Of a DNA stretch of 58,896 nucleotides, positions 1 through 58,896 are shown piece after piece; within the stretch, counting starts at the first letter, position 1, and the number at the start of each line of letters is the position of its first letter. Made by a program: the position numbers and the translations under genes. Under the pieces are notes generated by a model. It was not told the DNA's origin. It worked only from the letters and a program-made list of their open reading frames with translations, and did no database searches. Source of the DNA: Phycisphaerae bacterium (lineage in GTDB: Bacteria > Planctomycetota > Phycisphaerae > UBA1845 > Fen-1342); NCBI GenBank assembly GCA_022072445.1, contig JAJVHV010000029.1:1-58896 (forward strand), read 5' to 3'.

Positions 1-35
1 ACGGCTCCTTGAGCCGACCGTCGCCCGGCGGCGGC

Positions 36-57
36 TATCTAGTTATATAACTAGATA
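36..57. repeat. 22-bp perfect AT-rich palindrome
   Basis: The half-site TATCTAGTTAT is followed directly by its exact reverse complement. It is AT-rich in a very GC-rich setting. A small CGGCTC/GAGCCG hairpin lies at 2-16. It could be an operator or part of a palindromic mobile repeat. No gene can be supported in bases 1-205; the stretch holds this palindrome, a hairpin and short tandem repeats. Confidence 0.7.
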
Positions 58-128
58 ACCGATCCGCGCAATCTCCACCAGCCGAAGCGAAATCACTTCG
101 CGAAATCTAGAAAGGGCCAAAGTCGAGC

Positions 129-148
129 CCCCCGACTTGCGTCGGGGG
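129..148 (-). terminator. Hairpin with GCAA loop downstream of the CHASE2 kinase gene
   Basis: On the minus strand an 8-bp stem CCCCCGAC/GTCGGGGG closes a GCAA tetraloop about 58 nt past the kinase stop codon. There is no clear U-run, so intrinsic termination is only a suggestion; it may be a stabilising 3' hairpin. Confidence 0.4.
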
Positions 149-201
149 TTCGGATTCCCGGCGTCGGGGTTCGGATTCCCGGCGTCGGGGTTCGGGTTCC
201 G
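139..201. repeat. Short tandem repeat, about 21-bp unit, three copies
   Basis: Units of 22, 21 and 20 bp (139-160, 161-181, 182-201) start with GCGTCGGGG and end in TTCCCG or TTCCG. The array lies between the kinase stop codon and the hairpin at 129-148. Confidence 0.75.
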
Positions 202-205
202 TCGA

Positions 206-2596
206 TCACGCGTGACGAGCCGTGCGGGCGGCGCGCGAGCCGGCCGGCGCCAACAGCGTCGTGTCGCCGCTGGGCCGCGCCGCGGGCGTCAGATCGGGCG
301 ACAGGTGAATCTGGCGCGTCCGCATGCCTTCGGCCGCCAGCGACATCGCCCCCGCCACCAGCAGCGCCGCGGCTGCCATCAGCGCCTCGAGCTGCCAGCG
401 GTCCGTGACCGTCATCGCGGTATTCGCGGTGAGGATCAGTCCGCCGACGAACAGAATCGCCGTGGTCACGACGATCGACTCCAGCGGAATCCGGGCCGGA
501 AGGCGCCGCAGCAGCCGCATGGCGAGCACCGCGACGATGCTCCAGCCGGCGGCCCGCAACACGATCTCAGCCCGGCTCAGCGCCAGCACGAACGCACCGT
601 CGATCATCGCTTGCAGCACCTGCGCCTGAAACTGGCAGCCGTAACGCTCGACGCCGCTCGGCAGCCGGTATCGATCCCCCGGCCCCGACATGTCGCCGAT
701 CATCACGGCCTTGCCGCGGAACCACGCCCGCCATTGGTCGTCGCCGGCACGCAGTGCCTCGTGAATGGCGATGACCGGCGGGGCGCCGGCGCCCTCGCTC
801 AGCGGGAGCCGCGCGTGATAGAGCGTCTCGCCCGGCTCGGTCAGCGGCCGGCCGCGGGCCTCGACGCGATTGAGCAGCGGGATCGGCAAGGCGCCACGAA
901 TCCAGCGCAACTCGTCTTCGCGAATGGCGCGACGCGCGAAGTACATCGTCAGCTCGCGCTCGCTGATCTCCAGCCTCAGGTCAGCGTTCGGCTCCTGATA
1001 CGCCGCGAACGCCGCCACCGACAACGCCGGCACGGGCGGATTGGCCCCGCGCCGCGCGGCGACCACCAGCTCCACGTCCACGAACGAGGTGGGATAGACC
1101 ACGCGCATGTCGCCGCAGGTGTGCACCACGCGGCGCAGGTCGGGACACATCTCCGGCGCGGAGTTCTGATCGAAGCGCCGCGCACCCACGATGACCGGGG
1201 CGCGCAGCGCGCCGATCGCGTCGATCAGCGGCGGGTCGTAGTCGGGCTGGCAGTCCGGGAAGTAGTGATCCAGCACGACGACACGCGGCTGCGCCGCCGC
1301 CAGCCGCCGCAGCACTTCCCCATGCAGCAGGCGAAAGCTCTTGCGATCGTCGAGCGTAACGCCGGCGGGAACACCGGCCGCCGCGCCCTGCCGCAGCTGC
1401 GCGATGGTCTCGGGGGTGACCGCCAGCAGCGCGACGCTGTGATCCTGGCGGTCGGTCGCCCAGGTGGCCCGCGCGGCGAGCCGCGCGAACGCCGCCGAAA
1501 GCAGCAGCGTGCTGAGCACGGCGATGACGCCCTGCACCGCGAGCGGGTGGTTGCGGATGACGTAGTCCGCGACGCGCGCCGCGCGGTAACGCAGCGTCTG
1601 CGCGCCGGCCGCCGCCGTCGGCAGCCCCACCAGATAATTGCTCAGGTCGGCCGCCAGCTCGATACAGCCGGCGTAACGCTGCTCGGGCGCAAAGGCCAGG
1701 CAGCGGCGGATAATCGCCGCCAGGTCCGGGGCGCGCGTCACCTTCATCCGCCGCAGCGTGAACAAGACCGCCTCGGGACTGGCGAGCTTGCGCGGCGGTT
1801 CGCCGGTGATGCAGAAGTAGAGCAGCGCGCCGAGGCTGTACACGTCGGCCCGGCCGTCGACCTTCTGCCCGCCGGCCTGCTCGGGGGCCATGTAGCCCAG
1901 TGTGCCGACCGCGTCGTTGGTCGAGTCCGATCCGCTGCCGTCGCTGCCGCCCGCGGCGGCGGCCGGATCGACGCGCTCGCGCAAGCCGAGACGCTTGCCG
2001 ATGCCGAAGTCGACGATCCGCGGCTGGCCGCCGCGGTCGATCAGGATGTTCTGCGGCTTGATGTCGCGGTGGACGACGCCCTGTTCGTGGGCGTGGGCCA
2101 CGGCCAGGGCGATGGTGCGGACGATGGCGACGCGCTGCGCCAGGCGGACGTCGCGGCGCATGACGTACGAGTCCAGCCGCTCACCGTCGACGAACTCCAT
2201 GCAGTAATAGAGCGGCGGCGCGTCGAGGTGCGCCTCGTAGAGCCTGGCGATGTTGGCGTGGCTGAGGCGCGCCACCAGGTGCACCTCGTTCTGGAAATAC
2301 GCCGCCCGCACGTCCGTCTCGCCGAAGAGCACTTTGAGCGCCTCGGTGCGGTGTTTGGCGTGGTGCACCGCCTTGTAGACGATGCCGAAGCCGCCCTCGC
2401 CGACGCGCTCGACGATCGTGTATTGCGGAATGGCCGGAAAATTCTCCCCCGTCCGCCGATGAAATTCCTCGCGGCAGGTATCGCACTCCTCGAGGTGCGT
2501 CTGCATGAGGCGCCGCTCGGCTGGCGGCAGGCGATCGCCGGCCAGCGGCTCGACCAGGCTGAGATAGGGGCAGACGTGGGCGGCGCGATGCGGCAT
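206..2596 (-). CDS. Membrane Ser/Thr protein kinase with zinc-finger N-terminus and CHASE2 sensor domain
   Basis: A 796-residue transmembrane protein kinase. The first 45 residues carry a His/Cys cluster (HVCPYL, then HLEECDTC) like the zinc-binding anti-sigma fold. The kinase domain follows from about residue 59: glycine loop GEGGFGIV (66-73), lysine in EALKV (88), catalytic HRDIKPQN (176-183), DFG (196-198) and GYMAPEQ. A transmembrane segment then leads to an extracytoplasmic CHASE2-type region (roughly 390-640) and about three C-terminal hydrophobic helices. In the known families this layout senses an external signal and phosphorylates cytoplasmic proteins on Ser/Thr; the signal is unknown. 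The ATG at 2596 is preferred over an upstream one because a TGGTATACT promoter element lies 24 nt before it. It is divergent from the QueD gene. Confidence 0.9.
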   Translation of the reverse strand: MPHRAAHVCPYLSLVEPLAGDRLPPAERRLMQTHLEECDTCREEFHRRTGENFPAIPQYTIVERVGEGGFGIVYKAVHHAKHRTEALKVLFGETDVRAAYFQNEVHLVARLSHANIARLYEAHLDAPPLYYCMEFVDGERLDSYVMRRDVRLAQRVAIVRTIALAVAHAHEQGVVHRDIKPQNILIDRGGQPRIVDFGIGKRLGLRERVDPAAAAGGSDGSGSDSTNDAVGTLGYMAPEQAGGQKVDGRADVYSLGALLYFCITGEPPRKLASPEAVLFTLRRMKVTRAPDLAAIIRRCLAFAPEQRYAGCIELAADLSNYLVGLPTAAAGAQTLRYRAARVADYVIRNHPLAVQGVIAVLSTLLLSAAFARLAARATWATDRQDHSVALLAVTPETIAQLRQGAAAGVPAGVTLDDRKSFRLLHGEVLRRLAAAQPRVVVLDHYFPDCQPDYDPPLIDAIGALRAPVIVGARRFDQNSAPEMCPDLRRVVHTCGDMRVVYPTSFVDVELVVAARRGANPPVPALSVAAFAAYQEPNADLRLEISERELTMYFARRAIREDELRWIRGALPIPLLNRVEARGRPLTEPGETLYHARLPLSEGAGAPPVIAIHEALRAGDDQWRAWFRGKAVMIGDMSGPGDRYRLPSGVERYGCQFQAQVLQAMIDGAFVLALSRAEIVLRAAGWSIVAVLAMRLLRRLPARIPLESIVVTTAILFVGGLILTANTAMTVTDRWQLEALMAAAALLVAGAMSLAAEGMRTRQIHLSPDLTPAARPSGDTTLLAPAGSRAARTARHA

Positions 2597-2619
2597 CCGT
2601 ACCTCGCGACTCGCCCGCC

Positions 2620-2628
2620 AGTATACCA
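2620..2628 (-). promoter_or_regulatory. Extended -10 promoter element for the CHASE2 kinase
   Basis: Read on the minus strand, TGG followed by TATACT is an extended -10 (TGnTATAAT-like) 24 nt before the kinase ATG. No good -35 is visible. A near-identical TGGTATAAT occurs at 19300-19308. Confidence 0.5.
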
Positions 2629-2702
2629 CGCACCGCCCGCCGCGCGGATTTCAGAACCCGCCGCCCGAACCGCCCGACCGCCACAATCGCGCCGCGCGCC
2701 GC

Positions 2703-2708
2703 TAAAAT
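2703..2708 (+). promoter_or_regulatory. -10-like TAAAAT directly upstream of queD-like gene (leaderless candidate)
   Basis: TAAAAT ends 8 nt before the ATG at 2717, which would place transcription initiation at or within a base or two of the start codon. No Shine-Dalgarno is present. Similar spacing is seen at four other genes in the window. Confidence 0.4.
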
Positions 2709-2716
2709 ACGCACGC

Positions 2717-3079
2717 ATGCACGTTCGACTCGCCAAGGAATTCACGTTCGAAGCCGCCCACGCCCTGCCCACCTTTCCAGACGGGCACAAGTGCCGGCGG
2801 CTCCACGGCCACAGCTTTCGCGTCGAGATCGTCGTCGAGGGCGACGTCGACCCGCGGATGGGCTACCTGGTCGACTTCGGCCGCATCAAGGACGCGGCCG
2901 AGCCGGTCCGCCAGCAGCTCGATCACTACTATCTGAACGAAATCGCCGGGCTGGAAAACCCGACCTCGGAAAACCTGGCCGCGTGGATCTGGTCGCGGCT
3001 GCGTCCAAACCTGCCGCAGCTCGCCGAGATCGTCGTGCATGAGACCTGCACCAGCCGCTGCCACTATCGCGGGGCGTAG
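2717..3079 (+). CDS. queD: 6-pyruvoyl-tetrahydropterin synthase / 6-carboxytetrahydropterin synthase family protein
   Basis: A 120-residue protein of normal length for the PTPS/QueD family, which converts dihydroneopterin triphosphate to 6-carboxytetrahydropterin in queuosine/7-deazaguanine synthesis. Visible features: zinc ligands His15 and the HGH pair (His30, His32), candidate catalytic Cys26 in KCRRLHGH, the DHYYLNE stretch (69-75), PTSENLA (82-88) and the pterin-binding glutamate in VVHET (109). The ATG at 2717 begins exactly where family members start; a longer upstream open frame is antisense to the kinase and is not coding. There is no Shine-Dalgarno, but a TAAAAT hexamer ends 8 nt upstream. 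No other queuosine gene is nearby, so a general PTPS role cannot be excluded. Confidence 0.9.
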   Translation: MHVRLAKEFTFEAAHALPTFPDGHKCRRLHGHSFRVEIVVEGDVDPRMGYLVDFGRIKDAAEPVRQQLDHYYLNEIAGLENPTSENLAAWIWSRLRPNLPQLAEIVVHETCTSRCHYRGA

Positions 3080-3140
3080 CTCCGCGGTCCGAGCGTTTCG
3101 TGGAGGTCTCCGGATCCAGGGCGACCCGCAACGAGCATCC

Positions 3141-4022
3141 ATGTCCGATCTTGCCAGCCGTCGCCGACTCACGATTCCGGTCATCGGCCTGCTGGTCAAC
3201 GCCGTGCTGGCGTTGGTGAAACTGGTCGCCGGCCTGGTCGGCCACTCGGGCGCGCTGGTCGCCGACGCCGTCGAGTCCTTCGCCGACATCTCCGCGTCGC
3301 TGGTGGTCTGGCAGGGCGTGCAGGTGGCGTCGAGGCCGGCCGACGAAAACCACCCCTACGGACACGGAAAGGCCGAAGCCGTCGCCGCCCTGATCGTCGC
3401 CCTGATGCTCTTCGGCGCCGCGGTCGGAATCGCCATCGAGGCCGTCCGCGAGATCGCCACGCCGCATCACGCCCCGGCCGCGTTCACGCTCTGGGTGCTC
3501 CTGGCCGTGGTGCTCGTCAAGGAAGGGCTCTATCGGCTCGCCCTGTCGACCGCCCGCCGAACCGGCAGCACCGCCGTCCTATCCGACGCGTGGCATCACC
3601 GCAGCGACGCGATCACCTCCGCCGCCGCCGCGGTCGGGATCACCGTCGCGCTCGTCGGCGGTTCCGGGTTCGAGCCGGCCGACGACTGGGCCGCGCTCTT
3701 CGCCGCCGCCGTGATCGTCTACAACGCCTCCCGGCTGCTCATGCCGCCGCTGCACGAGCTGATGGACGCCGCCCCGCCGCAGATTATCGCCCAGGCCCGG
3801 GCGGCCGCCGGTTCGGTCAGGGGCGTCGAACGCGTCGAGAAGGTGTTCGCGCGCAAGAGTGGCGTGGGTTACTGGGTCGACATGCACGTGGAGGTGGCCC
3901 CGACCATGACGGTGCTGGCGGCGCACGACATCGCCCACGCGGTCAAGGATCACCTCCGCGCCACCATGCCGGAAGTGCTCGACGTACTCGTGCATGTCGA
4001 GCCGCACAAGCCGCGGCAATGA
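3141..4022 (+). CDS. Cation diffusion facilitator (CDF) family metal transporter
   Basis: A 293-residue polytopic inner-membrane protein with six predicted hydrophobic segments, of normal CDF length. CDF proteins export divalent metals such as Zn, Fe, Mn or Co using proton exchange. The TM2 motif HSGALVADAVESFADI (35-50) and the TM5 HxxxD site (His150, Asp154 in DAWHHRSDA) match the transport site; the position of the first TM2 aspartate of YiiP appears to be glutamate (Glu45). HPYGHGKAE (69-77) is the conserved loop. The C-terminal third is the cytoplasmic dimerisation domain, ending in an HVEPH motif. It starts 61 nt after the QueD gene, so the two may be cotranscribed. The metal cannot be named from sequence alone. 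Confidence 0.92.
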   Translation: MSDLASRRRLTIPVIGLLVNAVLALVKLVAGLVGHSGALVADAVESFADISASLVVWQGVQVASRPADENHPYGHGKAEAVAALIVALMLFGAAVGIAIEAVREIATPHHAPAAFTLWVLLAVVLVKEGLYRLALSTARRTGSTAVLSDAWHHRSDAITSAAAAVGITVALVGGSGFEPADDWAALFAAAVIVYNASRLLMPPLHELMDAAPPQIIAQARAAAGSVRGVERVEKVFARKSGVGYWVDMHVEVAPTMTVLAAHDIAHAVKDHLRATMPEVLDVLVHVEPHKPRQ

Positions 4023-4046
4023 AGAATGCAGAGTGAAGAATGCAGA
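4020..4046 (+). repeat. 13-bp direct repeat (TGAAGAATGCAGA twice)
   Basis: Two exact copies (4020-4032, 4034-4046) begin over the stop codon of the CDF transporter. It looks like a fragment of a low-complexity dispersed repeat. No function is apparent. Confidence 0.7.
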
Positions 4047-4111
4047 AGCGCGGAGCGCGAGGGTGGCGGACGACGCCTTCCGGGCGGCTGCTGTACACGT
4101 CGATCCGCGAG

Positions 4112-4117
4112 TATCAT
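4112..4117 (+). promoter_or_regulatory. -10-like TATCAT upstream of MetE-like gene
   Basis: TATCAT lies 36 nt before the ATG at 4154 in an otherwise GC-rich gap. No convincing -35 is seen. The same hexamer recurs before the genes starting at 17083 and 49269. Confidence 0.35.
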
Positions 4118-4153
4118 GCGAGTCGTCGACATTGACCCGCGGAGGCACGTGCC

Positions 4154-5359
4154 ATGTTCACCGCAACCGCCGACCTGATCCTGCCGTGCACCGTGACCGG
4201 CTCTTGGCCCCGGCCGCGCTGGTTTGACGTGAGCATGTGGGGCCGCCCGCTCGACACCTGCATGCTCGACGTCCGCTTCCGCGAGAAATTCACCGACGCG
4301 CTGGCGGTCGTGCTCAGCGAGCAGGAGCGGGCCGGGCTCGACATTCTGACACACGGCGATTTCCACGTGGACGAGGACCTGGCCGGGCGCGCCTGGCACC
4401 ATTATCCGCTGCAGCGCTGGGCGGGCCTCGCGGGCGACGAGCTGCAATCGGAAGAGACGCGCTCGCCCTGGTTGCGCTATCCGCCGGGCACGCTGCTGAA
4501 CGAGATCTACACCGGCTGGCGCTGGCCGCAGGTGGTCAGCCGGATCGAGCATCGCGACCTGCACTATCCGAAGCTCTGGCGGCTGGCGCAAGGCCGCACG
4601 CGCAAGCCGGTCAAGTTCGGAACGTGCTGCTCGCAGGTGATGGGCCTGTTTCTCGACGTGCACACCGACCACTACCGCAAGGACCCGCGGCAGGTCTACT
4701 GGGACATGGCCGTGGCGATGAACCAGGAGTTGCGGGCGCTGCGCGACGCTGGCTGCCGCTGCATTCAGATCGAGGAGCCGACGCTGCACTTCAAGGCGAA
4801 CACCTGGGGCGCCGACTCCGACGAGGTGAAGTTCATGGTCGAGTGCTATAACCGCGAGGTGCAGGGGCTCGACGACGTCGAAATCTGGATTCACACCTGC
4901 TGGGGCAACCCTAACATGCAGCGCGTGATCGAAAACACCAGCTACGCGGCCTCGTTCGAGCTCTACATGGAGCAGTGCCGCGGCGACGTGTGGACCATCG
5001 AGACCAAGGACCGCGATTTCAAAGACATCGAGCTCTTCGGCCGCTACAAGGGCAACCTGCCCAAGAAAGTCTGCATCGGCGCCGTCAGCCACCGCAGGCT
5101 GCAATGCGACCGGGCCGAGGACGTCGCCGGCGAGATCCGCCGGGCGCTGAAACACATCCCGCCCGAAAAACTGATCGTCTCCAGCGACTGCGGCTTCGGC
5201 CGGCAGGGCTGCAACCGCGACATCGCGTTTTTCAAGAGCGCGGCGATCGCGCAGGGTTGTAATCTCGTCCGGCGCGAGCTGGGTCTGCCGACGACCGACG
5301 TCCGCGCCGCCGACGCCGCCCTGCAGACCGACATCGTCCCGAAAAGCGCCCAACGCTGA
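4154..5359 (+). CDS. MetE C-terminal-like (cobalamin-independent methionine synthase-type) protein
   Basis: A 401-residue single-domain relative of the catalytic half of MetE and of archaeal core methionine synthases. Those enzymes use a zinc-activated thiol to accept a methyl group. Visible features: the strand QIEEPTLH (205-212), HTC in WIHTCWGN (His247, Cys249) and SSDCGFGRQ with Cys346, matching the His-x-Cys...Cys zinc site, plus acidic residues near 269-273 that may supply the fourth ligand. Full-length MetE is about 750 residues; only the C-terminal barrel is present, so the methyl donor is uncertain and it need not make methionine. The start is fixed by a GGAGG at 4141-4145, 8 nt before the ATG. 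It follows the CDF gene by 131 nt. Confidence 0.85.
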   Translation: MFTATADLILPCTVTGSWPRPRWFDVSMWGRPLDTCMLDVRFREKFTDALAVVLSEQERAGLDILTHGDFHVDEDLAGRAWHHYPLQRWAGLAGDELQSEETRSPWLRYPPGTLLNEIYTGWRWPQVVSRIEHRDLHYPKLWRLAQGRTRKPVKFGTCCSQVMGLFLDVHTDHYRKDPRQVYWDMAVAMNQELRALRDAGCRCIQIEEPTLHFKANTWGADSDEVKFMVECYNREVQGLDDVEIWIHTCWGNPNMQRVIENTSYAASFELYMEQCRGDVWTIETKDRDFKDIELFGRYKGNLPKKVCIGAVSHRRLQCDRAEDVAGEIRRALKHIPPEKLIVSSDCGFGRQGCNRDIAFFKSAAIAQGCNLVRRELGLPTTDVRAADAALQTDIVPKSAQR

Positions 5360-5423
5360 AGGTGCAGCGCGGCCGCCCTCGCCGCGCGTGCAGTGCGGCC
5401 GTCACGGCCGCGAGCCGGCAAGG

Positions 5424-5495
5424 GTGGTGCGGGCTTCAAGGGTGGCGCGAATTTCCCGAGTGGTGCGGACTTCCGGGGTGGTGCGGGCGTCCCGC
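5424..5495. repeat. 18-bp tandem repeat, four copies
   Basis: Four units (5424-5441, 5442-5459, 5460-5477, 5478-5495) each begin GTGGTGCG or GTGGCGCG. They lie in the gap between the MetE-like gene and the OLD-family ATPase, just before the drop in GC. No gene is supported in this gap (5360-5583). Confidence 0.8.
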
Positions 5496-5583
5496 CCGCA
5501 CTGGCGCAACGAGCCGACACCGACTCTGAATGGAAATCCGCACCGCCGGCGTTATCGTAGCCGCATGCGATGGAGTTAGATTC

Positions 5584-7329
5584 GTGATTACACACCTTCG
5601 TATTCGAAACCTGAAGCGCTTCGAATCCGCGGACGTACCGCTGGGCTCTCCGGTCGTGTTCGTGGGACCCAACAACGCGGGCAAGACGACCGCCCTTCAG
5701 GCGTTGGCGCTGTGGCATCTGGGCGTCCAGACCTGGCACGCGAAGCGCGGCGGCAAGAGCACGGCGAAGGAGCGAATCGGGGTCGTCGTGAATCGCCGAG
5801 ACCTTGTGCAGCTTCCCGTTCCGACGGTTGGGATGTTGTGGCGAGATCAGCACTTGCGGCAGACCCCTTCGGGTAGCTCCAAGGCGACGCAAAACATCCG
5901 GATTGAGATTGCCGTTGACGGCGTGGCGAACGGTCGCGAATGGACCTGCGCGATGGAGTTCGACTACCAGAATGAAGAGTTCATGCATTGCCGGCCGGTG
6001 CGGCAGGGTGCCGAGGAGGATCAGCGTCCCGAGGTTCCCGCCGAGGCGCTCGCCGTTAACGTGTCGTACCTGCCACCGATGTCGGGATTGGAATCGAACG
6101 AGCGCCGGATCGACGAAGGTGCAATCCAAGTGTCGCTCGGCCAAGGGAAGACGGCCGACGTCTTGCGAAACCTGTGCTATCAGGTTTGGCAGGAGCATCA
6201 CGAAAAAGAGAGTCAAGGCGAGTGGGGTTCGCTCGTTGACCAGATGAAACGCCTCTTTGGCGTCGTACTTGAGGAACCCGAGTACGTCGCCGCCAGAGGC
6301 GAAATCACCATGAGTTACCGGGAGCTGCGAGGTGAGGACTCGCCGACTGGGAAGAAACCGCTCGATCTGAGTGCCGCTGGCCGCGGGTTCCAGCAGACGC
6401 TGCTGCTGTTGGCGTTCCTGCGCTGGCGACCCAAGTGCGCGCTGCTTATTGACGAGCCCGACGCGCACTTGGAGATCCTGCGCCAGAGCCAAACCTACCG
6501 CGAACTCGCCGAAAGCGCGTCACGGCTCGGCAGTCAACTCGTGATCGCGACCCATTCCGAGGTCGTGCTGAACGAGGCAGAATCGCATTCCGTGGTCGCG
6601 TTTGTGGGATCGCCGCACCCTTTGCGACAGTCGAAGGAGCTGCGGAAGGCCCTGGCTTTGCTTGGGTTCGACCAGTTCATTCAAGCGGAGATCGCCGGTT
6701 GGGTTCTCTACCTGGAGGGGTCGACGGATCTGACGGCCCTGCGGTCGCTGGCTAAATTGGCAGTGCCCGAGGCGCTGCCGGCGCTGGAGCGCCCGTTTCA
6801 TCACTACGTTCTGAATCAAGCCGACAAGGCACGTGCGCACTTCTTCGGGTTGCGTGAGGCATTCCCGAATCTGCGCGGTATCGCGGTGTACGACCACACT
6901 CCCGACGTGACGTTGCAGTCCGGCTCAGCGCTCGTCGAGATGAAATGGAAGCGACGTGAGCTGGAGAACTACTTCTGCAGTCCAGAGTTGCTGCGGCGAT
7001 GGGTAGAGCAGAGCGTAAAGGCTGAAGACCTGTTTGGGCTCGCCGAGTTGGAGAAACGCAGAGCAGCCATGAAGGAGGCGATTAGAGAGAATACGGCCCC
7101 CATTGCCCTGCGCGACCCGAAGAACGACTTTTGGGTTCGGACGAAGGTCAGTGACCAGTACCTGCCGGCGGTTTTTCAGAGTTTCTTTGGCAAGCTGGGG
7201 CTGCCCGTCTCGGTGAACAAGTCGGACTACGTCGCGCTTGCCGAGCTCGTGAAGCCCGATGAAGTCGATCCGGAAGTCGTCGAAGTCCTGCGGCGGATCG
7301 CGACCGTCGCGCAGGGCAACGACGCATGA
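5584..7329 (+). CDS. OLD-family (GajA-like) ATPase with probable C-terminal TOPRIM domain
   Basis: A 581-residue ATPase of the OLD group. Walker A GPNNAGKTT is at 28-36, a signature-like LSAAGRGFQQ and Walker B ALLIDEPDAH lie near residues 275-310, and the switch histidine is in IATHSE. The C-terminal third has VLYLEGSTD and VYDHTPD, resembling the acidic TOPRIM motifs of OLD nucleases. Length and order fit class 2 OLD proteins such as GajA, the nuclease sensor of Gabija phage defence, but no UvrD-like GajB follows. The GTG start is chosen because GGAG at 5572-5575 sits 8 nt upstream; an in-frame ATG at 5530 has no such site. Base composition and codon use look less GC-rich than neighbours, suggesting transfer. 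Its stop overlaps an ATG at 7326. Confidence 0.8.
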   Translation: MITHLRIRNLKRFESADVPLGSPVVFVGPNNAGKTTALQALALWHLGVQTWHAKRGGKSTAKERIGVVVNRRDLVQLPVPTVGMLWRDQHLRQTPSGSSKATQNIRIEIAVDGVANGREWTCAMEFDYQNEEFMHCRPVRQGAEEDQRPEVPAEALAVNVSYLPPMSGLESNERRIDEGAIQVSLGQGKTADVLRNLCYQVWQEHHEKESQGEWGSLVDQMKRLFGVVLEEPEYVAARGEITMSYRELRGEDSPTGKKPLDLSAAGRGFQQTLLLLAFLRWRPKCALLIDEPDAHLEILRQSQTYRELAESASRLGSQLVIATHSEVVLNEAESHSVVAFVGSPHPLRQSKELRKALALLGFDQFIQAEIAGWVLYLEGSTDLTALRSLAKLAVPEALPALERPFHHYVLNQADKARAHFFGLREAFPNLRGIAVYDHTPDVTLQSGSALVEMKWKRRELENYFCSPELLRRWVEQSVKAEDLFGLAELEKRRAAMKEAIRENTAPIALRDPKNDFWVRTKVSDQYLPAVFQSFFGKLGLPVSVNKSDYVALAELVKPDEVDPEVVEVLRRIATVAQGNDA

Positions 7330-7471
7330 GCACATTCAAAATCCTGACGCCAATCCCGCGCACGACGAGACGGCGCGGGTCCGCGAGCGTGCGGCCGTAG
7401 AAGTCGAGCAAGTAGCGCGCGAGCTTCGAGGTTGCTGTCCCGCCCACGTCGCCACGCATCTGCTGTCCTAG
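7326..7471 (+). pseudogene. Possible decayed partner gene of the OLD-family ATPase
   Basis: An ATG overlaps the ATPase stop codon (ATGA), the arrangement of a translationally coupled second gene, but that frame ends after 24 codons at a TAG. A second plus-strand frame stays open to 7471 with a plausible-looking helical stretch (ARVRERAAVEVEQVARELRG). A frameshift in the first 60 bases would join the two, so this may be the remnant of a small partner protein. I do not recognise a family. It could equally be noncoding. Confidence 0.25.
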
Positions 7472-7576
7472 AAATCTGTGTTACACTACAGACATGAGAA
7501 GCCTGAATCGCAGCGCCCGCCGTTATCGCTCCCAGGCCGCCCACGCCGCGCCCCCTTCGCCGCTCCCCTGTTCCCA

Positions 7577-7616
7577 CCGTCCCTCCGTCCCACCGTCCCT
7601 CCGTCCCTCTGTCCCT
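7577..7616. repeat. 8-bp pyrimidine tandem repeat (CCGTCCCT), five copies
   Basis: Five near-identical octamers followed by degenerate copies up to the DegT stop codon. The minus strand is a G-rich purine tract with quadruplex or triplex potential in the 3' end of the aminotransferase transcript. Apart from this and the possible remnant above, 7330-7627 holds nothing I can call a gene. Confidence 0.75.
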
Positions 7617-7627
7617 CCCTCGCTCCC

Positions 7628-8743
7628 TCACAGCAACCTCCGAAACTCCCGCACCACCCGCTCCACGTCCCCCTCCGTCAACCCATTATGAAACGGAAGC
7701 GCAATTGTCCGGCCCGCCAGCGCCTCCGTCCGCGGCAAGTCGCCCGCGTGGCAGCCAAACGCCTCGCCGTAGAACGGCTGAAGATGGATCGGCGTGAAGT
7801 AATTATTGCAGCCGATCCCGCGCGAGCGCAGCGCCTCCATGATCCGGTCGCGGTCCGCCTGCGAATAGTCGTCACTCAGCCGCACCACGAACACAAACCA
7901 GCTCATGTGCACGTCGGCCGGAATCTTCTGCAGCCGCACGCGCCGCTCGTCGCGCAGCCGCTCGATGTACCACTCCGCCACCCGCGCCCGCCGCGACAAG
8001 ATCTCCTCCAGCCGCCGCATCTGCACCACGCCGATCGCGCAGTTGATGTCCGGCAGCCGATAGTTGAAGCCCAGGCGTGCGTGCGCCAACCAGCCCGCGT
8101 CGGGGTCGCGGCCCTGGTTGCGCATCGAGCGGCAGCGCAGCGCGATCGTGTCGTCGTCCGTCACGATCATGCCGCCTTCGCCGGTCGTGATCTGCTTGTT
8201 CGGATAAAACCCGAACGCCGCCGCGTCGGCCAGCGTCCCGGCCTTGCGGCCCTTATAGGTCGAGCCAAGCGCCTCGCACGAATCCTCCAGCACGCGCAGC
8301 TTGTGCCGCCGGGCGATCGCGCCGATTGCGTCCATGTCCGGAATCGACCCGAACACGTCCACCGGCATGATCGCCCGCGTCCGCGGCGTGATGGCGGCTT
8401 CAATCTGGCGATGATCGATCTGCCACGTGTCCGGGTCCACGTCGACAAATACCGGCCGGCCGCGCTCGAACATGATGCTGTTGCTCGAGGCGATGAATGA
8501 AAACGACGTGGTGATCACTTCGTCGCCAGCGCCGATTTCCATGGCGCGCCAGATCAGGTGCAGGGCCGACGTGCCGCTGTTGCACGCCACCGCGTGCCGC
8601 ACACCCAGCCGATCCACGAACGCCTGCTCGAATTCCGGGACGCGCGGCCCCAGACTCAGCCGCGGCGTCCGCATCACCTCGACGACTGCCTGTATCTCCG
8701 CCTCGGTGATGTCCGGCGCCGAAAGGCTGATTTCCTGCGTCAC
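7628..8743 (-). CDS. DegT/DnrJ/EryC1/StrS-family PLP-dependent aminotransferase
   Basis: A 371-residue sugar aminotransferase of typical family length. These enzymes transfer an amino group to nucleotide-linked keto-sugars for surface polysaccharides or glycoconjugates. Visible: CNSGTSALHL (54-63) for phosphate binding, VLEDSCEALGS (151-161) with the cofactor-contacting Asp, and FGFYPNKQITTGEGG with the PLP lysine at 183. The last third carries the conserved HLQPFY and the C-terminal small domain. A GTG at 8743 is taken as start because GGGAG lies 7 nt upstream of it; an in-frame TTG at 8767 is less convincing. The neighbours are not sugar genes, so its substrate is unknown. It is divergent from the redoxin-like gene. 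Confidence 0.9.
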   Translation of the reverse strand: MTQEISLSAPDITEAEIQAVVEVMRTPRLSLGPRVPEFEQAFVDRLGVRHAVACNSGTSALHLIWRAMEIGAGDEVITTSFSFIASSNSIMFERGRPVFVDVDPDTWQIDHRQIEAAITPRTRAIMPVDVFGSIPDMDAIGAIARRHKLRVLEDSCEALGSTYKGRKAGTLADAAAFGFYPNKQITTGEGGMIVTDDDTIALRCRSMRNQGRDPDAGWLAHARLGFNYRLPDINCAIGVVQMRRLEEILSRRARVAEWYIERLRDERRVRLQKIPADVHMSWFVFVVRLSDDYSQADRDRIMEALRSRGIGCNNYFTPIHLQPFYGEAFGCHAGDLPRTEALAGRTIALPFHNGLTEGDVERVVREFRRLL

Positions 8744-8913
8744 ACCCTGTCTCCCTGTCCGGACCAACGCGGCGCCGCCCGGGGTGCGGCGTTATTGGCC
8801 GATCGATCCGCTCGTGCTAGCATATAGCGACTACATACGATCGGCGATCGGGCGGGTGCGTCTGCCCGTTTCTACGTCGGGGTGCATTTCGCGGCCTGCG
8901 AGGATCAATCCCA

Positions 8914-10125
8914 ATGCGACGCATTCTGATCACACTGGCGCTCGCCGCGTGCGTTGTCGCCGCGCGGGCCGACCTGCCGCTGGGCTCAAAGGCTCCGCCG
9001 CTGGAAGCTGGCGAGTGGTTGAATGCCGCCGCTCCCAAGCTCGACGATCTGCGTGGCATCATTCTGGTGCTGTATTTCTGGGACCCGATGGATGCGTCGG
9101 GCGGGCCGATGACGGGGTTCCTCAACGCGCTGGACAACAATCCGGAGTATGGGCGGCACAAAGGCGTGATGGTTATCGGCCTAACCACCGCGCCGCGAAA
9201 ACTGGCCGAGCCGGCGATTCAGTCCGCCAAAGCGTCGTTTCCGGTCGGGTGCGACGCGGCGAAGGCGGCGAAGTCGTATCAGGTCGGGGCCGGGCCGAAT
9301 ATCGTCATCATCGACACGAAAGGGCGCGTCGCGTACGCGGGTCTGCCGCAGGGGGCCGACGATCTGGTCAAGCTGGTCGGCGAAGTTTACGCGAAGACGA
9401 AGCCGTCGAGGACGCACCCGGTGCTGGCGAAAGTCGCGACCGAGAATCTGGCCAAAGCGAAAGAGCTGCTGGGTAAGAAGGACTACACCACCGCGTATCG
9501 ACTTGGGCGCGACGCGGTCGACGCCGCCCTAGAAGGCAGCACGCTGCACACCGAGTGCGGCGCGTTCGTGATCAGCGTGGAGGAAGAGGGGCGCAAGCTG
9601 CTGTCGGCGGCGGAGGAGCACGTCAGCGCTCAGCGGATGGCGCAGGCCATCGAGCAACTGCGGACGGTGTCGCGCGAGTTCAAGGGCATGGAGGTTGCGC
9701 GGACCGCCGACGAGCGACTAGCGAGTCTGAAAACATCGTCGGCGGACGCGGCGGCGCTGGTCGATGCTGAGGCGGCGGAGTCGGCGGCGCGGTCGAAGTT
9801 GATCGCGGCGCAGGATATGCTGCGCGAGCGGCAGTTCGGCAAAGCCTATCGGGCGCTGGACGAGCTCTCGAAGAAGGCGGATTTGGAGGCGGGGGCGGCG
9901 GCGGGACGGATTCTCGGGCGCCTGAAGGCCCAGCCGAGAATTCTGGCCGTGGCACGGCAGCAGATGGCGGAGGCGGACTGCCCGAACTGGCTGAGCGAAG
10001 CGCGCGCGCTGATCACGTCGCGGCAGCCGGCCAAGGCGCGTGAGCTGCTTCAGAAGATTGTCGATCAATATCCCGACACGACTTACGCCGACCAGGCCCT
10101 CAAGGAGCTGGCGAAGCTGCGTTAG
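8914..10125 (+). CDS. Secreted thioredoxin-fold (AhpC/TSA-like) protein with helical repeat C-terminus
   Basis: A 403-residue exported protein. Residues 1-19 form a signal peptide ending near ARA. About residues 20-165 resemble the redoxin fold (LPLGSKAPPLEAG, VLYFWDPMDASG, PNIVIIDTKGRVAYAG), but the place where the CxxC or peroxidatic Cys should sit reads WDPMDASGGP with no cysteine. A thiol redox role is therefore unlikely; the fold may act as a binding module. Residues 170-403 are helical, Ala/Lys/Glu-rich, with TPR-like pairs, the last being ARELLQKIVDQYPDTTYADQ. The ATG follows GAGG at 8900-8903. It lies 79 nt upstream of coaE and is transcribed the same way. Confidence 0.75.
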   Translation: MRRILITLALAACVVAARADLPLGSKAPPLEAGEWLNAAAPKLDDLRGIILVLYFWDPMDASGGPMTGFLNALDNNPEYGRHKGVMVIGLTTAPRKLAEPAIQSAKASFPVGCDAAKAAKSYQVGAGPNIVIIDTKGRVAYAGLPQGADDLVKLVGEVYAKTKPSRTHPVLAKVATENLAKAKELLGKKDYTTAYRLGRDAVDAALEGSTLHTECGAFVISVEEEGRKLLSAAEEHVSAQRMAQAIEQLRTVSREFKGMEVARTADERLASLKTSSADAAALVDAEAAESAARSKLIAAQDMLRERQFGKAYRALDELSKKADLEAGAAAGRILGRLKAQPRILAVARQQMAEADCPNWLSEARALITSRQPAKARELLQKIVDQYPDTTYADQALKELAKLR

Positions 10126-10204
10126 CCGCGCGGCCGGATCGGCGGTGTGCCCGCGAGCCGGCCGGCCGTTCGCGTTTGTAACGACGGTGCCGCCTGTCGG
10201 GACG

Positions 10205-10846
10205 ATGGAAACTGCCCCTGGTTGCAAGAAACCGCTGATCGGGTTGTGCGGGGGGATCGGGAGTGGCAAGAGCGCCGTGGCGGCGGAACTTGCGCGATTG
10301 GGGTGCCTGATCATCGATTCGGACCGGATGAGCCACGCAGCGCTGGAGACCGAGGAAGTGCGGGAGCGACTGCGGAGCTGGTGGGGCGGTGCGGTATTTG
10401 ACGCAGCGGGGCGGGTGGACCGGCGTGCGATCGGGAAAATCGTGTTCGGCTCGGAAGCCGAGCGCCGGCGTCTGGAAATGCTGGTGCACCCCTTGATTGA
10501 GCGCTGGCGCGTGGATATCATTCAACGCAGTAGTGGTGACCCAGCCGTCAAAGCCATCGTCCTCGATTCCCCGCTCCTGTTTGAAAGTGGTCTGAATCGA
10601 CTGTGTCACGCAGTGATATTCGTAGACGCCGATGATGCAAGCCGATTGGCGCGCTTGCGGGCGTCGCGGGGCTGGACAGGTCCCGAGCTGGCGCAGCGGG
10701 AGCGATGGCAGATTCCGCTGGAGCAGAAGCGGTCTCAAGCCGATTACATCGTTGACAACAACGGGCCTGCGGACCGGCTGGGAACGCAGGTTGCGGACAT
10801 CCTCAATCGAATCGTTTCGGAAGCCACTTCTCACGACAAAGCGTGA
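10205..10846 (+). CDS. coaE: Dephospho-CoA kinase
   Basis: A 213-residue enzyme that phosphorylates the ribose 3'-hydroxyl of dephospho-CoA, the last step of coenzyme A synthesis. The P-loop is GGIGSGKS (16-23). Other family landmarks are CLIIDSDRMSH, the lid-region VHPLI, DSPLLFESG and the C-terminal YIVDNNG. Length is normal (about 200). The ATG at 10205 directly precedes the P-loop strand; longer versions lack family similarity. There is only a weak GGGA before it. coaB and coaC are also in this window, 13 kb downstream, but not in the same operon. Confidence 0.93.
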   Translation: METAPGCKKPLIGLCGGIGSGKSAVAAELARLGCLIIDSDRMSHAALETEEVRERLRSWWGGAVFDAAGRVDRRAIGKIVFGSEAERRRLEMLVHPLIERWRVDIIQRSSGDPAVKAIVLDSPLLFESGLNRLCHAVIFVDADDASRLARLRASRGWTGPELAQRERWQIPLEQKRSQADYIVDNNGPADRLGTQVADILNRIVSEATSHDKA

Positions 10847-10916
10847 CCGTCCGACCGGCGCGATGGTGCGACGGACCCCCCGGACAGTCTTTTGAATTCA
10901 CCTGGAGTTGAAGCAC

Positions 10917-12446
<1,530 letters not shown>

Positions 12447-12468
12447 CGGCGCGGCAGTTCGAATAGCG

Positions 12469-12485
12469 AATAGCGAATAACGAAT
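12469..12485 (+). repeat. 17-bp dispersed repeat, copy 1 (AATAGCGAATAACGAAT)
   Basis: An exact inverted copy is at 25733-25749. Here it lies within four heptamers of the form CGAATAG (12460-12487) just after rho. Confidence 0.7.
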
Positions 12486-12514
12486 GGCGGCTGCGACCGG
12501 TCGTTGTCGGACTT

Positions 12515-12550
12515 CAACATGGCTGTGCTGCGCGACAGCCATGCCACGCG
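12515..12550. repeat. 36-bp palindromic dispersed repeat, copy 1
   Basis: CATGGCTGT and ACAGCCATG form a 9-bp stem around GCTGCGCG, followed by CCACGCG. A copy identical at 34 of 36 positions lies at 13097-13132, on the other side of the GYD gene and in the same orientation. It resembles REP-type elements. Confidence 0.85.
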
Positions 12551-12723
12551 TGGTGGGTTTTCAACCCGCTCGTGCACCCTGCGTCGCGGCGCATCGCCCC
12601 GGGCCGATCGAAACCGACCCGACCGGATCGTACGGGACTGCCGCCGCAGGATGGCGGCCGCGGCCCGGGCGGCTACAGAGACCCCGCCGGCAGTCGCCCC
12701 ATTTCGTGAGGCGGAGAATCACC

Positions 12724-13017
12724 ATGTCAAAGTACGTCATCCTGTGGAAGTGGACGGAGAAGGGCATCGCGAACGTTCAGCAGTCGCCGGACCGGGCTGA
12801 GGCATTCATCGCGGCGGCGGGAAAGCTCGGTGCGAAGGTCGAGATGTTTCTTTGGACCGCCGGGCCGTACGACGGGCTTGCGGTGGTCGAGGCGCCCGAC
12901 CACGAAACCATTTCAGCCCTCTCGCTCAGCACGAGCAGGCTGGGGAACCTCAGCGCGCTGACGCTACGGGCTTACGACCTGGCGGAATTTCGCAAGGTGG
13001 TCGGAAGAGTGACCTGA
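12724..13017 (+). CDS. GYD-domain protein
   Basis: A 97-residue ferredoxin-like-fold protein of the GYD family, small single-domain proteins of unknown function common in bacteria and archaea. The family signature is visible as YVILWKWTEKG near the start, the SPDRAEAF helix, and AGPYDGLAVVEAP (the GxYD turn) in the middle. A GGAG lies upstream of the ATG. The gene is isolated between two copies of a palindromic repeat, and a hairpin follows its stop by 13 nt. It has no obvious functional partner. Confidence 0.85.
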   Translation: MSKYVILWKWTEKGIANVQQSPDRAEAFIAAAGKLGAKVEMFLWTAGPYDGLAVVEAPDHETISALSLSTSRLGNLSALTLRAYDLAEFRKVVGRVT

Positions 13018-13030
13018 TCCCGGCGGGCGG

Positions 13031-13056
13031 GTGGCGCGGTCAAGCGGTCGCGCCAC
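13031..13056 (+). terminator. Hairpin after the GYD gene
   Basis: GTGGCGCG pairs with CGCGCCAC (8 bp, 10-nt loop), starting 13 nt after the stop codon. There is no T-run, so this is a candidate only. Confidence 0.4.
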
Positions 13057-13096
13057 AGGGCTCTCGATTCGTCGATCCATCAAGCACCCGACCCAT

Positions 13097-13132
13097 CAAC
13101 ATGGCCGTGCGGCGCGACAGCCATGCCACGCG
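13097..13132. repeat. 36-bp palindromic dispersed repeat, copy 2
   Basis: It differs from copy 1 (12515-12550) at two positions only. Its stem has one G-U-type change (CATGGCCGT with ACAGCCATG). Confidence 0.85.
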
Positions 13133-13189
13133 CACGACGGCATGCTCTCGCGCTGGGCTTGAAGCCACTTCCGCTTTCCGCGTTCAGCC

Positions 13190-14839
13190 CTACTTCCGCT
13201 CCATGAAGTGAAAATACAGCCCGCCCGTGAGTTCGACGACGCGGGGGCGGTAGTGCTCGTACATCTCGGGCCGGAAGAGGTCGGACTCGCGCCGGCGGAT
13301 CGCCTCGGAGCGCGGCTGGAGGAAGTTCGGCGCGTCGGGCGCGACGCGCTCGCTGGAGACCATCACGTTGCCGAGCAGCAGGTACGTCGGCTTGCGCGAC
13401 AGTACGTAGGCTCCGTCGGTCTTCTCGTGGCCGGCCCAGCCGCCGCCGATGCGCACGTCGCGCCGCGCGATGTGCCGGTCGGTCAGGCCGACCATGTCGA
13501 TGATGGGCAGATCGGAGTAGTAGCCGACGGCGCCGATCGGGACGCAGGCCGCCGACGCGTCCTTGGGGGCGTTGGCGGCGAGCCACTCGCCGGCGGCCCG
13601 CCAGCGGGGGATTTCGACGTTACGCTGATCCTGATAGAGCAGGTAGAAGAGCGACTCGCGCGAGACATTGCCGATGGCCGGCGCGATGCACGCCGTCGCG
13701 ACCATCGCCAGACCGCAGCGCCAGCCGCGAAAGCCGCCCGGCGGCACGGGCCGTGCGGCGCCGCCCGCGGCCGGATCATGCCGGGGTTCGGGCGCCGCGG
13801 CGACGGGTGATGGATCGATGCTGGCAGGGGGGGTAAGTCCGGCGGCGTCGGCGATCAGCTTGGCGCTCAGCACGCACCAGAGCGGGATGATCGGCAACAT
13901 GAAGCGATACATCGGCAGACCGTCGCCGCCCACCAGCACGACGCCGACCAGCAGCAACGCGGCAACGCCGCACAGCAGCCGCGAGAGCCGCGTGGCGCGA
14001 TAGATCGCGGGGATGATCAGCGGGAGCACGAGCAGCGGGAGCCCGCCATTGTGCCGGGCGAAGTTCAGCACGTACTTCGCGCCGCGCAGCACGGATTCGC
14101 GATTGAGGCCGACCTTGGCGTAATACGTGTTGGGCAGCCAGTCGCCGTAGTACGAGCAGCGCCAGGCGAGGTGGGCGGCGAGCAGCAGAGCGACGGGCAG
14201 GCCATAGAGCAGTGTGCGGCGGTAGCGCTGCGACCCGGGGAGAATTCCCAGCGCCACGACCGCCGCCGGTATCGCCAGACCCTCCGGGCGCGTCAGGGCC
14301 GCCAGCCCGCCGATGCAGCCCGCGGCGAACAGCGCGGAAGCGCGCGCGTCGCGCAGCGCCCAGTCAGCCGCGAGCGGCGCGGCCAGGGCCAGCGCGGCGT
14401 AGCCGCAGCCCTCCAGCCCGCCCAGCGCCCAGCAGCAGAAGACGCCGCTGGCACTCAGCAGCAGAGGTGCCAGCAGTGCCGCCGGGCTTGCGCGGCGGAT
14501 TCCGACGCCCGCCGCGGCCGCGTTGCAGAGGACGCCGCAGAGCAGCGCGCCTGCCAGCGATGCGCGGCGGACGGCGGTGACGTAATCGACGCCGCAGCGG
14601 CCGAGCAGCGCGGTGAGCGCCAGCCAGGTGAAGCTGGTGTATCCCTCGACGCGCTCGCCGGCGTTATAGACCCACCCCGCGCCGCGGACGACGTTTCGTG
14701 CGTAGCGTGCGACGATGAACGCGTCGTCGCTGACGAAGTCGTAGGCGCAGGCGTGCCAGACCAGCACGGCCAGCGTTACGAGCAGGCCGAGCGGCACCAG
14801 GAAGATCGCGGCGCCGTGCCCCTTGTTTGCTGGTTCCAT
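13190..14839 (-). CDS. Polytopic GT-C-type glycosyltransferase (mannosyl/arabinosyltransferase-like)
   Basis: A 549-residue membrane protein with about nine to eleven hydrophobic segments. The first extracytoplasmic loop carries DFVSDDAFIVARYARNVV and GERVEGYTSFTW, a signature of lipid-linked-sugar GT-C enzymes related to mycobacterial arabinofuranosyltransferases and family 39 transferases; the DD pair is the presumed catalytic/metal site. Such enzymes move a sugar from a polyprenyl-phosphate donor to an acceptor outside the membrane. The last about 140 residues form a soluble domain. The donor and acceptor cannot be told, and there are no neighbouring glycan genes. The ATG at 14839 begins a short N-terminal cytosolic stretch before the first helix. 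Confidence 0.75.
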   Translation of the reverse strand: MEPANKGHGAAIFLVPLGLLVTLAVLVWHACAYDFVSDDAFIVARYARNVVRGAGWVYNAGERVEGYTSFTWLALTALLGRCGVDYVTAVRRASLAGALLCGVLCNAAAAGVGIRRASPAALLAPLLLSASGVFCCWALGGLEGCGYAALALAAPLAADWALRDARASALFAAGCIGGLAALTRPEGLAIPAAVVALGILPGSQRYRRTLLYGLPVALLLAAHLAWRCSYYGDWLPNTYYAKVGLNRESVLRGAKYVLNFARHNGGLPLLVLPLIIPAIYRATRLSRLLCGVAALLLVGVVLVGGDGLPMYRFMLPIIPLWCVLSAKLIADAAGLTPPASIDPSPVAAAPEPRHDPAAGGAARPVPPGGFRGWRCGLAMVATACIAPAIGNVSRESLFYLLYQDQRNVEIPRWRAAGEWLAANAPKDASAACVPIGAVGYYSDLPIIDMVGLTDRHIARRDVRIGGGWAGHEKTDGAYVLSRKPTYLLLGNVMVSSERVAPDAPNFLQPRSEAIRRRESDLFRPEMYEHYRPRVVELTGGLYFHFMERK

Positions 14840-14917
14840 TGTTCGTGTGTTCCGGTTCGCGCCCGTGGGTAGATCGAAGTGCGCCCCGGGCGCTCGGATG
14901 GGTCGAGCGCGGCCGAG

Positions 14918-15241
14918 CTAGTGCGCGACGGGGCAGCGCCCGCCCTGCGGCCCGTGCTCCTCGCCGTAGACTTCGTGCTTCGGTCGTCCTGCCAGCACCT
15001 GCGACTTGCCCCAGTCGGTGACTTTCTGGAATTGCGGGGACTTGACGAACGCGTCGAAGGCGGCGCGGTCGCTCCAGCGCGAGACGATCAGGTAGCTCTG
15101 CGGGCTGACCACAGCGCGGAACAGTTGCGTTTCCTCGTGGCCCGGAAGGCCCTTCATGAGCGTAAGCACCGCGTCGAACATCGTCTCAAATGCGGCCTCC
15201 TTGCCTGCCAGTACGTCGTAATTCATGCCGACCGTCACCAT
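14918..15241 (-). CDS. Antibiotic biosynthesis monooxygenase (ABM)-domain protein with C-terminal Cys-Pro motif
   Basis: A 107-residue dimeric alpha/beta-barrel-type protein of the ABM superfamily, which includes quinol monooxygenases and heme-degrading IsdG-like enzymes. The conserved parts are VLAGKEAAFETMF, ETQLFRAV and SYLIVSRWSDRAAFDAF. The tail RCPVAH is short and unusual: a Cys-Pro followed by His is a common heme-ligation signature, so heme binding or turnover is possible but unproven. GGAGG lies just before the ATG. It is transcribed like the MFS transporter that ends upstream, 27 nt away, so the two may share an operon. Confidence 0.8.
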   Translation of the reverse strand: MVTVGMNYDVLAGKEAAFETMFDAVLTLMKGLPGHEETQLFRAVVSPQSYLIVSRWSDRAAFDAFVKSPQFQKVTDWGKSQVLAGRPKHEVYGEEHGPQGGRCPVAH

Positions 15242-15268
15242 GATCCGTCCTCCCTCCGAGTCGAGCGC

Positions 15269-16549
15269 TCAACGCCGCTCTGCGTGCGACGCGCCGCCCG
15301 CGTCGAGCTCCGGTTCGACCGCGCGGCGGCGGCGGTGCAACTGGCGAAGCCGCGGATATGTGGTTAGTGCGACGGCGACCTGAGCACCGCCGGCCAGCGC
15401 GAAGACGGTCTGATACGCCGCCCACTCGCCGGCGATCGGGCGGAGCCACAGCAGGATGAGCCCGCCGGCCAGTGGCCCGCAGAGAAAGCCCAGCGAGCCG
15501 GTGGCGTTGAATCCGGCGTAGGCCGCGCCGCGCTGCTCGGGGTTGGAGAGCTCGGCGCAGAGCGTCAGCGTGGGCGCGAACATGATTGCGCTGACGACGC
15601 CCGAGACGACCATCAGCGCCGGCAATGCGCCCGTCGCCGCCAGCGGGTAAGAGGTCAGCAGCAGGCCGAACACGGCGCTGCCCAGGGCGACGGGCAGCGC
15701 CGATCCGACGCGATCGACAAGCCGCCCGGCCGGGTACACCAGCAGCGCGAACGGAGCCAGGAAGAGGGCGAGCAGCCGGCTGATGGCGTCGGGGTTCAGC
15801 GCGCGGACTTCGCCCAGGAAGAGCACGAAGCTGCTGACGATCACGCCCACGCAGAAGCGATCGACGAACGTGTACGCGTAGGGAATCAGCAGGTCGGGCC
15901 GGGCGCGCAGCAGGCGCAGCGCCTCGCGCGACGAGTGCCGTGCCCGCCGCTCTGCCGATTCGCCCAGCGTCGCGGCACCCAGGGCCGCGGCCAGCGCGAG
16001 CACAGCGGCGGCGGCGAAGGACCATCCGGGCGCAAGCTGCCAGACCACGCCGCCCAGCCGCGTACCGCAGGCCGTCCCCAGCATCATCGCCGCCCCGACC
16101 AGTCCCATCGTCCGGCCCCGGCGGCGGGCATCGGCCTGGTCGGCGGCGGCGGCCATCAGGCACGTCAGCGCCAGAATGTGTGCCACGCCTTCCAGCGCGC
16201 GAGCGGCCAGCAGCGCCGTCAGCCCCGGCGCCGCCGCCATCGCCGCGAACAGCCCCGCGTCGGCCAGGAGGGCCAGCGCCGCGGTCCGCACGCGGCCGCG
16301 GCCGCGGTCGCTGACAATTGCGATCAGCGGGGCGGCGGCGAACGCCGCCAGCATGTTGATGGACATGAAGCCGTGCGCCAGCAGATCGCCGGCGGCGTGC
16401 CCCTCCTTCACCAGCTCCCTCAGCGCCGGGACGATAAGCGTCACCGGCAGCATTGACGCGAAGGTCACGGCGGCCAGCGAGACCGCGCTGCGCGACCCGA
16501 CCCGCGCTCCGGCGTGCAGCACCGCTTCATGACCTGTCGAACGCACCAT
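15269..16549 (-). CDS. Major facilitator superfamily transporter
   Basis: A 426-residue polytopic protein with about twelve hydrophobic segments and the MFS loop 2-3 motif (IVSDRGRGRVR in place of GxLxDRxGRR). A duplicate-like PAGRLVDRVGS lies between helices 8 and 9, as in drug or sugar efflux members. The substrate cannot be read. It begins only 9 nt after the asparaginase stop codon, so both are very likely on one mRNA. It could export or import a metabolite linked to amidohydrolase activity, but that is inference from position alone. Confidence 0.85.
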   Translation of the reverse strand: MVRSTGHEAVLHAGARVGSRSAVSLAAVTFASMLPVTLIVPALRELVKEGHAAGDLLAHGFMSINMLAAFAAAPLIAIVSDRGRGRVRTAALALLADAGLFAAMAAAPGLTALLAARALEGVAHILALTCLMAAAADQADARRRGRTMGLVGAAMMLGTACGTRLGGVVWQLAPGWSFAAAAVLALAAALGAATLGESAERRARHSSREALRLLRARPDLLIPYAYTFVDRFCVGVIVSSFVLFLGEVRALNPDAISRLLALFLAPFALLVYPAGRLVDRVGSALPVALGSAVFGLLLTSYPLAATGALPALMVVSGVVSAIMFAPTLTLCAELSNPEQRGAAYAGFNATGSLGFLCGPLAGGLILLWLRPIAGEWAAYQTVFALAGGAQVAVALTTYPRLRQLHRRRRAVEPELDAGGASHAERR

Positions 16550-16558
16550 CCGCCAGCC

Positions 16559-17083
16559 TCAGTGATCGCGACCCGCGCGGACAAATGTCATCCGCTGCCG
16601 ATCCTTGATGACCCCCGGAAACTTGAGCACCTGGTTGTGCATCGCCACGTAGACGCCCGGCGCGATCAGCCGGCTGGCCAGCAGCGCCTCGGTGAGATTC
16701 TGAAACGCGTCGGTGTCGCGGAACTCATACGGCCGGATCGCCCCGGTCAGCACGACGGGTTTGCGCAGCTCGCCCAGGCCCGCGTGCAGCAGCTCGCCCG
16801 TCGCCGAGAGCGTGTCGGTCCCGTGAACCACCAGCACCGCGTCGTCCAGCTCGAGCGCCGACCGCACCGCCGAGAGAATTTTCTGCCGGTCTTCGGCGGT
16901 CATCTCGAGCGAATCCTTCGACATGACCGCCTCGTGGCGGACGCGCAGCGTCGGCAGGCGCAGATGCCGCAGCACGTCGTCGAGAATCGATCCGACGTTG
17001 CGCAGCGAACCGTCCGTCTCGTTATATTTCTTCTCGATCGTCCCGCCGGTGGTCAGGATCGCGATCTGCACGCGGTTGTTCAT
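16559..17083 (-). CDS. Single-domain asparaginase-type amidohydrolase
   Basis: A 174-residue protein covering only the N-terminal catalytic domain of type I/II L-asparaginases (usual length about 330). The two threonine-bearing motifs are intact: ILTTGGTIEKKY near the start and VVHGTDTLS in the middle, followed by VVLTGAIRPYE. Known asparaginases hydrolyse Asn to Asp; with the second domain missing, oligomer contacts and substrate could differ. The ATG at 17083 is preferred because the family begins here and a TATCAT hexamer ends 9 nt before it, with no Shine-Dalgarno. It is followed closely by an MFS gene. Confidence 0.85.
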   Translation of the reverse strand: MNNRVQIAILTTGGTIEKKYNETDGSLRNVGSILDDVLRHLRLPTLRVRHEAVMSKDSLEMTAEDRQKILSAVRSALELDDAVLVVHGTDTLSATGELLHAGLGELRKPVVLTGAIRPYEFRDTDAFQNLTEALLASRLIAPGVYVAMHNQVLKFPGVIKDRQRMTFVRAGRDH

Positions 17084-17092
17084 GCGGGCGGG

Positions 17093-17098
17093 ATGATA
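17093..17098 (-). promoter_or_regulatory. -10-like TATCAT before asparaginase (leaderless candidate)
   Basis: On the minus strand TATCAT ends 9 nt before the ATG, followed by CCCGCCCGC. Almost the same arrangement (TATCAT, CCCGCGC, ATG) precedes the lipoprotein gene starting at 49269. Confidence 0.45.
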
Positions 17099-17145
17099 CT
17101 CCACAGCCGTGCGGCATGAAACGTCCGCCAGGGGAGACCAGCCTC

Positions 17146-17211
17146 TGGGGGACCGGTGTCTGATCGATATTGATCCACCCGGGAAAAGACCGGTCGGAGA
17201 CCAGTCCCCCA
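17146..17211 (-). terminator. Imperfect inverted repeat between moaA and the asparaginase gene
   Basis: TGGGGGACCGGTGTCTGA (17146-17163) pairs imperfectly with TCGGAGACCAGTCCCCCA (17194-17211), 14 of 18 positions. It starts about 20 nt after the moaA stop on the minus strand and could end that transcript, or be a relic of a dispersed palindromic repeat. Confidence 0.35.
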
Positions 17212-17231
17212 AGGGCAAACTGACACTACCC

Positions 17232-18284
17232 TCATCCGCCGATCTGGCTCATCTGGCGGTTGCCGTAATGCTGATGGGCGTCTGGCTTGAGGACGACGCA
17301 GTCGAGGAAGGCCTGATGGAGGCCGGCGGCGTCGAGCGTGGGGCGCACGAACGGCCGCACGTCGATCTCGCCGCCGTCGAACAGGCAGCTCCGCAACTGC
17401 CCGTCAGGCGTCAGGCGCAGGCGATTGCACGTCGAGCAGAAGGGCGCCGACATAGCGTGAATAAAGCCGATCTTGCCGGCCGCCCCGCTCAGCCGGAAGA
17501 CACGCGCCGGACCGGAGCCCGCGTCGTGCGAGGCCGGCTCCAGGGGCCCCAGCGCCGTTTCGATGCGCCGGCGGATTTCGTCGTACGGCACGAACTGATC
17601 GGCGTCGCGCAGCAGCGAGCGGCCCAGCGGCATGAACTCGATGAAGCGGACGGTGCGGCGGTTGTCGAGCGTGTGGGCGGCGATCGCGGCGACTTCGTCG
17701 AGATTCAGCGATTTCATCACGACGACGTTGACCTTCACCGGCCCCAGCCCACACGCTTCGGCCGCGGCCATGCCGTCCAGCACGCGCGCCAGATCGCCGC
17801 GGCGTGTGACCTCCCGGAAGCGGTCGGGATCGAGCGTGTCGAGGCTGACGGTGACGCGGTCGACGCCGGCCGTTCGCAACCGGGTGGCGTTTTCTGCCAG
17901 GAGATGCCCGTTGGTGGTGAGCGAGATTTCGCCGCAGCCGTCCAGGCCGCGCAGCATTGCGACCAGCGTGGTCAGGTCGTGCCGCAGGAGCGGTTCGCCG
18001 CCGGTGAGCTTGAAGTCGCGGATGCCGTGCGAGAGTGCCGCACGGGCGACCTCGCGCATTTCCTCGTAGGTCAGGATTTCGGCCTTGGGCAGCCAGTGCA
18101 TGCCTTCTTCGGGCATGCAGTAAAGACACCGGTAATTGCAGTGATCGGTGACGCTGATGCGTAGCGTGCGCACGTAGCGGATGTCGCGCGGGCCCTGCGC
18201 TTCGGACAACAACGCGCTTCCGGCGCCGTTCACCGGCGACGAGACAGGCTCCTGTGGGATAGTCGGTAGCGCGATTGATCGCAT
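17232..18284 (-). CDS. moaA: GTP 3',8-cyclase, molybdenum cofactor synthesis
   Basis: A 350-residue radical SAM enzyme that rearranges GTP to 3',8-cyclo-7,8-dihydro-GTP, the first step of molybdopterin synthesis. The N-terminal 4Fe-4S site is CNYRCLYC (Cys49, 53, 56), with KLTGGEPLLR for SAM binding. A second, C-terminal cluster is shown by CSTCNRLRLTPDG and the later RSCL. The protein ends in Gly-Gly, as needed for activity in MoaA. Length is normal (about 330) with a 36-residue N-terminal extension. No other moa gene is in view. Confidence 0.95.
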   Translation of the reverse strand: MRSIALPTIPQEPVSSPVNGAGSALLSEAQGPRDIRYVRTLRISVTDHCNYRCLYCMPEEGMHWLPKAEILTYEEMREVARAALSHGIRDFKLTGGEPLLRHDLTTLVAMLRGLDGCGEISLTTNGHLLAENATRLRTAGVDRVTVSLDTLDPDRFREVTRRGDLARVLDGMAAAEACGLGPVKVNVVVMKSLNLDEVAAIAAHTLDNRRTVRFIEFMPLGRSLLRDADQFVPYDEIRRRIETALGPLEPASHDAGSGPARVFRLSGAAGKIGFIHAMSAPFCSTCNRLRLTPDGQLRSCLFDGGEIDVRPFVRPTLDAAGLHQAFLDCVVLKPDAHQHYGNRQMSQIGG

Positions 18285-18323
18285 CGTTTCGGTTCGGCGG
18301 CCCGGTCGGTCAGAGCAGTCTAT

Positions 18324-18329
18324 ATCATA
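18324..18329 (-). promoter_or_regulatory. -10-like TATGAT upstream of moaA
   Basis: It lies 39 nt before the moaA ATG within a short AT-rich patch (18320-18335), the only one in this gap. No clear -35 is seen. Confidence 0.4.
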
Positions 18330-18436
18330 TCATCTCTCGGCGAAATGGCGTCACGTACCGCCGTTGAACGCCGATGGTGTGGCGTGACGAAGGACGACGC
18401 CTCAAATCGACACCCATCGACGGCAAGCGCAGTGTG

Positions 18437-18454
18437 GTGCGTCGAGGGACGCAC
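18437..18454. repeat. Short hairpin (GTGCGTC GAGG GACGCAC)
   Basis: A 7-bp perfect stem with a 4-nt loop, followed by CCTACA. It has the look of a small dispersed palindromic repeat; no second copy was found in this window. Confidence 0.6.
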
Positions 18455-18586
18455 CCTACATGGAGTCTTGGCCGCCTGCACCGCACGTGCAGGCGCGTGC
18501 AGCCGCAGGACGTAGCGATCACCGGCCGTGGAGCGGCCACGAACGACACGGGAGCGTTGTGCCGAGCGGCGGGCAGGTGGCAGAGG

Positions 18587-18592
18587 TAAGAT
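18587..18592 (+). promoter_or_regulatory. -10-like TAAGAT before RF-like gene (leaderless candidate)
   Basis: TAAGAT ends 9 nt before the ATG at 18602. The nearest purine-rich stretch (AGAGG) is about 15 nt away, too far for a normal Shine-Dalgarno. Confidence 0.35.
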
Positions 18593-18601
18593 GAACGTCG
18601 C

Positions 18602-19114
18602 ATGCCCGAATCGCCGCGCGAGGCAATGTTGCTCCCGGACGCCGCGCTGCTGGCGCAGTGCGAGCTGCACACGTATCGGGCCAGCGGTCCGGGCGGGCAG
18701 AAGCGCAACAAGACGTCGTCGGCCGTGCGGCTGCACCATCGAACGACCGGTCTGACGGCGGTTGCCACGGAGAGCCGCTCGCAGCATGAGAACAGAGCCC
18801 GCGCGCTGCAGCGTCTGCGCGAGGCGATCGCGGTGAACATCCGTGAACCGCCGCCAGTCCGCGTGACTTTTCCCGACGCGGTCATGACCGCCGGCGGACG
18901 GCTGACGGTTGGCCGGCGAAGCCCGCACGTCTACGCGGTCATCGCATTGCTGCTCGATCTGCTGGCCGACAGCGGCGGCGCGCTGCCGCCGGTCGCGCTG
19001 CGCGCGGGAGTGACGGCGTCGAGCCTCACGCGGTTTCTTTCGGACCATCCGAAGGCCTGGGCGGAGGCGAACCGCATTCGTGCCGCGGCCGGCAGGCCGC
19101 GACTGTCGGACTGA
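18602..19114 (+). CDS. Peptide chain release factor-like (GGQ) protein, ArfB/YaeJ type
   Basis: A 170-residue protein with only the catalytic domain of class I release factors. The peptidyl-tRNA hydrolysis motif GGQ is at 31-33 in [18 protein letters not shown], followed by [11 protein letters not shown]. The codon-reading domains of RF1/RF2 are absent, as in ribosome-rescue factors ArfB and YaeJ. ArfB works by inserting a basic C-terminal tail in the empty mRNA channel; here the tail ([15 protein letters not shown]) is only moderately basic, so the rescue role is likely but not certain. The window also encodes tmRNA, the main rescue pathway. The ATG is preceded by TAAGAT at 9 nt. Confidence 0.85.
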
Positions 19115-19201
19115 GCGCGGCCTTCCGAGCGGCACGCGCTGGCGCTTCGTGCTTGAGTAGAATCAGTAGGAGCTTGAAGGTCGTTTGAGGTTGGCGGCGT
19201 G

Positions 19202-19232
19202 ACCCCTCCCTGACGGTCGGGGCTCGGCTGGG
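19202..19232. repeat. Partial copy of the dispersed palindromic element
   Basis: Thirty-one bases match the right arm of the hairpin at 30627-30661 at 29 positions (core ACGGTCGGGGCTCGG). Only one arm is present here. Confidence 0.8.
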
Positions 19233-19299
19233 TGCGCCAACGCGCGCTCGGCGCGCGGTTTGCGTACCGGGCGCGCGCAGCGCGACGGCGCGGCGTGTG

Positions 19300-19308
19300 T
19301 GGTATAAT
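19300..19308 (+). promoter_or_regulatory. Extended -10 promoter (TGGTATAAT) for the subtilase gene
   Basis: TGG directly precedes a consensus TATAAT, 76 nt before the GTG start at 19385. The surrounding DNA is very GC-rich, so the element stands out. No -35 match is visible, as expected for extended -10 promoters. Confidence 0.6.
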
Positions 19309-19384
19309 GCGGGGTCCGGTTCGACAGCTCCGATTGTCTTCGTCAGCTCAATTCGACCGGAATTCGGGAAACAGGAGCGTCATC

Positions 19385-21091
19385 GTGTTCAAACTCCAGC
19401 TCATTTCGATCTCCATCATCCTCGGCGCCGCAACGCTGGCAGCGGCGGCGAACGACGGGACGCAGCAGCGTGCCGGACGCCCGGCGCGAGATTGGGTGTT
19501 TTTCTCGGACAAGGGCTATTCGACGCGGGCGGAGATCGAGGCGGCGGTGCGCGACCTCGAAGCGAGCTATCCGCCGCGAGCGGTCGAGCGGCGGCGCGCG
19601 CGCCGCGCGTTACCGGGCCTGTTCGACGAGCGCGACTTGCCGGTCGCGTCGGCGTACGTATCGGCGGTCGAAGCGCTGGGGGCCGACGTGCACGTCCGCA
19701 GCCGCTGGCTGAACGCGGTCAGCGTGAGCGCGTCTGCGGCGGCACTCGACGAAATCCGCAAGCTGCCATTCGTGCGTGAGGTGCGGCAGGTGATCGGCGG
19801 AAAACGCGTCGAACCGGCCGCTCGGCGCGCTCCGGGCGGGGGCGTAACGCGCGGATTCTACGGCTGGGCTGACGAGCAGACGCAGCAGATCAACCTCGTG
19901 GCGCTGCACGCGCTGGGCGAGACGGCTCAAGGAGTGATTATCGGGATCCTCGACACGGGCTTTCAGCGCTCGCACGTGGCCTTCAACGACGCCGGCCATC
20001 CGCTCAGCGTCATCGCCGAGTACGACTTTGTCGACGACGACGCGAACGCCGCGTACGAAGCGGGCGACCATCCCGATCAGCACGTGCACGGCACGCTGAT
20101 CCTCGGCACGCTGGGTGCCTATCGGCCCAACGAGCTGGTCGGCACGGCGTACGACGCGTCGTTCGTGCTGGCCAAGACGGAAGACATCACGGACGAATAT
20201 CCGGCTGAAGAAGACAACTACGTCGCGGGGCTGGAGTTCGTCGAGTTCCACGGCGCCGACGTGGCGACCTCGTCGCTGGGCTACATCGACTGGTACACGC
20301 AGGCCGATCTCGACGGGCAGACCGCCGTGACGACCGTCGCGGTCAATCTGGCGACGGCCAACGGCCTGATCTGCTGCACGGCGGCGGGGAATTCGTATCA
20401 CGATTCCAATCCGACGACATCGAGCCTGATCGCGCCGGCCGACGCGTTCGACGTGTTCACGTGCGGGGCGGCCTGGAGCGACGACAGCATCGCCGACTTC
20501 AGCTCCGACGGGCCGACCGCCGACGGGCGCGTGAAACCGGAGGTGCTGGCGCGGGGCGTGAACACGCGCAGCGTCTGGCCGTACGACAACGTGAATTACG
20601 CCGAGGCCAGCGGCACGTCGCTCTCGACGCCGCTGGTGGCGGGGGCGGTGGCGTGTTTGATTGGGGCGAATCCGGGCTGGGGCGTGGGTCAGATGCGCGA
20701 GCACGTGCTGTATTCGGCCAAGGATTTCGTCGCCGTCCACGCGACCGATCCGACGTTCGTGCGCGGCTACGGCGTGCTCGACGCGCTGGCGGCGCACAGC
20801 TACCGCGACTGCAACGATAATCAGATCGACGATGCCACCGACATCGCGAACAGCACGTCGCAGGACGTGAACGGAAACGGCGTTCCGGACGAGTGCGAGA
20901 CCGGCGACATGAACTGCGACGGCTCGGTCGACGGCTTCGACGTCGACGGATTCGTGCTGGCGCTGACCGATCCGGCCGGCTACGCCGACACCTATCCCGA
21001 GTGCGACATCGGCCGGGCCGACGTCGACGGCGACGGGTCACTGAGCGGCTTCGACATCGATCCGTTCGTCGAGTTGCTGACCGGCGGCTGA
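19385..21091 (+). CDS. Secreted subtilisin-family serine protease with dockerin-like C-terminal loops
   Basis: A 568-residue exported S8 peptidase. Residues 1-22 are a signal peptide. A prodomain-like region precedes the catalytic domain, where Asp190 (GILDTGFQ), His235 (HVHGT), oxyanion Asn336 (AAGN) and Ser412 (GTSLSTP) form the active site. From about residue 505 the tail has an Asp/Asn-rich linker (DVNGNGVPDE) and two EF-hand-like loops, NCDGSVDGFDVDGFV and DVDGDGSLSGFDIDPFV, like a degenerate dockerin. The same tail type ends the trypsin-like protein at 39069. The GTG start is set by AGGAG at 19373-19377, 7 nt upstream. A TGGTATAAT promoter element lies 76 nt upstream. Confidence 0.9.
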   Translation: MFKLQLISISIILGAATLAAAANDGTQQRAGRPARDWVFFSDKGYSTRAEIEAAVRDLEASYPPRAVERRRARRALPGLFDERDLPVASAYVSAVEALGADVHVRSRWLNAVSVSASAAALDEIRKLPFVREVRQVIGGKRVEPAARRAPGGGVTRGFYGWADEQTQQINLVALHALGETAQGVIIGILDTGFQRSHVAFNDAGHPLSVIAEYDFVDDDANAAYEAGDHPDQHVHGTLILGTLGAYRPNELVGTAYDASFVLAKTEDITDEYPAEEDNYVAGLEFVEFHGADVATSSLGYIDWYTQADLDGQTAVTTVAVNLATANGLICCTAAGNSYHDSNPTTSSLIAPADAFDVFTCGAAWSDDSIADFSSDGPTADGRVKPEVLARGVNTRSVWPYDNVNYAEASGTSLSTPLVAGAVACLIGANPGWGVGQMREHVLYSAKDFVAVHATDPTFVRGYGVLDALAAHSYRDCNDNQIDDATDIANSTSQDVNGNGVPDECETGDMNCDGSVDGFDVDGFVLALTDPAGYADTYPECDIGRADVDGDGSLSGFDIDPFVELLTGG

Positions 21092-21128
21092 TGCGGGGAA
21101 CCCGGCACTGAACCGCGAACACCCGGAT

Positions 21129-22292
21129 GTGATCGTCATTGGCGGGGGCGTGATCGGACTCTCCGCGGCCATGCGGCTGGCGCAGGCCGGCGCGGCGGTG
21201 GCGGTGCTGGAGCGCGGCGAGACGGGCCGCGAGTCGTCGTGGGCCGGCGCGGGGATCATCGACGCGGGCAGTCTGGCGCGGAATGACGCTCTGGCGCGGC
21301 TGCGGCGGACCAGTGTGGCGCGCTATCCGGACTTCATCGCCGACGTTCAGCGGCTCAGCGGTCTGGACGTGCAGTTCCACGTCTGTGGCAGCCTCGATCT
21401 CATCACCGACGCGAACCAGATGAACTCAGCGCGGCGCGAAGCGGCGGTCGCGGAGCGCGCTGGTGTGACGGGTGCGCTGGCGCTGCTGGAGGGAGAAGCA
21501 CTGCGGACGGCCGCACCCTATCTAGCGCGCGACGTGGGGGCCGCGCTGCGCGACGCGCGAACGGCGCAGGTGCGCAATCCGCGGCTGATGCAGGCGCTGC
21601 GGGTCGCGGCCGAGCGGCTCGGCGCCGACGTGCGAACCGATTGCGAGGTGACCGACCTGTGCGTCGAGGGTGGGCGCGTCTCGGGCGTGCGGTGCGCGGC
21701 CGGCCGTCTGTCCGCGCCGCACGTCGTGCTGGCCGCCGGGGCCTGGTCGTCGGGCGTCGGCCAGCATGTTGCGGCGTTCGTCGACGTGCGGCCGGTGCGC
21801 GGGCAGATCGTCCTGCTGCAAGCGCCGGCGCCGCCCTTTGCGAGCGTGCTGATGCACGGGAAGCGCTACCTCGTGCCGCGCTGTGACGGTCTGGTCCTGA
21901 TCGGCAGTACCGAGGAGCCCGAGGCCGGTTTCGACAAGGCGGCCACCGCCGCGGGCGTGTCGAGCCTGCTGTCCGCCGGGTTGCGATTCGTGCCCGGGCT
22001 GGCGAGCGCGCAGGTCGTTCAGGCGTGGGGCGGGCTGCGACCCGGCTCGCGCGACGGGCGTCCGTACCTGGGTATCGTCGAGGCACTGCCCGGCCTGATC
22101 GTCGCGACGGGGCACTTCCGCGGCGGCGTGACGCTGGCCCCGGTGACGGCGGACGTGGTCGCTCAGCTTGTGCAGCGGGGCAGCTCCGAATCCGACCTGG
22201 AAGCGTTCCGGCCTGGTCGGGCGACCGATCGGCACGTCGAGCACGCGGACACTGGCGACGAGCGGCCGGCAGCCGATAAACTGCCCGCATGA
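21129..22292 (+). CDS. thiO: FAD-dependent amine oxidase, glycine oxidase ThiO-like
   Basis: A 387-residue flavoprotein of the D-amino acid/glycine oxidase group. The FAD-binding motif is VIGGGVIGLSAA at the very N-terminus; SSWAGAGIID, RPVRGQIVLL, WGGLRPGSRDGRPYLG and GHFRGGVTLAPVTADVV match ThiO, which oxidises glycine to iminoglycine for the thiazole of thiamine. No other thi gene is near, so another amine substrate is possible. The start is awkward: GTG at 21129 leaves just three residues before the glycine motif and has no Shine-Dalgarno. An in-frame CTG at 21108 would add seven residues and sits 7 nt after GGGGAA; an in-frame stop at 21078 excludes anything longer. The stop overlaps the gmk ATG. 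Confidence 0.85.
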   Translation: MIVIGGGVIGLSAAMRLAQAGAAVAVLERGETGRESSWAGAGIIDAGSLARNDALARLRRTSVARYPDFIADVQRLSGLDVQFHVCGSLDLITDANQMNSARREAAVAERAGVTGALALLEGEALRTAAPYLARDVGAALRDARTAQVRNPRLMQALRVAAERLGADVRTDCEVTDLCVEGGRVSGVRCAAGRLSAPHVVLAAGAWSSGVGQHVAAFVDVRPVRGQIVLLQAPAPPFASVLMHGKRYLVPRCDGLVLIGSTEEPEAGFDKAATAAGVSSLLSAGLRFVPGLASAQVVQAWGGLRPGSRDGRPYLGIVEALPGLIVATGHFRGGVTLAPVTADVVAQLVQRGSSESDLEAFRPGRATDRHVEHADTGDERPAADKLPA

Positions 22293-22873
22293 GCGATCAG
22301 CGGCGCGGCAAACTCGTCGTCATCAGCGGACCTTCCGGCGCGGGAAAGACTTCGATCTGCGACGAGGTGTTGCGGCGGCTGCCGGGCTCGGTCTGGTCGG
22401 TTTCGGCCACGACGCGTCCGAAGCGCGGGCACGAGGTCGACGGCCGGCACTACTTCTTCGTGAGCGACGAGACCTTCACGCGCATGATCGCGGACGAGGA
22501 ATTCCTGGAACACGCGGTCTACCTCGGCAACCGCTATGGTACGCCCCGCAAGCCGGTGATGGACGCGGTAGCCGCCGGCAGGACGGTGCTGATGGAGATC
22601 GACGTTCAGGGCGGCGCGCAGGTGGCGCGGCGTGCTCCGGAGTCGATCCGCATCTTCGTGCTGCCGCCGACGATGGAGACGCTGAAGGCCCGTCTGGAGG
22701 GGCGACGGACGGAGTCGGAGGCACTGCAGCAGAAGCGGCTGGCGGAGGCGGACGGCGAAATCGGTTTCGCCCAATCGAGCGGGTGCTACCAATTCTTTAT
22801 CACCAATGATATACTGGAAGATTCGGTTCAACGTGTTCTTGACATCCTCGCACGGGAGACTCAGCCGGCATGA
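22289..22873 (+). CDS. gmk: Guanylate kinase
   Basis: A 194-residue enzyme that phosphorylates GMP or dGMP to the diphosphate. P-loop GPSGAGKT is at 14-21. GMP-binding residues are in SVSATTRPKRGHEVDG and HYFFVS, and EIDVQGGAQV is the conserved strand after the NMP-binding domain. Length is normal. Its ATG overlaps the thiO stop, and its own stop overlaps the rpoZ ATG (ATGA in each case), so translation is probably coupled along thiO-gmk-rpoZ. gmk next to rpoZ is a widely conserved order. Confidence 0.96.
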   Translation: MSDQRRGKLVVISGPSGAGKTSICDEVLRRLPGSVWSVSATTRPKRGHEVDGRHYFFVSDETFTRMIADEEFLEHAVYLGNRYGTPRKPVMDAVAAGRTVLMEIDVQGGAQVARRAPESIRIFVLPPTMETLKARLEGRRTESEALQQKRLAEADGEIGFAQSSGCYQFFITNDILEDSVQRVLDILARETQPA

Positions 22874-23094
22874 TCGACGCGCTCAAAGATGACGACATCA
22901 TTGAGAAGGTCGGCGGTCGTTTCAAACTCGCCGCCCTGATCCAGAAACGGTGGCTCGAAATCCTTCAGGGCAGCCGCCCGATGGTCGAGCCCGCCGGCCA
23001 GACCGTCATCGAAGTCGTCCTGGAGGAAATCCGCAGCGGCAAGCTCACCTTCGAGGCCAAGGGTGACGGAATCAGCGGGTCCAACCTCGGCTGA
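22870..23094 (+). CDS. rpoZ: DNA-directed RNA polymerase omega subunit
   Basis: A 74-residue omega protein, which helps assemble and stabilise RNA polymerase by binding the beta' subunit. The conserved part is KVGGRFKLAALIQKRW (residues 14-29), with RPMVE and a conserved EVVLEEIRSGKL near the C-terminus. Its position after gmk and before the coaBC functions is the usual bacterial arrangement and supports the call for so short a protein. The ATG overlaps the gmk stop by 4 bases. Confidence 0.9.
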   Translation: MIDALKDDDIIEKVGGRFKLAALIQKRWLEILQGSRPMVEPAGQTVIEVVLEEIRSGKLTFEAKGDGISGSNLG

Positions 23095-23692
23095 CCCGCG
23101 GGCGTCCGACGCGCCGCTCGCCGGCTACGAACTGCTCGTCTGCCTCACGGGCGGCATCGCCTGCTACAAGGTGGCCACCGTCGTCTCGGCGCTCGTCCAG
23201 CGCGGCTGCGGGGTGACCGTCGCCATGACGCGCAACGCGCGGCGCTTCATCACGCCGCTGACGTTCCAGGCCCTGACCGGCCGCGAGGTTCACGTCGATC
23301 CCTGGCGATTCGCGGCCGGCGACATCGGCATTCAGCACCTGCGGCTCAGCGAACGCGCCGACCTCCTGCTGCTCGCCCCGGCCACCGCCAACACGATCGG
23401 AAAGCTCGCCTGCGGCATCGCCGACAATCTCGTCGGCGCGCTGCTGATCGGCGCCGCCTGCCCGGCAATCATCGCACCAGCCATGAACACGCGCATGTGG
23501 GAGCACCCGGCCGTGCGGCGGAACGTGGAGTTTCTGCGCGACGCAGGCTACGAAATCGTCGACCCGGAGACCGGCTGGATGGCGTGCCGCGCGGTCGGCG
23601 TCGGGCGAATGGTCGAGGCCGGCGGCCTGATCGAGCGCGTCGAAGCCCGGCTTCGCAGCATTCCTCCCCGCTCCGCCGCTTCCAACCACTGA
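23063..23692 (+). CDS. coaC: Phosphopantothenoylcysteine decarboxylase (stand-alone flavoprotein)
   Basis: A 209-residue FMN flavoprotein that decarboxylates 4'-phosphopantothenoylcysteine in CoA synthesis. Visible: the GGIACYK flavin-binding start, MTRNARRFITPLTFQALTG, the histidine region IQHLRLSERADLLLLAPATA, ADNLV, and APAMNTRMWEHPAV (the PAMN motif). In most bacteria this is the N-terminal half of a fused CoaBC (Dfp) protein; here it ends at a stop codon right before coaB. The GTG start overlaps the last 32 bases of rpoZ; no other start fits the frame well. The final cysteine-containing loop is seen as GWMACRAVG. Confidence 0.9.
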   Translation: MTESAGPTSADPRASDAPLAGYELLVCLTGGIACYKVATVVSALVQRGCGVTVAMTRNARRFITPLTFQALTGREVHVDPWRFAAGDIGIQHLRLSERADLLLLAPATANTIGKLACGIADNLVGALLIGAACPAIIAPAMNTRMWEHPAVRRNVEFLRDAGYEIVDPETGWMACRAVGVGRMVEAGGLIERVEARLRSIPPRSAASNH

Positions 23693-24538
23693 GTGATCAG
23701 CGTGAGGCGCCCCGCGAGAGCGTCAATGCGTCGCTCCTCCGACGACGACAGCGCGCTTCGCGCGAAGCGGCGTTCGGCGGCGCGGCGGCGTCCGAAGTTG
23801 CGCGTTCTGGTGACCGCGGGCCCGACGCGCGAATTCATCGACACCGTTCGATACATCTCCAATGCCTCCAGCGGGCGCATGGGCTTTGCGATCGCCCAGG
23901 CGTTCCGGCGTCGCGGACACCGCGTCACGCTCATACACGGACCCGTGGCGGTTCGCCCACCCGCGGACGTCCGGGCCGTCGCCGTCGTCTCCGCCGCCGA
24001 GATGCTCGCGGCCTGTCGGCGCGCCTGGCCGCGGCACGACGTGCTGGTCATGACGGCCGCGGTGGCCGACTACGCCCCGCGTCGCGTCCTGCGGCACAAA
24101 TTGAAGAAGGGCACCGGCGGCGCGAACCTGGCGCTGCGCCCGACAGCCGACATTCTCGCCCGGCTCAGCGCGCGGCGGCACCGCCGGCAAGTCGTCATCG
24201 GCTTTGCGCTCGAAGACCGCGACGCTCAGTCTTACGCCGAGGCCAAGCTGGCGGGCAAGCGCCTCGACGCCATCGTGCTGAACTCGCCGGCGAACATTGG
24301 CGGTGTGCGTGGCCGGGTCGAAGTGCTCGTCCGGAACGCCGGGTGGACCGCGCCGCGCGCCACGACCAAGCGTGGGATCGCGGCCTGGCTGGCGCGGCTG
24401 GCCGAATTGCTCGCGGGCGAAAAGGCCGCGCCGCGACTCACTTCTCGCCCAATGACCGCCGGTGCCGGAAGAACTCGCGCAGCACCTCGACGCACTGCTC
24501 GGCCATCACGCCGGCGGTTACGTCCACGCGGTGATTGA
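23693..24538 (+). CDS. coaB: Phosphopantothenate-cysteine ligase (stand-alone CoaB)
   Basis: A 281-residue enzyme joining cysteine to 4'-phosphopantothenate using CTP (or ATP). Characteristic stretches: TAGPTREFIDTVRYISNASS, GRMGFAIAQAF, MTAAVADYAP, the KLKK nucleotide-binding lysines, GFALEDRD and NSPANIGG. It follows coaC immediately (TGA then GTG), so a single CoaBC chain has been split into two coupled genes. The start could be the GTG at 23693 or an ATG at 23726; neither has a strong Shine-Dalgarno. The last about 33 residues are Arg/Pro-rich and lie antisense to the 3' end of tadA, which overlaps it tail to tail by 101 bp. Confidence 0.9.
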   Translation: MISVRRPARASMRRSSDDDSALRAKRRSAARRRPKLRVLVTAGPTREFIDTVRYISNASSGRMGFAIAQAFRRRGHRVTLIHGPVAVRPPADVRAVAVVSAAEMLAACRRAWPRHDVLVMTAAVADYAPRRVLRHKLKKGTGGANLALRPTADILARLSARRHRRQVVIGFALEDRDAQSYAEAKLAGKRLDAIVLNSPANIGGVRGRVEVLVRNAGWTAPRATTKRGIAAWLARLAELLAGEKAAPRLTSRPMTAGAGRTRAAPRRTARPSRRRLRPRGD

Positions 24539-24923
24539 GCCGCGGATCGCGCGGAATGTCGTAGAGCGAGCCGCAGGCGCCACCCTTGGCGTCGTCGGCG
24601 CCATAGACCAGCCGCGCGACCCGCGCCAGCACGATCGCCCCGGCGCACATCGGACACGGCTCCAGCGTGACGTAGAGGGTGCAATCCTCGAGCCGCCAGT
24701 GGCCGACGCTGGCGGCGGCGGCGGACAGCGCCAGCATTTCGGCATGTGCGGTGGGATCGTTGAGCTTCTCGCGCTGGTTGCAGCCGCGGCCGATGATCCG
24801 CCCCCGCTGCACCACCACCGCCCCGACCGGGACGTCTTCACTCTCGAGCGACTCGCGGGCCAGCGCCAGCGCCCGCTCCATGAACGTCCGGTCGATCTCC
24901 GCTGCCGGACGTTCGCGTGCCAT
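24438..24923 (-). CDS. tadA: tRNA-specific adenosine deaminase (A34 to I34)
   Basis: A 161-residue zinc deaminase of the CDA fold. Zinc ligands and the catalytic Glu are in HAEM (His60, Glu62) and EPCPMCAGA (Cys90, Cys93). The order VPVGAVVV, NDPTAHAE, and the C-terminal helix EQCVEVLREFFRHRR fit TadA, which makes inosine at the wobble position of tRNA-Arg. The ATG at 24923 has GGAG 8 nt upstream; longer versions begin with low-complexity sequence. It converges on coaB with an unusually long 3' overlap of 101 bp. Confidence 0.9.
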   Translation of the reverse strand: MARERPAAEIDRTFMERALALARESLESEDVPVGAVVVQRGRIIGRGCNQREKLNDPTAHAEMLALSAAAASVGHWRLEDCTLYVTLEPCPMCAGAIVLARVARLVYGADDAKGGACGSLYDIPRDPRLNHRVDVTAGVMAEQCVEVLREFFRHRRSLGEK

Positions 24924-25022
24924 GCCCGTCGCTCCATTCCGGTTCGGCGGCACGCTCGCCGCCCATGCCGGTGCCGCTCCGCGGTCGCCGGGCCGCGCCG
25001 TCCGCAATCTCGCCGCGACGAT

Positions 25023-25028
25023 TATGAT
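25023..25028 (+). promoter_or_regulatory. -10-like TATGAT upstream of the cyclodeaminase-fold gene
   Basis: It lies 54 nt before the ATG at 25083, in the gap shared with divergent tadA. No clear -35. Confidence 0.35.
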
Positions 25029-25082
25029 GCCCCGGATGGTGCGCGGCCAGCAGCCCGCCCTCCCTCCAATTGGAGCCCGATC

Positions 25083-25670
25083 ATGCCCGCGGCATCACTC
25101 ATCGACCTCCCCGTCGCGCAATTCCTCGACCAGACCGCCGCCGAGACGCCGACTCCCGGCGGCGGCAGCGTCGCGGCTCTGGCGGGCGCCCTGGCCGCCG
25201 CTCTGGGGGGAATGGTCTGCGCGTTCACGATCGGTCGCCCGCGTTTCGCCGGCGTCGAGTCGCGCGTCCGCGCCGTCCGCGAGCAGTTGCAGCAGTGCGA
25301 GCGATTGCTGCGGGCGCTGGTCGACGAAGATGCCGCGGCATACGGCCGGCTCAGCGACGCCTTCAAGCTGCCGTGTTCCGACGCCAGCCGCGCGGCGCGC
25401 GTCGCCGAGGCCGCCTCGCTGGCGGCGATCGCGCCGCTCTCCACGGCGGCGAGCTGCCGGCGGATCTCCGAGTTGATCGCCGAGCTGGGTGCGATCGGCA
25501 ACCCGCAGCTCATCGCCGACGTCGAGGTTTCCGCGGCGCTGGCTCAGGCCGCGCTGGCCGGGGCGGCGGCCAACGTGCGGGTCAATCTGAAGCTGATCGA
25601 CCCGCCGCGGGCCGCGCAGATTGCCGCCGAATTGCGGGTGATCGAGTCGCCGGCCGGACCGGCGTTGTAG
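25083..25670 (+). CDS. Formiminotransferase-cyclodeaminase-fold (FTCD_C) protein
   Basis: A 195-residue all-helical protein like the C-terminal cyclodeaminase domain of FTCD and the bacterial FchA methenyltetrahydrofolate cyclohydrolase group. The family hallmark PTPGGGSVAALAGALAAALG is at about 19-38, followed by long amphipathic helices with VDEDAAAYGRL and the C-terminal AAANVRVNLKLID. Enzymes of this family release ammonia or water from formimino/methenyl-folate; which one applies is not readable. GGAG lies about 9 nt before the ATG. It stands alone, divergent from tadA. Confidence 0.85.
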   Translation: MPAASLIDLPVAQFLDQTAAETPTPGGGSVAALAGALAAALGGMVCAFTIGRPRFAGVESRVRAVREQLQQCERLLRALVDEDAAAYGRLSDAFKLPCSDASRAARVAEAASLAAIAPLSTAASCRRISELIAELGAIGNPQLIADVEVSAALAQAALAGAAANVRVNLKLIDPPRAAQIAAELRVIESPAGPAL

Positions 25671-25732
25671 GACCCGAATCGCGTGGACAGCCGAATGGAC
25701 GGCAAACGGCGGAATTCCACTGCGACGGCGGA

Positions 25733-25749
25733 ATTCGTTATTCGCTATT
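25733..25749 (-). repeat. 17-bp dispersed repeat, copy 2
   Basis: The reverse complement of AATAGCGAATAACGAAT, matching 12469-12485 exactly. It leads directly into the 27-bp tandem array. Confidence 0.7.
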
Positions 25750-25766
25750 TGATACTCGCCGTTCCG

Positions 25767-25899
25767 CGTGGGCACGGAGGCCCTACGCTACGGCGTGGGC
25801 ACGGAGGCCCTACGCTACGGCGTGGGCACGGAGGCCGTACGCTACGGCGTGGACACGGAGGCCCTACGCTACGGTTGGGCCGGGGGGCGTACGCTACGG
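25767..25899. repeat. 27-bp tandem repeat, four full copies and one degenerate
   Basis: Units start at 25767, 25794, 25821 and 25848 and read CGTGGGCACGGAGGCCCTAC... ending GCTACGG; a 25-bp divergent unit follows to 25899. The array lies in the gap 25671-25920 between the cyclodeaminase-fold gene and the stop of the ClpX-like gene. Although it stays open in frame, its translation is pure repeat with no start or family support. Confidence 0.9.
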
Positions 25900-25920
25900 C
25901 GCGTGGCGGGGCCGAGCGAT

Positions 25921-26991
25921 TCAGCGCTCGCCGAAACGCTCGAAGGCGAGCTGCTCGACGTGCTGCTCGACGGCGGCGCGCAGTCCGCGCGCCCCGGTGC
26001 GGCGCTCGAGCGCCTCGTCGATCAGCGTCTCGATCCGCGCGTCGTCCACGTCGAGCGGCACGCACTCGAGCTCGAACTCGCGCCGCAGCGGCGGGAGGAC
26101 GTTTTCCAGCACGATGGCCCGCAGCTCCGTCCGCGTGAGCGGCAAAAGGCGACAGACGTGGTTGAAGCGGGCGATGAACTCCGGCAGGAAGCCATAGGCG
26201 TGAAACAGATCAACGTCGATCACCTCGCGCTGCTCCAGACCGTACGCGATCGTGTCCTCGTCGGGTTGGTCAATCGTGTGAAAGCCGATCCGCGATCCCT
26301 GCCGCGCGACCGAAAGCTCCTTGAATCCGGAGAAAGCCCCCGCGCCGACAAACGCGATATCGCGCGTGCTGATCAGAATCTGCTCGGCCCACGTGCTGTC
26401 GGTCAGCGCCACCGAACATTGCACGTCGGCGCCGCCTAGAATCTGCAGCAGCTCCTTCTGTACGTTGCCCTTCACGTCCTTGGTGGTTCCCTCGCCCGCG
26501 AAGCGCGCCGCGCTGCCCTGCAGCGCGATCTTGTCGATCTCGTCGAGCACCACCACGCCGATCTGAGCCGCCGCCAGATCGTGATTCGCGGCGATCAGCA
26601 GCCGCGTCAGCACAGATGACGGGTCGGCGCCGACGTAGCCCGATTCGGTCAGCCGCGACACGTCGACCACGACGTGCGGCAGGCGCAGAATGGAGCCGAA
26701 GAGCAGCTCCACCAGATACGTCTTTCCGCAGCCCGTCGGCCCGATCAGCAGGATGTTTGCCTTGGGCGGCAGGTCCTCCGCCGGAATGCCGCGCACGTGG
26801 ACGCGCTCCAGCCGCCGCACGTGCCGATAGGCGAACAGCGCGGCGCTGCGGCGGGCGGCGTCCTGGCCGCGGTAGCCCACCCGTTCGAGCCGCTCGAAGA
26901 TTTCGCGAGGCGACGGAGGCGGGAGCAGTGCGCGGACGACGGTGCGCGGGTCGTGGTGCGGACGGTCGGGGCTGAGCTTGGCGCGCGGCAT
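25921..26991 (-). CDS. ClpX-like AAA+ ATPase lacking the zinc-binding domain
   Basis: A 356-residue unfoldase of the ClpX type. Walker A GPTGCGKT (84-91), Walker B VVVLDEIDK (146-154), the substrate-gripping pore loop GYVG (118-121), the ClpP-docking IGF tripeptide (235-237, in GSRIGFHT), YGFLPEFIARF and sensor-2 TGARGLR are all present. True ClpX is about 420 residues with an N-terminal C4 zinc domain that recruits adaptors; here there are no such cysteines and the N-terminus is Arg/Pro-rich. It is probably a second ClpX-like paralog with altered substrate choice. The ATG at 26991 has no Shine-Dalgarno but a TATACT ends 6 nt before it. Confidence 0.88.
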   Translation of the reverse strand: MPRAKLSPDRPHHDPRTVVRALLPPPSPREIFERLERVGYRGQDAARRSAALFAYRHVRRLERVHVRGIPAEDLPPKANILLIGPTGCGKTYLVELLFGSILRLPHVVVDVSRLTESGYVGADPSSVLTRLLIAANHDLAAAQIGVVVLDEIDKIALQGSAARFAGEGTTKDVKGNVQKELLQILGGADVQCSVALTDSTWAEQILISTRDIAFVGAGAFSGFKELSVARQGSRIGFHTIDQPDEDTIAYGLEQREVIDVDLFHAYGFLPEFIARFNHVCRLLPLTRTELRAIVLENVLPPLRREFELECVPLDVDDARIETLIDEALERRTGARGLRAAVEQHVEQLAFERFGER

Positions 26992-26997
26992 GAATTC

Positions 26998-27003
26998 AGT
27001 ATA
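26998..27003 (-). promoter_or_regulatory. -10-like TATACT before the ClpX-like gene (leaderless candidate)
   Basis: On the minus strand TATACT is followed by GAATTC and then the ATG, a 6-nt gap. There is no room for a leader with a Shine-Dalgarno. Confidence 0.45.
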
Positions 27004-27065
27004 GCGTTGTGCGGTGCCGCGGCGGCTTGAACAAACGAATGCCGCCGCCGGCCCGGGAGCGCGCC

Positions 27066-27590
27066 ATGCAAGCGGGATTCCTCGATCTGCTGCTGCGGCA
27101 CAACCTGTGGGCCACGGGCGTGCTGCTTGACGACGCGGCACGTTTGGCGCCCGAGCAATTTCATCGCCACTTCGAGATCGGACCCGGCAGCATCCACGAT
27201 ACGCTGCGACACATTATCGGAGCGGCGCTGCGCTGGTCTGATCGTATCAGCGGCCGGCCTTTGCGCGAATCGATTGATAAGCGTCCCGAGCCGTTTGGCG
27301 TGAGCGAGTTGCAGCAGCGCCTGGAACAGTCCGACAAGGACCTTCGCCGGGCGGCCGGCGAAGTCGCGGCGCGCGGCGCGTGGGGCGAGACGATGGAGTT
27401 CGCGGTGCCCGATGGCCTGACCTACCGGTTCTCGCGCGCCGCCGCGATGATGCACGTCGTGACGCACGGCGTGCATCACCGCGCGCAGGTGTTGAACATG
27501 CGCCGCCAGCTCGGATTGCCGTTGCTCGAACTGGACCTGATCGAGTGTGAGTGCCGGCGGACGGGGCAGATTCCGCCGAAGGCGCCCTGA
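27066..27590 (+). CDS. DinB-family (DUF664-like) four-helix protein
   Basis: A 174-residue member of the DinB/YfiT four-helix-bundle family, many of which bind a metal through three histidines and act as thiol S-transferases. Candidate ligands are the His in GSIHDTLRHII and the pair in THGVHHRAQVL, placed as in the family. HNLWATGVLLD near the start and the final helix are also typical. GGGAG at 27055-27059, 6 nt before the ATG, fixes the start. It is divergent from the ClpX-like gene with only 74 nt between them. Confidence 0.8.
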   Translation: MQAGFLDLLLRHNLWATGVLLDDAARLAPEQFHRHFEIGPGSIHDTLRHIIGAALRWSDRISGRPLRESIDKRPEPFGVSELQQRLEQSDKDLRRAAGEVAARGAWGETMEFAVPDGLTYRFSRAAAMMHVVTHGVHHRAQVLNMRRQLGLPLLELDLIECECRRTGQIPPKAP

Positions 27591-27687
27591 GCTTGGGTTC
27601 GCCGCGAGAGGGCCGGAGATTCGGGCGCGTCGGCCGCGAACTTCGGGCGAGCGGTCAGAATCTGTAGAAACCGTGGCGATGGCCCGT

Positions 27688-27693
27688 TTAGAA
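27688..27693 (+). promoter_or_regulatory. -10-like TAGAAT upstream of the PSCyt protein gene
   Basis: A five-of-six match to TATAAT, 128 nt before the ATG at 27822, in the 231-nt gap after dinB. No -35 is evident; weak support. Confidence 0.25.
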
Positions 27694-27821
27694 TGGCCGC
27701 GGTGGTACGTTCTGCGCGAAAGGCCTCGCGACGAGCGGAGCGGTTCTTCGCTGGATCGAGATTCGCGCGGGTGCACGTCCCGCCGTGGCAAACGCCGCGG
27801 CGCCGTCTCTGAGATCGACCG

Positions 27822-30365
27822 ATGAAAACAGGGCAGGGAATTCTCGTCGGCGCGCTGTGCGGCGCTGGATTGATCGCGATGGCAGGGTCGGCAGCGCTCT
27901 CGTCGGTCGGCACGGACGCGGGCCTGCCCGCTGTTCTTCGCGTCGGTGCTCCTGACGAGCCGCCGGCTCGATTCGCGGCGGCCGTCGGCGTCCAAGCGCG
28001 GCAGATCGATTTCCGCAAGGAGATCGTGCCGATTCTCAAGCAGCAGTGCTACTCGTGCCATAACGACGACAAGTCGCGCGGCGGGTTGTCTCTGGCGTCG
28101 CGCGAGACGCTGCTGGCGGGCGGAAACTCGGGTTCGGCCGTTGTTCCCGGCAACAGCGGCGAGAGCCTGCTGATGCGGTTGGTGCGGGGCGACGATCCGA
28201 AGCGCGCCATGCCCTACGAACGGCCGCGCCTGCCGGACGCGCAGATCGAACTGCTGCGGGCATGGATCGATCAGGGGCTCGCGTGGGATGTTCCCTTGCC
28301 GGACGTCGACGCGGCGTCGCAGTATGAGCTGGCGCTGCGAAAGGTCGAACCGCCGGCGGAACCCGCGTTGACGAATCCGATCGATCAACTGTTGGCGGCT
28401 TACTGGCGAACGGCGAACCGGGAACCCGGCGCGCCGGTCCCAGATGCTCTTTTTGCCCGCAGGGTGTATCTGGACGTGGTCGGGCTGCTGCCCACGCCGG
28501 ACGAACTGGCGGAATTTGAGCGTGACGTGCGGGCCGAGAAGCGCGCCGAACTGATACGGCGGCTGCTGGCGGACCGGGAGCGTTATGCCGAGCACTGGAT
28601 GTCGTACTGGAACGACCTGCTGCGGAACGATTACGCCGGGGCGGGGTATATCGACGGCGGGCGCAAGCAGATCAGCCAGTGGCTGTACGCCGCGCTGTAT
28701 GAGAACATGCCGTACGACCGCTTCGTCGCGGGGCTGGTCGCGCCGGAAGGCGACGGCGCGGCGGGGTTCACGGGCGGGATCGTGTGGCGCGGCGTGGTGA
28801 ACGCGAGCCAGACCCCGCCGATGCAGGCCGCGCAGAACGTCTCGCAGGTTTTCCTGGGTCTGAATCTGAAGTGCGCGTCGTGTCACGACAGCTTCATCAA
28901 CGACTGGAAGCTGGCGGATGCATATGGGCTGGCGTCGGTCTTCGCGGATGGTCCGCTCGAGATGCACCGCTGCGACCAGTCCACCGGACAGACCGCGACG
29001 GTGAAGTTTCTCTTTCCACAACTGGGAGCGATCGACGCGGCGGCGCCGCGCGCCGCGCGGCAGGCGCGGCTGGCCGAGCTGCTGACGCACACCGACAACG
29101 GGCGGTTCTCGCGGACGATCGTCAACCGGCTGTGGGCGCGGTTCTTCGGGCGCGGGCTGATCGAGCCGCCGGACGAGATGGATCGGCCGGCCTGGAGCGC
29201 CGACCTGTTGGACTACCTGGCAAGTGATCTGGTGCGGCACGGTTACGACCTGAAGCACACGATGGAGCTGATGCTCGCCTCGCGCGCGTATCAGATGCCC
29301 GCGGTCGATGGCGGCGAACTGACCGCCGACGACTTTGTCTTCCACGGACCCATCGTGCGGCGGATGACCGGCGAGCAGTTCGTCGACGCCGTGCGGCAGG
29401 TGACGGGCAATTGGCCATCCAAGCCGAACGTGCGAATCGCGACGCTGGGTGCGGCGGCGGCGAATCCGGCCGGGGCGTGGATCTGGAACGATGAGACGGC
29501 GGGCGCGTCGGCACCGGGTGGAACGCCGTTGTATTTCCGGCGCGCGTTTTCGCTGCCCGCGGCGCCGCAGGACGCCATCGCGGTTGTGACGTGCGATAAC
29601 GAGTTCACGCTGTATGTGAACGGATCGAAGGCGGCGACGGGGCGAGATCATTACGCGCCGCAGCGCGTCGATCTGCGGGGGCATCTTGGCGTCGGCGAGA
29701 ACGTGATCGCGGTGCAGGCGCTCAATTTCGCCGTCACGGGACCGGACGGCAAGCCGTCGACCGCCGCGAACCCGGCAGGGCTCTACGTACTGATCCGGGC
29801 GTGGGTGGAGGATAGCGAGGCGGCGATTGAGGTGGCCAGCGACGCGTCGTGGCGCTGGTCGTCGTCGGCGGCAGACGGTTGGAACGGCACAGGATTTGAC
29901 GCCGCGGCGTGGCAGCCGGCCGCGGTGATCGGGCCGGCCAACACCGCGCCGTGGATGCTGGGCGAGCGCATCGCGGAGGCGGCCTATGACCCCGCGTCGC
30001 CGCCGCGGATTCGTGCGGTATTTCAGATTGCCGATCCGCTGACGACGGCGCTGGGCCGGCCCGGGCGCGACCAGGTGGTGACGGTTCGGCCGACAGCGGC
30101 GACGACGCTTCAGGCGCTGGAGTTGACCAATGGGCGGACGCTGGACGCGATGCTCGTGGCGGGAGCGGCGCGGCTGCGTGGCGAGCCTGCGCGGGCGGCG
30201 GCCGAGGTGGTGAAAGAGGCGTACGGGCTGGCGCTGGGGCGCGAGCCGACGGACGCCGAATCGCAGATCGGAACCGAGATGGTGGGTTCGCCGGCGACGG
30301 CTGAAGGTATCGCTGATCTGTTGTGGGCGCTGGTGATGTTGCCGGAGTTTCAGTTGATCGAGTAG
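27822..30365 (+). CDS. Planctomycete PSCyt1/DUF1549/DUF1553 cytochrome-type exported protein
   Basis: An 847-residue exported protein of a family greatly expanded in planctomycetes. After a signal segment (about 1-28), a PSCyt1 c-type heme domain has CYSCH (76-80). The DUF1549 domain follows (DRYAEHWMSYWNDLLRND-like segment around 255-270), with a second heme motif CASCH at 351-355. DUF1553 begins around residue 425 (GRFSRTIVNRLWARFFGRGL) and ends with the PTDAESQ and LLWALVMLPEFQLIE stretches. Between the DUF1553 parts (about 560-720) sits an inserted beta-sandwich, seen as FTLYVNGSKAATG and GENVIAVQALN. The molecular role of the family is unknown; a redox or envelope function is inferred. 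A DUF1501 gene follows, as is usual. Confidence 0.88.
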   Translation: MKTGQGILVGALCGAGLIAMAGSAALSSVGTDAGLPAVLRVGAPDEPPARFAAAVGVQARQIDFRKEIVPILKQQCYSCHNDDKSRGGLSLASRETLLAGGNSGSAVVPGNSGESLLMRLVRGDDPKRAMPYERPRLPDAQIELLRAWIDQGLAWDVPLPDVDAASQYELALRKVEPPAEPALTNPIDQLLAAYWRTANREPGAPVPDALFARRVYLDVVGLLPTPDELAEFERDVRAEKRAELIRRLLADRERYAEHWMSYWNDLLRNDYAGAGYIDGGRKQISQWLYAALYENMPYDRFVAGLVAPEGDGAAGFTGGIVWRGVVNASQTPPMQAAQNVSQVFLGLNLKCASCHDSFINDWKLADAYGLASVFADGPLEMHRCDQSTGQTATVKFLFPQLGAIDAAAPRAARQARLAELLTHTDNGRFSRTIVNRLWARFFGRGLIEPPDEMDRPAWSADLLDYLASDLVRHGYDLKHTMELMLASRAYQMPAVDGGELTADDFVFHGPIVRRMTGEQFVDAVRQVTGNWPSKPNVRIATLGAAAANPAGAWIWNDETAGASAPGGTPLYFRRAFSLPAAPQDAIAVVTCDNEFTLYVNGSKAATGRDHYAPQRVDLRGHLGVGENVIAVQALNFAVTGPDGKPSTAANPAGLYVLIRAWVEDSEAAIEVASDASWRWSSSAADGWNGTGFDAAAWQPAAVIGPANTAPWMLGERIAEAAYDPASPPRIRAVFQIADPLTTALGRPGRDQVVTVRPTAATTLQALELTNGRTLDAMLVAGAARLRGEPARAAAEVVKEAYGLALGREPTDAESQIGTEMVGSPATAEGIADLLWALVMLPEFQLIE

Positions 30366-30533
30366 ATGCGGCGGCAGATCGCAAAGGGCAGCGACCTGCC
30401 CTACCTGGTGTGGGCACTGCTGATGCGTTTCGTGAGTAGGTGGACGATGTTGTGGAGAGGCGAAGACTCTTGTGCGCTCACGCGCGGCCCTGGTCGCGCG
30501 CGGTTGTGCTCGCCAGTCGCGCGCGGAGGCACT

Positions 30534-30661
30534 CCCAACCGAACCCCGACCGTGTGGGAGGGGTTCGACCTGAGTGTGCCTTCGGACTCGGGGCCGACCC
30601 CCGCCGAGTCCGTCGGGAATCGCAGTTCGAACCCCTCCCTCACGGTCGGGGCTCGGTTGGG
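30534..30661. repeat. Large palindromic element with 35-bp arms
   Basis: Arms 30534-30568 and 30627-30661 are inverted copies matching at 33 of 35 positions (arm begins CCCAACCGAACCCCGACC). Between them an inner hairpin pairs GGACTCGG (30584-30591) with CCGAGTCC (30604-30611). One arm recurs at 19202-19232. Confidence 0.9.
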
Positions 30662-30837
30662 GACGCGCTGGGGCTCGGCTGGGGACGCGTACTGGGGCTC
30701 GGTTGGGGACGCGTACCGGGGCTCGGTTGGGGACGCGTACCGGGGCTCGGCTGGGGACGCGTACTGGGGCTCGGCTGGGGACGCGTACTGGGGCTCGGCT
30801 GGGGACGCGTACTGGGGCTTGGCTGGGGACGCGATCC
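30648..30837. repeat. 24-bp tandem repeat, eight copies
   Basis: Units start at 30648, 30670, 30694, 30718, 30742, 30766, 30790 and 30814; the first is 22 bp. Each begins GGGGCTCGG and contains TTGGGGACGCG or CTGGGGACGCG. The first unit is the end of the right arm of the palindromic element, so the array looks like an expansion of that end. Confidence 0.92.
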
Positions 30838-32244
30838 GGCGGTCGGTGGGCGCGCGTTTTAAGAAGGAGTGACAGTGACGCTGAATCGACGTGATTTTCT
30901 GAAATCCGCGAGCGCGGCGACGCTGTCGGCACTGGGTGCGAGCTTTCCGCGGCGAGTGCATGCGCAAGAGGGTGGCGAGGCGGCGCTGCCGCCCGCGACC
31001 GCTGACGCGCTGATCGTGCTGTGGATGGCCGGTGGAATGCCGCACACCGACACGTTCGATCCGAAGCGCTTCACGCCGTTCGAAACGGGTCTCGACCCGG
31101 CGAGATTGATGAGCACCTTTCCGTCGATCGACACCGCGGTTGACGGCGTACGCTTTTCGCAGGGGCTGGAGCGGATCGGGGCGGTGATGGACCGCGGAAC
31201 ATTGATCCGCACGTACACGGCGGCGGACCTGGGTTTCATCCTGCACTCGCGGCACCAGTATCAGTGGCACACCGGCTATGCGCCGCCGCAGACGGTCGCG
31301 GCTCCGCACGTCGGGGCGGTGATTTCGCGGACGCTGGGGCCGCGGAATCCGGTCATGCCGGCGTTCATCGACATCGGGCAGCGATTCGATATCGGCGAGG
31401 GCGACGAACTGCGTGCGTTTCACCAGGCGGGCTTTCTGGGCAGCGAGCACGGGCCGTTTCTGATCACGTATCCGGACCAGGCGGTGGAGGCGATCCGCCC
31501 GCCCGAAGGCATGAGCCCGGGACGGTTTGAGAGTCGGCAACGTGCGTATCGGCGGCTGGTGGAGGCGAGCCCGATCGGGCGGCACGGAAGCGGATATCAG
31601 AGGGAGTCGCTGTTGCGGTCGCTGGAGAACGCGCACCGGCTGCTGTCGTCGCCGGCGGCCCAGGCGTTCGATCTGTCGCGCGAGCCGAAGGAATCCTATG
31701 ACATCTACAACACGGGACGGTTCGGGCAGGGCTGCCTGCTGGCCCGGCGGCTGATCGAGGCGGGGGCGCGGTTCGTCGAAGTTACGACCGAGTACATTCC
31801 GTTTCTATACTGGGACACGCACGACAACGGCCACACGCGCATCGCCGAGCTGAAGCGGCAGATCGACGCGCCGGTGGCGCGGCTGGTGCTCGACCTGGAG
31901 CAGCGCGGCTTGCTGGACCGCACGCTGATCGTTCTGGCCAGCGAGTTCAGCCGCGACGCGCTGGTCGAGGGCCGGCCAGGCGCGAAGGTGAAGGACCAGG
32001 TGGACGTGCCGGAGCGCATCACCGAGATGAAGCACTACGGCCTGCACCGCCACTTCACCGGGGCCGGCTCGGTGCTGCTGTTTGGCGGAGGCATGCGGAA
32101 AGGGTTCGCATACGGCCGCACGGCCGATGAACGGCCGTGCTCGGCGCTGGACAACCCGGTCACCATCGAAAACCTGCACGCGACGCTGTATCGCGCGCTG
32201 GGCATCTCGCCGAAGCTGGCGTATGAGGTCGAGCGGCGGCCGTT

Positions 32245-34365
<2,121 letters not shown>

Positions 34366-34603
34366 GCCCCTGTTACCTCATCCTTGTTGCCGTGCGCGGT
34401 GCGCAGGAACTGCGCTCCTGCCGCGTCCCGTATCTGGAATATCGACAGGTCCGCAGCGCGCGAACTAACGCACTTCGTGGGTGAGAGTACGCAGCCGTAC
34501 TTGTAGGGCGCGCAGGGGAGCCAATGCGCCGATAAGAACGAAATCGGGATGAAGCCGGACGAGCACGCCCCTCGTCCGATGGCGGCCGCGCTTCCGGGCA
34601 CGC

Positions 34604-35629
34604 ATGAGCTGGGTCGAACAGAGACATCGCGTCGCTGCTGAGTCTCGGCCAGACGGCGCGTGCGCGCCGCGGTTGCGTCGATTTCCCATTCTTATCAGAC
34701 GCGCCGCGGCGGCCGCACTGCTCGTCGCGGGCAGCGTGGCGGGGATGGCGGGGGAGCCGGCCCGCGTCCTGATCATCTCGCCGGACAAACCGATCTACCG
34801 CGACGCGGCCGACGCGCTGAATGCCGCGCTGCGGCAACGCGGGCACGCGACCGAGCTGATGGCGCTGCGTGAGTCGGAAGCGGCGGCGTACGGGGCGGCG
34901 CTGAAGCGTGCGCGCGAGTGGAAGCCGGCCGTGATTGCGACAGGCGGCGCGGCGCTGACGTTGGACGTGCTGCGCGACGTGCCGCAGACGCCGGTTGCCT
35001 TCTTCATGGTTCCCAACGTGCTGGACGCGCCGTTTCTGGCCGACGGGAGCCCGGAGCGCAAGCGCGTCGCGGGCGTGCCGAGCGACGTTTCGCCGGCGGA
35101 TCAGATCGCCTGGATCGCCGCGACCGCACCGGACGTGAAGCGCGTATGCGTGCTGCACGGCGAGCGGACGCGCCGGACGGCGGAGTCGCTGGCGTCGTCG
35201 GGGCGGGAGCGGGGGATCGAGGTCGTGCTGATCGCGGCGCGCGAGGACGCCTTCATGGAGGCGGCGAGCAAGGTGTCGGCGAGCGAGGCACAGGGCGTCG
35301 TGATGATCCCGGATTCGCAGGTCTACAACGGCGCGAACATCCAGCACCTGCTGCTGTGGGGAATTCGCGAGAAACGGGCCGTGTGGGCTTTTTCCGACAA
35401 GGCGGTCAAAGCGGGGGCGTTTGCCGGGTTCTTTGTGGAGCCGGCGGACGTGGGGCGGGAATGCGCCGAGGCGGTTGAGGAATTGTTGCGCGGGCCGGTG
35501 CCGGACGGGCCACGGTACTGCGCGCGAATTCAGCGCGCGATCAACGTGCACACCGCATCGCTGATCGCGCTGTCCCCGGACCAGGCCAGTCGCCAGGGCG
35601 GCGTCCGGGTCTTCGGAGAACAACCATGA
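34604..35629 (+). CDS. ABC-type periplasmic binding protein (ABC_sub_bind family) without transporter partners
   Basis: A 341-residue two-lobe binding protein of the COG2984-type family related to TrpX. Recognisable parts are RVLIISPDKPIYRDAADAL, VIATGGAALTLDVL, PVAFFMVPNVLDAP, PDVKRVCVLHGE and MIPDSQVYNGANIQHLL. It is exported; the hydrophobic segment is at about 31-48, late for the ATG used here, so an in-frame TTG at 34673 may be the true start and give a normal signal peptide. No permease or ATPase gene is adjacent. Instead its stop overlaps the ATG of a TonB-dependent receptor, and a hybrid kinase is divergent, so it may feed a sensor rather than a pump. Confidence 0.8.
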   Translation: MSWVEQRHRVAAESRPDGACAPRLRRFPILIRRAAAAALLVAGSVAGMAGEPARVLIISPDKPIYRDAADALNAALRQRGHATELMALRESEAAAYGAALKRAREWKPAVIATGGAALTLDVLRDVPQTPVAFFMVPNVLDAPFLADGSPERKRVAGVPSDVSPADQIAWIAATAPDVKRVCVLHGERTRRTAESLASSGRERGIEVVLIAAREDAFMEAASKVSASEAQGVVMIPDSQVYNGANIQHLLLWGIREKRAVWAFSDKAVKAGAFAGFFVEPADVGRECAEAVEELLRGPVPDGPRYCARIQRAINVHTASLIALSPDQASRQGGVRVFGEQP

Positions 35630-37707
35630 CCACGTCCGCGGGACGAAGGGACGAGGGGACGCAGAGGCGGCGCGACACGCGAGGCTCGACGTCACGGCGT
35701 GGGCACGCAGGCCCGGCGCTGCTTTGCGGAATCTGTGCTTGGCTTGTGCCCTCGTCACAGCCCGCATGTGGCGAAGAGCCCGAGCCAGCGCCGCAGGCGA
35801 CTCCTGCGACGGCGCCAGCCAGCCGATCCGACGACGACATCGAACTGCTGGAGATGGACGTGCCCGTGGTGATCACCGCGGCGCGCCGCGAGCAGCCGGT
35901 GGCCGTCGTTCCGCACGCTGTCAGCGTGATCACCGCGGAGGACATCCGCCGCTCGGGCGTGCGTTCGATCCCCGACGCGCTGCGGCTGGTGCCCGGGATT
36001 GACGTCGCGGACCTGGGCTACGGCATCGCCGCCGTGTCGCCTCGCGGCTTTCACGCTTTTCTTTCGCGTCAGGTGCTGGTGCTTGTGGATGGGCGGCAGA
36101 TATTCGACAGTTTCTTCGGCGGCACTTTGTGGGGCGCCTGGCCGATCGCGCTGGAGGACGTGGAGCGGATCGAGGTGATTCGCGGACCGGCGGGCGTGGC
36201 TTGGGGCGCCAACGCGGTCAACGGGGTGATCAACATCATCACAAAGGACCCGGCGCGGCAGACGGGGTTGACCGTGTCGGCGGGTGGCGGCACGCAGGGG
36301 ACGCATCGGGAGTACACCGGCTATGCGTTCGCGGACGAGAAGCTGACGCTCCGTGCGTCGGTGGAGTACGAGGGCAGCCGCGGATTTACCGACGGCGGAT
36401 CGCCGCTGCTGCGGCCCGACGACCGCTATCGCGCGCTGCGGCAAAGCGTCTACGTGACGTTTGCGCCGACCGCGAGCGACCGGCTGTCGCTGTCGGGAGG
36501 CAGCGCGATCATGGACAGCGGCTTCGCGCGCACGCCGCTGGCAGGATTCACGGGTGTGGCGCGCGACGGAGCGCAGTCGAATTTTCTGCTGGGGCGGTGG
36601 GAGCACCAGCTTGACCGGGACAACTCGCTCAACTGGACGGTGTACGTCAACGATTTCACCGTCAATCCGGGGCTACGCTCGGTGGATTATCGTTACCAGC
36701 AGTATGCCTTTCAGCTTGGCCACAAGTTCAAGCCGGCCGAGAACCACCTGGTGACGTGGGGGTTTGACACGCGGGCCGACACGCTCGACCAGACGAATGC
36801 CGATCCGTTCATGTCAACCCGGCCGTATGTCTCCAGCGCGATTTTCGGGCTGTTTGCGCAGGACGAGTGGCGAATCGCGCCGCGCTGGATGCTCAACCTC
36901 GGCGCGCGGATCGATTATGACACCTACGGCGGCTTCGAGCCGAGCGGCCGCGCCGCGCTGTCGCATCAGTTTGACGATGGATCGTCGGTATACGGTGCCG
37001 TGGCGCGCGCGTTTCAGATGCCGCCGGCGGGGCAGCGCTTTCTGAACGTGCCGTTCCTGGACGGTATCGTGCGGACGACTTCGAATCAGGAGATGGAGGC
37101 GGAGCAACTGATCGCGTATGAGCTGGGCTATCGGAAGCGATTCTTTGACCGCTTGGACGTTCATGCCGACCTGTTCTGGAACGAATACACGGACCTCACC
37201 GGCCTGGGGCTGAGCCCGGGGCCGCCGGGACTGATCAACCAGCGCGAGGATAATCGGGCCTCGGCCGGGATGTACGGCGCGGAGCTGGAAACCAAGTTCA
37301 AGATCAGCGAACAGCTCCTGCTGATGAGCCATTACACGTACCAGCAATTGGCGTGGGAGTCGGGTGAGTCGATGGAGAGCGCGGACTACCTTGTGCCGCC
37401 GGCGCACAAGTTCATGATCGGGCCGCGCTGGAGCCCGACGGACTCGCTGCACTTTTCGGCGCAGGCCTGGTGGGTTGACACGGTTTCGGCGCCGGACCCG
37501 TGGAATCCGTTCGCCACCAAGGAGATACCGCCCTATTGGCGACTCGATCTGCGCGCGGAATACGAATTCTGGGAGCGGCGTGCGTCGTTGGCCGTCGGCG
37601 TGCGCAACCTGCTGGATGATCATCATCCGGAGGGTGCGTCTCTGTTTTTGAACGACGTTGAGGCACCGCGGATGGTCTACGGCGAGCTGCGTATCAGCTT
37701 CAAGTAG
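35626..37707 (+). CDS. TonB-dependent outer membrane receptor
   Basis: A 693-residue outer-membrane beta-barrel with N-terminal plug. After a leader region of about 48 residues (Arg-rich, hydrophobic core LLCGICAWLV), the plug shows VVITAARREQPVAVVPHAVS, the DALRLVPGIDV stretch, VLVLVDGRQIF and VERIEVIRGPAGVAWGANAV. The barrel ends with VGVRNLLDDHHPEG and YGELRISFK. Such receptors import siderophores, cobalamin or other ligands with TonB energy; the ligand is not readable, and no TonB or ExbBD gene is near. Translation is probably coupled to the binding-protein gene through a 4-base ATGA overlap. A hairpin follows the stop. Confidence 0.92.
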   Translation: MTTSAGRRDEGTQRRRDTRGSTSRRGHAGPALLCGICAWLVPSSQPACGEEPEPAPQATPATAPASRSDDDIELLEMDVPVVITAARREQPVAVVPHAVSVITAEDIRRSGVRSIPDALRLVPGIDVADLGYGIAAVSPRGFHAFLSRQVLVLVDGRQIFDSFFGGTLWGAWPIALEDVERIEVIRGPAGVAWGANAVNGVINIITKDPARQTGLTVSAGGGTQGTHREYTGYAFADEKLTLRASVEYEGSRGFTDGGSPLLRPDDRYRALRQSVYVTFAPTASDRLSLSGGSAIMDSGFARTPLAGFTGVARDGAQSNFLLGRWEHQLDRDNSLNWTVYVNDFTVNPGLRSVDYRYQQYAFQLGHKFKPAENHLVTWGFDTRADTLDQTNADPFMSTRPYVSSAIFGLFAQDEWRIAPRWMLNLGARIDYDTYGGFEPSGRAALSHQFDDGSSVYGAVARAFQMPPAGQRFLNVPFLDGIVRTTSNQEMEAEQLIAYELGYRKRFFDRLDVHADLFWNEYTDLTGLGLSPGPPGLINQREDNRASAGMYGAELETKFKISEQLLLMSHYTYQQLAWESGESMESADYLVPPAHKFMIGPRWSPTDSLHFSAQAWWVDTVSAPDPWNPFATKEIPPYWRLDLRAEYEFWERRASLAVGVRNLLDDHHPEGASLFLNDVEAPRMVYGELRISFK

Positions 37708-37766
37708 CGGTCGCCACCGGGCCGAGGCAATCCGCCGACGGAACTGTCTAATCCCACCGACGAAAC

Positions 37767-37799
37767 GACCCGCGCCCGTCGTGACGACGGCCGCGGGTC
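37767..37799. terminator. Bidirectional terminator-like hairpin
   Basis: GACCCGCGCCCGTCG pairs with CGACGGCCGCGGGTC (15-bp stem, one mismatch) around a 3-nt loop. It lies between the convergent TonB-receptor and collagen-like genes. On the minus strand a short CGTTTCG follows. Confidence 0.6.
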
Positions 37800-37839
37800 G
37801 GGATCGTCGCGTGCACCTCGCGTGACGCGCGTGCTCGCT

Positions 37840-38706
37840 TCAGGGTGTTCTTGAAAGCAAACCGCTCGAAACGAGCGTGCCGAATGACACGTCGCTTCGC
37901 ATGTAGAAACTGAGCTGGCCGTCCGGTTGCAGCGCCCAGGAAACCTCAATGAGGTTCGGTGGGATGAGTTCACCGGTCTGCGAGTAGACTTCGCCGTTGG
38001 CGGTCACCGACACACGAACGACCTCGAGCTTCAGGGTCGCGCGGCTGTGCGTCGGCTGGTACTCCGCCTCCAAGACCGTGAGCCGCAGCACGCCGACGGC
38101 GTCGCCCGGCGCCGACTGGCCGCCTATCGTCGCGAGCAGCGAGACGGGAATCTCGACTTCCTCGACCTCGCCCGGCTCGCGGATCGACAGCACGGGCCAG
38201 GCGATCGTGCCGTTGACGAGCAGGTTGTCGGCGGGGAACTCCTGTGAAAAGTCGAACGGGATCGGCTCGCCGGCGCTCGGGACGCCACGCCCGTCAAACG
38301 CGATGGTGTAGTTCGGGTTGTCGGGCAATCTGTATTCGAATGAGGGCGTGTCCTCCCACTCCGTCCAGAATGGGAGCAGGACCGACTGGCGCGTGACGCC
38401 GGTCCAGGCGCCCTTCATCGAACCGTCCAGTCCGACGCCCGCTTCGCCGGGCGGGCCCTGTGGCCCTGCCGGACCTTGCGGCCCCGCGGCACCGTCCGCG
38501 CCGGCGGGACCAGCCTCGCCGGCGGCGCCCGCCGGTCCCTGCGGCCCGGGCGCTCCGGGGATTTCGAGAAATTGATCGCCGCCGGAATCCGTGAAGCCAG
38601 CGCCCGGACAGCCGCCCATCGTGGTGAGCAACAAACCGGCCGCGGCCAGCAGCACGGACACGTTGGAGTGCTTCGGCAGCCGATACACGTTCGATTGCTT
38701 TGTCAT
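37840..38706 (-). CDS. Collagen-like repeat lipoprotein
   Basis: A 288-residue exported protein. The N-terminus is a lipoprotein signal with a cysteine at 33 (TTMGGC), so it is probably lipid-anchored. Residues 51-89 are thirteen Gly-x-y triplets rich in Pro, Gln, Ala and Glu (GPQGPAG, GPQGPPG), able to form a collagen triple helix. The remaining about 195 residues form a beta-rich globular domain with no family I recognise (contains [12 protein letters not shown] and [20 protein letters not shown]). A trimeric surface stalk is the natural inference. The ATG has an AGAGGA about 9 nt upstream. It is divergent from the trypsin-like gene. Confidence 0.8.
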
Positions 38707-39068
38707 GTTTCGCCATCCTCTTGAAATTCGATCCGGGGCTTCGGCCGCGCGCTTGCGCCTGCCGGGCGGTCGCGCGTGGGCGTGTGCCGCCGGAAGCAGT
38801 ACGCGCGGTGAGCCGAAAACTTCCGGCACGTGGGCGAGTATTTCGGTTCGGGGGGAGCAACGACCGCGGTTGCTCAACCGCGCAATCAGGCTCGGCGGCC
38901 GGAGTGGCTTCTTCGATTGCGTTCGGCGTTGAGACCGAACCAATGAGGCTGGGACCTGAACGCGGAACGAGCCGCAACGACGGATTCAGCGGAGGGGACG
39001 TGAGGAGTTATGATCTGGATGGCGCGGAGGACGAGAATGAGAGTCAAGCGAGAGCGATGGAGGGCGAG
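38707..39068. other. Divergent intergenic region of collagen-like lipoprotein and trypsin-like genes
   Basis: No gene is supported in these 362 bases, though a plus-strand frame stays open across them. The only clear signal is a TATGAT at 39009-39014 for the protease gene. Confidence 0.55.
39009..39014 (+). promoter_or_regulatory. -10-like TATGAT upstream of trypsin-like gene
   Basis: It lies 54 nt before the ATG at 39069 in GC-rich DNA. No -35 match. Confidence 0.4.
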
Positions 39069-39956
39069 ATGAGGCGGCTGGCTGTGTTGATTGTTCTGGG
39101 GGCGGCGACGGGTGCAGTTTCGCTTGCTGTGGTACCCGACACCGGGAGCGACACCCGGTTTCCGTGGGTGGGTCAGGTGGGGGGAGCGACCGGGACCGCC
39201 ATCGCCGCGCGCACCGTGATCACCGCCAGGCATAACGGCACCAGTACGTACGGATGGGGTGAGGAGATTTATTACGCGACACACCGGATTGAACACCCGA
39301 CGGCGGACATTGCACTGCTGATCTTCGACACAGACCTGCCGGGCTGGCACGCGCTCGGCGCGGACGCGCCGATCGACTCACCCATCTCCATGGTCGGCTG
39401 GGGCCATTGGGGCACGTTGAACGACGCGGGTGACGGCTATGTCATCTGGTGGTGGAGCGGCGGGAAACGAATCGCTGCCCCGAATGCGCTGCACGAGAAA
39501 TGGAATGTCCCCGGCGTCGGACCGAGTCTGATTTCGTGGCTGAATGTCAACGGGGATGCCGCTGCGGTGGCGGGCGACTCGGGCGGTGCTTTCTTCATCG
39601 ACGACAAGCTCGTCGGTGTGCTTGCTTTCGCCTTCAACAACTCAGGCGGCCGTCTGCCGGACTACGGGTTTGCCTCCCAGAACGGCGGGGTACCGTATCA
39701 CGGCAGCGGCGCCATCGACCTCACCGATCCAGAAATTCGCCAGTGGGTGCTGGAGAATTCTGTTCCGACGTGCGTGCCATGCGACACAAATTGCGATGGA
39801 TCTGTGAATGGCTTCGATGTTGAGCCGTTTGTTGACCTGCTGTCCGGAAGCCGGACGCCGTGCTCGCCGTGTGCGGGTGACGTCAACGGCGACGGCTCGG
39901 TGAACGGATTCGACATTGATGGATTCGCCGATGCGCTGACGGGGAACGCCTGCTGA
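39069..39956 (+). CDS. Secreted trypsin-like serine protease with dockerin-like C-terminal loops
   Basis: A 295-residue exported protease-like protein. Residues 1-20 are a signal peptide. The chymotrypsin triad is visible as His55 (ITARHN), Asp80 (TADIALL) and Ser171 (AGDSGGA). From residue 235 to the end, two EF-hand-like loops follow, NCDGSVNGFDVEPFVDLL and DVNGDGSVNGFDIDGFADAL, joined by a cysteine-rich linker (CSPCAG) with a final Cys. The tail is the same type as on the subtilase at 19385. The ATG at 39069 is chosen over one 12 nt upstream because GGAGG sits 5 nt before it. It ends 45 nt before the 3' end of tmRNA, which is on the other strand. Confidence 0.87.
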   Translation: MRRLAVLIVLGAATGAVSLAVVPDTGSDTRFPWVGQVGGATGTAIAARTVITARHNGTSTYGWGEEIYYATHRIEHPTADIALLIFDTDLPGWHALGADAPIDSPISMVGWGHWGTLNDAGDGYVIWWWSGGKRIAAPNALHEKWNVPGVGPSLISWLNVNGDAAAVAGDSGGAFFIDDKLVGVLAFAFNNSGGRLPDYGFASQNGGVPYHGSGAIDLTDPEIRQWVLENSVPTCVPCDTNCDGSVNGFDVEPFVDLLSGSRTPCSPCAGDVNGDGSVNGFDIDGFADALTGNAC

Positions 39957-39970
39957 CTCCGAGTCGTTTG

Positions 39971-40000
39971 ATGTGGTTTGCGCATGTGCGCGTTCCACAT
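39971..40000. terminator. Hairpin between the trypsin-like gene and the 3' end of tmRNA
   Basis: ATGTGG (39971-39976) pairs with CCACAT (39995-40000), with an inner GCGCA/TGCGC stem. It abuts the tmRNA 3' end and follows the protease stop, so it could serve both convergent transcripts. Confidence 0.5.
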
Positions 40001-40352
40001 TGGAGGCGGGGGGAATCGAACCCCCGTCCCGAAGCGTTTCAGCCGGGGCATCTACGTGTGTGTCCGGTCGATTTTTGTTTTAAGCCCGCGGCAGGCCGGC
40101 CGTCAGGCCATCCGCAAGCCGTGATCGTCAGTTTCTCGCCCGCGCGCCGCCGATCAAACCGCGCGAACCAGCCTTCTATTGGCGTCGGTGACGGCTAGAA
40201 GGCGTCGCCGGCCGACGTTGCTGACCTAGTTAGGCAGCAAGAGCATAGCCATTGTTGGCATGTAAAGCGTTTGCCAGGTTTTTAACGAGGCCGCCTGACA
40301 ACCTCGACACGCAGCCCAGACCTCCATCGCCCGGTCGATACCAGTCGCCCCC
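40001..40352 (-). ncRNA. ssrA: Transfer-messenger RNA (tmRNA), proteolysis tag ANNGYALAA
   Basis: tmRNA frees stalled ribosomes and tags the unfinished protein for proteolysis. The 5' end GGGGGCGACTGGTATCGACC (from 40352) has the alanyl tRNA-like layout, and its first seven bases pair with CGCCTCC at the 3' end (40002-40008; one G-U). The T-arm GGGGGTTCGATTCCCCC is intact. CCA is not encoded. The tag frame at 40230-40259 (minus strand) reads A-N-N-G-Y-A-L-A-A then TAA, ending in the ALAA degron read by ClpXP. Length is about 352 nt, one piece, not permuted. A TTGACA-type promoter lies just upstream. Small open frames overlapping this region are not genes. Confidence 0.95.
40230..40259 (-). 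other. tmRNA tag reading frame
   Basis: The resume codon GCC is followed by AAC AAT GGC TAT GCT CTT GCT GCC and TAA, giving ANNGYALAA. It is one residue shorter than the E. coli tag, which also ends YALAA. Confidence 0.88.
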
Positions 40353-40357
40353 GGGTT

Positions 40358-40386
40358 GCTGAAGGGCATGGACGCCCGCTTGTCAA
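40358..40386 (-). promoter_or_regulatory. ssrA promoter
   Basis: On the minus strand a perfect TTGACA (40381-40386) is followed after 17 nt by TTCAGC (40358-40363), and the tmRNA 5' end is 6 nt further on. The spacing is ideal for the housekeeping sigma factor although the -10 is poor. Confidence 0.65.
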
Positions 40387-40516
40387 AGAACGCACCGCTG
40401 ACTGCCGGCTCCGCGGCGACCAGGCCGCACCGACGCCGGGGGATCGCACGATCATATCGGCTTTCACGCCGTGCGGCGAGCGGCGAGCGCCGAAATGGCG
40501 GTCGCCTGGCAGGTCT

Positions 40517-40612
40517 GTGGGGCGCGACATGTGGCCGCACGTGGGGCGCGACATGTGGCCGCACATGGGGCGCGACAGGTGGGCGCACGCTGGGCAGGAC
40601 ATGCCGCCGTCG
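40517..40612. repeat. 24-bp tandem repeat, three close copies and one degenerate
   Basis: Units at 40517-40540, 40541-40564, 40565-40588 and 40589-40612 read GTGGGGCGCGACATGTGGCC followed by GCAC, decaying to the right. The unit is unlike the 24-bp unit at 30648. Confidence 0.85.
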
Positions 40613-40652
40613 GAGCGCGATTGCGGGTTTTCCCGCACAGGCTTCGGTCGGG

Positions 40653-40658
40653 TATGAT
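40653..40658 (+). promoter_or_regulatory. -10-like TATGAT upstream of the LolA-like gene
   Basis: It lies 75 nt before the ATG at 40734, just after a small hairpin. No -35 is evident. Confidence 0.35.
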
Positions 40659-40733
40659 CTCTGGCCTGGATGTTCCCGGACCGCGCCTCCCGGGCCGAGC
40701 CGCAGCGACGGTCCATTCCTACAGGAGAAGAAC

Positions 40734-41543
40734 ATGTTGCGCGTGACGTGTGTGATTGCGATACTGAGTGTCGCGATGGTGGGCTACGCCCAGGAGAAGA
40801 AACCCGACGCGCCGAAGACTGAACCGGCCAAGCAGGAGACGACGGCCAAGGTCGAGTCGAAGCCGGGTGACATGACGGATCCGACCGAGATTTTCAAGAA
40901 GGTCGACGCTGCCGCCAAGGCGGTCAAGAGCGTGCGCTACAGGGCGACCGCGAAGGCCAGTGGCGCGGCCAAGACGCAGCTTCCGTTCACGGTCGAGGGC
41001 GTTGTCACGCTGGGTGGCGAGGCGACGGCGCCGCCGCTGCCGACCAAGTTCCGGATCGAGGCGAAATTCCAGCCGCCGGGCAGCAGCGAGCCGGTCGAGG
41101 CGCTGGTGGGCAGCGATGGGGACAAGTTCTGGCTGATCGACCACAAAGCCAAGACGGTGTATGCCGACATCGAACCGGCCGTGCTGGGGCGGCGGGGGCA
41201 GGCGGCCACGGCGCTGTCGATGGTCGAGTTCATTCACGGGCAACCGTTCAGCGACGAGATCAACGGCAAGAAAAAGGAGCTGCGCGGGACGAAGAAGATT
41301 GGCAACGAGGAGTGCTACGAACTCTACGTCATGTACGCGATGAACGACAGCGAGACGGTCTGGTACGTCTCCAAGAAGGACTTTTTGCCGCGGCGCTGCG
41401 ACCGGATCGCGTCGCGCGGCGGTCAGACCGGCGCGATGGAGCTTGAGATCACCGAGCTGACGGTGGAGCCGAAGCTGACGGACGATCCCTACAAGCTGGT
41501 TGTGCCCGAGGGCTACAAGCAGACCGACGAGATCGCGCCCTAG
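40734..41543 (+). CDS. Exported LolA-like (outer-membrane lipoprotein-sorting fold) protein
   Basis: A 269-residue exported protein with a signal peptide ending around YAQE (residue 20) and a short Lys/Glu/Pro-rich linker. From about residue 50 (IFKKVDAAAKAVKSVRY) it resembles the LolA/LolB lipoprotein-carrier fold, an open beta-barrel: FRIEAKF, VEALVGSDGDKFWLIDHKAKTVYADIEP, VWYVSKKDFLPRRCDRI and LEITELTVEP are the typical strands. Distant family members in planctomycetes are common and their cargo is unknown, so a true Lol role is not assured. AGGAG 6 nt before the ATG fixes the start. Confidence 0.7.
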   Translation: MLRVTCVIAILSVAMVGYAQEKKPDAPKTEPAKQETTAKVESKPGDMTDPTEIFKKVDAAAKAVKSVRYRATAKASGAAKTQLPFTVEGVVTLGGEATAPPLPTKFRIEAKFQPPGSSEPVEALVGSDGDKFWLIDHKAKTVYADIEPAVLGRRGQAATALSMVEFIHGQPFSDEINGKKKELRGTKKIGNEECYELYVMYAMNDSETVWYVSKKDFLPRRCDRIASRGGQTGAMELEITELTVEPKLTDDPYKLVVPEGYKQTDEIAP

Positions 41544-41560
41544 GGGCGTGCGCAACGTTG

Positions 41561-42376
41561 TCACGAATCCGCGCCGCGCTGCCCGTCTTCGGCAGCGCGG
41601 CGCGGTGCGTGTTCGCAGTACCAGCGGATTTGCCGCGCCATGCCGATAAGGATGTCGCACTCGTTGATGCTCAAATCGACGCGCCCCAGCAGGTGCCGCA
41701 ACGCGTATTTCAGGTGGTCGGGGTTCTGCCCGAAGAAGAACCCGATCCGCTCCAGGCTGTCGAAGAGATGCGCGAACATCGCCGCTTTGCGCTGGTCGTC
41801 GGCGAGCGGCCGCGGCTCCCCGGCCGGCGGTGGGGACTCGCCGGCGGGCGACTGCGACTCGTCAGCAACCGCCGCCCGTTGTTGATCAAGCCACGTGCGG
41901 CGCACTTCGTAACACAGGATCGCCACGGCGGCCGCCAGGTTGAGGGCCGGATAGGCGCTGTCCGTGGGGATCGTGATCACGCGGTCGAAGTGCAGCAGCT
42001 CGGGATTCGAGAAGCCGCGCCACTCCGGGCCGAACGCGATCGCCACGTTGCCGGCCGCCGCCAGCCGCAGAATCTCAGCGGCGGCCTCGGGCGGCGCCAG
42101 ATTCGTCTGCCGCCGATAGAGCCCCTCGCGCGCCGTGGTCGCAAACGTCGCGATGCAGCCGTCGAGTGCGTCGGCGATGCGCGTGGTAATGATGGCTGAT
42201 TTCAGCAGCGGCAGGGCGTGAGCCGCGTAGGCAACGGCCTGCTCATGGTGCGGATCGCACTGCGGCGCGACCAGCCGCAGTTTGTCGAAGCCGAGGTTGG
42301 ACATGGCGCGACACGCCGCGCCGATGTTGCCCGGGCCGCGCGTCTCGACCAGCACGATTCGAATTCGCGAAAGCAT
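41561..42376 (-). CDS. SpoU-family RNA 2'-O-methyltransferase, TrmJ-like
   Basis: A 271-residue SPOUT methyltransferase. The knotted SAM-binding motifs are present: ETRGPGNIGAACRAMSNLG (motif 1), IAFGPEWRGFSNPEL (motif 2) and YPALNLAAAVAILCYEV (motif 3). The C-terminal extension GFFFGQNPDHLKYALRHLLG and INECDILIGMARQIRW is the one seen in TrmJ, which methylates position 32 of several tRNAs. The ATG at 42376 starts just before the first strand (LSRIRIVLVE). It lies 25 nt after a lipoprotein gene on the same strand, so they may be cotranscribed. Confidence 0.9.
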   Translation of the reverse strand: MLSRIRIVLVETRGPGNIGAACRAMSNLGFDKLRLVAPQCDPHHEQAVAYAAHALPLLKSAIITTRIADALDGCIATFATTAREGLYRRQTNLAPPEAAAEILRLAAAGNVAIAFGPEWRGFSNPELLHFDRVITIPTDSAYPALNLAAAVAILCYEVRRTWLDQQRAAVADESQSPAGESPPPAGEPRPLADDQRKAAMFAHLFDSLERIGFFFGQNPDHLKYALRHLLGRVDLSINECDILIGMARQIRWYCEHAPRRAAEDGQRGADS

Positions 42377-42401
42377 CAAGAAGGTCGCCTGCACCGCCGG
42401 T

Positions 42402-43004
42402 TCAGCGTCGCGCTTCGCGCGAGCGCACCTCAAAATCGGCGGCGGCGCCGCCTCCCCGCACGTCGCAACCCAGCTCGCGCAGCCAGTCCGCCACCATGGT
42501 GTTGCAATCCGAGAATATCCAGTACGGGGCGGGATCGGGAACGAACTCCAACCGCGTGTCGGTGCTGTAGACCGAGCGCTGTTTTTCGCCGGCGGCGAAA
42601 CGCTCGTCCAGCCGCCGCAACAGCTTCTGGCACTGCTCGGCCTCGACGCGCAGCGCCAGGATTCGCTCGACGCCGATCGCCGCACGCAGCCGATCAGGTG
42701 CGTCGAGTCTCGCGATTTCGCGGCGGCCGAGCGTGCCGGGCGTCGGCCAGCAGAGCACGGGGATGATGCGTGTGCTCTCCGTGTGCCCCATCGCAAACCA
42801 CTCCCACTCGCCGTAGGCGTATTCGACCAGACGGCCCGTCTGGCGCGGGAGAATCAGGCTCGAATGCCGGCCGTAGTCGGCGAGGTAGACTTCGGCCGGT
42901 TCGTTCAACGCCGCCGGCGGCGTGACGTGAATCGTACAGCCGGCCGGCAGCAGCGGCAGCAGCACGCACCAGCGACGGAGGTAATCGGCGACCGTGCTCG
43001 TCAC
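42402..43004 (-). CDS. Putative lipoprotein (DUF2459-like)
   Basis: A 200-residue exported protein. Its first 24 residues look like a lipoprotein signal (LLPLLPAGC). The rest resembles DUF2459-type proteins, with VYLADYGRHSSLILP near the front, YAYGEWEWFAMGH, and a Cys/Asn stretch SDCNTMVADWLRELGC that recalls the helix carrying the cysteine of NlpC/P60-type folds. A hydrolase activity is only a guess. The GTG at 43004 is chosen because GGGAG sits 6 nt before it; an upstream ATG at 43049 would bury the signal peptide. Confidence 0.6.
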   Translation of the reverse strand: MTSTVADYLRRWCVLLPLLPAGCTIHVTPPAALNEPAEVYLADYGRHSSLILPRQTGRLVEYAYGEWEWFAMGHTESTRIIPVLCWPTPGTLGRREIARLDAPDRLRAAIGVERILALRVEAEQCQKLLRRLDERFAAGEKQRSVYSTDTRLEFVPDPAPYWIFSDCNTMVADWLRELGCDVRGGGAAADFEVRSREARR

Positions 43005-43207
43005 GCGCCGCTCCCGCGACTCGTCCTTTCGCACATGGCCATGGAACATGTCCGTCGAACCAACATCTGCTGGGCGCCGCGCCGGTCGCCCCAGTGTGCG
43101 GCGCGCGTGCGTGCGCTCCGCGTCGCCGCTACACTCATCCTGTATCTTGCCCGGCCGGTGTTGGGCTGTCGACAGCCGCGCCGGCGGACCTGAGCGGAGG
43201 ACTGCGC

Positions 43208-44623
43208 GTGGTCGTCGGCGAATTGACCGAGGAAACGGATCTGCTCGTCATTGGCGGCGGGCCGGGTGGGTACGTCGCGGCGTTTCGCGCGGCCGATCTG
43301 GGTGTTCGTACTGCGATCATCGATGAAGCGGCGGAACTGGGCGGCGTCTGCCTGCGTGAAGGGTGCATCCCCTCCAAGGCGCTGCTGCACGTGGCACACC
43401 TGGTCAGCCATGCGGCCGAAGCGGAGAAGCTGGGTGTGACGTTCGGCAAACCGACGATCCAAATCGAAAAGGTGCGGGCGTTCAAACAGGACGTGGTCAA
43501 GCGCCTGTGCGACGGCGTCAGCACGCTGGCCGGCAAGCGCAACGTGCGCGTCATCCGTGGCCGTGCGCGGTTTGAGGACTCGCGCACCGTGCGCGTCGAT
43601 GGCGGCGAGATTGCCCGGATCAAGTTCAAACACGCGATCGTCGCCACCGGCTCGCGCCCGAAACGCCTGCCGGAGTCGCTCGTCCCCGCCGACTGCTGCA
43701 TCGACTCGAGCGGCGCGCTGGAGGTGCGCGACCTGCCCGCGACGCTGCTGGTGATCGGCGGCGGGTATATCGGCCTGGAGCTGGGACAGGTGTACGCCTC
43801 GCTGGGCAGCCGCGTGACGGTGGTCGAAGCGCTCGACCGGCTGCTGACCGGCTGCGACGACGATCTGGCGCGCCCGCTCGTGGCGCGGCTCAAGAAGCAG
43901 TGCGAGGCGATCCACACCTCGGCCAAGCTGGAATCCGCCAAGGCCACCGGGAAGGGCGTCGAGGTGCAGTACAGCGTCGGCGGCGAGCGGCACAAGGAGC
44001 TGTTCGACCGCGTGCTCGTCTCCGTCGGCCGCCAGCCGAACAGCGACAATCTCGGGCTGGAGACCACCAAGGTCGTCGTCAACGCGCGCGGCTTCATCGA
44101 GGTCGACCCGCAGCGCCGCACCGCCGACAAACGCATCTACGCCATCGGCGACGTGGCCGGCGATCCGATGCTCGCGCACAAAGCGTCGCGCGAGGGGATC
44201 GTGGCCGCCGAGGCCATCGCCGGTCATGCGGCGGCATACGATCCGGCGGCGATTCCGGCGGTGGTGTACACCGACCCGGAGGTGGCATGGTGCGGACTGA
44301 CCGAAGCCGACGCACGGCAGAAGGGGATCGAAATTGAGATCGGCAAGTTTGCCTGGGGCGCCAGCGGGCGTGCCATCGCGATGGGACGCACCGACGGCAT
44401 GACGAAAGTCATCGCCGACAAGAAATCGCGCCGCGTGCTGGGCGTGGGGATCGTTGGGCCGCACGCCGGCGATCTGATCGCCGAAGCTGTGCTGGCGATG
44501 GAAATGGCCGCCACCGCCGAGGACCTGGCGATGACGATTCACCCGCATCCGGCCACTTCCGAGACGCTGATGGAAGCGGCTGAGAGCGTGCTGGGCAGCG
44601 CGATTCACATGCTCAAGCGGTAG
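43208..44623 (+). CDS. lpdA: Dihydrolipoamide dehydrogenase
   Basis: A 471-residue FAD-dependent disulfide oxidoreductase (E3) that reoxidises lipoamide in 2-oxoacid dehydrogenase or glycine cleavage complexes, passing electrons to NAD. FAD motif VIGGGPGGYVAA is at 15-26; the redox-active pair is Cys48/Cys53 in GGVCLREGCIPSK; the NAD motif is VIGGGYIGLELG; and the catalytic His-Glu is in HPHPATSE near the C-terminus. Length is normal. GGAGG at 43196-43200, 7 nt before the GTG, sets the start. E1 and E2 genes are not in the window. Confidence 0.95.
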   Translation: MVVGELTEETDLLVIGGGPGGYVAAFRAADLGVRTAIIDEAAELGGVCLREGCIPSKALLHVAHLVSHAAEAEKLGVTFGKPTIQIEKVRAFKQDVVKRLCDGVSTLAGKRNVRVIRGRARFEDSRTVRVDGGEIARIKFKHAIVATGSRPKRLPESLVPADCCIDSSGALEVRDLPATLLVIGGGYIGLELGQVYASLGSRVTVVEALDRLLTGCDDDLARPLVARLKKQCEAIHTSAKLESAKATGKGVEVQYSVGGERHKELFDRVLVSVGRQPNSDNLGLETTKVVVNARGFIEVDPQRRTADKRIYAIGDVAGDPMLAHKASREGIVAAEAIAGHAAAYDPAAIPAVVYTDPEVAWCGLTEADARQKGIEIEIGKFAWGASGRAIAMGRTDGMTKVIADKKSRRVLGVGIVGPHAGDLIAEAVLAMEMAATAEDLAMTIHPHPATSETLMEAAESVLGSAIHMLKR

Positions 44624-44703
44624 GTCGATGCGATGCGCGGCGCGGCTTGGCCGGCGGCGCGTCGCGCTGTCGTTCGCCGGTGTCGTCCGAACGGGAGCGT
44701 GTC

Positions 44704-45192
44704 GTGTCGCGGTCTGACACGCTGAAACTGCTGCTGGCGTGCGGCGCGCTGCTGGTCAGCGCGGCGTTCGTGTTTTGGTCGCGCCGCGGCGCTGCGCCGC
44801 CCGGGGCGTTCTTCTACGATCTGAGCGAGAAGCGGCTCTACGCCGCGCCCCGCGACGCGTTCGCCCCGGTCGAGGGCGTCGGAGGCGAGACGGGTGACGG
44901 GGTCGAGGCGATTGTCGTGCGGTGCGAGCAATGTCCCGCCGAGCTGCGCCGCGTCGCGTACCTCCAGACGCATTCAACCGAATTCAAGCAGCGGCATGAC
45001 GCCGCGAAAGCGGCCGGCGGAGCTCCGATCGCCGAATTGACGCGCGCGTACATCGCCGCCAACACGCTGGTTCGCACGGTGGACGGTTCGGAGTGGTTCG
45101 CGACCAGCACGCCGGAAGGAAGCCGGATCGTCCGCGACTGGAAGCGCCGCTGCCCGCAGCACGGCGCGTGGGAGAAGCCGTTGCGTCCGTGA
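44704..45192 (+). CDS. Membrane-anchored hypothetical protein
   Basis: A 162-residue protein with one N-terminal transmembrane segment (about residues 6-25, LKLLLACGALLVSAAFVFW) and an outside domain of about 135 residues. FFYDLSEKRLYAAPRDAFAPV follows the membrane anchor, then a CEQC pair, and a late Cys in KRRCPQHG, which may bind metal or form disulfides. I do not recognise a named family; similar short anchored proteins occur in planctomycetes. GGGAG 6 nt before the GTG supports the start. It follows lpdA by 80 nt on the same strand. Confidence 0.65.
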   Translation: MSRSDTLKLLLACGALLVSAAFVFWSRRGAAPPGAFFYDLSEKRLYAAPRDAFAPVEGVGGETGDGVEAIVVRCEQCPAELRRVAYLQTHSTEFKQRHDAAKAAGGAPIAELTRAYIAANTLVRTVDGSEWFATSTPEGSRIVRDWKRRCPQHGAWEKPLRP

Positions 45193-45243
45193 GCGGCTGC
45201 ACTCCCGATCGCTCGCCGTTGGAGAGCACTCTCGCGGCGTTCG

Positions 45244-45252
45244 TGCTATGCT
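45244..45252 (+). promoter_or_regulatory. Extended -10-like TGCTATGCT
   Basis: TGC precedes TATGCT, 108 nt before the ATG at 45361. A weak match; listed because the extended TGn form recurs at two other genes here. Confidence 0.25.
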
Positions 45253-45360
45253 CTCAGGTCACGGCTGGAGGGCGGAAAGCTGCTTGAGAGCATTCCCGCG
45301 CGAATCGGGCGCGTCACGCCTGAGACGCGGGTGCGACCGACCTTCTGGAGGAAACAAGAG

Positions 45361-47838
45361 ATGATCGCGACCCTGTTCCGCTCCGCATGCCTGTTGCTTC
45401 TGGCGGGGGCTACCCTGGTTCCCGCCAGCGCCGACGTCCGCGTCAAGAACCTTAAGACGCTGGTGGTGATCTACCGTGGCGACCGGGGATCGAAGGAGTA
45501 CATGAGCGACGCCGACGTCGAGTCGGCCCGCGCCGGCGTCGAGCTGGGCCGGCTGTTCTACTTCCGCAACAGCGCCGCGCGGCTGAACTGCGAACTGATC
45601 TGGCTGGTCGCCGACGCCCAGGCGCCCAAGAACGACGGACCCACCATGGAGCACATCGAGGCCGATCTCAAGCAGCGCGGCGTACGCAATGGGCAGTACG
45701 ACGGCATCTTCGTCACTGGCATCGGGCTCAGCGGAAACTGGGGCGGATTCAACATCTTCAACGGCACCGCGGCTTGCTTCGGCGGACATGGGGGACGTGG
45801 CGAGCTGAGCTGGTATCCATCACCCGACGCGACCGTGGCGTATGGGACGGCGTGGAATTTCGTCCACGAATTTCAGCACGCGATCGACCTGGTCACGGCG
45901 CAGGATTCGAACCGCCCCGACATGCTGCACGCCCACCCGTACACCGATCGCAACGAACCGTTCTTCAAGGGCTGCTACCAGGGCGGCGAGCACTGGGATT
46001 GGATCGCCTGCACATTTCGCGAGTTTGACGGCTGGACGGCCCTCAAGGGTGTGCACAACGCCTTTCTCGATTGCGCCGACGCCGACGGCGACGGATTGCC
46101 CGACGACGACGCGCGGCTGCCGACGGACGAGAAGCGCTTTAACAGCGATCCGACGAAGAAGGACACTGACGGCGATGGCTTGGACGACCTGGCCGAGTTC
46201 ACCGCCGATCGCTACGCCGGCAGCGAGCCGCGCGCCGCCGACACCGATGGCGACGGCACGCGCGACGGCGACGACCGCTACCCGCTGATCGCGCTGGCTG
46301 CCGAGATTCCGTTCGGAAGCGAAGCGCCGCTGCTGCGCTCGGTGTTCGCACGGAATGACGAGGGTGGCGATTGTCTGGTCAGCGCGGCTTGGAACTCCGA
46401 CGGGCTGACGCTTCGCTTCACCGCTCCGCGGCGCTTCGCCGTCGATGCCAAGCTCGACGGCAGCGCCGCCAACGGCTTCTGGGACGGCGGCGACACGTAC
46501 CTGCTGCGGATCACGCCCGACGATGCGCCGAATGCGACCGGCGGGAAGGTGGAGTTTCGTGGACTGGGGCTGAGCGGCCCGGTCGCGGGCGCCACGGTTC
46601 AAACGGCGCAGAGCGACGGCCGCTTCACGCTGACCACGACCATTCCGGCGCGGCTCGGGCAGGGTGTCAGCAAAGAGATCAACTACGGCGGCAAGCGCGA
46701 GCCCGAGGACGTGACAGACGGGCTGACGCTCGTTCCGGGGCGCGAGATCGGTGTCAACTTCGGCCTCGAGTTCGCGGATCATCAGCGCGACCTGTTGACG
46801 CCGCTGCACACAATGTACGCCGTGCGGCTGGGGCCGGCGGCGGGTGGTGGCGTGCGTCCGATCCTGCGCGGACCGGCGCTGACCAGCGCCCGCAGTCCGG
46901 TGGTCACCGTCGCGGGCGTCGCGGCGGACGCGCCGGTCGAGATCGTCTCGGGCTCGAGCGTGCTGGGCGCCCGAGTCGGCCCGGGCGACGTCATGCTGGT
47001 CGACATTCTGACGCGCGGCGCACCGGCTTCTCACGGCGGGATGCTCAAGGGCGGCCTGAAGCCGTACGAGCTCGACATCGCGGCCCGCGCCGGCGGCGCG
47101 AGCAGCGCGCCGCTGCGGATGCGAGTCGATGCCTCGGCGGCGGCGCCGGTCATCAAGCTCCAGGACGGCGAACTGCGAGCGGAGTGTGAGCCGCGCGCCC
47201 AGCTCGAGCTGTGGTGGGGCGTGAAAGGCATGCCCGCGGGCGTGCTCTTCGCGACGCGGGCCGACGAGGCGGGCGGCGTCGTGCTGAAGGTCGACGAGTC
47301 GCTGACGCGCGGCTGGCTGGTCAGCGCCTACGAAGGCAGCCGCTTCGAAAAGCTGGTCTACGTCGAGACCTGGCCGCAGATCGACCGGAACTTCCGCGGC
47401 GACGCGCCCGACCCGCGCCTGCCCGGCGACGCCTTCTCCTACCGGTTCGAAAGCTACCTGCCGCTACCGGAGGCCGTGCAGTACGAATTCGAGCTGGGCA
47501 GCGACGACGGCTCGCGGCTCTACGTCGACGACGAGCTGATCATCAATCACTGGGGCCACCACGGCATGGCGACGCGCCGCGCGACGGTGTCGCTGGCCGC
47601 CGGCGTTCACCGCCTGCGCATCGAGTATTGCGAGCTGGACGGCTGGGCCGGCGTGAAATTCCGCGGCGCGCCGCGCGGGACGCCGCTCAGCCCCGAATTG
47701 CCGGTACGCACGATTCCGGCCGCGCTTGCGTCGGTTGAGCTGATGGCACGGCAGAGCGACGCGCTCGGAAACGTCTCACCCTTCGTCAGCACGACGCCGG
47801 CGGGCGAGGCCAAACCGCAGCGCGCCGTGCGCAAGTGA
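45361..47838 (+). CDS. Secreted zinc metalloprotease-like protein with TSP3 calcium repeats and PA14 domain
   Basis: An 825-residue exported multidomain protein. Residues 1-24 are a signal peptide. The first domain has the zinc-protease motif HEFQH (His169, Glu170, His173) in NFVHEFQHAIDL, with further acidic and His residues after it. Residues 239-308 are thrombospondin type-3-like calcium loops (DADGDGLPDDD, DTDGDGLDD, DTDGDGTRDGDD). A beta-sandwich like DOMON/CBM9 follows (about 315-460), then Ig-like material and, near 690-785, a PA14 carbohydrate-binding-type domain (FELGSDDGSRLYVDDELII, GWAGVKFRG). The layout suggests an extracellular protease or glycan-directed enzyme; its substrate is unknown. 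GGAGG at 45347-45351 supports the ATG. Confidence 0.8.
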   Translation: MIATLFRSACLLLLAGATLVPASADVRVKNLKTLVVIYRGDRGSKEYMSDADVESARAGVELGRLFYFRNSAARLNCELIWLVADAQAPKNDGPTMEHIEADLKQRGVRNGQYDGIFVTGIGLSGNWGGFNIFNGTAACFGGHGGRGELSWYPSPDATVAYGTAWNFVHEFQHAIDLVTAQDSNRPDMLHAHPYTDRNEPFFKGCYQGGEHWDWIACTFREFDGWTALKGVHNAFLDCADADGDGLPDDDARLPTDEKRFNSDPTKKDTDGDGLDDLAEFTADRYAGSEPRAADTDGDGTRDGDDRYPLIALAAEIPFGSEAPLLRSVFARNDEGGDCLVSAAWNSDGLTLRFTAPRRFAVDAKLDGSAANGFWDGGDTYLLRITPDDAPNATGGKVEFRGLGLSGPVAGATVQTAQSDGRFTLTTTIPARLGQGVSKEINYGGKREPEDVTDGLTLVPGREIGVNFGLEFADHQRDLLTPLHTMYAVRLGPAAGGGVRPILRGPALTSARSPVVTVAGVAADAPVEIVSGSSVLGARVGPGDVMLVDILTRGAPASHGGMLKGGLKPYELDIAARAGGASSAPLRMRVDASAAAPVIKLQDGELRAECEPRAQLELWWGVKGMPAGVLFATRADEAGGVVLKVDESLTRGWLVSAYEGSRFEKLVYVETWPQIDRNFRGDAPDPRLPGDAFSYRFESYLPLPEAVQYEFELGSDDGSRLYVDDELIINHWGHHGMATRRATVSLAAGVHRLRIEYCELDGWAGVKFRGAPRGTPLSPELPVRTIPAALASVELMARQSDALGNVSPFVSTTPAGEAKPQRAVRK

Positions 47839-47842
47839 GCTT

Positions 47843-48616
47843 TCAGCCCGGGCGCTGCTCGCTGTCGCCGCCTGCGGCCCACTGATCGAGCTCGTCCGCC
47901 AGATTGAGCGGCGCCGGGCCATGGGAGGAGACCGTGTGCAGGTCCGTTCGGCTGTCGCGCCCGGACCGCCAGCGAATCCACAGAAAGAACGCCAGCGCCG
48001 CGACCGCGGCAACCACCAGCCACGTCCAGCGCATCGCCCCGGCGTCAGACCGCCGAACCGGCGCCGCCCGCGACACCATCGTCGGCGCGCGCGCCGCCAC
48101 CAGGAGGCACGGCACGGCCTGCCGCCGATCGTTGTAGAACTGCTGAACCATGACGAAATATCCGGTGACCCGAACGGTCGAGCCCAGGCCGACGTCGCCG
48201 GCGTCTTGGGTCAGCAGGACCTTGGCCTCGACCGGTACGCTGGGCGACGTGAGACCCAGCTCCCAGATCGTCCCCAGCCGGCGGCGCTGCTCCGCATCGA
48301 TGAACTGCCAGGAGCTATTCCGGCCGACGACGCCCTCCAGCACGACCGGCCGCCCGCGCAAGTCGCTCGGCCGGTCAAGCGCCGCACGCCAATCCTCCAG
48401 CACGATCGGCGTCACACGCTGGCCCGGAGATAGCTGCGACGCATGCAGCCCCGCAAGCAGCGCATAGACCGCCGGGAAGTCGTAGTTGAAGGCATAGTCG
48501 CGCACGTCGGCGAGCGATGCCACCAGGTCGGGCGGCAGCTCGCGCGGCTCGTCGCTCGTGGGCTGCGACTGAAAGCACCCCATGAGCAGGCCGGCGGCGA
48601 CGATCGCAAGCGCCAC
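47843..48616 (-). CDS. Putative lipoprotein with OB-like domain and C-terminal transmembrane helix
   Basis: A 257-residue protein. A short lipoprotein signal ends at LLMGC (Cys14). The middle (about 90-175) has a beta-rich stretch, GRPVVLEGVVGRNSSW to VRVTGYFVMVQQFYND, like an OB fold, recurrent in planctomycete membrane proteins. A transmembrane segment (WTWLVVAAVAALAFFLWIRW) lies at about 197-216, with a short tail. I know no defined function. The start is a GTG with AGAGG upstream. It begins 14 nt after the stop of the upstream lipoprotein gene, so the two form an operon. Confidence 0.65.
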   Translation of the reverse strand: MALAIVAAGLLMGCFQSQPTSDEPRELPPDLVASLADVRDYAFNYDFPAVYALLAGLHASQLSPGQRVTPIVLEDWRAALDRPSDLRGRPVVLEGVVGRNSSWQFIDAEQRRRLGTIWELGLTSPSVPVEAKVLLTQDAGDVGLGSTVRVTGYFVMVQQFYNDRRQAVPCLLVAARAPTMVSRAAPVRRSDAGAMRWTWLVVAAVAALAFFLWIRWRSGRDSRTDLHTVSSHGPAPLNLADELDQWAAGGDSEQRPG

Positions 48617-48630
48617 GGTGCACGGACCTC

Positions 48631-49269
48631 TCAGTTCGGATCGCCCAGGTCCCAGCGAAACACCGGCATCGGCGCCGCCGGCGGCACGGCCGGTTCACTG
48701 GCCGGCTGAGACTCGGGCCGTTCCGGTTGCAGGTCGGCCGGCGCCGGCAGCATGCGCCACTCGCCGTCCTCCTGAAACACCAGAATGGCGATCTCGCGGC
48801 TGCCGACGCGCAGCGCGTCGCGTCGGGCCGGATCCAGCTCGACCCGGCTGATGACGAGGTAGCTGGGCGCTGGCAGCTCCTCGTGCTCGACGGCTTCGAT
48901 CGACTGCACGACGACCGAACGAATCGCGTGATAGATCGCCCGAAAGCGACTCTCCGACTCCGGGTTGCGCCGCCGGCTCACCATCAGGCGATATTCGCTG
49001 TACCGGCCCGCCAGACACGTCGCGAGAAACTCTTTCACGAACGCGGCGACGTCGGGATATCGGGCCTCCACGTCCGGCGCGAACTCGTAGGTCGGAAGCG
49101 TCGGCGGCGGCTCGATCAGGCGCGCTTCGGTCTCCGCGGATGATTGGACCGGCGGTGGGGCATCGCCGCGCTTCTCACAGCCGCCGATCGTCGGCGCGAC
49201 AGCGACCGCCGCCGCCGTCAGCAGCGCGACGGTGCGATAACGCGGACGAATGACAGGTGCATCGGGCAT
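48631..49269 (-). CDS. Putative lipoprotein of unknown function
   Basis: A 212-residue exported protein with a lipoprotein-like signal ending at PTIGGC (about residue 31). The body (AFVKEFLATCLAGRYSEYRLMVSRR, IEAVEHEELPAPSYLVISRVEL, EIAILVFQEDGEWRMLP) looks like an NTF2-like or related alpha+beta fold, but this is weak. The end is Pro/Glu-rich. No Shine-Dalgarno precedes the ATG; TATCAT ends 7 nt before it. It is the first gene of a two-gene unit and is divergent from the giant secretin-domain gene. Confidence 0.6.
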   Translation of the reverse strand: MPDAPVIRPRYRTVALLTAAAVAVAPTIGGCEKRGDAPPPVQSSAETEARLIEPPPTLPTYEFAPDVEARYPDVAAFVKEFLATCLAGRYSEYRLMVSRRRNPESESRFRAIYHAIRSVVVQSIEAVEHEELPAPSYLVISRVELDPARRDALRVGSREIAILVFQEDGEWRMLPAPADLQPERPESQPASEPAVPPAAPMPVFRWDLGDPN

Positions 49270-49276
49270 GCGCGGG

Positions 49277-49282
49277 ATGATA
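49277..49282 (-). promoter_or_regulatory. -10-like TATCAT before lipoprotein gene (leaderless candidate)
   Basis: On the minus strand TATCAT is followed by CCCGCGC and ATG, a 7-nt gap. It closely matches the arrangement before the asparaginase gene. Confidence 0.45.
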
Positions 49283-49371
49283 GCGTGATCGTGTCGGAAG
49301 TTCAGCGTCCGACGATGGTTCCGGCAGCGCTTCAAGGGCTGGGCCCGGGTCGAAAACATTCCGTCACCTGG

Positions 49372-49402
49372 TTGCCACCGGACCCCCGAAAGCGGGTATA
49401 AC
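49372..49402 (+). promoter_or_regulatory. Weak promoter candidate for the giant secretin-domain gene
   Basis: TTGCCA (49372-49377) and TATAAC (49397-49402) are separated by 19 nt, longer than ideal. They lie about 130 nt before the ATG at 49533. Confidence 0.25.
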
Positions 49403-49532
49403 TCAAGCAGTTACAGGACACTGCGGGGCGAGGACGCCCCGTGTGCAGCCGCACGCCGCCGGCCAAACGCGGGCGGCTGAATCAGTTCACCCGGTGCGGA
49501 GGATGCGCGCCGGACTCATACCAGGTGATGCG

Positions 49533-52500
49533 ATGTCGCGCGTGAATCCGCACCATTCCTTGAGCTTACTTATGGGTCCGATGTTGGCTGCGATCGCGGC
49601 AGCGCTGTTGATCGTCGCGCCGGCCGCGGCGCGACAGGACAGCGGCGCCGACGGTTCGCAGGTCGCGCCGCCGGGACAGCCCGTGCCAACGTCACAGCCG
49701 ACGACGCAGGGCGTTACGTCCGAGTCGTACGAGCGGCTGAAGAAGCTGCGCGAGGAAGCTCAGCGGATGCGCGAGGAGCGCATGCGGCGGCGCGGCGTGA
49801 CGAGCCGGCCGACTCTCCCGCCGGGCGAGGATGCATCGACGATTCAGCCGCCGCCGTCGGACAACAAGCCGCCCACGCCGCCGGAGAATCCGCCGATGCC
49901 GCCGAATGGCGAGGCGACTCCGGCCGAATCAACGACGCAGGAGCAGCCGGCGGATCAACCGCCTCCCGGCGAGACGCCACCTGCCGACGTGCAGGATTCG
50001 TCCACGCAACCGACTCCGCAGGATGGGACGAGCCGGCCGTCGTTGGAGGAACTGCGGCGTCGAGCGCGCGAGTCGGCGGCGCGACGCGCGGCGGAGACGC
50101 CGGGCGGTGAAGCGGGCGCACCGCCCGCGCAGGATGGCGCTCCGCCAGTGCAGCCGAATGGAAACAATCGCCGCTCGCGGACGTTCCGTCGGCCGGGTGC
50201 CCGGCCGGCCGAGGGTGAGGCGGCGGGGGAGCATCCTGGCGAGGCGCCGGCCGGCGAGGAATCGGCGGCGTCACAGACGGCGCCGAAGAGCGACGAGGAG
50301 TGGTTCAATTTCTCGAAGATGCCGTGGGAAGACGTGATCCGGCACTTTGCCCGGCGGATCGGCAAGCCGCTGATCGGCGAAGACGAACTGAACATCGGCG
50401 GCGAGCTGACCTACGTGAACACGTCGTACAAGTTCACGAAAGAGGAGGCGATCGACGAGCTGAACATGCTGCTGATGCGCGCGGGGGAGGGCTGGCGCTT
50501 CGTCGAGAACCAGCATCACATTTTCGCGGTGCCGCTCAACGAGATCAGCAGTCACGTGGACCTGCCGCACACGTACGAGACACTGGACAAGTTTCTGACG
50601 GCCAGTCCGCGCGACATGGACTTCGTGATCGTCTACATGCTGGTCAAGGAGCGTCCGGCGCAGGAGCTGATCGACATTTTCGGCGACGCGTTGCCGGATT
50701 ACACGCGGATGTCGGTCGTGGCCGACACGAACAAGGTGAAAATCGTCGCGTTGGCCAAGGACATCCGCAAGCTGCTCTCGCTGATGGAGCGGATCGACAT
50801 CGCCAAGAACGACCCGCGCGAGACGCGCGTGCTGAAGGTCAAGAACAACGCGCGGCAAATGGAGAACATCATCCGCGAGATGCTTGGCTTGTCGCAGCAG
50901 ACGCGGCTGATCGACCCGCGCACGCGCCAGCCGATCCAGCCTCAACAGCCCGAAGCCGACATCAAGATCATCGCCGACGACCGCACCAACACGCTGATCG
51001 TCAAGGCCACCAAGTCGAAGCTGGACGAGATCGAGAGCACGCTGAAGGAGGTTGATCGCCAGCCGGACATCGGCGAGTTCAAGACCGAGGTCATCGAGAT
51101 CAAGAACGGCAACGCGACCGAGATCGCCAACACGCTCAACACGATTTTCGACCAGGAAAAGAACCGCCGGCCGATGTGGCAGCAGGTGCGGACGGCGACG
51201 ACGCGGCGGCCGGGGCAGCCGGTTCAGCCCGGTCAGCCGGTGCGGCAGCCGGGCCAGCCCGAGGGCGACATCTTCCTGCCCGAGGACCCGCAGGAGCAGG
51301 CCAAGAAGCTGATCAGCGTCGTGGCACACGAGCGGACCAACTCGATCATTGTTTACGCCAACGCCGACGGGCAGAAGCGCGTCAAGGAGATGCTCGAGAT
51401 CATCGACAAGCCGGCCCCCAGCAACTTCCGCACGTTCAAGCTCGAACACGCCCAGGCGGAAGAAATCTTCGAGACCGTCAACAGCTTCATTCAGAACATG
51501 CGCGGCGCGATTCCGCGCGGCGGTCCGGGTGGCGCCGGCCGCACGTCGACCGTCACGCTCGACACCACCAACAATGCCCTGCACGTCTTCGCCGAACGCG
51601 AAGAGATGACCAACATCGAGAACATCATCAAGCTGCTCGACGTGCAGGCCCCCGAGGGCACCAAGCATATCGTCGAGCTGATCAACCTCGTGCCCAGCCA
51701 GGTGGCGCAGACGCTCCAGGCCATGCTCGACGGACAGAGCGCCGCCGGCGGCGCGGCCAGCCGGCTGCGCGGACTGCGACCGCGCGGCGCGCCGGGTGGC
51801 GGCGCTCCGGCGGCCGCCAAGAGCGGCGCGCAGTTCATCCCGCTCGACGACGCGTCGATCCTGATCGTCATCTGCGAAGACGATGAGTGGACCAAGATCG
51901 AAGAGACCATCAAGCTCTGGGACGAGAAGTACACCACCAACACGCCCACGCTGCGCTCGTTTGTCATCGCCAAGGGCGACGCGCAGGCCATCGCCCAGAT
52001 TCTCGGCCAGTTCTACCGCTCCGGCGGCCGCGGCGGCCCGGGCGCCGCCCAGCAGACGGTCGAGATCGCACCCGACGGCGACGTCATCCACGTCAAAGCG
52101 ATCAAGCGCACGCTCGATGAAATCGAAGCACTTGTCAAAACGCTCGACGTCGAGCCGCAGCGCGATCCCCTCGTGATTCTGCCGCTGGCCAACGCCGACG
52201 CCAATACCGTCGCACAGCTCGTTCAGCCGCTGCTCTCCGCGGCCGGGGGCGGCGGACGCGGACTCCGCGGCGGCGGACCGGGACAGGCCAACAGCGTCGT
52301 GCCCGAGACCGCGACCAACTCGCTCATCGTGCGGGCCGATCCGGCCACGCTCGAGAAGGTCAAGGAATTCGCGCAGCGCATGGACGAGCAGGTCGCTGCG
52401 CAGACCCCCGAGCGGCGATTCTTCGTACTGAAAAACGCCAATCCGCAGGAAGTCGCCACCGCCATCACGTCGCTTTTCAATCCGCAGGGCGGCGGCGGCG

Positions 52501-55500
52501 GACGGCGCGGCGGCGGCGGCGGCGGGATGCAGGTGCGGGCCGCGGTGGCCGGCGCGCAGGTCGTGGTCGACGCGCCCAAGGACAAGTTCCCCGAGATCGA
52601 AAAGACCATCGCCCAGTTCGATGACCTGGGCGGGCGCGAAGTGGTCATCAAGACCTTCAAGATGCCCGGGTCCGACGTCGGCAACATCGCCCAGCGGCTC
52701 TCGCTGGCGTTTCAGAACAAGCTCGGCCGCGGCGGCATGGTGACGCGCTTCGACGCCGACCAGGCCAGCGAGACCATCCTGCTGACGTGCAGCCGCGACA
52801 TGGAGGCCGAGGCCGAGAAGCTGCTCAACGAGTACAAAGAAGCCGGCGCCCTGATGGTGACGTTGGTCGAGTTCCGCCAACTGGCGCACGCCACCGCGCC
52901 GGAGGCGGCCCAGTGGCTGCAAGCGCAGCTCAACGCCCAGTTCAAGGACAAGGGCCGCCTGATCACCGGCCAGATTTCCGTCACGCCCGACGCCCGCACC
53001 AATCGCATCATCATCAATGGGCCGGCCGCGGTCGTGAAAGCCGGCATGCAACTCATCGAGCAATATGACATCCCGCTGGCGATGTCGACCGAGTCGCCGC
53101 AGACCATTTTCGCCACCGACATCCGCAAGTTGCCCGGCGTCGACGTCAGTACGCTGGCGTCCAACCTGCAGCGCGTGTTCGACGGCCGCCCGGCGCGGCC
53201 CGACAAGCTGCGCTTCACCTTCACCGCCGACCGCAGCACCGAGCAGCTCATCTACACCGTGCCCAAGGACGCCACCGCCGAGGTGACCGAGCTGATCGAC
53301 AAGTACGCGGCGGAGGCCGAGGGGCTTTCGCCCGAGCAGGAGTTCGTCGTCGTCCAGAACGCGGACGCGGCCTACGTCGCCAACCAGGTGCGCACGACGC
53401 TTTCGACCCAGATTTCCAAGAAGCAGGGCGCCGACGTGGCGCAGCGCATCAACATCTCGGTCGACGAGCGGCTGAACCGCATCGTGATCAACGCGCCCAA
53501 GATGATCGTGCCGATCGCCAAGGCGCTGATCGACGAGTTCGACAAGGTCGCGACGCGCGAGAGCCCGCTTCAGATCATCCCGCTGGAAAACGCCGATGCG
53601 AACACGATCGTCGGGCTGCTGCGGCAGGTGATGGCCGAGAAGCTCAAGACCAACCGCAACCTCCAGTTCTCGGCCGAGCCGATGACGAATTCGATCCTGG
53701 TCGCCGCCGGCAAGGAGGATTTCGAGGAGATCGCCAAGCAGATCAAGACCTTTGACGACATGGCCAAGGTCTCGCGCTCCGAGCCGCGCATCTTCGAGGT
53801 GCTCAACGCCAACCCGTGGGAGCTGGTCAACGTCCTGAACGGCACGTTTCTGCCGCGCGGCGTGGGTCGCGCCCAGCGCCCGGGGCAGGAGCTGGTCTTC
53901 AACGTGGTCGGCAACCAGAGCATCATCGTTCAGGCCCCGCCCGAGAAGCTCGGCGAGATCGAGAAGCTGATCACCAAGCTCGATCAGATCGGCAGCAAAA
54001 AGGTCGAAGTCCGCACCTACGAGCTGCCCGGCATCGGCGAGCAGATCGACACGCTCGCGCGGCAGGTCGAGCAGGCCGTCAACGCCGGCAAGAGCCAGCG
54101 CGAGCAGCGCGTCAGCATCACGACCTTCGCGGCGGCCGACACCTGGATCGTCACGGCGATGCCCAGCCAGTTCGCCGAGGTCGAGGCCATGATGGACAAG
54201 TTCAAGGCCCTGACCGTCAAGGACATGATCAAGACGGTGTTCATCACGCTCCAGTTCACCGACGCGCAGCAGGTGGCGCAGACGGTGACGGAGATGGCCA
54301 AGAAACAGGTCACGCAGTCGCGCGGCAGCCGCGCAGCCCAGAATTTTAGCATCCTGCCCGAGCCGCGGACCAACCGGCTGATCGTCCGCGCGCCCGAGTC
54401 CATGATCGAGGACGTGCAGGCCGTCGTGAAGGAAATCGACATCGACGCCCCACAGGACAACATGGCGACGATCGAGCTGAAGCACGCCGACCCGAACGAG
54501 ACGGCGACGATGATCAATACCATGTTCGGCTCGGGCAAGCGCCGCGGTGCGTCCGGCAGCGTGACGCAGGACGTGCAAGTGGTCGTCAACAACGCCACGC
54601 TGGTCGTCAAGGCGCCGCCCAAGACGCTGACGCAGATTCAGGAACTGGTGGCGGCGATCGACGCCGAGAATTCCGAGGGCCTGACCGTCAAGACGTATGA
54701 CCTGAAGGTGTTGAACGCCCAGACCGTACAGGGCCAGGTGATGATGTATCTGACCTCGCTGGGCAGCAACACCAAAAAGGGCCAGATGAAGCCCGGTGCG
54801 TTCGCCGAGACAACCACCAACACGCTGGTCGTGATCGCCCCGCCCCAGGCGCTCACGTTCATCGACCTGCTCGTGTCGCAGCTCGAGAGCAAGTCGCCGC
54901 CCAGCGCCGAGAACCGCGCCTACGTGCTGCGCAACGCGCGGGCCGACCAGGTGGCGCAGAACGTGCAGCAGATGCTGCAAGCCAAGGTGACCGAGCGCGA
55001 GGGCGCCGCCCGCAAGACCATTGTCCCGACGCTCGTCCTGCCCGACACGGTCGGCAATCGCCTCATGGTCTTCGCCCCGCAGGAGTATCAGACCCTGGCC
55101 GGCGAGCTGATCAATGTCATCGACGAGAAGGTCGACACCGGCCAGGTCGTCCGCATCATCGGCCTCAAGCAGGCCGACGCCGCCCAGCTCGCGACGTCGA
55201 TCACCGCCCTGATTCAGGCCGGTTCGATCGGCGGCTCGGGCGGCAGCGGCGCCGGGGCCCGCACCGCGAAGGTTACGGCCGACGCCGGCAGCAATTCGCT
55301 GATCATCGCCGGCCTGCCGAACGAGGTGGGGGAGATTCAGCAGTACATCGGCGAACTGGATACCAACAGCCAGGTCGTGCCCGAGATGCGCGTCTTCAAG
55401 CTCGAGAATTCCAGCTCGTACGACGTCGCCGAAGCACTCAAGTCCACGTTCGCGGCGGGCGGTCCGGGCGGCCCGGTGACCGTGACCGAAGACGAGTGGT

Positions 55501-58500
55501 ACAACCGGCTGATCGTCTCGGCCAGCAAGCGCAAGATGCGCGAGGTCGAGGGGCTGGTTCAGTTGCTGGATGCTCCGCCGGCTGTCGCCGAGGACGGCAG
55601 CAGTGTCACCGGCCGCGAGATTTACTATGTCGACGTGGTCCGTGGCAAGGCCAGCCGCATCGCCTGGGACGTTGAAGACGCCTTGCCGCCTGAAGACAAG
55701 GGTGGCCCGACGATCGACTACGACTGGGACGGCGAGTACGTGAAGGTCACGTGCCGCCCGTCGGAATTTCCCAAGATCGAGAAGATGATCAAGGACCTGG
55801 ACCGCCGCTCGAAGGTCGAGCGCAAGGTCCAGATTCGGCAGGTCAAGGACGTTGACCGCGTCATTCAATACCTGGCGGATCAGGAGGGGATCGAGGTTCA
55901 AACCGCCGACACCGGCAAGGCCAAGACGATCGTCGAGACGTTGTGGGGCGAGAGCGAGAAGCCCGAGCTGGAGAACCGGCGGCGTCGGCCGCGACGCGAG
56001 AATCCGGAGCGCGTCGAGCCGGCTCGCGATTCAGGCGGCGCTCAGCCCTGCTGGCTCGACATGGACGCGTTCTACCGCGCGTTCGACGCTGATTTCGACG
56101 ATTCGGCCCAGTCTGACGCTGCGCCGCCCGCGTCGCAGTCGAGCGCGCCGGCCACCTCGGCGCCGCCGCCCGGCACGCAGCTTCCGCCGGCTGAGTTGAC
56201 CACGTCGCCCGTGGCGCCCGCCAATCCGGTTGCGAACCTGGTCGAGCAGCAGGTGGACGAGGCCCTGGGCCGGCTCGATCCGCGCCGCCCCACAGCCACG
56301 CGGCCCTCCGCGCCGGCCAACGGCAACGGCGAAGAGCCGCCGCTGGAGCGCGAACGGGCCAAGGTCGTGAAACTGCCCGACGGACGCGTCCTGATCAGCG
56401 GGCCGCAGCGCGAGGTGGACTCCATCGGCGAAGCCATCGAGCTGCTTGAGGAGGATCTCGCGCTCGGCGAGGTCATCCGTATTTTCCGTTTCGAGTATGG
56501 CGATGTTGCGGCCGCCGCTCAGGTGGTCGACCGCATGTTCAACGAGCGGCAGCAGAACGCGATGCGCGGCCTGAATCCGCAGATGCAGCAGCAGCTCATG
56601 CAGCAGCAAATGCTGCAACAGATGCAGCAGGGCGGGCAAGGCGGACCCGCCGGCCAGGGCGGCGCAGGCGGCCGAGGCGGCCGCGGCGCCGCGGGTGGTC
56701 GCTTCGGCGGCCGCGGCGGCGGTGGCGACGAGGGCAGCGGCCTGCTCGGGCCGCTGGCCAGCATGTTCGGCGGCCGCGACGAATCCGAGGCGGATCGCCG
56801 CAGCGACTCGGGCAAGCGCTCGACGCTCGGCGGCGAGCGCGTGCGGCTGGCGGTTGATCTCGGCCACAATTATCTGATCGTCAAGTGTGAAGCGTCGGAC
56901 CTGCCCGAGCTGCGCGAGTTGCTCCGGGAGCTGGACATTCCGCCCGGTGAGGTCGAGGTCAAGGTCTTTCAGCTCAAGAACCTCGACGCCACCGACACGG
57001 CCAACAACATCCGCGACGTGCTGGGCGTCAGCCGCGCCCAGCAGCAGCGCACGCAGCGCAGCCAGCGCGGCAACCAGGGCGGGTTCATTCCCGGCTTCGG
57101 TAATTTCGGCGGCGGCATGAACTCCGGCAACCCGTTCATGCAGATGTTTCAGCAGCAGCTCGTCTCCGTGGCCGGCTCGGACGACCCCGGCGCGCGGATC
57201 GAATCGGTCGAGATCGTCCCCAACGCCATCACGAATTCGCTGATGGTCTCGGCTCCGCCCGACGTCATGGACGTCATCTCGCGCGTCATCAACGAGCTCG
57301 AAGAGCTCGAAGGCCGCGACACGATCGTCATCCGCCGCTACCAGCTCAAGAACGGCCGCGTCGACGACATCGTCCCGTTTCTCGAGGAAATCTTCGCCGC
57401 CACCGGCGCCGCACCCGCGGTGGGCGGCGGCCGGCGCGGCGGACAGGGGGCGGTACGCTCACCCAACCAGCTTGGTCCGGTCACTGTTTCGGGAGACCCG
57501 CGCACGCGCACCATCATCTATACCTGCGAGGCCAAGGACGTCGAGACCGTCGAGGCCCAGATCGAAGCCCTCGACATCGTCGGTTCGCTCAACGACGCCG
57601 AGTCCTACGTCTGTCAGTTCGGCGACGCGACCAACATCGCCGGCGTCGTCGAGGCCATCTACGCCGGAGCCGGCGGCGGCGCAGCTCCCCGCGCCGGGCG
57701 CGGCGGCCAGGGCGGAGCGCGGCCCGCGGCCGGCGGCGGCGACGTGCGCATCGTCGCCGAGGAAATGACCAACACGATCATCGTCTGGGGACCGCCCGAC
57801 AAGCGTGAGGTCATCCTCGAGAAGATCGAAGAGCTCGACGCGCGCTACGAGATGGAGGTCCGCGAAATCCCGCTCGTCCATGCCGATCCCGACGACATCG
57901 CCGAAAAGCTGACGTCCATGTTCGCCGGCCGCGCCGGCGCGTCGATCTCCGGCGGCGGCGGCCGTCGCGGTCAGGGCGCCGCGGCGCAGGGCAGCGGCCG
58001 CGTCGTCATCGTCGGCGACACGCAATCGAAAAAGCTGCTCGTCCGTGCCCCGGAGCACATCTACAAGCAGATATTGTCCGTCGTGCAGGTGCTCGACACT
58101 CAGCCCGAGAATCTGCAGATCAAGCGCTTCGAGCTCAAATACGCCAACGCCGAAGCCGCCGTCGCCAAGCTTACCGAAGCCATGCAGCAGTACATCCAGC
58201 TCTCCAGCCTGACGCAGAGCTCGAGCACTGGCGGCCGTCCGAAGCTACCGTTCGACGCATTCACGGCGGTGCCCGATTCTCGCACCAACGGCGTGCTGGT
58301 GGTCGGCTCGCAGCAGACGTTCATGTTCGTCAAGCAGGTGCTCGACGCCTACGATGTGCAGATCGGCGAAGAGGGGCAGCAGCAGATCCGCCTGATCTCC
58401 ATCCCGCTCGGGCAAGACGCCGTCGCGCTGGGCGCCGAGGTCATGGATCTGGTCAACGCCACCGAGCGCAGTATCGCCGAGCAGGAGGGCCGTCGGCCCA

Positions 58501-58896
58501 AACAGGTCGCGATCGGCTCCAATCCGGAAACAAATTCGATTATCGTCTCCGCGGACCCGTCGATGTTCAGCCAGGTGGAGAGCATCGTGAAACAAATCGG
58601 TGATGCGTGGGAAAACGAGGGTCGCGGAAAGCGCTCCTCCATCGTCCTCCAGTTGAAAAACGTCTCCGCGTCGCAGTTCGAACGCGTCATTCAGGACCTC
58701 CAGTCCAACGGCCCCGGCGGCACCGCAGGCTCCACGCGCCGCCGCAGCATCAGCAATGTCGGCGGCCAGCCCGCGCGCAGCACGACGCCCACCGCCACCC
58801 CCGGCGGCGCCAACCGTCCGCGCAACGGCAGCGGCATTCAGCCCGGCGCCCGACCGACGGGCGGCGCACGCCCCGCGGGCGGCACGCGACCCGGCG
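49533..58896 (+). CDS. Giant secreted protein of about thirty tandem secretin N-domain-like modules (partial, runs off window)
   Basis: The frame is open from the ATG at 49533 to the last base: at least 3,121 residues, stop outside the window. Residues 1-34 are a signal peptide (AAIAAALLIVAPAAA), then a Pro/Gln/Arg-rich linker to about 250 and an N0-like domain (WFNFSKMPWEDVIRHFARRI). After that come about thirty modules of 70-100 residues with one pattern: a strand with a KNANPQEVA-like turn, a helix, a Gly-rich loop, then TNSLIV-A and a helix ending in LD. Examples are TNSLIVRADPATLEKV, TNRLIVRAPESMIEDV and TNSIIVSADPSMFSQV. This is the N1/N2 fold of type II/III/IV pilus secretins. A linker interrupts the array around 2140-2280. 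No secretin pore domain is seen before the window ends in Gly/Pro/Arg-rich sequence. AGGTGA overlaps the spacer before the ATG. Confidence 0.9.
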   Translation, partial: MSRVNPHHSLSLLMGPMLAAIAAALLIVAPAAARQDSGADGSQVAPPGQPVPTSQPTTQGVTSESYERLKKLREEAQRMREERMRRRGVTSRPTLPPGEDASTIQPPPSDNKPPTPPENPPMPPNGEATPAESTTQEQPADQPPPGETPPADVQDSSTQPTPQDGTSRPSLEELRRRARESAARRAAETPGGEAGAPPAQDGAPPVQPNGNNRRSRTFRRPGARPAEGEAAGEHPGEAPAGEESAASQTAPKSDEEWFNFSKMPWEDVIRHFARRIGKPLIGEDELNIGGELTYVNTSYKFTKEEAIDELNMLLMRAGEGWRFVENQHHIFAVPLNEISSHVDLPHTYETLDKFLTASPRDMDFVIVYMLVKERPAQELIDIFGDALPDYTRMSVVADTNKVKIVALAKDIRKLLSLMERIDIAKNDPRETRVLKVKNNARQMENIIREMLGLSQQTRLIDPRTRQPIQPQQPEADIKIIADDRTNTLIVKATKSKLDEIESTLKEVDRQPDIGEFKTEVIEIKNGNATEIANTLNTIFDQEKNRRPMWQQVRTATTRRPGQPVQPGQPVRQPGQPEGDIFLPEDPQEQAKKLISVVAHERTNSIIVYANADGQKRVKEMLEIIDKPAPSNFRTFKLEHAQAEEIFETVNSFIQNMRGAIPRGGPGGAGRTSTVTLDTTNNALHVFAEREEMTNIENIIKLLDVQAPEGTKHIVELINLVPSQVAQTLQAMLDGQSAAGGAASRLRGLRPRGAPGGGAPAAAKSGAQFIPLDDASILIVICEDDEWTKIEETIKLWDEKYTTNTPTLRSFVIAKGDAQAIAQILGQFYRSGGRGGPGAAQQTVEIAPDGDVIHVKAIKRTLDEIEALVKTLDVEPQRDPLVILPLANADANTVAQLVQPLLSAAGGGGRGLRGGGPGQANSVVPETATNSLIVRADPATLEKVKEFAQRMDEQVAAQTPERRFFVLKNANPQEVATAITSLFNPQGGGGGRRGGGGGGMQVRAAVAGAQVVVDAPKDKFPEIEKTIAQFDDLGGREVVIKTFKMPGSDVGNIAQRLSLAFQNKLGRGGMVTRFDADQASETILLTCSRDMEAEAEKLLNEYKEAGALMVTLVEFRQLAHATAPEAAQWLQAQLNAQFKDKGRLITGQISVTPDARTNRIIINGPAAVVKAGMQLIEQYDIPLAMSTESPQTIFATDIRKLPGVDVSTLASNLQRVFDGRPARPDKLRFTFTADRSTEQLIYTVPKDATAEVTELIDKYAAEAEGLSPEQEFVVVQNADAAYVANQVRTTLSTQISKKQGADVAQRINISVDERLNRIVINAPKMIVPIAKALIDEFDKVATRESPLQIIPLENADANTIVGLLRQVMAEKLKTNRNLQFSAEPMTNSILVAAGKEDFEEIAKQIKTFDDMAKVSRSEPRIFEVLNANPWELVNVLNGTFLPRGVGRAQRPGQELVFNVVGNQSIIVQAPPEKLGEIEKLITKLDQIGSKKVEVRTYELPGIGEQIDTLARQVEQAVNAGKSQREQRVSITTFAAADTWIVTAMPSQFAEVEAMMDKFKALTVKDMIKTVFITLQFTDAQQVAQTVTEMAKKQVTQSRGSRAAQNFSILPEPRTNRLIVRAPESMIEDVQAVVKEIDIDAPQDNMATIELKHADPNETATMINTMFGSGKRRGASGSVTQDVQVVVNNATLVVKAPPKTLTQIQELVAAIDAENSEGLTVKTYDLKVLNAQTVQGQVMMYLTSLGSNTKKGQMKPGAFAETTTNTLVVIAPPQALTFIDLLVSQLESKSPPSAENRAYVLRNARADQVAQNVQQMLQAKVTEREGAARKTIVPTLVLPDTVGNRLMVFAPQEYQTLAGELINVIDEKVDTGQVVRIIGLKQADAAQLATSITALIQAGSIGGSGGSGAGARTAKVTADAGSNSLIIAGLPNEVGEIQQYIGELDTNSQVVPEMRVFKLENSSSYDVAEALKSTFAAGGPGGPVTVTEDEWYNRLIVSASKRKMREVEGLVQLLDAPPAVAEDGSSVTGREIYYVDVVRGKASRIAWDVEDALPPEDKGGPTIDYDWDGEYVKVTCRPSEFPKIEKMIKDLDRRSKVERKVQIRQVKDVDRVIQYLADQEGIEVQTADTGKAKTIVETLWGESEKPELENRRRRPRRENPERVEPARDSGGAQPCWLDMDAFYRAFDADFDDSAQSDAAPPASQSSAPATSAPPPGTQLPPAELTTSPVAPANPVANLVEQQVDEALGRLDPRRPTATRPSAPANGNGEEPPLERERAKVVKLPDGRVLISGPQREVDSIGEAIELLEEDLALGEVIRIFRFEYGDVAAAAQVVDRMFNERQQNAMRGLNPQMQQQLMQQQMLQQMQQGGQGGPAGQGGAGGRGGRGAAGGRFGGRGGGGDEGSGLLGPLASMFGGRDESEADRRSDSGKRSTLGGERVRLAVDLGHNYLIVKCEASDLPELRELLRELDIPPGEVEVKVFQLKNLDATDTANNIRDVLGVSRAQQQRTQRSQRGNQGGFIPGFGNFGGGMNSGNPFMQMFQQQLVSVAGSDDPGARIESVEIVPNAITNSLMVSAPPDVMDVISRVINELEELEGRDTIVIRRYQLKNGRVDDIVPFLEEIFAATGAAPAVGGGRRGGQGAVRSPNQLGPVTVSGDPRTRTIIYTCEAKDVETVEAQIEALDIVGSLNDAESYVCQFGDATNIAGVVEAIYAGAGGGAAPRAGRGGQGGARPAAGGGDVRIVAEEMTNTIIVWGPPDKREVILEKIEELDARYEMEVREIPLVHADPDDIAEKLTSMFAGRAGASISGGGGRRGQGAAAQGSGRVVIVGDTQSKKLLVRAPEHIYKQILSVVQVLDTQPENLQIKRFELKYANAEAAVAKLTEAMQQYIQLSSLTQSSSTGGRPKLPFDAFTAVPDSRTNGVLVVGSQQTFMFVKQVLDAYDVQIGEEGQQQIRLISIPLGQDAVALGAEVMDLVNATERSIAEQEGRRPKQVAIGSNPETNSIIVSADPSMFSQVESIVKQIGDAWENEGRGKRSSIVLQLKNVSASQFERVIQDLQSNGPGGTAGSTRRRSISNVGGQPARSTTPTATPGGANRPRNGSGIQPGARPTGGARPAGGTRPG

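Follow-up and report, generated by a model that had tools for sequence, protein, structure and literature searches.

The N-terminal part of a probable giant GspD-type secretin with some thirty N-domain modules in a Phycisphaerae bacterium

We analysed a 58,896-nucleotide stretch of a Phycisphaerae genome (the window; contig C28 of genome G000, family f1) and found its right-hand end to be occupied by a single very long reading frame (Table 1). The frame is open from an ATG at 49533 (alternative GTG at 49443) through the last whole codon at 58895, which bears out the one unbroken plus-strand frame described in an earlier note on this DNA, and, as the contig stops at 58896, its open end is the contig edge. 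Openness alone is little proof of a gene here, because an antisense frame of 1,876 residues (50271-55901, minus strand), probably a by-product of GC-rich codon use, is equally open; judged from the sequence, the case for a giant gene rests on homology rather than on the openness of its frame. The Pfam Secretin_N profile (PF03958) matched 23 stretches of the frame with an E value of 1.2e-205, and the NCBIfam profile for GspD (TIGR02517) matched it with 2.8e-162, profile position 1 aligning at residue 258. A module profile of our own, built on the window's repeats and iterated on proteins of six genomes, counted 30 modules (the last one weak, E 0.04), in line with the earlier note's figure of about 30. 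Because the TIGR02517 alignment begins so far upstream of these, an N0-like domain and one extra N1-type module appear to precede the 30. The spacers in the array measure 6-21 residues, the 137-residue linker A excepted, many modules carry internal Gly-rich loops, and a Pro/Arg-rich low-complexity stretch reaches from the signal-peptide-like N-terminus to about residue 255. The Pfam search detected no secretin pore (PF00263) in the window part of the frame. N1 and KH domains share a common fold; a KH_SLS1 Pfam match spans a single module, and we rejected a third protein family as its source.

Table 1. Features of the giant frame in the window, with the evidence for each.
Feature	Coordinates	Strand	Evidence or remark
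N-terminal 3,121 residues of a probable giant secretin, 3' end off the contig	49533..58895	+	PF03958, TIGR02517
Signal-peptide-like N-terminus, MSRVNPHHSLSLLMGPMLAAIAAALLIVAPAAARQ	49533..49640	+	translation, by eye
N0-like domain, residues ~256-345	50298..50567	+	TIGR02517 from residue 258; model of low confidence
First N1-type module, residues ~346-425	50568..50807	+	AlphaFold model, XcpQ matches
Array of 30 Secretin_N (N1-type) modules, residues 432-3070	50826..58742	+	own profile, PF03958, four-module model
Long linker A, residues 2091-2227	55803..56213	+	position is that of the first/second gene border in family f2
Start of linker B, Gly/Pro/Arg-rich, cut by the contig end	58743..58895	+	continues most likely on contig C39

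Upstream of the frame (38.7-49.4 kb of the window), no type II secretion system (T2SS) gene was found among ten ORFs searched against Pfam and nine against NCBIfam, so that the window's secretin appears to stand apart from a T2SS cluster. These ORFs encode a trypsin-dockerin protein, a dihydrolipoyl dehydrogenase, a PA14 protein and others without assignment. The putative trypsin-like dockerin protein and the PA14 protein (38700-39956 and 45331-47838, both plus strand) are possible export substrates; that secreted dockerin-type proteins are the substrate is a guess.

The remainder of the gene lies almost certainly on a second contig of the same genome, C39. There, a frame of 1,781 residues, open at the contig edge, carries a signal-peptide-like segment followed by 12 further modules and then the PF00263 pore (E 2.8e-51). 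The ends of C28 and C39 do not overlap, and a gapless join preserves one frame, as it would by chance in one case of three; neither by eye nor in a start-codon scan did we find an ATG, GTG or TTG before the hydrophobic segment of the C39 frame. In G012 (4,144 residues), G015 (4,598), G023 (4,522) and G032 (4,557), the corresponding N-terminus and pore are joined in one unbroken frame, and it is from this orthology that we infer the continuity of C28 and C39. The natural reading is that the G000 protein forms one chain of at least 4,902 residues, with 40-42 counted modules, a preceding N1-type module and an N0 domain, and we consider it likely that a giant GspD-type outer-membrane secretin is encoded here, with its N-terminal two thirds in the window. 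The earlier note had described a secreted protein with or without a pore at its C-terminus. By orthology, the frame does end in a secretin pore, which upholds the first alternative for the fused form and disfavours a free pore-less filament, and, since the chain most likely ends in that pore, the protein is better described as an exported periplasmic/outer-membrane protein. Three more secretin-pore frames occur in G000 (602, 543 and 1,005 residues; C39:11287-12267 plus, C1:321947-322438 minus and C26:1311-1847 minus).

Structure prediction assigned the modules a secretin fold. An AlphaFold model of residues 1646-1944 (10-row alignment) contained four strand-helix-strand-strand-helix copies at a mean pLDDT of 74, while a model of residues 256-520 (12 rows; mean pLDDT 71) gave the same order of elements for the first N1-type module (pLDDT about 72-90) and a weak N0 part (pLDDT blocks of 42-70). 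The pTM was 0.35 for the four-module model, low between modules, and 0.58 for the N-terminal model, and this moderate confidence leaves the placement of one module against the next unpredicted. The top Foldseek rows for the models were secretins. VIA-align matched the four-module model to the XcpQ N-domains (5ngi; Z 11.4, rmsd 3.8, 131 aligned) and the N-terminal model to XcpQ/GspD chains near Z 10, XcpQ covering model residues 72-254 or 89-255; PulD (6hcg) aligned with residues 9-171 of the latter model, which include the low-confidence N0 part (Z 8.3, rmsd 6.0, 138 aligned). Profile searches of the PDB returned chiefly GspD chains, plus the Deinococcus chain 8co1. The predicted module structures thus agree with the N1 fold proposed earlier, the N-domains of XcpQ/GspD being the best matches at Z 10-11.

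Giant frames of this type are widespread among related bacteria. Whole single frames ending in a pore, recognised as a local pore-profile match directly after the last module, were found in 40 genomes, with 35-61 modules and 3,580-6,169 residues. These 40 comprise 19 of the 20 loci of one set (36 modules in G014 to 61 in G380; the 20th, G318, belongs to another lineage and has 11), 17 genomes of another set (36-50 modules), and G012, G015, G023 and G032 (35-40 modules); G004, its 5' end cut at a contig edge, is counted among them, and G013, cut before the pore, is left out. The longest member (L164, G380:C18:5500-25499; frame 444-18950, minus strand) has 6,169 residues with 61 modules and a pore. 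Across the class, an N0-N1 profile at E 1e-9 matched 212 of 297 genomes, some of the matches being ordinary secretins, and among the matches listed at least 14 families have frames above 2,000 residues (the longest again being that of G380), so that the presence of such arrays in other Phycisphaerae, raised in the earlier note, is confirmed and their modules have been counted. Of 61 genomes searched with a 288-residue N-terminal piece, 60 had matches at E 0.001, some to its module part alone, within frames of up to 5,021 residues.

A genome-collection search with an 11-row alignment yielded 79 loci, 78 of them with a module count (L092 has none). For the 39 control loci, titled Pseudomonadota/Proteobacteria, Desulfo-/Deltaproteobacteria, Bdellovibrio-type, Oligoflexia or Nitrospirae, our module profile gives 2-3 modules per locus and, even at E 1, no count above three; the profile was trained on the giants, and distant secretins may be somewhat undercounted by it. 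Among the 32 loci titled as planctomycete or Phycisphaerae, counts run from 6 (cut by a contig edge) to 46. L159, the sole Planctomycetales locus of the 78, has 9 and 8 modules in two frames, and the other seven loci are from Armatimonadota (8 and 4), Verrucomicrobia (6, 2 and L108) and two further bacteria (30 and 3). All such counts vary by a few with the cut-off (E <= 1, 0.01 or 0.05, E itself depending on the set searched), one L159 frame, for example, having 9 or 11 modules. Closed frames with a pore among the named loci include L097 (22 modules), L105 (30), L141 (34) and L140 (46); shorter members therefore exist, as the pore of L097 follows after 22 modules (2,475 residues). L105 (JAKANS010000049.1, 'bacterium isolate WY5.bin88'; 3,178 residues) is not titled a planctomycete. 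Outside Planctomycetota, L102 (Armatimonadetes) has 8 modules and a pore, and L108 (Verrucomicrobia) has several overlapping frames of 2-6 modules each. In a phylum-wide PF00263 search, the matches listed from outside the class were mostly about 300-1,500 residues long, with family f73 at 2,221-2,331.

The order of the modules is strictly kept within lineages. Reciprocal best modules were fully colinear between G000 and G012 (32 of 32), G015 (36 of 36) and G008 (36 of 36), compared with at most 14 colinear modules in 1,000 shuffles of G000 against members of its family. Orthologous modules share about 48% identity within the family and the best paralogues inside one protein about 30%; together with the conserved order, this supports, within the family, the earlier suggestion that the expansion is old and kept by selection. 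Colinearity with G000 was lower in other families of the order (G032, 15 of 20, shuffle maximum 10; G053, 10 of 16, maximum 10), and for other orders the values lay close to chance (G281, 9 of 17, maximum 9; G380, 9 of 13, maximum 8), while among themselves G281-G506 (41 of 42) and G130-G281 (40 of 40) were colinear again. Because the order hardly exceeds that of shuffled arrays across orders, only the architecture, and not each module, is conserved at that distance; in keeping with this, we found no strong single-module orthology in the two cross-order comparisons G000-G281 and G000-G380. Colinearity within lineages but not across orders indicates that every lineage has an ordered module set of its own, which it retains.

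In several families, the array is distributed over adjacent genes. Two genes make up the locus in f8 (G053, 2,813 and 1,758 residues; G033, 2,792 and 1,748; G050, 3,041 and 1,718), likewise in f4 (G048, G045 and G060) and, in another order, in G277 (1,741 and 2,431 residues). In the 30 f8 genomes that have a listed row, frames stay at or below 3,270 residues, whereas all 16 listed f7 genomes reach at least 3,977, a comparison that includes some contig-cut frames. G027 (f2) has three genes of 1,290 residues (N0 region and 10 modules), 1,254 (14 modules) and 1,605 (14 modules and pore), with the pore in the last gene only and, by eye, a signal-peptide-like start in each; G034 (f2) has the same three, the first cut by the contig edge. 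By module count, the gene borders of split loci coincide with the long linkers A and B of the fused proteins. Long frames without a pore include the first and second genes of split loci, L153 and one frame of L159, each with a further secretin-module frame nearby. L153 (27 modules) and L159 (9-11) are closed pore-less frames adjoining other secretin-module frames, and are likely to be more split giants. The array comprises up to three segments, namely A (N0 and about 8-27 modules), B (about 8-24) and C (about 11-15 and the pore), which some families encode separately and others join in a single chain, G000 most likely belonging to the fused kind. A tree of the pore and last modules supports f1 (100/100), f7 (100/100) and a split clade of f4, f8 and f2 (96/90); as it leaves the order among the three unsettled, their history may have involved one or two fusions or else a fission.

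Fused proteins can retain a signal-peptide-like segment in mid-chain. A hydrophobic segment ending in AQ (13 proteins) or GQ (2) occurs in every one of 15 fused f7 proteins at 14-15 modules before the pore (15 of the 16 listed, G462 being left out; the script found 14, and G521, missed because of a His, was recognised by eye), and it is at this site that f2, f4 and f8 begin a further gene, which again encodes a signal-peptide-like N-terminus. Where linker B is long, as in ten of the f7 proteins, this segment ranks within the top 0.3% of the array's hydropathy windows. The motif was defined by a cut-off of our own choice, and the script also picked up some ten comparable sites that fall within modules of the 15 proteins. 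In f1, an AxA-[QN] form occurs in 4 of 13 proteins (G000 on C39, G002, G008 and G014), the rest having a degenerate hydrophobic segment or none. Linker A of f7 carries a C-[VAIL]-L-P motif in 11 of 15 proteins, followed in 9 of these by GQ, AQ or CQ. This PCVLP-type motif, found for example near residue 1,340 of G032, places a conserved Cys in an exported protein; linker A of the window protein reads PCWLDMDAF.

Internal translation starts are a poor explanation for these segments. In 10 of 10 separate segment genes, the signal peptide is preceded by a stop and by an ATG that carries a Shine-Dalgarno-like motif. Among 20 fused proteins, a start codon with such a motif lies near the segment in just two (G456 and G521); 14 have an in-frame start without the motif, and 4 (G049, G058, G000 and G002) have no start in the scanned stretch. 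Given this rarity in fused proteins, we disfavour internal initiation; the segment may rather be a site cut by signal peptidase, an element with a membrane or hinge function, or a relic of gene fusion. If cutting took place, the fused giant would be a polyprotein whose linkers A/B are cut by signal peptidase I and whose two to three N-domain segments then stack end to end, in the manner envisaged for the separately encoded segments of f2, f4 and f8. We hold this to be possible if doubtful: the invariable [AG]Q-ending segment of f7, a deep clade in our tree, the scarcity of Shine-Dalgarno-like starts in fused proteins and the second motif in linker A all point towards it, yet the segment may as well be a fossil or a membrane or hinge element, few f1 proteins have the AxA-[QN] form, similar sites lie within modules, and an in-frame start of some kind lies near the segment in most of the 20 fused proteins, motif-less starts being known to exist.

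As to function, the genes next to the giant in relatives would suit a T2SS- or pilus-like role. In G053, the giant pair adjoins GspE (T2SSE and MshEN), GspF and PilM-type genes, and in G012 the giant adjoins GspF and GspK. Of 22 genomes, at least 13 have a same-strand GspF gene no more than 20 kb upstream (G002, G010, G011, G012, G014, G033, G046, G053, G085, G130, G281, G506 and G518); for at most nine of the 22, no GspF within that distance upstream was among the matches listed. We propose that the chain would be exported by Sec and that its C-terminus, on C39 in our genome, would form the usual secretin pore in the outer membrane, with some 42-43 N1-type modules and the N0 domain reaching from the pore toward an inner-membrane platform. 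Each module would most likely make one ring with its copies in other protomers, as in ordinary secretins, and a stack of these rings would form an unbroken conduit. If a ring adds 2.5-4 nm, our own estimate from the six-ring, 35 nm channel of Thermus and from GspD dimensions, such a stack could measure about 105-170 nm, matching the need of a very wide periplasm. The conduit may serve a type II secretion or type IV pilus-like machine, presumably in association with a T2SS platform, the stacked N-domains guiding a pseudopilus, a pilus or a folded substrate from the inner-membrane platform, and separate pore-less segments may act as pipe sections that dock end to end. If the rings do stack, the number of modules should track the width of the periplasm. 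The full combination, namely a conduit of more than 100 nm made of 35-61 rings, a polyprotein cut into pipe sections and a module number that acts as a ruler of periplasm width, is speculative and, taken whole, rather unlikely.

Alternatively, the modules might hang together like beads on a string, as a flexible chain or scaffold that occupies the periplasm or connects an ordinary secretin pore with the inner membrane. Long low-complexity linkers, the Gly-rich loops and the low pTM between modules would suit such a chain, but we consider it improbable: most spacers measure just 6-21 residues, some families keep pore-less segments in genes of their own, in register with the fused proteins, and N1-type modules form rings in solved secretins. 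That the long frame is an assembly artefact of collapsed or chimeric repeats is highly improbable and, for the family, rejected, because, even though our contig ends within a repetitive gene, 40 other assemblies share the architecture in one frame through the pore, several giants stand on single-contig assemblies (G023, G032, G036, G130, G281 and G518), and the diverged modules keep a conserved order. The preferred reading is a giant GspD-type secretin whose N1-type modules would stack as rings.

To our knowledge, the secretins solved so far bridge the periplasm by few rings, and a secretin with 35-61 ring modules is extreme for the family. The giants may help to explain the passage of folded proteins or pili across a wide planctomycete periplasm. 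The segment genes are pore-less N-domain stacks made as separate, apparently exported proteins, suggesting that stacks may assemble from sections, and the fused proteins, with their conserved mid-chain signal-peptide-like segments, might represent a bacterial export polyprotein. A report of many huge proteins in Planctomycetota does not use the word 'secretin' in its main text (PMC11573180). We found no description of a giant planctomycete secretin among the papers listed by our searches (titles and abstract openings, covering few subscription journals and no bioRxiv). Each of the domains is known; the scale, the segmentation and the mid-chain signals are the features without a description in that literature.

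Among known systems, GspD/XcpQ/PulD (5wln, 5wq7, 5zdh and 6hcg) are the closest, having the same plan of a signal-peptide-like start, an N0-like domain, N1-type modules and a PF00263 pore; they are the best matches in sequence and fold, and GspE, GspF and GspK genes lie near the giant in relatives. The giants differ from GspD in their number of modules (35-61 in the 40 whole frames, compared with 2-3 in the 39 controls), in their length of 3.6-6.2 thousand residues, and in having up to three segment genes or internal signal-peptide-like segments. Deinococcus radiodurans DR_0774 (8co1), which is PilQ-like, matches in sequence and fold, but its 740-residue PDB chain lacks the giant array. Other secretins of Planctomycetota, with 1,200-1,500 and 2,221-2,331 residues, have more N modules than the controls and far fewer than the giants (G318 has 11, and L159 has 8 with a pore), and are possible intermediates. 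The nearest precedent for a longer stack is PilQ of Thermus thermophilus, which likewise extends the N-domain stack on a secretin: two reports describe six stacked rings, N0-N5, of 13 protomers (PMC5745081) and a channel about 35 nm long (PMC4463427). Whereas that protein builds its six rings from 757 residues, the giants have about 40 or more modules.
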